A stretch of DNA of 32,679 nucleotides, from positions 1-32,679 of the IMG/VR virus record IMGVR_UViG_3300038695_000065. One strand, given 5' to 3'. Position 1 is the stretch's first letter; each line of letters starts with the position of its first letter. Positions 1-32,679 of this stretch are shown here, one piece after another. The position numbers were made by a program, and so were the translations under genes. Source of the DNA: a virus. The notes beneath the pieces are model-generated. The model was not told the DNA's origin and did no database searches. It saw only the letters and a program-made list of their open reading frames with translations.

Positions 1-2530
1 CATCAGCATCAGCATAAGTTGTATCTACTACTGTCTCACTTGCTGTCGTAACACCAGTTATATGACCAAAGTCATCAACCTCAATATTTTGTATGTACGT
101 TCTATCAGTATTATTTGTTGAGGTTAAAGATGAAGTATCTGTGTGACTAAATTCAGTTCCTACTAGGTTAATACCATCACCAGCGGTGTAAGTGGTATTT
201 GTATCAACTACTGTCTCACTTGATGTCGTAACACCAGTTATGTGACCAAATCCATCAACTTCAATATTCTGTATGTAAGTTCTATTAGAATTGTTAGTTG
301 AGGCTAAAGATGAAGTATCATCATGATTAAATTCCGTTCCTACTAAGTTAATTCCATCACCAGCAGCATAAGTTGTATCAACTACTGTCTCACTTGATGT
401 CGTAACTCCAGTTATATGACCAAACGTATCAACTTCAATATTCTGTATATAAGTCCTATCAGTATTATTTGTTGAGGTTAAAGAAGAAGTATCTTCATGA
501 CTAAATTCCGTTCCAACTAAGTTAATACCATCACCAGCGGTGTAAGTTGTATCTGTATTTACAACTGTTTCACTTCCTGTCGTAACACCCGTTATGTGAC
601 CAAACGTATCAACCTCAATATTCTGTATGTACGTTCTATCAGTATTATTTGTTGAGGTTAAAGATGAAGTATCTTCATGATTAAATTCAGTTCCTACTAA
701 GTTGATACCATCACCAGCAGTATAAGTGGTATCAACCACTGTTTCACTCCCTGTCGTAACACCAGTTATATGGCCAAAGTCATCTACCTCAATATTTTGG
801 ATATAAGTCCTATCAGTATTATTTGTTGATATTAAAGAAGAAGTATCCTCATGACTAAATTCAGTTCCAACTAGGTTAATACCATTACCAGCGGTATAAG
901 TTGTATCCGTATTAATAACGATTTCATCTGCCGTTGTAAGTCCCGTTATGTGACCAAAGTCATCAACTTCAATATTTTGTATGTAAGTCCTATTAGAGTT
1001 GTTAGTTGAGGCTAAAGAAGAAGTATCCTCATGGTTAAATTCAGTTCCAACTAGGTTTATTCCATCACCAGCGGTGTAGGTGGTGTTTGTATCAACAACG
1101 GTTTCACTCGCTGTTGTAACTCCAGTTATGTGACCAAAGTCATCAACTTCAATATTTTGTATATAAGTCCTATCAGAATTGTTAGTTGAGGTTAAAGATG
1201 AAGTATCATCGTGACTAAATTCGGTGTTATTCAAAATTATACCATTACCAGCGGTATAAGTTGTATCTGTATCCGTATTTACAACTGTCTCACTTGATGT
1301 CGTAACACCAGTTATATGACCAAAGTCATCAACCTCAATATTTTGTATGTAGGTTCTATTAGTATTATTTGTTGATATTAAAGATGAAGTATCATCGTGA
1401 CTAAATTCTGTTCCTACTAGGTTGATACCATCACCAGCAGCATAAGTTGTATCAACTACTGTCTCACTTGATGTCGTAACTCCAGTTATATGGCCAAAGC
1501 CATCAACTTCAATATTCTGTATATAAGTCCTATCAGTATTATTTGTTGAGGCTAAAGATGAAGTATCCTCATGGTTAAATTCCGTTCCAACTAAGTTGAT
1601 TCCATCACCAGCAGTATAAGTTGTATCTGTATTAGTTACTGTTTCACTCCCTGTCGTAACACCAGTTATATGACCAAAGTCATCTACCTCAATATTTTGG
1701 ATATAAGTCCTATCAGTATTATTTGTTGAGGTTAAAGATGAAGTATCTTCATGACTAAATTCCGTTCCTACTAAGTTAATACCATCACCAGCAGTATAAG
1801 TTGTATCAACTACTGTTTCACTCCCTGTCGTAACTCCCGTTATGTGACCAAAGTCATCAACTTCAATATTTTGTATGTAAGTTCTATCAGTATTATTTGT
1901 TGATATTAAAGAAGAAGTATCCTCATGGTTAAATTCAGTTCCTACTAGGTTAATACCATCACCAGCGGTGTAAGTGGTATTTGTATCTGTATTTACAACT
2001 GTCTCACTACTAGTAGTAACACCAGTTATATGACCAAAGCCATCAACCTCAATATTTTGTATGTAAGTTCTATCAGTATTATTTGTTGAGGTTAAAGATG
2101 AAGTATCCTCATGATTAAATTCAGTTCCAACTAGGTTGATTCCATTACCAGCGGTGTAGGTGGTGTTTGTATCTGTATTAATAACGATTTCATCTGCCGT
2201 TGTAAGTCCTGTTATGTGACCAAAGTCATCAACTTCAATATTTTGTATGTAAGTTCTATTAGAGTTATTTGTTGAGGTTAAAGATGAAGTATCTGCGTGA
2301 TTAAATTTAGTACCAACTAAACTAATGGCATCACCAGCGGTATAAGTTGTATCAGTATCAACAACGGTTTCACTCGCTGTTGTAACTCCCGTTATGTGAC
2401 CAAAACCGTCGACTTCAATATTTTGTATATAAGTCCTATTAGAGTTGTTAGTTGATGTTAAAGATGAAGTATCATCGTGACTAAATTCGGTGTTATTCAA
2501 AATTATACCATCACCAGCGGTATAAGTTGT
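1..2530 (-). repeat. Tandem array of near-identical 174/180/186-bp fibre repeats (module A)
   Basis: The phrase 'cagc(g/a)(g/t)...aag' marks each unit, at 181, 361, 535, 715, 889, 1069, 1249, 1435, 1609, 1789, 1963, 2149, 2335 and 2515. Spacings are 180, 174, 180, 174, 180, 180, 186, 174, 180, 174, 186, 186 and 180 bp. Every spacing is 174 plus 0, 6 or 12 bp. The 6-bp steps are extra (D/N)T dipeptides in the linker before TTYTAG. The array continues past the left edge. Confidence 0.95.
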
Positions 2531-5152
2531 ATTAGTGTCGGTCGATTCAATGGTGATGTTATCACCTGACGCACTTAATATAACATTAGAACCACCTATT
2601 AACCTGATATCATCCTGACTCGTATCACTACCACTCAACCTAATAATAGCGTCAGAACCAGAATTAATAACACTAGTAGCGTAAGTTGTGTTAGTATCGG
2701 TGTTCACTACTGTTTCAGTACTAGTGGTTAAATCAGTTATATGGCCAAAATCATCAAGCTCAATGGTTTGGATGTATGTTCTACCACCGTTAGTACTAGA
2801 ACCTTGTGTGGAAGTATCCGCATGACTAAACTCTGCACCTACTAGGTCTATTCCACCACCAGCAGTATATGTAGTATCTGTATTAACAACAGTTTCTGTA
2901 CCTGTTAATATATTGGTTATATGACCAAAATCATCAAGCTCAATACTTTGTATGTAAGTTCTATCAGCATTAACGCTAGAAGTCTCAGTTGAGGTATCAT
3001 CGTGATTAAACTCGGTACCAACCAAGTTGATTCCATCACCAGCAGTATAAGTAGTGTCAGTATTAGTTGACTCAATGGTAATATCATCACCTGATGGCGT
3101 TAAAGTGATGTTATTACCAGCTACTAATGTAATGTCATCAGTCGTTACATCACTACCACTCAATCTAATAATAGCATCAGACCCAGAGTTTACAACACTA
3201 GTATTATAAGTCGTATTAGTATTAACAACTGTTTCACTCGCTGTTGTAAGTCCTGTTATGTGACCAAAATCATCTAGTTCTATGTTTTGAATGTACGTCC
3301 TACCAGAGTTATTAGTTGAGTTCTGAGATGAAGTATCGGCATGATTAAATTCAGTGCCAATTAAATCAATAGCATCACCAGCGGTATAAGTTGTATTAGT
3401 GTCGGTAAATCCTGTTAGGTATCTACCATCCAAATTTTCAGTTATTGTATTACCACTCAAAGTGGTTAAAGTAAACTCACCAGTAGATGTATTAAATGAG
3501 ACATCATTTACATAATCGTTGGTATCAACTAGCGTTTCATCTGCTGTTGTAACACCAGTTATATGACCGAATCCATCAACTTCAATATTTTGTATGTAAG
3601 TTCTATTAGAGTTATTTGTTGAGGTTAAAGATGAGGTATCATCATGACTAAATTCGGTGTTATTTAAAATTATTCCATCACCAGCGGTATAAGTAGTGTC
3701 GGTATCAGTTGACTCAATAGTAATTGTATCCCCTGACGCACTTAATATAACATTAGAACCACCAATTAAATTAACATCGTCTTCACTTAAATCACTACCA
3801 CTCAACCTAATAATTGGGTTTGGACCAGAATCAATAACATCTAAATCGTAAGTTGTATCAGGTGTAGTTTCTGTGACTGCACTTAAACCCGTTATATGAC
3901 CAAAATCATCTATCTCAAGGCTTTGAATGTAGGTCCTACCAGCATTTATACTAGAGTTTTGTGATGAAGTATCATCATGACTAAATTCTGTTCCTACTAA
4001 CGTTAGACCACCACCAGCGGTGTAAGTTGTATCAGTATCATTAAAGTCGGCTGACAAAGTATCCCCACTCTGAGTCGTTAAGGTGATTGTTTTGACTGTG
4101 GTACCACTTACACTTATTGAATTTATTTTATCAGCGTAAGCTTCATTCCAATTAGTTATGTCTGTAGTTGTACCAGTCACATAAGAAGTACTATCCAAAG
4201 AACCATCTCCTTTAACGAACTGATTTGAGTTACCACCATCAGTTATAAAAGAATTAGCCGTAATATCATCGACATTTAAGACGTCTTGTTGGTTTAAATT
4301 AATTGTTGAATTAGCGCCTTGATAAGGAATAAAGGTATCGTTTAAATCCAAAGTAAAAGTACCCCCACTTAATCTAGTAAACTCAAGAATATCGTTATTA
4401 ATGGTTGCACCAGTGACGTAATCATTATCATCTGAAGAAGAGGAATATGAAGGTATTATTGTAGTTAAATCAGGGGCGTTACCACTCCTCTCTAATGTTA
4501 ATGTGTTATTTAGTTCATTATAGGTGACACCACTAATATCATTTCTATCAACACTCCTTATTTCACCTTCAGAATCTCTAGCCAGTACCTTACTTAACGA
4601 GTTATCAAGAGCGGGTTCATCAACTAAAATTAATTTTTCACTTCTGGTAATACCTTTAACATCGACCCATATAGTACGCTCACTAAAATCCAAAGAACTA
4701 CCACTTAAAAGCGTGACTACTTGTGAATTAGTAGTACCCGTAAACTCACCTGTATTAATTTCTCTTATAGATGTAACAGTTAAATCAAATGTTACACCAG
4801 TATAATTTTCGTAAACAATATTACCATCTACCTCTATAAAGTCGTTACCTTCAAAACCTATTACAGTTTGTACATCACCGCTGTTTTCGTCAGTAATAGG
4901 AGTAATTCCTTCAACAGCAGGGTTCATCCTAGAATCACCAAAGAAGAATATGGTTTCTTGACTGTTACCAGAGAAGGTAGAGTTTATGTCGGCTAAAGTA
5001 CCTATGGTTACAACAGTAGACTCATCAACACCACCAGTTAACGCACTATACGTCACACCAAACTGGGTACTACCAGAAAGTTTTGTATTAGTTAACTGAA
5101 ATTGTTTGACTTGCCTATTATCTGAATAATCAACTTTGGTAACAAAAGCCAT
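1..5152 (-). CDS. Giant repeat-containing tail-fibre-like virion protein (C-terminus outside the window)
   Basis: The reading frame is open from ATG at 5152 leftwards through position 1, giving at least 1717 codons. The protein starts MAFVTKVDYSDNRQVKQFQL. Residues 1 to about 370 are unique and contain fibre-like stretches such as NSFITDGG...QFVKGDGSLDSTSY, seen in many phage tail-fibre proteins. From about residue 370 on it consists of ~60-residue repeats with consensus DTTYTAGDGI.LVGTEFSHDDTSSL, then STNNSNRTYIQNIEVDDFGH, then ITGVTTASETVV. Three copies of a second module (GSDAIIRLSGSD...GDNITIES) are interspersed. The GHITG-type repeat is familiar from large phage fibres, so a trimeric receptor-binding or long tail fibre is likely. 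This is inference, because the C-terminal tip is not visible. It is transcribed divergently from the 5213 operon, with a T4-type late box 40 bp upstream. Loss of frame is not seen anywhere in the array. Confidence 0.8.
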   Translation of the reverse strand, partial: MAFVTKVDYSDNRQVKQFQLTNTKLSGSTQFGVTYSALTGGVDESTVVTIGTLADINSTFSGNSQETIFFFGDSRMNPAVEGITPITDENSGDVQTVIGFEGNDFIEVDGNIVYENYTGVTFDLTVTSIREINTGEFTGTTNSQVVTLLSGSSLDFSERTIWVDVKGITRSEKLILVDEPALDNSLSKVLARDSEGEIRSVDRNDISGVTYNELNNTLTLERSGNAPDLTTIIPSYSSSSDDNDYVTGATINNDILEFTRLSGGTFTLDLNDTFIPYQGANSTINLNQQDVLNVDDITANSFITDGGNSNQFVKGDGSLDSTSYVTGTTTDITNWNEAYADKINSISVSGTTVKTITLTTQSGDTLSADFNDTDTTYTAGGGLTLVGTEFSHDDTSSQNSSINAGRTYIQSLEIDDFGHITGLSAVTETTPDTTYDLDVIDSGPNPIIRLSGSDLSEDDVNLIGGSNVILSASGDTITIESTDTDTTYTAGDGIILNNTEFSHDDTSSLTSTNNSNRTYIQNIEVDGFGHITGVTTADETLVDTNDYVNDVSFNTSTGEFTLTTLSGNTITENLDGRYLTGFTDTNTTYTAGDAIDLIGTEFNHADTSSQNSTNNSGRTYIQNIELDDFGHITGLTTASETVVNTNTTYNTSVVNSGSDAIIRLSGSDVTTDDITLVAGNNITLTPSGDDITIESTNTDTTYTAGDGINLVGTEFNHDDTSTETSSVNADRTYIQSIELDDFGHITNILTGTETVVNTDTTYTAGGGIDLVGAEFSHADTSTQGSSTNGGRTYIQTIELDDFGHITDLTTSTETVVNTDTNTTYATSVINSGSDAIIRLSGSDTSQDDIRLIGGSNVILSASGDNITIESTDTNTTYTAGDGIILNNTEFSHDDTSSLTSTNNSNRTYIQNIEVDGFGHITGVTTASETVVDTDTTYTAGDAISLVGTKFNHADTSSLTSTNNSNRTYIQNIEVDDFGHITGLTTADEIVINTDTNTTYTAGNGINLVGTEFNHEDTSSLTSTNNTDRTYIQNIEVDGFGHITGVTTSSETVVNTDTNTTYTAGDGINLVGTEFNHEDTSSLISTNNTDRTYIQNIEVDDFGHITGVTTGSETVVDTTYTAGDGINLVGTEFSHEDTSSLTSTNNTDRTYIQNIEVDDFGHITGVTTGSETVTNTDTTYTAGDGINLVGTEFNHEDTSSLASTNNTDRTYIQNIEVDGFGHITGVTTSSETVVDTTYAAGDGINLVGTEFSHDDTSSLISTNNTNRTYIQNIEVDDFGHITGVTTSSETVVNTDTDTTYTAGNGIILNNTEFSHDDTSSLTSTNNSDRTYIQNIEVDDFGHITGVTTASETVVDTNTTYTAGDGINLVGTEFNHEDTSSLASTNNSNRTYIQNIEVDDFGHITGLTTADEIVINTDTTYTAGNGINLVGTEFSHEDTSSLISTNNTDRTYIQNIEVDDFGHITGVTTGSETVVDTTYTAGDGINLVGTEFNHEDTSSLTSTNNTDRTYIQNIEVDTFGHITGVTTGSETVVNTDTTYTAGDGINLVGTEFSHEDTSSLTSTNNTDRTYIQNIEVDTFGHITGVTTSSETVVDTTYAAGDGINLVGTEFNHDDTSSLASTNNSNRTYIQNIEVDGFGHITGVTTSSETVVDTNTTYTAGDGINLVGTEFSHTDTSSLTSTNNTDRTYIQNIEVDDFGHITGVTTASETVVDTTYADAD
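2546..2680 (-). repeat. Fibre module B, copy 1
   Basis: The minus strand encodes a segment with GSDAIIRLSGSD followed by QDDIRLIGGSN and GDNITIES. It is inserted between module A units and is shared with the copies at about 3068 and 3711. Confidence 0.85.
3068..3204 (-). repeat. Fibre module B, copy 2
   Basis: Same layout as copy 1 with substitutions (VNSGSDAIIRLSGSDVTTDD, then LVAGNNITLTPSGDDITIES). It lies between two module A units. Confidence 0.85.
3711..3850 (-). repeat. Fibre module B, copy 3
   Basis: Third copy of the module, the most N-terminal one, again ending in an ITIES-type motif just before a TDTDTTYTAG linker. Confidence 0.8.
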
Positions 5153-5167
5153 GAATATGTATTTTTA

Positions 5168-5175
5168 TATAAATA
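5168..5175 (+). promoter_or_regulatory. T4-type late promoter box for the 5213 operon
   Basis: An exact TATAAATA followed by TTATC lies 37 nt before the ATG at 5213. T4-like phages use this octamer as the -10 box of late promoters recognised by gp55. A gp55-like gene is present at 21394. The start would fall near 5182. Confidence 0.6.
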
Positions 5176-5191
5176 TTATCGTTTTCCTTTA

Positions 5192-5199
5192 TATTTATA
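5192..5199 (-). promoter_or_regulatory. T4-type late promoter box for the giant fibre gene
   Basis: The plus strand reads TATTTATA, which is TATAAATA on the minus strand. It lies about 40 nt before the fibre ATG at 5152 and faces the plus-strand box at 5168-5175, only 16 nt away. Confidence 0.6.
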
Positions 5200-5212
5200 T
5201 AAAAAGTGACTT

Positions 5213-5716
5213 ATGCAAACTTTGAAGAAAAAATATATTAAAAAATATATAGGTAAAATAGATAATAACGCTGAAGTTGAGTTAGATGAGCTAGTCAATT
5301 CGGTTGGTGGTAGTATTGGTAATGATGATAAAAATTTGAACACTAGTCAAATAAAAACCGCACCACAAGCGACTACAGATGATTTTAACACAAAGGCGAT
5401 TCAACCTAATAGGTACTTATTTAATGTAGATGCTGTTAATGCGGCAGGTAATGCGGTATCTACAGAGTCAATAGATAAATTAGCTAAAAATAAAATGTTA
5501 AAATTATTAGAAAATATATCTACACCAGACTTAAGTAAAACTGATACCTTAACAGATTTTAATAAAAACGATGTGTCGGACATAAACGAACTACCATCTA
5601 ACGTAGCTAGAAAGGTAACTGATTTAATTGAGACTGTTGATAACAATAACTTAAGTAAAAACCAAGTTGAATTAATATTAAAAATCATAAATCAAAAATT
5701 AGAAAATAATGCCTAA
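5213..5716 (+). CDS. Hypothetical protein, first gene of a small virion-type operon
   Basis: 167 residues, rich in Asn, Asp, Lys and Thr, with no signal peptide or membrane segment. The N-terminus is basic (KKKYIKKYIGK). The middle is low-complexity and probably flexible. The C-terminal third (about 125-167, ending LILKIINQKLENNA) is predicted helical and may mediate oligomer contacts. The ATG lies 37 nt after a late-type promoter box, which fits the start and suggests late expression. It overlaps the next gene by 8 bp, so the two are probably translationally coupled. I do not recognise a family. The position next to a fibre gene and the late box suggest a virion or assembly role, but this is inference. 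Confidence 0.75.
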   Translation: MQTLKKKYIKKYIGKIDNNAEVELDELVNSVGGSIGNDDKNLNTSQIKTAPQATTDDFNTKAIQPNRYLFNVDAVNAAGNAVSTESIDKLAKNKMLKLLENISTPDLSKTDTLTDFNKNDVSDINELPSNVARKVTDLIETVDNNNLSKNQVELILKIINQKLENNA

Positions 5717-6239
5717 TAAAGATTTAAATAGCAAAGTTTACACTGTACCCGATAAGGTTTATAATAAAATCAAACAAGGTTTAAAAACCGTTGATATAAA
5801 TGATAAGCAAGGTAAAGGAGTGAAAAGAGCTAAAGATATTGTAAATAATAGAGAGGTCTCATATAGTCAAATGAATAGACTTAAAAATTATTTTACTAAT
5901 AACGATAATAATGATAATGAGTTTAAGTTAATTGGTGGTAAAGTAACTAAAAATTGGGTTGAAGATACTTTAAAGCAAGACACTGAAAGCATTAAGAAAG
6001 AAAAGAAAGTTAAAATGGATGGTGGTCTGGAAAACCAATTCATTAAAACACATGAAAAGGATAATGATAATGCAAACCCAACAAATCCAGACGGTGGCCT
6101 TATTGACGTCACCAAAGGTAGTACTTTTGATAAAGTAATGACTGGGGATGAAGTATACAAATCTAGTGATAGAAAAAATGAGGCGTATAATAGAGAAATA
6201 AAATCTATTAAATATTTAATAGAGTACATGAGTAAATAA
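5709..6239 (+). CDS. Conserved hypothetical phage protein, probably virion-associated
   Basis: 176 residues, strongly charged, no membrane segment. The ATG lies inside the end of the previous gene (ATGCCTAA overlap). A motif near residues 107-122 (ENQFIKTHEKDNDNANPT) and the C-terminal SIKYLIEYM resemble, from memory, conserved uncharacterised proteins of other Bacteroidetes phages. I cannot verify this here. The region around residues 60-75 is a run of Asn and Asp. No catalytic motif is visible. The operon position (second of five small genes ending at a terminator) supports a structural or assembly role rather than DNA metabolism. Confidence 0.75.
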   Translation: MPNKDLNSKVYTVPDKVYNKIKQGLKTVDINDKQGKGVKRAKDIVNNREVSYSQMNRLKNYFTNNDNNDNEFKLIGGKVTKNWVEDTLKQDTESIKKEKKVKMDGGLENQFIKTHEKDNDNANPTNPDGGLIDVTKGSTFDKVMTGDEVYKSSDRKNEAYNREIKSIKYLIEYMSK

Positions 6240-6250
6240 AAACAAATATT

Positions 6251-6574
6251 ATGGCAAACGAATTAGAAAAAGCAGCTAATGCAGCTAGACAACAATTAAT
6301 TACAAACAACACTTACAATAACTTTGGTTTAAGTAATCAGTATTCATCAACTCACACAAGAGCTAGAAGTGATGAACAAACACCTATTTATGGTAAAGGA
6401 ACAGGCATACCATTTGATACGTATAATGGTGGTGGTGCTTATGACATTTTTGGTGCTCCTAGTATAGCTGGTTCTGGTAGAATCGCTAACGTAGCAACAA
6501 ACACCTACAGTGAAGAGAATAGTTACACAACACCTAATACTGAAGGTAACACAGGTCAAGTAATTATAGATTAA
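6251..6574 (+). CDS. Small Gly/Asn/Thr-rich hypothetical protein
   Basis: 107 residues starting MANELEKAANAARQQL. After a short N-terminal helix of about 18 residues the sequence turns Gly-, Thr-, Asn- and Tyr-rich (for example IPFDTYNGGGAYDIFGAPS) with no Cys. This composition is common in extended structural proteins. There is an 11-nt gap after the previous stop and a 4-nt gap before the next gene. No family is recognised, and a virion role is inferred only from context. Confidence 0.7.
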   Translation: MANELEKAANAARQQLITNNTYNNFGLSNQYSSTHTRARSDEQTPIYGKGTGIPFDTYNGGGAYDIFGAPSIAGSGRIANVATNTYSEENSYTTPNTEGNTGQVIID

Positions 6575-6578
6575 AAAT

Positions 6579-6974
6579 ATGTTAAAGCTTTACAATTTAT
6601 ATGAACAAGTTATATTAGAAGCAACTGAAATCGAAAAGGTTATGGATGCTATTGAGAAACACTACACCGTAAATATTAAATATAATAATGGTAAGAATGA
6701 TGGGTCTCAAAATATGAAAAGGTATTGTGAAGTTTATAATTTTGGTACAACCTATGGTAATAACAACGCAATAAGGGTTTACCAATTGTCAGGACCAAAT
6801 GGTCGTGGATGGAAAACACTTAGATTGGATAGAATCGTCGAGTGGGAACCAACTAACTTTAAATTTAACAATCCAGTTTCTGATAGAGCTGGTAGTGATG
6901 CGGAAGATTTCAAACCACACGATAAAACTCTAAGTTTTGGTGGTGGTGTAACAATATCAAATTTTAATAAGTAA
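6579..6974 (+). CDS. WYL-domain-like small protein
   Basis: 131 residues. The central part (about 20-95) reads like a WYL/SH3-type beta barrel: V.IKYNNG...., then RYCEVYNFGTTYGNNNAIRV, YQLSGPNGRGWKTLRLDRI and VEWEPT. Free-standing WYL-like proteins of this pattern occur in phages, while in bacteria WYL domains usually sense ligands in transcription regulators. No DNA-binding domain is fused here. The N-terminal 20 residues are a predicted helix and the C-terminal tail is Gly-rich. It sits between two uncharacterised virion-type genes, so it may be a structural adaptor rather than a regulator. The family match is by eye. Confidence 0.7.
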   Translation: MLKLYNLYEQVILEATEIEKVMDAIEKHYTVNIKYNNGKNDGSQNMKRYCEVYNFGTTYGNNNAIRVYQLSGPNGRGWKTLRLDRIVEWEPTNFKFNNPVSDRAGSDAEDFKPHDKTLSFGGGVTISNFNK

Positions 6975-6978
6975 AGAA

Positions 6979-7593
6979 ATGAGTGAACAAAAAACTAAAT
7001 TAATGGAAATGCTTAGTGGTGCTAAGCAAGTAATGGATAAAGTCAACGATAGTAATTTTAAAGTTGACCCAGAGAAGGTTAATAGAAGTATGGCTCAAAG
7101 TGGTGAGTTACTTGAAAGTCTACCTGAAGGTGCTACACCACAACCCACACCTCAATACACCAATAATGCTTCTCAAAGTAGTGGTCAATATAAAAACCTA
7201 GGAACTAGTAAAATGCCTGATAATATAAAAGAGGCTATGATTAATAACCCAATACCTAAAATGGATATGAACCCTGATGGTAACCCATCATTTTCATTAG
7301 AAGATGTTCAAGAGTTATTAAATAAAAACCAACAACCAACAGCTCAACCTCAGCAGAGTCAGCCGCAGACACAAACGCAAACTAATCAAGTCAATGAATC
7401 CTACATCACTAACTCTAGTGGTCAGAGATTAATTACTATGACTGAGGCAGAGTTAGATAAGAAGATAGACGATGCTTTGATGAATTTTATGTCAAAAACA
7501 TTTACTAAAAACTTAACAGAGAATACAATTAAAAAGACAATAAATACCTTAATAAAAGAAGGTAAATTGAAAGTTAAGTCAAAAACTAAGTAA
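6979..7593 (+). CDS. Hypothetical protein with Pro/Gln linker and helical ends
   Basis: 204 residues. The N-terminus (1-50) is helical and charged. Residues about 118-140 form a Pro/Gln/Thr low-complexity linker (QPTAQPQQSQPQTQTQTN). The C-terminus (about 150-204) is helical and ends in a basic tail (KLKVKSKTK). There is no catalytic motif. It is the last gene of the operon and is followed 22 bp later by an intrinsic terminator. The layout of helix, flexible linker and basic helix would suit a scaffold or tail-assembly protein, but that is a guess. Confidence 0.75.
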   Translation: MSEQKTKLMEMLSGAKQVMDKVNDSNFKVDPEKVNRSMAQSGELLESLPEGATPQPTPQYTNNASQSSGQYKNLGTSKMPDNIKEAMINNPIPKMDMNPDGNPSFSLEDVQELLNKNQQPTAQPQQSQPQTQTQTNQVNESYITNSSGQRLITMTEAELDKKIDDALMNFMSKTFTKNLTENTIKKTINTLIKEGKLKVKSKTK

Positions 7594-7615
7594 CTTATAT
7601 ACTAAATATAAAATC

Positions 7616-7643
7616 AAACCTCACTCAATAGTGGGGTTTTTTT
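7616..7643 (+). terminator. Intrinsic terminator after the 5213-7593 operon
   Basis: AAACCTCAC, loop TCAATA, then GTGGGGTTT with a run of seven T. One G-T wobble in the stem. Confidence 0.85.
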
Positions 7644-7721
7644 ATGTTAAAAAACTCTACCTAAACACTTTACTTAATACTATATTTTTAGTATGTTTAA
7701 CGAAGAATTGAACTTAAGTAT

Positions 7722-8966
7722 ATGGAAAAAACAAATAGCAAAAAGATTAAGGTCCTTGTAGTACCTTCTGACCGAACTGGTGTAAGTTATTATAGGTCAA
7801 CTAAACCTCACGTACATCTAGAACAAATGTACCCAGAAGAATTTCACGTAGATATAGATTACGAACCTCAATTAAATAACGATGAGTGGTTGAAGCAATA
7901 CGATATTATTCATTATCATAGAACGTTAGGTGATTATGGACATATGGAAGATTTAGTTAAACATTTAAACTCACTAGGAATAGTTACTATAATGGATTTA
8001 GATGACTATTGGTTACCTGAGATGAGTCATCCAGCTTATCACATAATAAAAAATAATGATTTGGATGTAAAGATACGTAATAATATTAAAACAGCAGAAA
8101 ACGTAACTACAACTACATCCATTTTTGCTGACGAAATTAAAAAGGTTAATAAAAGCGTTAAAGTTTTACCTAACGCTATTGACCCTAATGAAAAACAATT
8201 CATTCCTAACCCTGAACCTTCTGATAAAATAAGGATAGGATGGTTAGGTGGTAGTAGCCACTTAAATGATTTACAACTATTGAACAAATTAGTAACTAAA
8301 TTGAAGTCTGATGGTTTATTAGATAAAATACAATTTGTTATTTGTGGGTTTGACATTAGAGGTAAAGTTAATATGATTAATAAAGAAACTGGCGAAACCA
8401 CACAAAGAGATGTTAAACCAGAGGAAACAGTATGGGTTCAATATGAAAAAATATTCACTGATAACTACAGTACAATAAGTCCTGAATACAAAGACCATTT
8501 AAATAGATTTGTCACACAGGAATTCGAAGGCGTAGAAAATGAACCATACAGAAGAGTATGGACCAAACCAATTAGTAGTTATGCAACCAACTACAATTTA
8601 TTTGATATATCTTTAGCACCTTTAGTTGATAATACTTTCAATAAAGTTAAAAGTCAATTAAAGGTCATTGAAAGCGGGTTTCATAAAAAAGCATTGATTG
8701 CTCAAAACTTTGGACCTTATACTTTGGATGTCGATAACGCATACGTTAGAGGCGGTGAGATTGACACAAGTAAAAATGGTTTTTTAGTTGATTCACATAA
8801 GAATCATAAATCTTGGTATCAGTACCTTAAAAGACTCATTCAAGAGCCAGAAATGATAAAAACTTTCGGTGACAATCTTTATAATACGGTAAAGGACAAA
8901 TATAGTTTAGATGTTGTAACAAAAGAAAGGGCTGATTACTATAAGAAATTATTAAAAGAAAAATAA
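7722..8966 (+). CDS. GT4-type glycosyltransferase
   Basis: 414 residues with a two-lobed GT-B layout. The N-terminal lobe (1 to about 165) has VLVVPSDRTGVSYYRSTKPH, then YDIIHYHR and VTIMDLDDYW. The C-terminal nucleotide-sugar-binding lobe starts at IRIGWLGGSSHLNDLQLL and contains the ISLAPL...FN.VKSQLKVIESG stretch typical of family 4 transferases. Its expected role is transfer of a sugar from an NDP-donor to an unknown acceptor in the cytoplasm. It is the first sugar gene after a terminator and heads the cassette reaching to 16586. A diverged promoter-like stretch (TATATTTTTAG at 7681) lies upstream but lacks a clear TTG box. The donor sugar cannot be told from sequence. Confidence 0.85.
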   Translation: MEKTNSKKIKVLVVPSDRTGVSYYRSTKPHVHLEQMYPEEFHVDIDYEPQLNNDEWLKQYDIIHYHRTLGDYGHMEDLVKHLNSLGIVTIMDLDDYWLPEMSHPAYHIIKNNDLDVKIRNNIKTAENVTTTTSIFADEIKKVNKSVKVLPNAIDPNEKQFIPNPEPSDKIRIGWLGGSSHLNDLQLLNKLVTKLKSDGLLDKIQFVICGFDIRGKVNMINKETGETTQRDVKPEETVWVQYEKIFTDNYSTISPEYKDHLNRFVTQEFEGVENEPYRRVWTKPISSYATNYNLFDISLAPLVDNTFNKVKSQLKVIESGFHKKALIAQNFGPYTLDVDNAYVRGGEIDTSKNGFLVDSHKNHKSWYQYLKRLIQEPEMIKTFGDNLYNTVKDKYSLDVVTKERADYYKKLLKEK

Positions 8967-8967
8967 A

Positions 8968-9348
8968 ATGGAAATATTAAAGAAAATAGGTCGCTATTTT
9001 AAAAACTTGTTTTACACCATTATAGGTAAAGAAGTAAAACCTGAAGATAAGGAAGTTGAAGAAGAAAAAATACACGGACTTTTTACTGAAAATAACGTCA
9101 AACGAATAATTTATTTAAATGAAAAATTAGATGGTATTAAAAGCGATAATCTAACTGAATCTGAAAGAGAGTTTATTGAAAATAGAATTAAAATAAACCA
9201 TGAAAAGCTCATGCAACGAAAATATGGTAAAGCGTTAAATTCACCACCTGAAGAATTAAAAGAAGCTATTGAAAAAGATAATGATTTGGACTCACTTATT
9301 ATGGATAGAAAAATACGTGGATTAAATGATATATCTGAAGAACAATAA
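8968..9348 (+). CDS. Hypothetical charged helical protein
   Basis: 126 residues, starting 1 nt after the previous stop. The N-terminus (MEILKKIGRYFKNLFYTIIG) looks like an amphipathic, membrane-surface-binding helix. The rest is rich in Glu and Lys and is predicted to be helical (about 45-85 and 95-118). No family is recognised. Tight coupling to the GT4 gene suggests it may tether or regulate that enzyme at the membrane, but the sequence alone does not prove this. Confidence 0.7.
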   Translation: MEILKKIGRYFKNLFYTIIGKEVKPEDKEVEEEKIHGLFTENNVKRIIYLNEKLDGIKSDNLTESEREFIENRIKINHEKLMQRKYGKALNSPPEELKEAIEKDNDLDSLIMDRKIRGLNDISEEQ

Positions 9349-9350
9349 CC

Positions 9351-9381
9351 TTGTCTAAAAGTGTTTAAAATAGTATATTTG
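9351..9381 (+). promoter_or_regulatory. Bacteroidetes-type promoter before the HD-like gene
   Basis: TTG at 9351-9353, a 20-nt spacer, then TATATTTG at 9374-9381. This matches the Bacteroidetes consensus TTTG...TAnnTTTG. The start codon follows 16 nt later. Confidence 0.75.
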
Positions 9382-9397
9382 ATTAAAATAAATTAAT

Positions 9398-9979
9398 ATG
9401 AGTTTAAAAAAGAGTAAAATTGTCTCTAATACTAAGAAGTATGTAGAGACAGCAAAGGAATATGGGTTCTTGACGCCTGAGTTAGAAGATTTCTTAGGTA
9501 GCGACTTTATTGAAGCACCAGCTTCAACTTTAGTTAAGTTACATAACGCATTTGAAGGAGGTTTAATTGACCATACTTTAAGAGTTATGAAGCATGGTTA
9601 TTTAATTAATAAAAATAACCTTATTGATGAATTGAAAATTGATGAGGTTTCTTTATTTAAGATAATCTTGCTTCATTCAATAGGTAAAGCTAAATTATAC
9701 ATTCCAGAAACTTCAGATTGGCATAGAGAAAACCAAGGTAAGATGTATAAATTTAACGAAGACCTTATATCAATGAGAGTTGGTGAACGTTCAGGTTATT
9801 ACGCTCTTAGTAATGGTGTCGAATTAACTGAAGAAGAATACGCTTCTATCATTAACTTTGATAAATCAGGTGATACACAATCTGAATGGTATAACACTAC
9901 CGCTGGGGATGTTTTAAAAATGGCAGTTAAATTAGCAATCATGGAAGAAAAGAAGATTGCAGAAAGAAATCAAGATTAA
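9398..9979 (+). CDS. HD-domain-like phage protein with lost metal ligands
   Basis: 193 residues. The order of motifs matches phage HD-type phosphohydrolases: LHNAFEGGLIDHTLRV (H49, H59), ILLHSIGK (91-97), and DWHRENQGKMYKFN (108-120), as in the well-known phage family with HDLGK and EWH.KNQGKMYKYN. However, the diagnostic His-Asp pair is H93-S94 here, and the later HDG-type motif is NFDKS (153-157). Two metal ligands therefore appear to be lost, so phosphohydrolase activity is doubtful. It has its own Bacteroidetes-type promoter, and the MazG-like gene follows 1 nt after its stop. That suggests a nucleotide-linked role, perhaps binding a nucleotide without hydrolysing it. The family assignment is by eye. 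Confidence 0.7.
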   Translation: MSLKKSKIVSNTKKYVETAKEYGFLTPELEDFLGSDFIEAPASTLVKLHNAFEGGLIDHTLRVMKHGYLINKNNLIDELKIDEVSLFKIILLHSIGKAKLYIPETSDWHRENQGKMYKFNEDLISMRVGERSGYYALSNGVELTEEEYASIINFDKSGDTQSEWYNTTAGDVLKMAVKLAIMEEKKIAERNQD

Positions 9980-9980
9980 T

Positions 9981-10331
9981 ATGGAGTTTAAAGAATTAAA
10001 TGAAAAGGTAATTGAATGGGCTGATAATAAGGGAATCCTTAACATCGCCACACCTAAAAGTCAACTTGGTAAAACGAAAGAAGAGGTTGAGGAATTGACT
10101 GAAGCTTTGGAAGCGCAAGATGAAGGTTTGTTTGAGTTTGTAAACTCAAAAGGTGAAACTAAGAACACCGATTTTGAAATAGAAGATAGTATTGGTGATA
10201 TTCTAGTAACATTGATAATTCAAGCTAAGATGCAAAATATTGATATTGTAAAGGCCTTAGAATTAGCATATGATACAATCTCAAAAAGAACTGGTAAAAT
10301 GGTTAATGGGGTTTTCGTTAAAAATAAATAA
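9981..10331 (+). CDS. MazG-like nucleotide pyrophosphohydrolase
   Basis: 116 residues from the ATG at 9981. A longer frame from a TTG inside the HD gene is less likely. The all-alpha MazG core is visible: LGKTKEEVEELTEAL (29-43) supplies the EExxE metal-binding helix and EIEDSIGDILVTLII (66-80) supplies ExxxD. The C-terminus has LELAYDTISKRTGKMVNGVF, the usual end of phage MazG proteins. Such enzymes hydrolyse NTPs or (p)ppGpp-like nucleotides to monophosphates. In phages they are thought to restore biosynthesis or clean nucleotide pools. All key acidic residues are present. Confidence 0.85.
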   Translation: MEFKELNEKVIEWADNKGILNIATPKSQLGKTKEEVEELTEALEAQDEGLFEFVNSKGETKNTDFEIEDSIGDILVTLIIQAKMQNIDIVKALELAYDTISKRTGKMVNGVFVKNK

Positions 10332-10342
10332 ATAATTAGTAA

Positions 10343-11989
10343 GTGATAAGTATAGTATTCTGTACCAGAGAACATAACCAAAAGCATATAGACCACTTAA
10401 AGAAAATGGCTGGTCACCCTAAAGTTGAAGTAATTGAATATATAAACAATGGAGAATCCTTAACTAAAGCTTATAATAAGTTGCTAGATAAGGCTAAGTT
10501 CGACATTGTTGTTTTTTGCCACGATGATATTGAAGTTAAAACGAAGCAAATGGCTAAAAAGATGAAGAGACATTACGATAAGACTGATTATGGTATATTG
10601 GGTGTTGCTGGTACAAAATACTTACATTCAAATGGTAAGTGGTGGACGGACCCAAAGTCCATGTACGGGCGTGTATGGCATTCACACAAAGGTAAGCAAT
10701 GGGAATCTAAATATAGTGAGGATTTAAATAAAGGGGTTGAAGATGTTGTTACAGTAGACGGTGTTTTCTTTTCTGTGATGAAATCTAGACTTGAAAAAAT
10801 ATTTAACGAAGACGTAGAAGGGTTCCATTTCTACGACATTGATTTTTGTTTTAGAAACTTTTTAGATGGTGTTAAAGTAGGAGTGCATACAGACATTTCA
10901 ATCACTCACATGTCCATAGGTGAAACAAATAATGAATGGGAAGAGAATAGAAAGAATTTTGCTGAGGAATATAAAGATAAATTACCTATCAAAATAGACA
11001 GAGAATTTAGCGACAATCATAGTTTTAATATAATGATTAGTTGCATTAACTTCAACAGTTACACGGGTTCCGAATTGTATAATTACGAACTGGCCAAAGC
11101 ACTAGTTAAAAAAGGACACAACGTTACTATATGTTCTAACATAGGTGGTAAAATAGCACAACAAGCCTTAACACACGGAATTAAATTAGTTGACATTAGC
11201 GAACCCTTAGGTTTCAAAAGAGGTGATGGTAAATGGCAAATACAAGGTAATGACGGTAAATTAACACCTTCCGAAGCAAACAAGCTATATAGAGTAGGTC
11301 AAGTTAATATTGACATAATTCATTCAAGTCACACACCAGTAACAAAATTAATGGCTAAGATATACCCTGAGATACCAATAGTGTCTTCAATTCATTCTGA
11401 AGTTATTAGTTTAGAACACCCAGTTTTATCTGATAACGTTAAGAAATATATAGCTATCAGGCCTGAAATAAAGGAGTATATCACTAAAGAGCACGATATA
11501 CCTGAGGAAAAAATAGAAATCATTTATAACCCTATCGATGAAACACGTTTTAAACCTGTAGAGGTTGATTCTAAGACCGACAAGAAGATTACTCTGTTTG
11601 TAGGGACGATTGACTATCTTAGAAAAGATATGCTCTTAGACCTCATTAAAAGAACTAAAGAAGAAAACGGTGAGTTGTGGGTAATAGGTAAAGAAAACGG
11701 TATTAATTTTGACGACATAGCTAACGGACAAGACCACGTACTATATCTTGGTATTCAAAGTAATGTAGAAAAATATATGAATATGGCCGACGAAACCGCT
11801 GGAATACTTTTAGGTAGAACCACCATTGAAGGATGGATGTGTGGTAAAGGTGGTTGGATTTACGACGTTGATAACAAAGGTAAAATAAAAGGTAAAAGCT
11901 TTCACGAAGTTCCAGAAGATATTGATAAATTTAAAAGTGGTGAAGTGGCTGATAAAATACTAGAAGAATATAAAGAAGTTTTAAAATAA
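10343..11989 (+). CDS. Two-domain glycosyltransferase (GT2-like + GT4-like)
   Basis: 548 residues from a GTG start 11 nt after the MazG stop; VISIVFCTREHN begins the first beta strand directly, which fixes this start. Residues 1 to about 225 form a GT-A fold with a DXD-like HDD (60-62) in VVFCHDDIEV, then VDGVFFSVMKS and GFHFYDIDFCFR. Residues about 228-548 form a GT-B fold: MISCINFNSYTGSELYNYEL, HSSHTPVTKL, IYNPIDETRF and TLFVGTIDYLRKDMLLDLI. The last lobe has weak GT4 signatures around GILLGRTTIEGWMCGKGGW. The protein may add two successive sugars. Its stop overlaps the next ATG by one base (TAATG), so translation is coupled. Confidence 0.85.
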   Translation: MISIVFCTREHNQKHIDHLKKMAGHPKVEVIEYINNGESLTKAYNKLLDKAKFDIVVFCHDDIEVKTKQMAKKMKRHYDKTDYGILGVAGTKYLHSNGKWWTDPKSMYGRVWHSHKGKQWESKYSEDLNKGVEDVVTVDGVFFSVMKSRLEKIFNEDVEGFHFYDIDFCFRNFLDGVKVGVHTDISITHMSIGETNNEWEENRKNFAEEYKDKLPIKIDREFSDNHSFNIMISCINFNSYTGSELYNYELAKALVKKGHNVTICSNIGGKIAQQALTHGIKLVDISEPLGFKRGDGKWQIQGNDGKLTPSEANKLYRVGQVNIDIIHSSHTPVTKLMAKIYPEIPIVSSIHSEVISLEHPVLSDNVKKYIAIRPEIKEYITKEHDIPEEKIEIIYNPIDETRFKPVEVDSKTDKKITLFVGTIDYLRKDMLLDLIKRTKEENGELWVIGKENGINFDDIANGQDHVLYLGIQSNVEKYMNMADETAGILLGRTTIEGWMCGKGGWIYDVDNKGKIKGKSFHEVPEDIDKFKSGEVADKILEEYKEVLK

Positions 11990-12702
11990 TGACAATAAGA
12001 GTTTTAATATTAAACTTAAATAACTTAAATTTTATAAGGGACTGTGTTTCAGATTTGAGAGCGCAGGCCCATTTTAATTTTAAAGTAACCATAATCGACC
12101 AAGATTCAACTGAAGAAGGTAATAGAGAATTTTTAGAGTCTATAAATGATAGTAGGTTTGAAATTATTTTTAACGAAAACAATGAACCAGTTAATAAAAT
12201 GTGGAACTGGTTTGCCAACACCTACGATGAAGATTTGTTATGTTTTTTAAACAACGATGTAAGAATACCAAAAAACTTTATTTTAGATACTATTGAGACC
12301 TTCCACAAAGAGGAAGAAGTTGGTATTGCTGTTCACGCAACAAATCACCCTCATTACAGCCATGTTAAATCTAAACTAATGTATGCTATTGTTCCCAAAT
12401 TTAAATACATGCAAGGTTGGGATTACACAATAAGAAAAGAATGTTTCACGCAAATACCAGAAGAATTAAAAATATATTGCGGTGACGACTTTTTATTTCA
12501 CCAAACATATTTAAAAGGCTTTGATTTAGCATACATAGTCAGCTCTCCGATAATACACTATGAGGGTCAATCTAAAAAGTTCATGAGAACTACTGGTGTG
12601 GAGGATATAAAAACCTATAAAGATTTAGGTTTTAAACATTATTTAAAAATAAATTATGAATTTAGTAACATAAAACCAACTTACAAAGAATTTAAAAATT
12701 AA
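11989..12702 (+). CDS. GT2-type glycosyltransferase
   Basis: 237 residues. IRVLILNLNNLNFIRDCVSD and VTIIDQDSTEEGNREFL form the donor-binding half of a GT-A fold. The metal-binding DXD-like motif is FLNNDV (86-91). CGDDFLFHQTYLKGFDLAYI and SPIIHYEGQS near the end are typical of family 2 acceptor-side motifs. It is short for the family but seems complete. The start overlaps the previous stop (TAATG). Sugar and acceptor are unknown. Confidence 0.85.
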   Translation: MTIRVLILNLNNLNFIRDCVSDLRAQAHFNFKVTIIDQDSTEEGNREFLESINDSRFEIIFNENNEPVNKMWNWFANTYDEDLLCFLNNDVRIPKNFILDTIETFHKEEEVGIAVHATNHPHYSHVKSKLMYAIVPKFKYMQGWDYTIRKECFTQIPEELKIYCGDDFLFHQTYLKGFDLAYIVSSPIIHYEGQSKKFMRTTGVEDIKTYKDLGFKHYLKINYEFSNIKPTYKEFKN

Positions 12703-12703
12703 A

Positions 12704-13294
12704 ATGGAAAAAATTGAAGAATTATATAAAGGTTATAAATCAAAACCAATAGTCTATAAATCAAAAGACATTTATGAACACTTACCTGTTATACGCAAGT
12801 ACGCTAGTGAAGTTGACCATGTAACGGAAATGGGTGTTAGATGGGGTGCTTCTACTATTGCAATAGGAGTCGCTAACCCAAAGAAAATGATATCATATGA
12901 CATTACTAAAACATATGACATGTTGAAAGCTGTAAACTTATTAGAAGCATCTGAGATAGATTTCAGTTTTATTCTAGGTGATACACTTAACATTGAGATT
13001 GAAGAAACTCAAATGTTATTTATTGACACGCTACACACCTACAATCAATTAAGTAAAGAATTGGAGTTGCACGAGGGTAAGGTAACCAACTACATCATCC
13101 TACATGACACCGAAAGCTTTGGTAGGAAAGATGAAAGTATATACTCACATGCCTCACAAACATTGAAAGAAATGAAAAAGGGTAAAGTTGGTCTAATGAC
13201 AGCGGTCGAAGATTTTTTAGAAGTAAATAAAAGTTGGGTTATTGAAAAACATTATAAAAATAATAACGGTTTAACCGTATTAGCCAGAATTTAA
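12704..13294 (+). CDS. Class I SAM-dependent methyltransferase-like protein (MT24 / cephalosporin-hydroxylase type)
   Basis: 196 residues, starting 1 nt after the GT2 stop. The SAM-binding loop is VTEMGVRWGASTIAIG (40-55), followed by MISYDIT and FILGDTLNIEI for the next strands. LFIDTLHTYNQLSKELELH and YIILHDTESFG match the class often annotated as methyltransferase 24 or cephalosporin hydroxylase-like, seen in sugar-modifying loci. Its likely role is O- or N-methylation of a sugar made by the neighbouring transferases. The substrate is inferred from context only. Confidence 0.8.
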   Translation: MEKIEELYKGYKSKPIVYKSKDIYEHLPVIRKYASEVDHVTEMGVRWGASTIAIGVANPKKMISYDITKTYDMLKAVNLLEASEIDFSFILGDTLNIEIEETQMLFIDTLHTYNQLSKELELHEGKVTNYIILHDTESFGRKDESIYSHASQTLKEMKKGKVGLMTAVEDFLEVNKSWVIEKHYKNNNGLTVLARI

Positions 13295-13305
13295 TAAAAA
13301 TTGAT

Positions 13306-13923
13306 ATGAAAACTAGGGTCAATTTTTTTGATTTAGGCATGTTTGATGGAGCTGAATCCTTAATGTTTTTAGAAGATATTAAAGGTTTAAATGTTGACCC
13401 ATACATTTATGGGTTTGAGGCGTATCAACCGTTTTACGAAAATATATGTGAGTTGTTTAGTGATAACAATAACGTTAACATAAATAATTTAGCAATTTCT
13501 AATAGTGATTCTTACGTTAAACTTTTTCTAGAAAAAAGCGGTCAGGGAAATTCAATATACGAAAGTAAAAATAATGTTGACGCTAAAAATTTTATTGAAG
13601 TTAAAAGTGTTTCATTCGCTGACTGGATGATTAAAAATGTAACAAATTATAAGAACAATTTCAATATACTAAGGTTTAATATAGAAGGTGCCGAATTACC
13701 ACTTATGGAAGACATTATCAATAAAAAGATTCATAAAGATTTTAAGATTTTTTTAGGGTCACACGTTGGTGTGGATATAAAAAAAGTGGGTGAAATAAAG
13801 GATAAATTTAATTATTATGTCAACCTATTAAAAAGTAATAACATAAATGTAGAGTTATATTGTAAAGACTTAACAACTAGTAACGTCAACTTACATAATT
13901 TAATCAAAGAAAAACTAAAATGA
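13306..13923 (+). CDS. FkbM-like SAM methyltransferase
   Basis: 205 residues. Motif I is NFFDLGMFDGAES (6-18), a variant of the D(V/I)GAN.G loop. YGFEAYQPFYE (35-45) is the FkbM-type acidic/aromatic turn. LAISNSDSYVKLFLEKSGQG and ILRFNIEGAELPLMEDII (121-138) match the conserved FkbM core, where the usual KIDVEG is FNIEGAE. FkbM enzymes methylate hydroxyls of sugars and polyketides. It overlaps the next gene by ATGA, so it is in the same translational chain. The Asn in the usual Asp position of the last motif is a small oddity. Confidence 0.8.
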   Translation: MKTRVNFFDLGMFDGAESLMFLEDIKGLNVDPYIYGFEAYQPFYENICELFSDNNNVNINNLAISNSDSYVKLFLEKSGQGNSIYESKNNVDAKNFIEVKSVSFADWMIKNVTNYKNNFNILRFNIEGAELPLMEDIINKKIHKDFKIFLGSHVGVDIKKVGEIKDKFNYYVNLLKSNNINVELYCKDLTTSNVNLHNLIKEKLK

Positions 13924-14570
13924 TTGTAATATATAGCGCTATTTACGGAAATAAAAATAAAATACTTGAGGTACCTGAAATTGATGGTGTTAGTAACATA
14001 ATGTACACAGATTATGACATTACCCCTAAGTATTATAAAGGTTGGGAAATAAGAAAATCTAAAGGTGAAGAATTCAATAGTAGTGTATTGAATGCCAAAC
14101 AATTTAAACTTTTACCACATAAATTCTTACCTGAGTATGATACAACAATTTGGGTTGATGGTAGTATTAAAACTAAAAATATAGTCGAATTCATTGAATT
14201 GTATAATAAAAATGAAATGGTTGTTTTTGACCATAATCACACTACATTTGATAAAAGAGATTGCATATATGACGAAGCTAAAGTGGTCATGTCTCAAGGT
14301 TTAGATAAGAAATCAACAATCAATAAACAAATAGGTGAGTATAAATCAGAAGGATTTCCGAAAAATAATGGTTTAATATGTGGCGGGGTTTTATTAAGAA
14401 AGAATACAGACTTAATTAATAAAATTATGGGTGAATGGTGGAGTGAAATTATAAAAGGAAGTTTTAGAGACCAATTATCATTTAATTATGTTGCTTGGAA
14501 AAATGATTTTAAACCACACTATATAAAAGATGACATTAGGTCAAACAAATATTTTAAAATTAATGAGTAA
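13920..14570 (+). CDS. DUF616 / TOD1-MUCI70-like glycosyltransferase
   Basis: 216 residues. MIVIYSAIYGNKNKI opens the fold. The DXD-type centre is DTTIWVDGSIK (74-84), where the family has a W(V/I)D.(N/S) motif. Then come FDHNHTTFDKRDCIYDEAK, GFPKNNGLICGGVLLRKN and SFRDQLSFNYVAWK. These match DUF616 proteins, known in plants as TOD1/MUCI70 and in bacteria inside polysaccharide loci. Likely a sugar transferase. It starts in the ATGA overlap with the FkbM gene and ends in an 8-bp overlap with the pyruvyl transferase gene. Confidence 0.8.
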   Translation: MIVIYSAIYGNKNKILEVPEIDGVSNIMYTDYDITPKYYKGWEIRKSKGEEFNSSVLNAKQFKLLPHKFLPEYDTTIWVDGSIKTKNIVEFIELYNKNEMVVFDHNHTTFDKRDCIYDEAKVVMSQGLDKKSTINKQIGEYKSEGFPKNNGLICGGVLLRKNTDLINKIMGEWWSEIIKGSFRDQLSFNYVAWKNDFKPHYIKDDIRSNKYFKINE

Positions 14571-15612
14571 AAGAACTGCAATTTTTAGTCTAGCACCCCA
14601 TGATAGACATAACTATGGTGATATATTATATGGTAATTTATTAAACAAACTTTATGCTGATAAAGACGTTGACTTTTACTATGTTGGGTTGGTGGACATT
14701 GATATGACAGAGTTAGGAGGTGGGGTTGTTATACCAGTCAGTAAGATGATTGAAATAAGTAAAATTTACACTGATGTTACAATATACGTTGGAGGTGGTG
14801 AGTTTTTAAACTCTGCTTATGGTGGCTTAAAGTCTTTTATAGATAACAACCTTAAAAAATCAATAGACAGAACTTTAAGGTATCCTTTTATGGTGGATAA
14901 ATCACTGTTTGATTCGGATATAAATCTTAGTGTTAAGTTTATATCATTTGGTGGTGTAATGCCAAATGCACCACAAGTAGCTAAATTATTTAATGAAGGT
15001 GATATTGTATACGCTAGAGATTCACTGACATCTTTCTTAGTTAAAGAAAAAGGTGTTAAGAATGTAAAAACATTTCCAGACTTAGGTCAATTCACTAGAG
15101 AAATACTAAATTTAGAAAGCTTAACAAATGATTTGTTTGATGACTACGTTGTTATTCAAGTGGGTAAAGCTAAATTCGAATCTAAGGAGGTGTTGAAGAA
15201 TGAAATAATAAAGTTAAGTGAAGTAGAAAACGTAATACTATTACCAGTGGCTTATTGTAACGAACATGACGACGACAAAATATTGGCTGAGTTGGAAAAA
15301 GAAATCAATCTACCCAACGTCAAATTATTTAAGGATAAAAACATAATCAATATAACTAAGGTAATTGCTAATAGTAATATGTGCATTGGTACTAACCTAC
15401 ACTTAATGATGGTAGCTAACAGTTACGGGGTTAAATATTTACCACTTAACAGTGTCAAGAAAATTGATAGGTATCAAAACACTTGGCATGAAACTAAGGT
15501 TAAATGTAATGAGAACAACCTTTTCGAGAAGTATAAAAAATCAATTAATAAAGAGTACAAGTTTTTAGAAAAATATAATGTTTCAGATTTAAAAAAAATA
15601 ATAGGTATATGA
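14563..15612 (+). CDS. Polysaccharide pyruvyl transferase family protein
   Basis: 349 residues from ATG 14563 (MSKRTAIFSLAPHDRHNYGD). A TTG-like longer start inside the previous gene at 14530 is less likely because the ATG overlaps the previous stop as ATGAGTAA. The family marks are HNYGDILYGNLL (16-27), YVGGGEFLNSAYGG, FISFGGVMP, YARDSLTSFLVKEKG...TFPDLGQF, and near the end IANSNMCIGTNLHLMMVANS. These enzymes transfer a ketal-linked pyruvate from PEP to a sugar in exopolysaccharides or cell-wall polymers, adding a negative charge. In a phage this is unusual. Its stop overlaps the next start (ATGA). Confidence 0.85.
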   Translation: MSKRTAIFSLAPHDRHNYGDILYGNLLNKLYADKDVDFYYVGLVDIDMTELGGGVVIPVSKMIEISKIYTDVTIYVGGGEFLNSAYGGLKSFIDNNLKKSIDRTLRYPFMVDKSLFDSDINLSVKFISFGGVMPNAPQVAKLFNEGDIVYARDSLTSFLVKEKGVKNVKTFPDLGQFTREILNLESLTNDLFDDYVVIQVGKAKFESKEVLKNEIIKLSEVENVILLPVAYCNEHDDDKILAELEKEINLPNVKLFKDKNIINITKVIANSNMCIGTNLHLMMVANSYGVKYLPLNSVKKIDRYQNTWHETKVKCNENNLFEKYKKSINKEYKFLEKYNVSDLKKIIGI

Positions 15613-16586
15613 TAGATAAATTTAAAAGAAAAATGGCTATGCTTTCATTAGCATTGTCTAAAGTAGAAAAATCTTCACTCAATAAAGAGTCGGGTGGGTT
15701 TGATAGCGAAAGCTTATTATCTCAAACTATGAACCAAGGTACCATGGCCGACGCCTTATTAAAGGGTGAAATAACGACTGAAGTAAAAGATTTAAGGTGG
15801 AGAACTTATAAAGTATTAAATGAGAGTGAAAATTTTAAAACTAAGGTAAGTGGTTATGACGAAGACGGTATACCAATAACTGAAACTACTACTTCCGAAA
15901 AAAGAAACCTTAAAAAGGTTAATGTTGATTCGTATGACGATTATGAAGTTGAGTTAGTTATTAATAACGAGGAAACAACAAAATCTACATATGATGAAAT
16001 ATCTAATGAAAGTCTAAAAATTTTAAAGGAAAAAGAAATTGAAGAATATGAAAAAAACAACGATAAATTTGACCTTATTGGAATGGAAGGTGACGGGTCA
16101 ACGGTAGGTGAGATATCATTTCACGATATGGTGTCTGATATGAAAACTGGTAGGTCAATAAACATTACCAGAGAATTAAAACCTAAATTTGAAATTGAAG
16201 AGTACGCTAAAAAATTAGTGATTAGGAATATAAATGATGAAAGTAAGTTATTAGAGTTTTATATTTCTAAATATCCTGACGAATACAACAGAAAAAGTAG
16301 ATTGATGTTGAGTGAGGTTAAAAAGATAAGTAAAAACCCTAGAGCTGTGAATATGTTAGATATAAACGGCGTTGATTTTATAACTGATAGAGCAATAGGC
16401 GCCGATAATGGCATGGAATATTCTTATGTTATAAATAAATTTGACAAAATAATTGAACACAATGGTCACTATGTGTTAAAGTTTTTAGCCACACCAGAAG
16501 TCAATGGTAGATTCATTTTTGATAAATACAGGCAAGAAGCTTTAGAAGAGCGTTATAGGAATAAAGAGAGTAAAAAATCTAGTTAA
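15609..16586 (+). CDS. Conserved hypothetical phage protein, probably structural
   Basis: 325 residues, very rich in Glu, Lys, Asp and Asn, no membrane segment. The N-terminus has IDKFKRKMAMLSLALSKVEK, followed by TMADALLKGEITTEVKDLRW (about 45-64), which looks like a conserved structural-protein stretch. The middle (100-170) is acidic and predicted helical. FITDRAIGADNGMEYSYVIN near 260 starts a compact C-terminal part, and YRQEALEERYRNKESKK ends it. I do not recognise the family with certainty. It closes the coupled sugar operon, which ties it to the cassette in expression but not necessarily in function. Confidence 0.75.
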   Translation: MIDKFKRKMAMLSLALSKVEKSSLNKESGGFDSESLLSQTMNQGTMADALLKGEITTEVKDLRWRTYKVLNESENFKTKVSGYDEDGIPITETTTSEKRNLKKVNVDSYDDYEVELVINNEETTKSTYDEISNESLKILKEKEIEEYEKNNDKFDLIGMEGDGSTVGEISFHDMVSDMKTGRSINITRELKPKFEIEEYAKKLVIRNINDESKLLEFYISKYPDEYNRKSRLMLSEVKKISKNPRAVNMLDINGVDFITDRAIGADNGMEYSYVINKFDKIIEHNGHYVLKFLATPEVNGRFIFDKYRQEALEERYRNKESKKSS

Positions 16587-16617
16587 TGGTTTAGTTTTTA
16601 TTTTTTATACATATATT

Positions 16618-16651
16618 AAATGCGAGGTTAAAAAAAGCCTCGCATTTTTTT
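16618..16651 (+). terminator. Hairpin with T-tract directly before the PhoH start codon
   Basis: AAATGCGAGG, a 10-nt loop, then CCTCGCATTT with seven or more T. It has the shape of a strong intrinsic terminator for the operon ending at 16586, but the next ATG is at 16652 with no spacing. It could instead be a 5'-leader hairpin of the PhoH mRNA, since TATACATA (one mismatch to the late box) lies at 16606-16613. Confidence 0.8.
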
Positions 16652-17398
16652 ATGGCAAAGAGACAACCAAAAAAGACAGAAAAAACAGAAAGAGACCAAA
16701 AGGCTACTAGAAGTAAGCCGACAAGTAAGATACTAACTAAAAGAGTTACCTTAAAGTGTAAGAATGTTAAACAAAAAGAATATGCTAATTTAATTAAAGA
16801 AAAAGAAATCATATTCTGCTCAGGTCCATCTGGTGTAGGTAAAAGTTATGTGGCAATGGCCGTAGCTTTGAAACTACTTCAAGATGGAGATAATTCATTC
16901 AATAAGATATTAATTGTTAAACCAGCTGTAGAAGCTGAAGAAAACCTAGGTTTCTTACCAGGTGATTTAAAAGAAAAGATGGCACCTCATATGGCATCAT
17001 CAATTGATATCGTAGACAAAATAATAGGTAAACCAAATAGACTAAAATTAGAAGAGTCTGAAGAGATTATGATTGAACCGCTGGGCTTCCTTAGGGGTAA
17101 ATCAATTGATAATTCCATATTGGTTATGGAAGAAGCTCAAAATATGTCACCTTCTCAAATGAAAACTCTATTGACAAGGATAGGGTATGGGTCTAAATAC
17201 ATCATCTCAGGTGATATGGACCAATCAGATAGATACAAAGACAGTAAACAAAGTGGATTATATGACGCTATCAATAGACATAAGTTTATTGAAGAGTTAG
17301 GGTTTTTTGAATTTAATGAAAACGACATTGTAAGAAATCCATTGATAACCAAAATGCTTATCAACTATAAAGTAGAAAATAAAGTAATGGATAAATAA
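16652..17398 (+). CDS. PhoH-like P-loop ATPase
   Basis: 248 residues. The first 40 residues are basic and probably disordered (KRQPKKTEKTERDQKATRSK). Walker A is SGPSGVGKS (57-65), with ILIVKPAVEAEENLGFLPGD as the conserved PhoH stretch. Walker B is ILVMEEAQNMSPSQMKTLLT (156-175). SGDMDQSDR (186-194) supplies the sensor. PhoH-like proteins are common in phages and act as ATPases linked to RNA handling or phosphate stress; the phage role is unsettled. The ATG is the first Met in the frame and directly abuts the T-tract of a hairpin. Confidence 0.9.
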   Translation: MAKRQPKKTEKTERDQKATRSKPTSKILTKRVTLKCKNVKQKEYANLIKEKEIIFCSGPSGVGKSYVAMAVALKLLQDGDNSFNKILIVKPAVEAEENLGFLPGDLKEKMAPHMASSIDIVDKIIGKPNRLKLEESEEIMIEPLGFLRGKSIDNSILVMEEAQNMSPSQMKTLLTRIGYGSKYIISGDMDQSDRYKDSKQSGLYDAINRHKFIEELGFFEFNENDIVRNPLITKMLINYKVENKVMDK

Positions 17399-17445
17399 TA
17401 AAGACATTCTGTTCACTTTAGACAAAAAATACGTACAATAATAAT

Positions 17446-17466
17446 ATGAAAATAGGAATAACATTA
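17446..17466 (+). pseudogene. Orphaned 5' end of the gene now starting at 18572
   Basis: ATGAAAATAGGAATAACATTA would encode MKIGITL and then runs into endonuclease sequence with a stop at 17482-17484. The gene at 18572 begins MAQIGITL with the same nucleotides from ATAGG on. The upstream leader here (ACAATAATAAT) looks like the original leader of that gene, cut off by the endonuclease insertion. Confidence 0.7.
17452..17466 (+). repeat. 15-bp direct repeat, left copy, flanking the endonuclease gene
   Basis: ATAGGAATAACATTA, identical to 18581-18595. Its last three bases are the stop codon of the minus-strand endonuclease. Confidence 0.9.
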
Positions 17467-18462
17467 TTCACGTTTAAGATGTGATATGAGATAATCTTTA
17501 TTAGTCCTTTTTAAATGTTTGTAAATCCTCAATTCATTTTTTCTAAAATCCGTTAAATTATTATATTTATTTATAATTTTTTTTAATTCATTTATTGTTA
17601 ATTTAATATTAGACTTTTTATCAGGCATATGTTTAGCGGCTTCATCAACAATTTTAAGTTTCAACAACATTCTATATTCTTTCTCATGTTTATTTTTAAA
17701 TTCATTAAACGAATTATATTTTTTACATAATTTAAATAATTTTTGTTTATTATATATTTTATTATATACATTATTTATTTTTATTTTGTTAACATCATCT
17801 TCTCTTAAAGTTAAGTCAGTGGTTTTATTTATTAGTTTAAGATTATCATTAATTTGTTTCTTAATATCTTTAATATAATTTCTACTTTTTTCGTAAATAT
17901 GAATCAATGTGATATTTTTATTCTTGGTTAAAGATATTTTTAATTCATCATTATTTTCTAAAGTATGCCAATATTTACCCTGATACTCAAAAGCCAATTT
18001 ATATTCTTTGTAATATAAATCTAGTTCATATGGTTTAATTATTTTTCGATTGTTATATGATGCTTTTAAATTTAAAAGTTGATTCATTAAGTCTTCTAAA
18101 ATCATCTGTGGGATACTATATTTAAATGGGGTCATATGAGACGTTAATTCATCTAAATAACCTTTTAAACGAGCAGATTGATAAGCTGGCTCATCAAACT
18201 CTTTTAATTCTCTTATTGAAGTATATTTATTAAAAATTTTTTTTAATTCATTATAATTTAAATCTCTATAACCTAGATTTATTTTAGTTTTGTGACCTTT
18301 TTTATTTCTCCATAATAAAAATTTTTCACTTTTTTTTAAACCCAATCTATACCCTTTATTGTCAATTGAAGATTTAGACTTATTCAAAATTGTTGCTATT
18401 TCTAAATTAGTTTTATTTGAATAAATTTCTTTTAATTTCTTTTCTTGCATTGTAGTCCACAT
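17464..18462 (-). CDS. Free-standing homing-endonuclease-like protein (Vsr/EDxHD-type PD-(D/E)XK core)
   Basis: 332 residues, coded opposite to all its neighbours and visibly more A/T-rich. Residues 1-45 look like a helix-turn-helix (WTTMQEKKLKEIYSNKTNLE, then IATILNKSKSSI). The nuclease core is PYELDLYYKEYKLAFEYQGK followed by YWH (144-166), the E-L-D...E-Y-G.YWH pattern of Vsr-like and EDxHD (I-Bth0305I-type) homing enzymes. Three related DNA-binding-type modules are seen at about 70-110 (AYQSARLKGYLDELTSHM), 241-280 (EYRMLLKLKIVDEAAKHM) and 290-330 (IYKHLKRTNKDYLISHLK). The gene is flanked by a 15-bp direct repeat of the next gene's start, which indicates recent insertion. It likely cuts phage DNA that lacks the insertion and spreads by repair. 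Confidence 0.8.
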   Translation of the reverse strand: MWTTMQEKKLKEIYSNKTNLEIATILNKSKSSIDNKGYRLGLKKSEKFLLWRNKKGHKTKINLGYRDLNYNELKKIFNKYTSIRELKEFDEPAYQSARLKGYLDELTSHMTPFKYSIPQMILEDLMNQLLNLKASYNNRKIIKPYELDLYYKEYKLAFEYQGKYWHTLENNDELKISLTKNKNITLIHIYEKSRNYIKDIKKQINDNLKLINKTTDLTLREDDVNKIKINNVYNKIYNKQKLFKLCKKYNSFNEFKNKHEKEYRMLLKLKIVDEAAKHMPDKKSNIKLTINELKKIINKYNNLTDFRKNELRIYKHLKRTNKDYLISHLKRE

Positions 18463-18571
18463 AATAATCTCTCATTTATAATAATAAATTATAACCAATT
18501 TTCACTAAAAGTGAATAATAAATAAAAAGATATACCTTTTTTATTTTTAGATGGTATATTAAAAATAAAAA

Positions 18572-19153
18572 ATGGCTCAGATAGGAATAACATTAAACGA
18601 AGTAATTAGAGACTATGTAGGTCAACTAAAGTACGTTTATAAGAAATATTACGGTGAAGATTTAGAAGATGTTAAAGTAGAAGACTTTGACTTAGCCAGT
18701 TTTTTCAAGTTTGACTCACAGGAAGCTTTTCATAAGTTTCTATACAGCGAGAGTCCAATGGAAATATTCGCACACGCTGACCAATCATATAAAAATGTCG
18801 GTCCAATTCTAAACAGTTTTATTAACGACATAAACGACTACGAAGAACACGAGGTTATATTATTAAGTAGAGACGTACATAAAAGTAGACCCGCAACACT
18901 ATTCTTTTTATCAAAACTAGGGTTTACTGGTAATAGCATTAAATTCGTGCTTGATACTAAGAAATTATGGGATGATGTAGATGTTTTAGTTACAGCAAAC
19001 CCAGTAGCTTTAGATAGTAAACCTGAAGGTAAAATTTCAGTTAAAATCGAAGCAACTTACAATGAAAATACTGAGTCTGATTATACATTAGAATCAATAT
19101 TAGATTTTATAAATAATGAAGGGCAATTTAAAAAAATAATGAATAATGATTAA
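18572..19153 (+). CDS. HAD / 5'-nucleotidase-like protein, probably inactive
   Basis: 193 residues. The start IGITLNEVIRDYVGQLKYVY resembles the first motif of phage and bacterial 5'(3')-nucleotidase-like HAD proteins (IG.D.DEVLRDF), but the nucleophile and general-acid Asp are replaced (T7, N9). VILLSRD (95-101) corresponds to motif II. KLWDDVDVLVTANPVALD (131-148) corresponds to motif IV, where the usual DD is TA. The fold assignment is an inference from motif order, and the enzyme seems to have lost catalysis. The endonuclease insertion just upstream appears to have supplied a new ATG-GCT-CAG start in place of ATG-AAA. It overlaps the next gene by 8 bp. Confidence 0.7.
   Translation: MAQIGITLNEVIRDYVGQLKYVYKKYYGEDLEDVKVEDFDLASFFKFDSQEAFHKFLYSESPMEIFAHADQSYKNVGPILNSFINDINDYEEHEVILLSRDVHKSRPATLFFLSKLGFTGNSIKFVLDTKKLWDDVDVLVTANPVALDSKPEGKISVKIEATYNENTESDYTLESILDFINNEGQFKKIMNND
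18581..18595 (+). repeat. 15-bp direct repeat, right copy
   Basis: ATAGGAATAACATTA inside codons 4-8 of the gene starting at 18572; identical to 17452-17466. The 1114 bp between the copies contain the endonuclease gene. Confidence 0.9.
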
Positions 19154-19496
19154 AATATTTGGAGATTTATATTACATCGACTTTGAAAAGTTAGATGCCT
19201 TTGTGGCTGATGGTCAAAAAGATAATGTATTTAAAACAGTGGATAAAGAATATAACTATGATAATGAATTGGTAAAGACGAAAATGATTGAAACTGCTGA
19301 ACCTACCACTAAAGAAGTTAACGTCGTGAGATATGAAATAATTAGAAATTTCATTGACGATATCTCAATGGCTGGTGGTACAAGTGACGAACATGATGAA
19401 ATGTTGGGGTCTAATAATCTAATTAAAACCGATGTAAAATTTAAATTAGCGTATAATACTCTAATTTTTTATAAGATATTAAAAAAAATTGATTAA
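19146..19496 (+). CDS. Small hypothetical protein
   Basis: 116 residues with a mixed alpha/beta look: IKIFGDLYYIDFEKLDAFVA opens like two strands and a helix. The middle VVRYEIIRNFIDDISMAG and the end YNTLIFYKILKKID are helical. No known motif is visible. It overlaps the HAD-like gene by 8 bp, and the next gene's ATG lies 4 nt after its stop, so the three are one transcription unit. I do not recognise a family. Confidence 0.7.
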   Translation: MIKIFGDLYYIDFEKLDAFVADGQKDNVFKTVDKEYNYDNELVKTKMIETAEPTTKEVNVVRYEIIRNFIDDISMAGGTSDEHDEMLGSNNLIKTDVKFKLAYNTLIFYKILKKID

Positions 19497-19500
19497 AAAA

Positions 19501-20616
19501 ATGGAAAACGAAAAAAAACAAGTACAAGTAAAAGAATTTATAAGTAAAATTGATAATAAAGATTTTGGTTTATATTTCTTTACTTTGGATACAAAAGGTA
19601 ACCCAACTGCTGGTATTGCTAATATATACGAGCACGTTAAAGTCTTAAATGATTTAGGGTATAAAGCTCATATATTACACGAAAAAGATGACTATCATGG
19701 CGTTGAAGAATGGTTAGGTGAAGAGTACGCTAAACTACCACACGTTTCAATTGAACAACAAAATTTAAAACTAGTTGCAATAGATTACATTATTGTACCT
19801 GAGATTTTTGCTAACGTAATGGAGCAAGTAAAAGACTTCCCATGTAAGAAAATAGTATTTTCACAGTCCTATTCTTACATCTTAGAATTTTTACCAATTG
19901 GTAATAGGTGGGATTTAAACTTTGGCTTTACTGATGTAATCACAACATCTGAAAGACAGTCAGAGTACATCAAAGACCTATTTCCAAGTATCGACACTCA
20001 TATCATACCGCCGTCAATACCTGAGTACTTTAAAACGACTGATAAGATTAAAAAACCGATTGTCTCTATTGTAACTAGAGACCAGAAAGCTGCACTAAGA
20101 TTGGTTAAGTCGTTCTACTTACAACATCCAATGTATAAATGGATTACGTTTAGAGAACTTAGAGGTTTACCTAGAAAAACGTTTGCTGAGCAACTAGGTG
20201 AGTCTTGTCTAGCTATATGGGTTGATGATGAATCCAGTTTTGGAACATTCCCTATTGAAGCTATGGAGTGTGACACACCTGTTATAGGTAAGATACCTGC
20301 TATGATTCCTGAATGGATGGAAGACGATAGTTCGGATGAACAACAAATTAGTTTGAAAGATAATGGTGTTTGGACTAATAACGAATTATCTATACCTAAT
20401 TTAGTGTCAGAGTTCATGAGAGTATGGTTAGAAGATAATGTACCTAATACCTTAATGGAAGGTGTTAAAAAATCTAAAGGTCAATACACTGAAGATAAGC
20501 AAGTTGAAAATATCAAACGTGTATATGGTAATCTAATTGCTAATAGAAGAAGTGAGTTTGAAGCACTTATTGATATAACTAAAGAAAAAGAAAAAGAAAA
20601 CAAAGATGAAAAATAA
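19501..20616 (+). CDS. GT4-like glycosyltransferase
   Basis: 371 residues from ATG 19501; a TTG start at 19489 inside the previous gene is possible but less likely. The N-lobe has YFFTLDTKGNPTAGIANIYE, where family 4 enzymes often have a Gly-rich acceptor loop, and VSIEQQN...IDYIIVPEIFAN. The C-lobe has PIVSIVTRDQKAALRLVKSF and CLAIWVDDESSFGTFPIEAM, an E-x7-E-like site near the donor. VIGKIPAMIPEWM follows. The tail (KEKEKENKDEK) is charged. It overlaps the next GT gene by 11 bp, so the two are probably used together. The donor is unknown. Confidence 0.8.
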   Translation: MENEKKQVQVKEFISKIDNKDFGLYFFTLDTKGNPTAGIANIYEHVKVLNDLGYKAHILHEKDDYHGVEEWLGEEYAKLPHVSIEQQNLKLVAIDYIIVPEIFANVMEQVKDFPCKKIVFSQSYSYILEFLPIGNRWDLNFGFTDVITTSERQSEYIKDLFPSIDTHIIPPSIPEYFKTTDKIKKPIVSIVTRDQKAALRLVKSFYLQHPMYKWITFRELRGLPRKTFAEQLGESCLAIWVDDESSFGTFPIEAMECDTPVIGKIPAMIPEWMEDDSSDEQQISLKDNGVWTNNELSIPNLVSEFMRVWLEDNVPNTLMEGVKKSKGQYTEDKQVENIKRVYGNLIANRRSEFEALIDITKEKEKENKDEK

Positions 20617-21394
20617 AAATGATATCACAGTAATCACGCCTCTTTATAATGTGGACGAGACTTTACTTAATAATGCTATCAAGTCGATAGCAATGCAAGA
20701 AACAAAACCAGATACGGTAATGTTTGTTGTTGGTACCGATAAAGACCATGGTGTTTTATCTGATTTAATGAAAAATTACGATTTGAATTTTGATGTTATT
20801 AAACATGACAAATCAACTGATTTTCAAGCTCAAATGAATCTAGGTGTTGAAAATTGCAAAAGTAAATGGTTTATCTTTTTAGAGCAAGACGATGAGTTAA
20901 GTGGAAAATGGGTAAGTAACGTTGTGAAGTATAGAGAAGTTTATACTGACACTCAAATATTTCTACCAATAATATTAGACGTGGACCCTCAAAGCAATTT
21001 TATTGGGTTCACTAACGAAGCTGTATGGGCATCTCAATTCTCAGATGAAATGGGTGTGTTGGATAATGCTGCACTATTGAGGTATCAAAATTTTAATATG
21101 GATGGAATGGCCATGTTAAAAGAAGCATATCAAGAATTCGGTGGACTTAAAGAAAGCATGAAATTGAGTTTTATAAGTGAATTCCTATTAAGGTTTACAT
21201 TCAATTCATGTAAAGTGATGATTATCCCTAAATTAGGGTATAAACATCTAAATGACAGAGAAGGTAGCTTATTTAACTCTTATAAAAAAGAGTTAACGCC
21301 AGATGAATCAAGATGGTGGTTATCTTTGGCTAAGAAGGAATATTTCCACGTCAATGACAGAAATATCCTTTATGAAAAAACAGAAAAATCTTAA
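20606..21394 (+). CDS. GT2-type glycosyltransferase
   Basis: 262 residues. ITVITPLYNVDETLLNNAIK (7-26) is the classic family 2 start, and SIAMQETKPDTVMFVVGTD follows. QAQMNLGVENCKSKWFIFLE leads into the DXD-like QDD (94-96). The C-terminal half has FGGLKESMKLSFISEFLLRF and YKHLNDREGSLFNSYKKEL, which fits acceptor-side sequences. It starts 11 nt before the end of the GT4-like gene, and its own stop overlaps the sigma factor start (TAATG). Thus sugar genes and late sigma are on one message. Confidence 0.85.
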   Translation: MKNKNDITVITPLYNVDETLLNNAIKSIAMQETKPDTVMFVVGTDKDHGVLSDLMKNYDLNFDVIKHDKSTDFQAQMNLGVENCKSKWFIFLEQDDELSGKWVSNVVKYREVYTDTQIFLPIILDVDPQSNFIGFTNEAVWASQFSDEMGVLDNAALLRYQNFNMDGMAMLKEAYQEFGGLKESMKLSFISEFLLRFTFNSCKVMIIPKLGYKHLNDREGSLFNSYKKELTPDESRWWLSLAKKEYFHVNDRNILYEKTEKS

Positions 21395-22134
21395 TGGCAA
21401 AAAAAAGAGGACGTAAAAGAATCAAAGGTTTATATTTTGGCCCTGAAGAAGAGGAAGCCGTTGTTAGGTTTTTGAATGAAGAAGACCCTATTAAAAGAGA
21501 TAAAATTTATAATAAGCACTTAAGAGCTGCTTTTAATACAATGATTGAGTCTATTATTAGACGTTATAAATTATATAGGAAAACTTATACTTTTGAAAAC
21601 CTACATGGTGACACACTCTCTTACCTTATGTTAAAAGCTGATAAATTTAAACCAGAAAAAGGTAAAAGAGCTTACTCGTATTACGGAACTATATGTAAAA
21701 ACTATATATTAGGATTATTGATTAAAGATGAGAAGAATATGAGGCAGACGCTGGAGTTCACGTCATCAATTAATAAGGTGCATGAAAAGGACGAGTTTAT
21801 TTACCATTTATCGGATACCGATTATATGCTAAGCGACTTAATAGATACCATGTGCGATGAGATTAAAAGTGAGTTAAACGGCGAAGATGAGGGTAAAAAG
21901 AAATTAACAGAGAATGAACGTAAAGTAGGCGAAGCTCTAATTTCTATTTTAGGAAACTGGGAAACTTTATTTGAGTCACTAAGTGGCGGTTCCAAATTCA
22001 ATAAGAATAGCATACTTAGTACAATTAGAGAATACACAGGGTTAGTAACTAAAGACATTAGGATTGCTATGCGGAGATATAAGACAATATATGAGCTAAC
22101 TAAAGCTGATAAAATAAATAAGGGTTTTTTATAA
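21394..22134 (+). CDS. Late-transcription sigma factor (T4 gp55-like)
   Basis: 246 residues. The basic start (AKKRGRKRIKGLYFGPEEEE) is followed by a sigma region 2-like block at about 47-115: NTMIESIIRRYKLYRKTYTF, then ENLHGDTLSYLMLKADKFKP and KRAYSYYGTICKNYILGLLI, similar in layout to T4 gp55 (helices with HAYITQACFNAFV). The C-terminal part (150-240) is helical and lacks an evident region 4, as in gp55. It would bind host core polymerase and direct it to TATAAATA promoters, which are present at 5168, 5192 and 22184. The match is by eye, and a sigma-like function is fairly safe. Confidence 0.75.
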   Translation: MAKKRGRKRIKGLYFGPEEEEAVVRFLNEEDPIKRDKIYNKHLRAAFNTMIESIIRRYKLYRKTYTFENLHGDTLSYLMLKADKFKPEKGKRAYSYYGTICKNYILGLLIKDEKNMRQTLEFTSSINKVHEKDEFIYHLSDTDYMLSDLIDTMCDEIKSELNGEDEGKKKLTENERKVGEALISILGNWETLFESLSGGSKFNKNSILSTIREYTGLVTKDIRIAMRRYKTIYELTKADKINKGFL

Positions 22135-22183
22135 TTATTATCTTTTTTTTTTTTAGGTATTTAATAAAAATAAAGTTTTTATC

Positions 22184-22195
22184 TATTTATAAATA
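22184..22195 (+). promoter_or_regulatory. Palindromic late-type box (TATTTATAAATA)
   Basis: TATAAATA at 22188-22195 on the plus strand, overlapping TATTTATA (a minus-strand late box) at 22184-22191. It follows a run of 12 T at 22143-22154 and precedes the HNH remnant and the 22319 structural operon by about 120 nt. Confidence 0.5.
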
Positions 22196-22201
22196 AACAC
22201 A

Positions 22202-22306
22202 TGTATTATTAATGCTTTAAGTAATTTACAACCATTGTGGGCAACTACAAGGGAAATTAATGGTATGATATATGAAGGTAACCTAAATAAGTATAACAAA
22301 TATTAA
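22202..22306 (+). pseudogene. C-terminal remnant of an HNH homing endonuclease
   Basis: An open stretch of 34 codons with no start reads CIINALSNLQPLWATTREIN and then GMIYEGNLNKYNKY before TAA. The NLQPLW...NLNK pattern is the hallmark C-terminal end of HNH homing endonucleases, whose upstream His and Asn motifs are missing here. An in-frame TAA lies just upstream, so it cannot be expressed as part of a longer protein. It is therefore a deletion scar between the sigma factor and the structural operon. Confidence 0.65.
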
Positions 22307-22318
22307 AAATATAAGATT

Positions 22319-22687
22319 TTGCCTAGAAGTAAAAAACAAGAAATAAAAATAAATGATAACAGTTCTCTTCAAGGATTGTTACAAGAAGTCTACAATAACG
22401 CTTGTAATCAAATAACTGACGCTCAAAAGGTCGTTAATGAAATTGGTGTTGGTTCGGTACCTGAAGATGTAGATGATTGGGCTAAAGTAGCCAAAGCTAA
22501 AACTGATGCTTTAAAGGTTAAAGATTCTGCAATAAAAACTAAATTAGATGTAGGTAGACTTCAAAGTGATATTATTAAATTTAGTGGTGAAATTAAAACC
22601 GCCTTAGATAATAATCCAGAAGTAGTATCTAACGATAGTTTTGCTAAGATTAGAGAAATGATTAACGAGTCTAAAAGTAAAGAATAA
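22319..22687 (+). CDS. Conserved hypothetical phage protein with TTG start
   Basis: 122 residues. There is no in-frame ATG until near the end, so the TTG at 22319 (TTG CCT AGA AGT) is the best start. The protein is helical: SSLQGLLQEVYNNACNQITD (17-36), then WAKVAKAKTDALKVKDSAIK and TKLDVGRLQSDIIKFSGEIK, giving long coiled-coil-like helices. From memory this type of protein is conserved in Bacteroidetes phages and sometimes sits near packaging or structural genes, but I cannot assign it. It opens the structural operon, only 12 nt after the HNH scar, which may have removed an original ATG. Confidence 0.75.
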   Translation: MPRSKKQEIKINDNSSLQGLLQEVYNNACNQITDAQKVVNEIGVGSVPEDVDDWAKVAKAKTDALKVKDSAIKTKLDVGRLQSDIIKFSGEIKTALDNNPEVVSNDSFAKIREMINESKSKE

Positions 22688-22693
22688 GATTTA

Positions 22694-24136
22694 ATGAATG
22701 TTACTAGAGAAAAATCTGACATATTTGCTCAAATAGCGGCTTTAAGGGTATCTTCAGAAGGTTACCCTAAATTCTCTAATACAAATTCTATTGACTCAAT
22801 TTCACAGGAAACTAACAGTTTAGATTTCTTATTAGACTTAACTAAGTCGTTAATAGGTTTTGAGCCTTTAAAGGAAGGCCTTATAGACGTTTTAACCCAT
22901 AACCTAGAAGATATAGAGTTAGATGTTAAAAAAGCCCTTAAGGAGGCTTTAAAATCGCTCGTTAGTTGTAGTATTAACCCTTCATTACCAGATTCGTTTG
23001 TTCAGGATGGAATTACTTTGGAAATCGATAGAGTAGATTTACTAGATAAGTTTAAGGTGAACCCAAATTCAGGGGCTGGTAAATTGCTTTACAATGATGT
23101 AAACTCTGGGACCAACAGCACTGACTTCAATACTTTCTTATACGAAGTAATACAAGACAACGGTGGTACTAGTTCTTGGGGGAATCAGACTTTAGGTGAA
23201 GATATACTAAACATCAGATTCACACAAAATGCAACCACATCTAACGGTAATAATAATACCTTAAACATTAAACCTAGTTCAAATTATGAGGATAGTAAGT
23301 TGACCGACATAAATAACGACTATATCGACAGCATCAAACTATTTGAGACTAATAAATTAATAAACTCAGTTATAGAGTCTTTATTTGGTAGCATTAGTCT
23401 GAACACTTCTAAAAATAAAAACACTATTGAGAATGAAATTAAAATTCAGGAGATAATAGATAGAGTTATTAACCTAGATGAAGAGGAAATAGTAGATAAT
23501 AGTTTTTTTCAGTTTAGTAATGAAGAACTATCAAACATTGAGAGCAAGGCTGAAATGAAAAGGAAAGGTAAAAGACTTATAACTACATGCGATAACGTAG
23601 AGTCTGAAATATCATTCGAGTCAATAAAGTCTTTAGATAGTGAACTAGATGAATTCAATACTCAGACTGTAACACCTCAATTAATTGAAAGAAAGACTAG
23701 GGTTGTTAGAAATGCATTAGATTCTCTGGCCGAAGAGTCAGCAAGTAATGTCGACAGTAGAGATAGGTATAACGTTAAGGTCAATCTTATTGAAGAGATG
23801 TTAAGGAATATAATGAATTCTATCGTAGGTGTTATATTATCACCTAAACTAATAGGTATATTAGCTTTAAATCATTTAATTGTTTACGGAGAAACATTTA
23901 AAGATATAGAGGAATTCATGATTAAAAATAAAAGTTTACTAACTTCAGTGTTAAGAACAATTCGTGATTCAGTGGTGTCAATATTACTGGAAAGGGTTTT
24001 AAAAGAAATTAAAACTCTAGTAGCGGATAATATAATAAGAACTCAAGTAGAAAGAGTTAAGTATAGTCAGGCACAACTAAGCAGCTTGGTTGGTGTAGAT
24101 ACTGAGATACTTAGAAATATATCTGGATTAACATAA
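22694..24136 (+). CDS. Hypothetical virion structural protein
   Basis: 480 residues, starting 6 nt after the previous stop. The N-terminal 100 residues are helical (LDFLLDLTKSLIGFEPLKEG, then LIDVLTHNLEDIELDVKKAL). A Gly/Asn/Ser-rich loop region follows (about 135-205). The C-terminal half is strongly helical (300-480) with two hydrophobic helices near NSIVGVILSPKLIGILALNH and LTSVLRTIRDSVVSILLERV, which may be buried interfaces rather than membrane spans. No family is recognised. Its place upstream of the OB-fold baseplate gene suggests a baseplate or tail component. Confidence 0.75.
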   Translation: MNVTREKSDIFAQIAALRVSSEGYPKFSNTNSIDSISQETNSLDFLLDLTKSLIGFEPLKEGLIDVLTHNLEDIELDVKKALKEALKSLVSCSINPSLPDSFVQDGITLEIDRVDLLDKFKVNPNSGAGKLLYNDVNSGTNSTDFNTFLYEVIQDNGGTSSWGNQTLGEDILNIRFTQNATTSNGNNNTLNIKPSSNYEDSKLTDINNDYIDSIKLFETNKLINSVIESLFGSISLNTSKNKNTIENEIKIQEIIDRVINLDEEEIVDNSFFQFSNEELSNIESKAEMKRKGKRLITTCDNVESEISFESIKSLDSELDEFNTQTVTPQLIERKTRVVRNALDSLAEESASNVDSRDRYNVKVNLIEEMLRNIMNSIVGVILSPKLIGILALNHLIVYGETFKDIEEFMIKNKSLLTSVLRTIRDSVVSILLERVLKEIKTLVADNIIRTQVERVKYSQAQLSSLVGVDTEILRNISGLT

Positions 24137-24142
24137 AATAAT

Positions 24143-24547
24143 ATGGCAAATAAAAGCTCAATGACAAAAGTTATTGAAAGTCTTAAAGCCGCTTTCAACG
24201 CAACTAGAAAACCAATAGAACCATTACCACCTCAATTGTTAGTTGTTGGCGCTAACCTAAGGCCAGGTTTAAGTCCACGTAAAATAACATCTAATGTTAT
24301 ATCTAGGCAATCTGAAGCTGGCGCTCCGTCTGGTGATATATTTTCAGAAAATGGTAATGTAATGGAATCTATGACATCTATAATGGTTGAAGAAATTGTT
24401 AATGCGTTAGTTTTAGACGCCAAAATAGAAATAGCTGTACCACCTGGTGTTCAAGTAACAACAACTGGTGTCGGTAATTTAGGTGGTCCAATAATTAGCC
24501 AAGGAGTTACAACAAATATTGCTTCTGGTAACGGTGTAATTAGATAG
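24143..24547 (+). CDS. Small hypothetical structural protein
   Basis: 134 residues. A basic N-terminal helix (MTKVIESLKAAFNATRKP) is followed by PLPPQLLVVGANLRPGLSPR, then an Ala/Ser/Gly-rich section. The C-terminus (NALVLDAKIEIAVPPGVQVT, then GVGNLGGPIISQGVTT) is beta-prone with many Gly and Thr. This pattern, beta-rich and Gly-rich at the end, is common in small baseplate proteins. There is a gap of 6 nt before it and 1 nt after it. The family is unknown. Confidence 0.7.
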   Translation: MANKSSMTKVIESLKAAFNATRKPIEPLPPQLLVVGANLRPGLSPRKITSNVISRQSEAGAPSGDIFSENGNVMESMTSIMVEEIVNALVLDAKIEIAVPPGVQVTTTGVGNLGGPIISQGVTTNIASGNGVIR

Positions 24548-24548
24548 T

Positions 24549-24746
24549 ATGGAATATAAATGGGAACATAAAAGTAATAATGAGATAAGGTCAGCTCAAA
24601 TTGAGATGCATCAGGAATATGAGGCTATTAAATTAGAAATTGCTAGTCTTGCCACTAAAATAAACAAACTGAAAGGTAAGTTAGATGACATGGACGCTGA
24701 ATATTTAACATCTAAAAAAGTGTTGGATGAAAGATTAAAATTTTAA
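24549..24746 (+). CDS. Small coiled-coil protein
   Basis: 65 residues, almost wholly helical. Residues 10-65 (QIEMHQEYEAIKLEIASLAT, then KINKLKGKLDDMDAEYLTSK) show heptad-like spacing of Ile, Leu and Met. It starts 1 nt after the previous stop and ends 3 nt before the OB-fold gene. It may be a chaperone or oligomerisation partner for the neighbouring baseplate proteins, inferred from size and place only. Confidence 0.7.
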   Translation: MEYKWEHKSNNEIRSAQIEMHQEYEAIKLEIASLATKINKLKGKLDDMDAEYLTSKKVLDERLKF

Positions 24747-24749
24747 AGT

Positions 24750-25691
24750 ATGAGTAAGTTTGCTTTTGGTGGTAGTAGTATATACAATAAGGGTGCTAGA
24801 GAACGTCTAGAGACCACTGTATTTTATTATGGTAAAGTTGTATCAAATGAAGATAATCTTGGCGCTAATAGGATAAAAGCTAGGATTACTGGTATTGATG
24901 ATAGTGTTACTAGAGATAATATTCCATTCGCTTTCCCTATGGTACAGAAATTTTTACATGTCATACCTAAAGTGGGTGAAAGTGTGTTAGTTTTTATACC
25001 AGACGTTAAGAATCCTAACATTGATAGAATGTACATGGGACCAATCATATCCCAACCTCAACTACTGTTCAAAGATAGTGAATTATTCTCATCAAAATCA
25101 GCTTTAGATAGTGGTGTGAAAGAACCACAACCAGCACCATTTACAATACCTGAAAATAGGGGTGTTTATCCAGACTTAAAAGACATTGCATTACAAGGTA
25201 GGGACAACACTGACATTAGGTTAAAAGAAAAAGAGGTATTAATTAGAGCAGGGCAGTTTGAGTCTGACACACCCAAGGGTGAAATACCTAAATTCAACAA
25301 GGTAAACCCTTCTTACATACAAATAAAGCACGATGCTACCTTAAAAAGAGGTACACAGAATACAGAAACCGAAATAGGTGGTGCTATTAATGTTGTTAGT
25401 AATAAAATTAACCTACTAACACATAAGAATGGAAGTCCTAGATTTGCTTTAAATGACCAAAACAATATGATATCTGATGAAGAGTTGCAGAGAATTGTTA
25501 AAGATGCACATCCTTTGGTATATGGTGACAACTTAATCGAATTCTTAAAAGTTTTAATAAATGCATTCGTAAATCACGTACACACATACCCAGGTATGAA
25601 ACCACAAGATTTATCAGGTTCAAACGACATAGATAATTTATTAGAGTTCAACCTTGAGTCCTTCTTATCTAAAAATATAAAAATTAACTAA
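24750..25691 (+). CDS. Baseplate OB-fold protein (gp5/VgrG N-terminal-like)
   Basis: 313 residues. Residues about 25-105 look like the OB-fold of T4 gp5 and VgrG-like spikes: FYYGKVVSNEDNLGANRIKA, then RITGIDD, AFPMVQKFLHVIPKVGESVL and VFIPDVKNPNIDRMYMGPII. No lysozyme domain follows, unlike in T4 gp5. The rest is a Pro-rich linker, a beta-prone stretch (INVVSNKINLLTHKNGSPRF) and a C-terminal helix-like FLKVLINAFVNHVHTYPGM that ends many phage spike or hub proteins. It is therefore probably a baseplate hub or central-spike part. The domain call is by eye. Confidence 0.65.
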   Translation: MSKFAFGGSSIYNKGARERLETTVFYYGKVVSNEDNLGANRIKARITGIDDSVTRDNIPFAFPMVQKFLHVIPKVGESVLVFIPDVKNPNIDRMYMGPIISQPQLLFKDSELFSSKSALDSGVKEPQPAPFTIPENRGVYPDLKDIALQGRDNTDIRLKEKEVLIRAGQFESDTPKGEIPKFNKVNPSYIQIKHDATLKRGTQNTETEIGGAINVVSNKINLLTHKNGSPRFALNDQNNMISDEELQRIVKDAHPLVYGDNLIEFLKVLINAFVNHVHTYPGMKPQDLSGSNDIDNLLEFNLESFLSKNIKIN

Positions 25692-25708
25692 ATAAATAGA
25701 TATTTATT
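25691..25708. repeat. Short perfect inverted repeat before the 25722 gene
   Basis: AATAAATA, 2-nt gap, TATTTATT. It lies 13 nt upstream of the ATG and overlaps the previous stop by one base. It may be an A/T-rich operator or a diverged late promoter, but chance is possible in this composition. Confidence 0.35.
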
Positions 25709-25721
25709 AATAAAGATTAAT

Positions 25722-27143
25722 ATGGTAATCAGGACTTACTTTGATAGAAACAACACAATTATATATAATAGAACCGAAAATACAGGTAAAAACCCTGTAG
25801 CTGAAATGTTTTATGGCGGTAACGTTGAAAAGGACGAACCATTCTTTAGCAGATATTTATTCCAATTTGACGTACAACGTATAATAGACTTAAGGACCAA
25901 AGGTTTATACCCTGATATATCTAAATTAAAACATACTCTAAAAATGACTAACACCAGTACGTTTGATACCTCACTATTAGGTGGTCAAACTGCTGACGGT
26001 AAAGATAGAGCTTCATCTTTCGACTTGAATTTATTTGAAATCAATCAAGAATGGGATGAGGGTGTTGGTTATGACTTTGCTGGTCAAAAATACTTTACAT
26101 CCAGTGATAGTACGGTGACAAGTACAGAACCATCTAATTGGTTACAACCTAGAAATGGTGATACTTGGGATAATGGTAATGGTGTCTTTAGTGGATGGAC
26201 CAGTGGCACTACTCTAGCGACGCAAAGTTTTGAGGATGGTAATGAAAACCTAGAGATTGATGTTACTGATATTGTTAATGGTTATTTAACTGGTAATACA
26301 AATAATGGTTTAGGTTTAGCTTTTGATGAGTCATTAGAAAATACAATTAGAGAAGAATTACAGTACGTAGGTTTCTTTACAAGACATACACAAACTTTTT
26401 ATGAACCATACGTTGAAACTAGATATGAAAATTCAATACAAGATGACAGAGCTGACTTTTATTTAGATAAACCAAATAAACTTTATCTATATGTTAATCT
26501 AAGAGGTATACCAACAGACGTAGACTCAATGTCTGGTATGAGCGTTACAATATTAGATAATTTAGGTGAGACATTTTCAGCCTTTACTTCTTCAGACATA
26601 ACTCATGAAGACATAGGAGTGTATTCAATAGAACTAACCGTACCTACTACAGAAATAGGTTGTGTTTTATATGAAGATATTTGGGAAGGAATTACTGTAA
26701 ACGGTATAACTAGACCACCTATTGAATTAGAGTTCGAATTAAAAGACTCTAATGAATACTATAGCATTGGTAGTGACAACTCAACACCTAAGAATTACAA
26801 ATTTAATGTATCAGGTATTAAAGATTCAGAAAAAATAAAACGTGGTGATATTAGGAAAGTGAGGGTTATGGCTAAAGTACCTTATACTACTAATGACCAA
26901 GAAGTGTTATCATCTATTGAATATAGACTATATACAAGAGAGGGTCAGGCCGAATACACGGTAATTGATTACACACCAGTTAATAGGGCGTTTAATTACA
27001 ATTACTTCCTACTTGATACTCAGAGTTTATTACCTACTAGGTATCATTTAGATGTTAAAGTTACGTCAAATTCTGAAGTGAGGACAATGCAAAACATTAT
27101 TAGTTTTGATATCACAAGTCAAGTTGACCAAAGAAAGGGTTAA
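25722..27143 (+). CDS. Conserved virion structural protein (DNRLRE-like start)
   Basis: 473 residues. Residues 1-240 have the order RTYFDRNNTIIYNRTENTGK, NPVAEMFYGG, SRYLFQFDVQRIIDLRT and KLKHTLKMTNTS, then VGFFTRHTQTFYEPYVETRY. From memory this resembles a structural protein family of large T4-like marine phages and the beta-jelly DNRLRE type. Residues about 250-473 are beta-rich, Ig-like (LYLYVNLRGIPTDVDSMSGM, then VRVMAKVPYTTNDQEVLSSI). It is likely a tail or neck surface protein, but I cannot name it. The stop is at 27141-27143, and the truncated vWA frame overlaps its end in the +1 frame. Confidence 0.75.
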   Translation: MVIRTYFDRNNTIIYNRTENTGKNPVAEMFYGGNVEKDEPFFSRYLFQFDVQRIIDLRTKGLYPDISKLKHTLKMTNTSTFDTSLLGGQTADGKDRASSFDLNLFEINQEWDEGVGYDFAGQKYFTSSDSTVTSTEPSNWLQPRNGDTWDNGNGVFSGWTSGTTLATQSFEDGNENLEIDVTDIVNGYLTGNTNNGLGLAFDESLENTIREELQYVGFFTRHTQTFYEPYVETRYENSIQDDRADFYLDKPNKLYLYVNLRGIPTDVDSMSGMSVTILDNLGETFSAFTSSDITHEDIGVYSIELTVPTTEIGCVLYEDIWEGITVNGITRPPIELEFELKDSNEYYSIGSDNSTPKNYKFNVSGIKDSEKIKRGDIRKVRVMAKVPYTTNDQEVLSSIEYRLYTREGQAEYTVIDYTPVNRAFNYNYFLLDTQSLLPTRYHLDVKVTSNSEVRTMQNIISFDITSQVDQRKG

Positions 27144-27525
27144 TTTCTGCATTTTATTTGATGCCATTGGTGAATCATTTGATTTGGTAGGTAAGAAGCA
27201 AGACGGGGTTTTTGTTAACATCTTAACTGATGGTGACGAGAATGACTCTAAGAAATACAGCGTTGAGGACGTTGAGGAGTTGTTCAGTGAAGCGGAAGAT
27301 AGTAACTGGGGTGTTACCTTCATGGGTACAACAAAAGACGCTGTAGAGTCCGCTAAGTCTTGGGGAATTAAGGCTGGTAATACCATGCAATACAGTAACG
27401 ATGTAATGGGAACTAGAAGCGCTAACAATACCAGACTTAAATCTAAGCAAATGTATTTTGCAACGGCAATGAATTCAACAGATATGTCAAATGTAAATAC
27501 GGACAATTTGGTTGATGATGAGTAG
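27106..27525 (+). CDS. 5'-truncated von Willebrand factor A-like protein
   Basis: 139 codons from a TTG at 27106, in the +1 frame relative to the upstream gene and overlapping its last 38 bp. It reads FDAIGESFDL, VNILTDGDENDSKKYS (the TDG.END motif of vWA/TerY-like domains), ELFSEAEDSNWGVTFMG and ESAKSWGIKAGNTMQYSNDV. The N-terminal MIDAS part with DxSxS is absent. No ATG exists upstream in frame, and an in-frame TGA lies at 27079-27081. It may be a decaying gene fused by deletion onto the structural gene, or be expressed by reinitiation or +1 frameshifting. The C-terminal 70 residues are intact without stops. Confidence 0.55.
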   Translation: MISQVKLTKERVNFCILFDAIGESFDLVGKKQDGVFVNILTDGDENDSKKYSVEDVEELFSEAEDSNWGVTFMGTTKDAVESAKSWGIKAGNTMQYSNDVMGTRSANNTRLKSKQMYFATAMNSTDMSNVNTDNLVDDE

Positions 27526-27548
27526 TCATTAAAGTATGTAATTAAGAT

Positions 27549-27582
27549 AAAAAGGGAGGGACTTGCGTTTCTCCTTTTTTTT
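27549..27582 (+). terminator. Intrinsic terminator after the 22319-27525 unit
   Basis: AAAAAGGGAG, 12-nt loop, then CTCCTTTTTT ending in eight T, with one G-T pair. The loop contains the TTG of the next promoter. Confidence 0.75.
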
Positions 27583-27593
27583 ATGTATTTTTG
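27563..27593 (+). promoter_or_regulatory. Bacteroidetes-type promoter for the 27614 gene
   Basis: TTG at 27563-27565, 20-nt spacer, TATTTTTG at 27586-27593. It lies inside the terminator hairpin loop and its tail. It rules out the longer reading start at 27563, because transcription would begin after it. Confidence 0.7.
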
Positions 27594-27613
27594 TGAGAGT
27601 AATAAATTTAATT

Positions 27614-27769
27614 ATGAAGATAAAGAAAATGTCATTGGATGAATTAAACACTGAACTAAATAGGGCTAAATTCTGGGTTGAGACCAACCCTGTTGTTAAG
27701 TCTTTAGATTTGATTAATAAAATGGAAAATAAAAAACTAGAATTAACTAATAAAAACTTGCGTAACTAA
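27614..27769 (+). CDS. Small hypothetical protein
   Basis: 51 residues from ATG 27614 (MKIKKMSLDELNTELNRAKF). It is charged and predicted helical, with IKKMSLDELNTELNRA and LDLINKMENKKLELTNK as two helices that may form a hairpin. A longer frame starting at 27563 is not supported because the promoter's -7 box ends at 27593. Its end overlaps the -33 box of the next promoter. The function is unknown. Confidence 0.65.
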   Translation: MKIKKMSLDELNTELNRAKFWVETNPVVKSLDLINKMENKKLELTNKNLRN

Positions 27770-27788
27770 AAGATTATTTTTATATTTG
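27758..27788 (+). promoter_or_regulatory. Bacteroidetes-type promoter for the 27804 operon
   Basis: TTG at 27758-27760, 20-nt spacer, TATATTTG at 27781-27788, then 15 nt to the ATG. The -33 region CTTGCG is identical to that of the 27563 promoter. Confidence 0.8.
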
Positions 27789-27803
27789 TAACCTAATAAA
27801 TAT

Positions 27804-28037
27804 ATGAGCAAAGTAACACGTAAACAAAGAGTTTTAGATGCAATGAGAAATCATTCATCAAAGTCGATTACTTCATGGTATGCGATTAATCACTTAGGTA
27901 ACACTAGGTTGGTGGCTACCATATTCGAACTGAAGAAAGACGGACATGAAATTAAAACCGTTACTGAAAAAGGAGTGAACAGATTTGGTGATAAAATTAA
28001 ATTTGCTAGATATATATTAATTAAAGAAAACAAATAA
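27804..28037 (+). CDS. Small winged-helix DNA-binding protein (HTH_39-like)
   Basis: 77 residues. RKQRVLDAMRNHSSKSITSW, then AINHLGNTRLVATIFELKK and GHEIKTVTE match the small winged-helix family common in phages (pattern Q.ILd.L..G.sIT...A....G..RLaarI.dLr..G..I). Such proteins bind DNA, usually as regulators, but targets are unknown. It is the first gene after a Bacteroidetes-type promoter, so it is likely expressed by host sigma early in infection, unlike the late genes around it. The basic start and full length fit a complete gene. Confidence 0.8.
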   Translation: MSKVTRKQRVLDAMRNHSSKSITSWYAINHLGNTRLVATIFELKKDGHEIKTVTEKGVNRFGDKIKFARYILIKENK

Positions 28038-28039
28038 AT

Positions 28040-28612
28040 ATGAAAAAATTACTAATTACAATTATGGTGTTATTACCATTGTCAGTACTGTCATTTAATC
28101 AATCAGAAGAGACCAATACATCAAATGATGTAAGCGTCTCAGAAAGTACATCCAGCGGTAGTGAAATTCTTAAAATATCCAAACCTTACATTGAAAAATT
28201 AATGAGGTCTGCTGAAAAGGGTGTTGATTTTGTAGTTGAAGAAACTCCTGTTGTCATTAAACAATATCTATATTTTGAAGCCATTATTTACTGGTTATTG
28301 ATATTATTTGCAATATCACTCATGACTATTATAAGATATGGTGTTAAAACCATTTTTTATGTCAAATCAAAAGATAAACCAACATCTGATAAAAGACATG
28401 TAGATTATAGATACGTTAGTCGAGATAATTGGTTAAGGTATGATGCAGATGATAATGACTTTACCTACGAGCAAGTCTTAACGTTAATAATTGACATCTT
28501 GTTTACACTAATCGGTATTATCATCATACTGGTTAATATATCTGATGCGATTAAAGTCACTTTTTTCCCAAAATTATATTTGTTTGAACAATTCGTACAC
28601 CTAATAAGATAA
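28040..28612 (+). CDS. Membrane protein with signal peptide
   Basis: 190 residues. Residues 1-19 form a signal peptide or signal anchor (KKLLITIMVLLPLSVLS). A Ser/Thr/Glu-rich exposed part follows. Then come two membrane spans at about 77-97 (IIYWLLILFAISLMTIIRYG) and 148-170 (LIIDILFTLIGIIIILVNIS), with a charged loop between (KSKDKPTSDKRHVDYRY). It starts 2 nt after the winged-helix gene. Phage membrane proteins in such small clusters often concern lysis, superinfection exclusion or envelope remodelling. No motif decides between these. Confidence 0.75.
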   Translation: MKKLLITIMVLLPLSVLSFNQSEETNTSNDVSVSESTSSGSEILKISKPYIEKLMRSAEKGVDFVVEETPVVIKQYLYFEAIIYWLLILFAISLMTIIRYGVKTIFYVKSKDKPTSDKRHVDYRYVSRDNWLRYDADDNDFTYEQVLTLIIDILFTLIGIIIILVNISDAIKVTFFPKLYLFEQFVHLIR

Positions 28613-28614
28613 GT

Positions 28615-28770
28615 ATGAAATTAATATACGCTATAGTATTAACAGCGTTATGTTTATTAATGATAGCCATTCTACCTGAAGGAGCTAGAGAACCTAGTAG
28701 ATTTGCTCTAATAATGTTCACCTTACTTATTATACGATATGAAATATACGAAAATAATAAAAACAATTAA
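28615..28770 (+). CDS. Small membrane protein
   Basis: 51 residues, ATG 2 nt after the previous stop. Residues 3-21 (LIYAIVLTALCLLMIAILP) are one membrane span. Residues 32-41 (FALIMFTLLI) form a second hydrophobic stretch before a charged tail (RYEIYENNKNN). Two short spans in 51 residues resemble small holin-like proteins, but the similarity is only in shape. Confidence 0.7.
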   Translation: MKLIYAIVLTALCLLMIAILPEGAREPSRFALIMFTLLIIRYEIYENNKNN

Positions 28771-28772
28771 CT

Positions 28773-28931
28773 ATGGATAAGTTTGATGCTAAAATAAAGA
28801 AAAGTTTTGAAACTGATATAAGGAATAAATTGTTAATGAGAGGATTTGACAATGAAACCTTAATAAATAATAGAGGGTTAATAGGTGCCACTATCGATGA
28901 GGTAATTTTAAAAGTAGTTAAAGGGTATTAG
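28773..28931 (+). CDS. Small hypothetical protein, last gene of the plus block
   Basis: 52 residues (MDKFDAKIKKSFETDIRNKL start), charged and helical, with LLMRGFDNETLINNRGLIGA in the middle. It starts 2 nt after the membrane protein and is followed by the bidirectional terminator. No family is recognised. Confidence 0.65.
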   Translation: MDKFDAKIKKSFETDIRNKLLMRGFDNETLINNRGLIGATIDEVILKVVKGY

Positions 28932-28943
28932 TTTATGACAATA

Positions 28944-28974
28944 AAAAAGGCCTAGATTAAATCTAGGCCTTTTT
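28944..28974. terminator. Bidirectional intrinsic terminator between converging blocks
   Basis: AAAAAGGCCTAGAT, loop TAA, then ATCTAGGCCTTTTT: a 14-bp perfect stem with A and T tracts on both sides. It serves the plus genes ending at 28931 and the minus capsid gene ending at 28998. Confidence 0.95.
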
Positions 28975-28997
28975 ACTATCATTACGTTTTTAAGATA

Positions 28998-30800
28998 TTA
29001 TCTTAATTCGTTCGGGTTAAATGTTGTTAATCCATCAACTCTAACAGCTCCGTAGAATCTGTTGTTTACCACTTTCTTAGCATAACGTGTCATTATACCT
29101 TTAACTGGTGCAAAGTTGAATGGGTTATACATTGTAGGTGTTAGTTGCATTGGCACGTATGGTGCGTAAATGTAACCAGTATCTAATAAAGACTTACCTT
29201 TGTGTCCCATAATCAATGACCATGAAGGTGCATAAGGGTCTCTATATACTTGATATCTACCTGATAATGAACCGATTTTCTCGATACCCATGTTATATTG
29301 GTCTTGCTCTGGAGATGCATCACTTACGTGGAAGTACTCTAAATCATCGAATACAGCAGAAATCTCTGAAGAAACTACGATAAAGTTAGCACCACCTCTA
29401 AGAGTAGACTTGTGGATTTGTGCTGAAATTTGGTTAACTTTAGTAATTAAAGTTTGATTCCAGTCTTTTTGAGTATAAGCATTGGCTGCCAATGAAGCTT
29501 TTCTCCATCCGTTCCAATCCCATCTTAGTTGCCATGCAGCAGCTTTTCTTAAGTCTCTTAAGATTTCCCTGTCAATTTCAGCAGCAACTTGCTCAGAAAG
29601 CATTGCAGTTAATTCAGCTTCAGCATCAATGTTGTGGAATGCACTAACATCTTGCGCTAATTCTGGAGACCATGTAGCTCTCAATTTTCTTTCTTCAACA
29701 GAAACAACAACTTCGTCTAATTTGAAAGATACTTCTCCCATTTCAGTTTCAAGTTCTAATGGAGCATATTCTGCCCATGATACTGCAAAGTCATTAGAAG
29801 TTAATCCAGTTACATCCGCATCCGATTCAACACCTACATAACCATCGTATGTTGACGTTCCGTTAGCTTCTACTGGGTGAGTTAAATCTAATTCTAAGTA
29901 GATAACACCAGCGTCATCACACACATCATTATATTCAACAATACCTTTACCGTATTTTTGAGTTACTAATCTGAAAGGAATTTCTTCCCCTTGACCAAAA
30001 ATTACATTACCATCTTGGTCATCTAAATCAAGAGACGTGTTGTTAGTAACTTTTAAAGATGCCATGAAAGATTCAGTGTCCATTGGGTTACCATCTGGTC
30101 CAGTTAATCTTCCTTTGTTCTCTGAACTAAATCCAGAAACTTTAACAATGACATTCCTTAAGGAACCATCAGTTCCAGTTGGAAGGTCAACTAAATTACT
30201 TGCAGCTTCAAACTTACCGCTTTCATTTAACGTTACTAGGTTAAGAGAACCTGTTTGAATTGTTATTTCACCTTTTGATGCATCAAATAATCCATCATTG
30301 TAATAAAGGTCATATAGGTTTTTCTCTTGGTATTTTGTTGGAGTATATCCATCAACACCTTTTACAACTGGTAAACCATCTGAACCCATTGAAGTGTGAG
30401 CAGAGAATTCAGGACCGTCTTTGTAAGGGTCACCGTAGCTACCACTAGCAGAGTCATATCTAGATGATGTTTGTGGTACAAAGAAGAATAATTTACCAAT
30501 TGGCATATTCATAGCTTGTACAGATACAATATCATTAGCTAATAACTTTGAGAATACTCTTCTTACGATAGGGAACACAACAGTTTCGAATGAACCTGAA
30601 CTTCCTCCAGCGTCAGTAGACTCGTTTAACAAGTGAGAAGCTTCGTTTTCATATAACTGAGCGATGTTCTCTTTAACGTGACCTTTAAGACCATCTAAGA
30701 ATCCTAAAGAATTCCATTTGTTGATAGTGTTTTCACGAATTGTTTTCATGTGGTTAAGACCTACATTACCAACTTTACCTGAGGTTAAAAAATTTGACAT
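28998..30800 (-). CDS. Major capsid protein (T4 gp23-like)
   Basis: 600 residues. The conserved gp23 block is seen at about 69-99 (GSFETVVFPIVRRVFSKLLA, then NDIVSVQAMNMPIG). A long middle insertion region (about 100-350) is followed by ERKLRATWSPELAQDVSAFH, EAELTAMLSEQVAAEIDREI and LRKAAAWQLRWDWNGWRKA. At the end TRYAKKVVNNRFYGAVRVDG closes the fold. The N-terminal 60 residues end in LLNE, a good L-x-E site for a T4-type prohead protease, close to residue 65 where T4 gp23 is cut. It lies downstream of the scaffold-like gene with a 30-bp gap, on the minus strand, as in the T4 order 22-23. Confidence 0.93.
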   Translation of the reverse strand: MSNFLTSGKVGNVGLNHMKTIRENTINKWNSLGFLDGLKGHVKENIAQLYENEASHLLNESTDAGGSSGSFETVVFPIVRRVFSKLLANDIVSVQAMNMPIGKLFFFVPQTSSRYDSASGSYGDPYKDGPEFSAHTSMGSDGLPVVKGVDGYTPTKYQEKNLYDLYYNDGLFDASKGEITIQTGSLNLVTLNESGKFEAASNLVDLPTGTDGSLRNVIVKVSGFSSENKGRLTGPDGNPMDTESFMASLKVTNNTSLDLDDQDGNVIFGQGEEIPFRLVTQKYGKGIVEYNDVCDDAGVIYLELDLTHPVEANGTSTYDGYVGVESDADVTGLTSNDFAVSWAEYAPLELETEMGEVSFKLDEVVVSVEERKLRATWSPELAQDVSAFHNIDAEAELTAMLSEQVAAEIDREILRDLRKAAAWQLRWDWNGWRKASLAANAYTQKDWNQTLITKVNQISAQIHKSTLRGGANFIVVSSEISAVFDDLEYFHVSDASPEQDQYNMGIEKIGSLSGRYQVYRDPYAPSWSLIMGHKGKSLLDTGYIYAPYVPMQLTPTMYNPFNFAPVKGIMTRYAKKVVNNRFYGAVRVDGLTTFNPNELR

Positions 30801-30830
30801 AATTTATTTATTTAATTTTAATTTACTTTA

Positions 30831-32435
30831 TTATTTATTTGTTCTTTTCATTAAGTCAAGAACTCTTTTTTGTGCTGGGTCAACATAAGCTGTCGTCTCA
30901 TTTAATTGATTTGACTGACTTGTACTTTTCTCAGAACCTAATTTATTTTCAATTGACTCTGTGATAGGAGTTTTTTCACCTAATTGAGAGCTTATTGATT
31001 TATACAATTTCTTTGACTCTCCGATTGTACTAACCTCTTCATCAAATCTACTTAAGATATTTTGTTTTTCTTCTGAAGTAGTTGAGTGCTCTAAAAATAA
31101 TTTAGTAGCATAAGTTAAGTTAGTATTAAATACGGCAGTCTCAGTAATTGACTTTCTAAAATCTTTAAGAGAGTTTCTGAACATTTCGTTCTCTTCCTTA
31201 ATCTTTTTAGCTTCACCTAAAAGTGTGTTATATTTTGAAATTGCTGTAGCTAATTTCTTTTCTGCAACACTTTCACCTTTAACACCTTTAACATTCTTAG
31301 CTCCCGCTCCAACTGGCTGACCAATGTCAGCTTTTGCTGGTGCTCTGTGCGCTTCACCTTTAGCTTTTGGAATATGCTCTTCAATTGATTCTTCCTCATC
31401 CATTTCTGAATTTTTAGATAGACCCATTAAAGCATTTTTAGCTCTTTGACCGACAGCTCCACCCATTTTCATAAGTTTTTTAAGACCATCGATTATTTCG
31501 CCTAATCCAGCTGCGGCTCCTTCAACATCACTTCCACCGCCATTGAAACTATCCATTTCCATAACGTGTTCTGCGTGAGCGTCACCACTACCGTTTTGTC
31601 CTTCTTCATCAAATCCACCTTCAAGATTATCACCTGAAGTTTCAGTGTCAGTAGATGCTTTTTTGTTGTCAATATCTCCTGTGTTAACAGCGGCTACATC
31701 TGAACCTTTATTTACATCACTTACTTGTGGATTATTACTGTTTCCAGCGGTAGCTCCAATTTTAGTTTCTTCATTTACGTCATCTTCTTCTTCTGATAAC
31801 TCAATTTCGTAAACTACACCCTCATCTTCTTCTTCTTGCATTTTGTGGTCACCATCTTCCATTTCAGAATTTTCTTCTTCCATTTTATGGTAACCTTCAG
31901 CTTCTAAACTAGAAGCTTCCATTTCGCCTTGGTCGATAAGACTATCACCCTTATCCATCTTCACATTATATTGTGAACCTGATTCTGGGTCTGTAATTAC
32001 TACCTCATTTGATGATACAACTTCAATTTCATCATCTCCGCTTAATTTTTTGTAAACTGAGATAACTTCTTCGTCTGATGCACCTGTCATGTCCATTCCG
32101 TAGTCTTCGCTACCTTCTCCGTCAAGGCTTTCACCTTCTTCCTCAGAGTCCATATCCATGTCATCAAGTTCTAGTTCTTCTGAGCCACTTTCTTCAGCGG
32201 CATCATCAACTGGTAATTCATCAACGTCAACATCACTGTCAGTGTCAGCATCAACATCTTCGATATCTTCGATATCATAATCATCCTCATTCAAGGATTC
32301 TTTTAGCGAACCTGTAATTTCTTCCTTCGCAACCGAACGAAGTATTTCTTTGGTATTCGAATTTATATTCTCTTCAATAAGATTAAATTCCGCTAAGGCT
32401 TCTTCTATAATAGACTTGTTTTTTTCGTCTTTCAT
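30831..32435 (-). CDS. Acidic prohead scaffold / core protein (T4 gp22-like position)
   Basis: 534 residues. The first 260 are extremely acidic with long Asp/Glu runs (DVDELPVDDAAEESGSEELE, then LDDMDMDSEEEGESLDGEGS). The C-terminal part (about 395-534) is helical: KLATAISKYNTLLGEAKKIK, ENEMFRNSLKDFRKSITETA, then ATKLFLEHSTTSEEKQNILS, a pattern seen in scaffolds of large phages. It ends DPAQKRVLDLMKRTNK. Lying directly before the major capsid gene, it corresponds to gp22 in T4, which shapes the prohead and is then degraded. Its acidic length is greater than T4 gp22 (about 270 residues). Confidence 0.8.
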   Translation of the reverse strand: MKDEKNKSIIEEALAEFNLIEENINSNTKEILRSVAKEEITGSLKESLNEDDYDIEDIEDVDADTDSDVDVDELPVDDAAEESGSEELELDDMDMDSEEEGESLDGEGSEDYGMDMTGASDEEVISVYKKLSGDDEIEVVSSNEVVITDPESGSQYNVKMDKGDSLIDQGEMEASSLEAEGYHKMEEENSEMEDGDHKMQEEEDEGVVYEIELSEEEDDVNEETKIGATAGNSNNPQVSDVNKGSDVAAVNTGDIDNKKASTDTETSGDNLEGGFDEEGQNGSGDAHAEHVMEMDSFNGGGSDVEGAAAGLGEIIDGLKKLMKMGGAVGQRAKNALMGLSKNSEMDEEESIEEHIPKAKGEAHRAPAKADIGQPVGAGAKNVKGVKGESVAEKKLATAISKYNTLLGEAKKIKEENEMFRNSLKDFRKSITETAVFNTNLTYATKLFLEHSTTSEEKQNILSRFDEEVSTIGESKKLYKSISSQLGEKTPITESIENKLGSEKSTSQSNQLNETTAYVDPAQKRVLDLMKRTNK

Positions 32436-32569
32436 TTGGTTATAATTTTTTATAATTTAAATTATTACACAGTAAATTTTGTGTGTTTACTTAATAAATA
32501 TGTACTATTTCTACAAAACACATGATTTTAGTAAAAAAAATTATTATTAAGTATTTAAGCTATTAAAAT

Positions 32570-32679
32570 CTAAATTAAAAACTTGTTTAATTTATCAATT
32601 AATAGATTGTCTTTCTTCATTTTAGATTCCATAAATGGCTGTGCGTCAGACTTATTGTTGAACATATAAGAACCTGGCG
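32570..32679 (-). CDS. 3' end of a minus-strand gene, probably of the head module
   Basis: The last 35 codons of a gene that begins beyond the right edge: PGSYMFNNKSDAQPFMESKM, then KKDNLLIDKLNKFLI and TAG at 32570-32572. It is upstream of the scaffold-like gene with about 134 bp between them. The T4 order would predict a prohead protease (gp21) or another core protein here, but the visible part shows no motif, so the identity is open. The 134-bp gap holds A/T-rich sequence with no clear late box. Confidence 0.5.
   Translation of the reverse strand, partial: PGSYMFNNKSDAQPFMESKMKKDNLLIDKLNKFLI

What the first reader, a model, noticed from the sequence alone, without database searches (positions are those of the whole stretch)
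27106..27525. Headless vWA domain overlapping a structural gene in the +1 frame
The TDG.END half of a vWA/TerY-like domain is intact for 139 codons, but the DxSxS metal site and any ATG are missing. The frame opens inside the upstream stop region at AAG GGT TAA. Either a deletion fused the two genes very recently, or the tail is made by reinitiation or by +1 frameshifting to give a C-terminally extended virion protein.
Basis: partly seen in the sequence, partly recalled or inferred. Interest (0 to 1): 0.5.

Follow-up and report, generated by a model that had tools for sequence, protein, structure and literature searches.

The report
Phage gene beheaded by a deletion
In this wild T4-like phage a deletion removed a neighbouring gene and the front of a von Willebrand A gene, so the odd overlapping frame is most likely the leftover back part of a broken, dispensable gene and not a hidden virion protein: an ordinary finding.

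Summary
In detail: 27106-27525 (+) is an open frame carrying the C-terminal ~60% of a von Willebrand A (vWA) domain without DxSxS. Relatives explain it. One contig (L008, 99.66% identical to the window from base 27153 on) has the intact 210-aa vWA gene behind the end of a zinc-ribbon gene. More distant relatives keep the order late gene, zinc-ribbon gene, intact vWA gene. The window and eight IMG/VR contigs share one junction at about 27149/27153. It removed at least 416 bp, probably 1.4-2.3 kb: the zinc-ribbon gene, the vWA start codon and codons 1-87. The upstream 473-aa protein keeps its native C-terminus and stop. The +1-frame overlap looks accidental: that frame is closed within 5-8 codons in three intact relatives. 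Two further contigs stop at exactly 27149, which suggests both alleles coexist. Between late gene and capsid gene, 18 of 29 loci show no vWA match, so the gene is optional. Best reading: a dispensable gene remnant. Expression by reinitiation or +1 frameshifting has no positive support, but could not be tested experimentally.

The parts
25722..27143 (+). Intact 473-aa late gene (called structural by position only), next to a weakly baseplate-like gene; native C-terminus and TAA stop
   Evidence: Ends ...SQVDQRKG against ...SQVDERKG in L010 and L011 and ...NQVDERIG in L013; neighbour 24750-25691 has a sub-threshold Phage_base_V match and phrog_430 at 0.00092; no match for the 473-aa protein in the phage records
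27082..27152 (+). Probably accidentally open +1 frame inside and just after the late gene; includes TTG 27106
   Evidence: 20 codons open before the stop here, against 5, 5 and 8 in L010, L011 and L013; weak resemblance to vWA residues 58-86 tested
27144..27152 (.). Deletion junction. 27144-27149 is left flank (two other contigs end at 27149); 27150-27152 (CAT) is of unresolved origin; 27153 is the first base shared with the intact L008 allele
   Evidence: L003 differs by one base at 27144
27153..27525 (+). 3' part of a vWA gene: the equivalent of residues 88-210 of the intact 210-aa protein, plus stop
   Evidence: 99% identity over 123 residues to L008; 97% over L008 residues 85-210; phrog_7371 positions 80-184 of 204
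27549..27580 (+). Terminator-like hairpin and T-run just after the remnant
   Evidence: 14 pairs, 4 of them G-C; 4 such sites in the scanned region against 0.9 (sd 1.1) in shuffles; a pattern match only

Best explanation
The feature is a 5'-truncated vWA pseudogene in a T4-like phage. Shown: relatives carry late gene, then zinc-ribbon gene, then an intact vWA gene; one allele, shared by the window and eight other contigs, lacks what lies between a few bases after the late gene's stop and vWA codon 87. Inferred: a single illegitimate-recombination deletion made this allele; the remnant is transcribed as the 3' untranslated part of the late-gene message up to the hairpin at 27549-27580, but is not usefully translated because it has no start site of its own and has lost most of the metal-binding site; the loss is tolerated because the zinc-ribbon and vWA genes are optional cargo between the late gene and the major capsid gene.
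For: (1) L008 is 99.66% identical to the window over 5,533 bases from window 27153 on and has the intact gene at 157-789, with DASSS, the TAL Thr and TDG. (2) L010, L011, L013 and the contig of L012 (locus L051) have late gene, zinc-ribbon gene, intact vWA gene in that order; L030 too. L008 begins with the last 21 codons of a zinc-ribbon gene. (3) Of 10 IMG/VR contigs holding the left flank, 8 carry the junction and 2 end at 27149; none reads on into other sequence. (4) No vWA head was found in the window's record or in the eight headless contigs, the longest 52.7 kb; a viral-contig scan with the first 90 residues confirmed only L008's contig. The zinc-ribbon gene was likewise not found in these nine records, apart from weak 28-residue partial matches in 3 of them. 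(5) The upstream protein end is native. (6) Of 29 loci that show both the late gene and a capsid match, 18 show no vWA match. (7) A neighbouring 77-aa ORF is also broken in sister contigs: a 76-base frameshifting deletion in L003 with a 6-base repeat at its ends, and a W25 stop in L004.
Against: No contig crosses the left side of the intact allele in a close relative, so deletion length and left break are inferred from distant relatives and two contig ends. The tail frame has no stop in the 7 complete headless IMG/VR copies. Substitutions are too few to show relaxed selection: 4 nonsynonymous and 1 synonymous derived changes in the headless copies (L014 left out), against a site ratio of about 4:1; a neighbouring ORF shows a like excess, 7 to 0 in L006. 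In one search the vWA match in 8 headless loci ran back to vWA residue 58, that is into the late gene's +1 frame; about 6 of 23 residues are identical there, and 34 of 1000 shuffles and 15 of 430 other +1-frame windows score as well with a free start (fixed start: 15 of 5000 and 0 of 430). I take this as chance in a region picked after the fact, but it is a result the other way. The samples may be related, so eight contigs are not eight events.
Confidence: 0.9

Rival explanations
1. The tail is translated after the deletion, by reinitiation at TTG 27106 or 27124 or by +1 frameshifting near AAG GGT TAA, giving a C-terminal extension or a short separate protein.
For: The frame is open from 27082 to 27525 in the window and over the same stretch in 7 of 7 full-length headless contigs. 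The late gene's stop lies just before the remnant, so ribosomes arrive there. TTG 27106 has 9 A in the 20 bases before it, inside the range of a hand-picked set of 27 ATG-started ORFs (6-16, mean 11.4), so its leader alone does not rule it out. The +1-frame part before the junction resembles vWA 58-86 a little.
Against: The +1 frame is closed within 5-8 codons in three intact relatives, so no ancestral frameshift design is seen. The product would lack two of three metal-site motifs. The reinitiation starts would be TTG, or an ATG only at 27322.
Confidence: 0.04
2. A variant of the best explanation, not exclusive of it: the deletion is selected, not merely tolerated. Losing the zinc-ribbon and vWA genes helps the phage in its present hosts while the remnant itself does nothing.
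For: 8 contigs with the deletion against 1 with the intact head among close relatives. The deletion spares the late gene.
Against: Contig counts are not allele frequencies and the samples may be related. Any surviving deletion here would spare an essential late gene.
Confidence: 0.2
3. The junction is an assembly artefact.
For: Two contigs stop at the junction.
Against: The same junction occurs in 8 contigs with 8 different sample numbers, besides the window's own record. Ends at one shared base are what a real two-allele mixture would give (inference).
Confidence: 0.02

Closest known systems
phrog_7371 (phage protein family, function unknown)
   Same: The tail aligns at positions 80-184 of 204, the intact L008 protein at 10-184.
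   Different: The window copy lacks the first 87 residues of the intact protein.
Pfam VWA / VWA_2 (PF00092, PF13519)
   Same: The intact orthologue in L011 passes both curated cut-offs (30.0 and 30.9 bits).
   Different: The window ORF matches neither. The L008, L010 and L013 proteins reach VWA_2 only below the cut-off.
vWA-type proteins in isolated phages (e.g. Pseudomonas phage Pyxpy02, Xanthomonas phage XacN1)
   Same: 27-35% identity to the intact L008 protein in the 40 listed of 204 records.
   Different: In Pyxpy02, the one neighbourhood I looked at, the gene sits among polymerase, recombinase and exonuclease annotations.
Zinc-ribbon protein shared with Lak and other huge phages
   Same: The neighbour gene lost in the deletion has relatives in 22 phage records, 15 of them Prevotella Lak phages.
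   Different: It was not found in the window; its function is unknown. 'Zinc ribbon' is my reading of its C-terminal cysteines, not a family match.

Membership tests
vWA domain with metal-ion-dependent adhesion site (motifs recalled: DxSxS, Thr, Asp) | DxSxS motif | tested here: not met
   Absent in the window; DASSS or DASGS in the four intact orthologues aligned
vWA domain with metal-ion-dependent adhesion site (motifs recalled: DxSxS, Thr, Asp) | Second-motif Thr | tested here: not met
   TALFDA, TALLDA or TALYDA in the orthologues; CILFDA in the window
vWA domain with metal-ion-dependent adhesion site (motifs recalled: DxSxS, Thr, Asp) | Third-motif Asp (TDG) | tested here: met
   ILTDGDEN conserved
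Truncated pseudogene from deletion | Intact orthologue in the same place in a relative | tested here: met
   L008 downstream synteny; gene order in L010, L011, L013
Truncated pseudogene from deletion | Loss of start codon and of an essential part | tested here: met
Truncated pseudogene from deletion | Relaxed selection or inactivating changes in the remnant | tested here: inconclusive
   4 nonsynonymous to 1 synonymous derived changes, one at a glycine invariant in the orthologues; no stops in 7 of 7; too few changes
Programmed +1 frameshift / reinitiation gene | Overlapping frame and joint product conserved in relatives | tested here: not met
   +1 frame closed within 5-8 codons in L010, L011 and L013, where vWA is a separate gene; the frame is shared only by the near-identical headless copies
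Programmed +1 frameshift / reinitiation gene | Peptides of the product | not testable with these tools
   No proteomics held

The most novel reading that the evidence does not exclude
The deletion created a new overlapping coding unit: ribosomes reaching the late gene's stop shift or reinitiate into the vWA tail and make a new C-terminal piece that decorates the virion, kept open in all complete headless copies.
Probability: 0.03. Interest if true: 0.5.

Novelty: new member of a known kind. Interest (0 to 1): 0.12.

Why it matters
It shows how a suspicious overlapping frame in raw phage sequence resolves, once relatives are fetched, into a gene-loss allele that probably still segregates. It also marks the stretch between the late gene and the gp23 capsid gene of these T4-like phages as a place where optional genes come and go. 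The case is ordinary, but a fairly clean natural example of intact and beheaded alleles in nearly identical phages.

Tried and rejected
Split gene with the head elsewhere: not supported. The head was sought in the window's record and 16 contig records and by a scan of viral contigs; the records are fragments, so this is not absolute. Deletion by a direct repeat: not seen. The longest word shared by the left flank (27101-27152) and 70 bases of L008 around the break is a 9-mer (27130 against L008 359) that does not lie at the junction. Frameshift signal: by inspection A AAG GGT could serve a -1 shift, but the tail needs +1. vWA-like extension of the frame into the late gene: tested after one search showed it; a weak resemblance remains and I judge it chance. 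A first version of that test (part) used the wrong frame and is discarded. Leader composition: an A-rich-leader argument against TTG 27106 did not hold when counted and was dropped. Structure: AlphaFold on the intact protein with 5 rows gave mean pLDDT 42.3, so no fold search was made. Bacterial genome scan for the intact protein: 266 stretches matched a pattern, none confirmed. Literature: a search for phage vWA papers listed 5. In two I saw only the passages around the term: PMC1524935 tabulates weak vWA matches (0.22 and 0.02) for ORFs of T4-like phages Aeh1 and RB43, and PMC8651126 describes CobT vWA in archaeal viruses. A search by six sample numbers found no paper, so the origin of the samples is not known here. 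An Ace Lake search (listing only) rested on my recall of such sample numbers and was not followed up.

Full report
Observation. The 139-codon frame 27106-27525 (+) is in the sequence as described. It lies in the +1 frame of the 473-aa ORF 25722-27143, which ends AAG GGT TAA. The frame is open from 27082. Against PHROGs it matches phrog_7371 with E 1.2e-19, only from profile position 80 on; against Pfam it has no vWA match. So the back of a domain is really there and the front is missing.

Relatives. A scan of IMG/VR with the tail found 14 loci. Seven (L001-L007) carry the same headless frame in full and one (L014) carries the junction and then ends. L008 carries a complete 210-aa gene starting with ATG at 157, with DASSS, and is 99.66% identical to the window over 5,533 bases starting at window 27153. 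L009-L013 carry intact homologues at 52-60% identity over the tail. In L010, L011 and L013 the order is late gene, zinc-ribbon gene, vWA gene. The contig of L012 has the same order with about 680 more bases between late gene and zinc-ribbon gene than L011, and L010 has one extra reverse gene there. L008 starts with the last 21 codons of the zinc-ribbon gene. So the intact arrangement is ancestral and the window's is derived by deletion.

Junction. The window matches L008 continuously from 27153. L024 and L025 both end at 27149, as a contig would at the last base shared by two alleles; that is an inference. The three bases 27150-27152 are unassigned. At least 416 bases of the L008 allele are missing. 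In relatives the distance from the late gene's stop to the base matching the tail is 1446 (L011), 1505 (L013) and 2273 (L010), and about 2.1 kb in L012, so 1.4-2.3 kb is likely. A pattern scan for the left flank found 10 contigs: the 8 with the junction and the 2 that end there. The junction is the same in all 8 apart from one base at 27144 in L003. The late gene's C-terminus, QVDQRKG, corresponds to QVDERKG or QVDERIG in relatives, so it is whole.

Is the overlap meaningful? In the three intact relatives tested, the +1 frame before the late-gene stop is open for 5, 5 and 8 codons, against 20 here, and in the window's late gene 18% of +1 positions have 20 open codons before them. One result points the other way: tblastn of the intact protein ran its match back to residue 58 in 8 headless loci, into the late gene's +1 frame. 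About 6 of 23 residues are identical there; with a free start 34 of 1000 shuffles and 15 of 430 other +1-frame windows do as well, with the start fixed 15 of 5000 and 0 of 430. As the place was picked after the fact and the same bases encode the conserved late-gene end, I take it as chance. I had also thought the TTGs lacked the A-rich leaders of this phage's genes, but TTG 27106 has 9 A in 20 and a hand-picked set of 27 ATG-started ORFs has 6-16, so that argument is dropped.

Selection. Between intact orthologues the tail shows a dN/dS of 0.16-0.23 in the four pairs of six that could be computed. Within headless copies, taking L008 as outgroup, I count 4 nonsynonymous derived changes (one shared by the window and L001-L005, three shared by L006 and L007) and 1 synonymous (L001); L014 was left out as it covers only 68 bases near a contig end. 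One changes a glycine invariant in the four intact orthologues. The number is too small to prove relaxed selection, and a neighbour ORF shows a like excess.

Dispensability. A scan with the late-gene alignment gave 45 loci. Looking for zinc-ribbon, vWA and capsid proteins in them, 29 of 45 show a capsid match: 7 headless, 4 with intact vWA, 18 without a vWA match; 7 of these 18 have a zinc-ribbon match and 11 none. Of the other 16, one (L030) has intact vWA, one (L038) is headless, two (L046, L047) end at the junction, and 12 show no vWA match but mostly end early. Some loci are near-duplicates, and distant vWA genes could be missed by a single-sequence search. The 77-aa ORF downstream is itself broken by a 76-base deletion in L003 (6-base repeat TTGGTG at its ends) and a stop in L004.

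Verdict. A deletion left a remnant; the remnant is most likely untranslated or uselessly translated. The extended-virion-protein idea is not excluded by experiment, but little here favours it.

Noticed in passing
28998-30800 (-), residues about 200-330: The gp23-like capsid protein varies between otherwise ~99% identical contigs: 19 amino-acid changes against 2 silent and 21 gap bases in L002, 7 against 1 and 18 gap bases in the part covered in L006, 6 against 2 in L008; possibly a surface domain under diversifying pressure.
   Followed up: no
27804-28037 (+): A 77-aa ORF matching phrog_4973 is broken in two sister contigs: a 76-base deletion in L003 between 6-base repeats and a stop at W25 in L004.
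   Followed up: partly
2-5152 (-): A long protein made of many near-identical repeats (TYTAGDGINLVGTEFNHEDTSS...DGFGHITGVTT), running off the window: probably a fibre protein (by eye).
   Followed up: no
7722-16586 (+): A run of ORFs with glycan-type genes among them (glycosyltransferase domains at 10343-11989, polysaccharide pyruvyl transferase at 14530-15612, a sub-threshold FkbM methyltransferase match at 13306-13923).
   Followed up: no
L011:4701-5612: The cysteine-ended (zinc-ribbon-like) protein lost in the window has relatives in 22 phage records, 15 of them Prevotella Lak phages; no Pfam or PHROG match.
   Followed up: partly
L010:6435-7694 and L011:6782-7843: Epimerase-like genes sit shortly after the intact vWA gene in distant relatives (phrog_540 match for the L010 one) but not in the window or L008, further showing gene flux at this site.
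   Followed up: no
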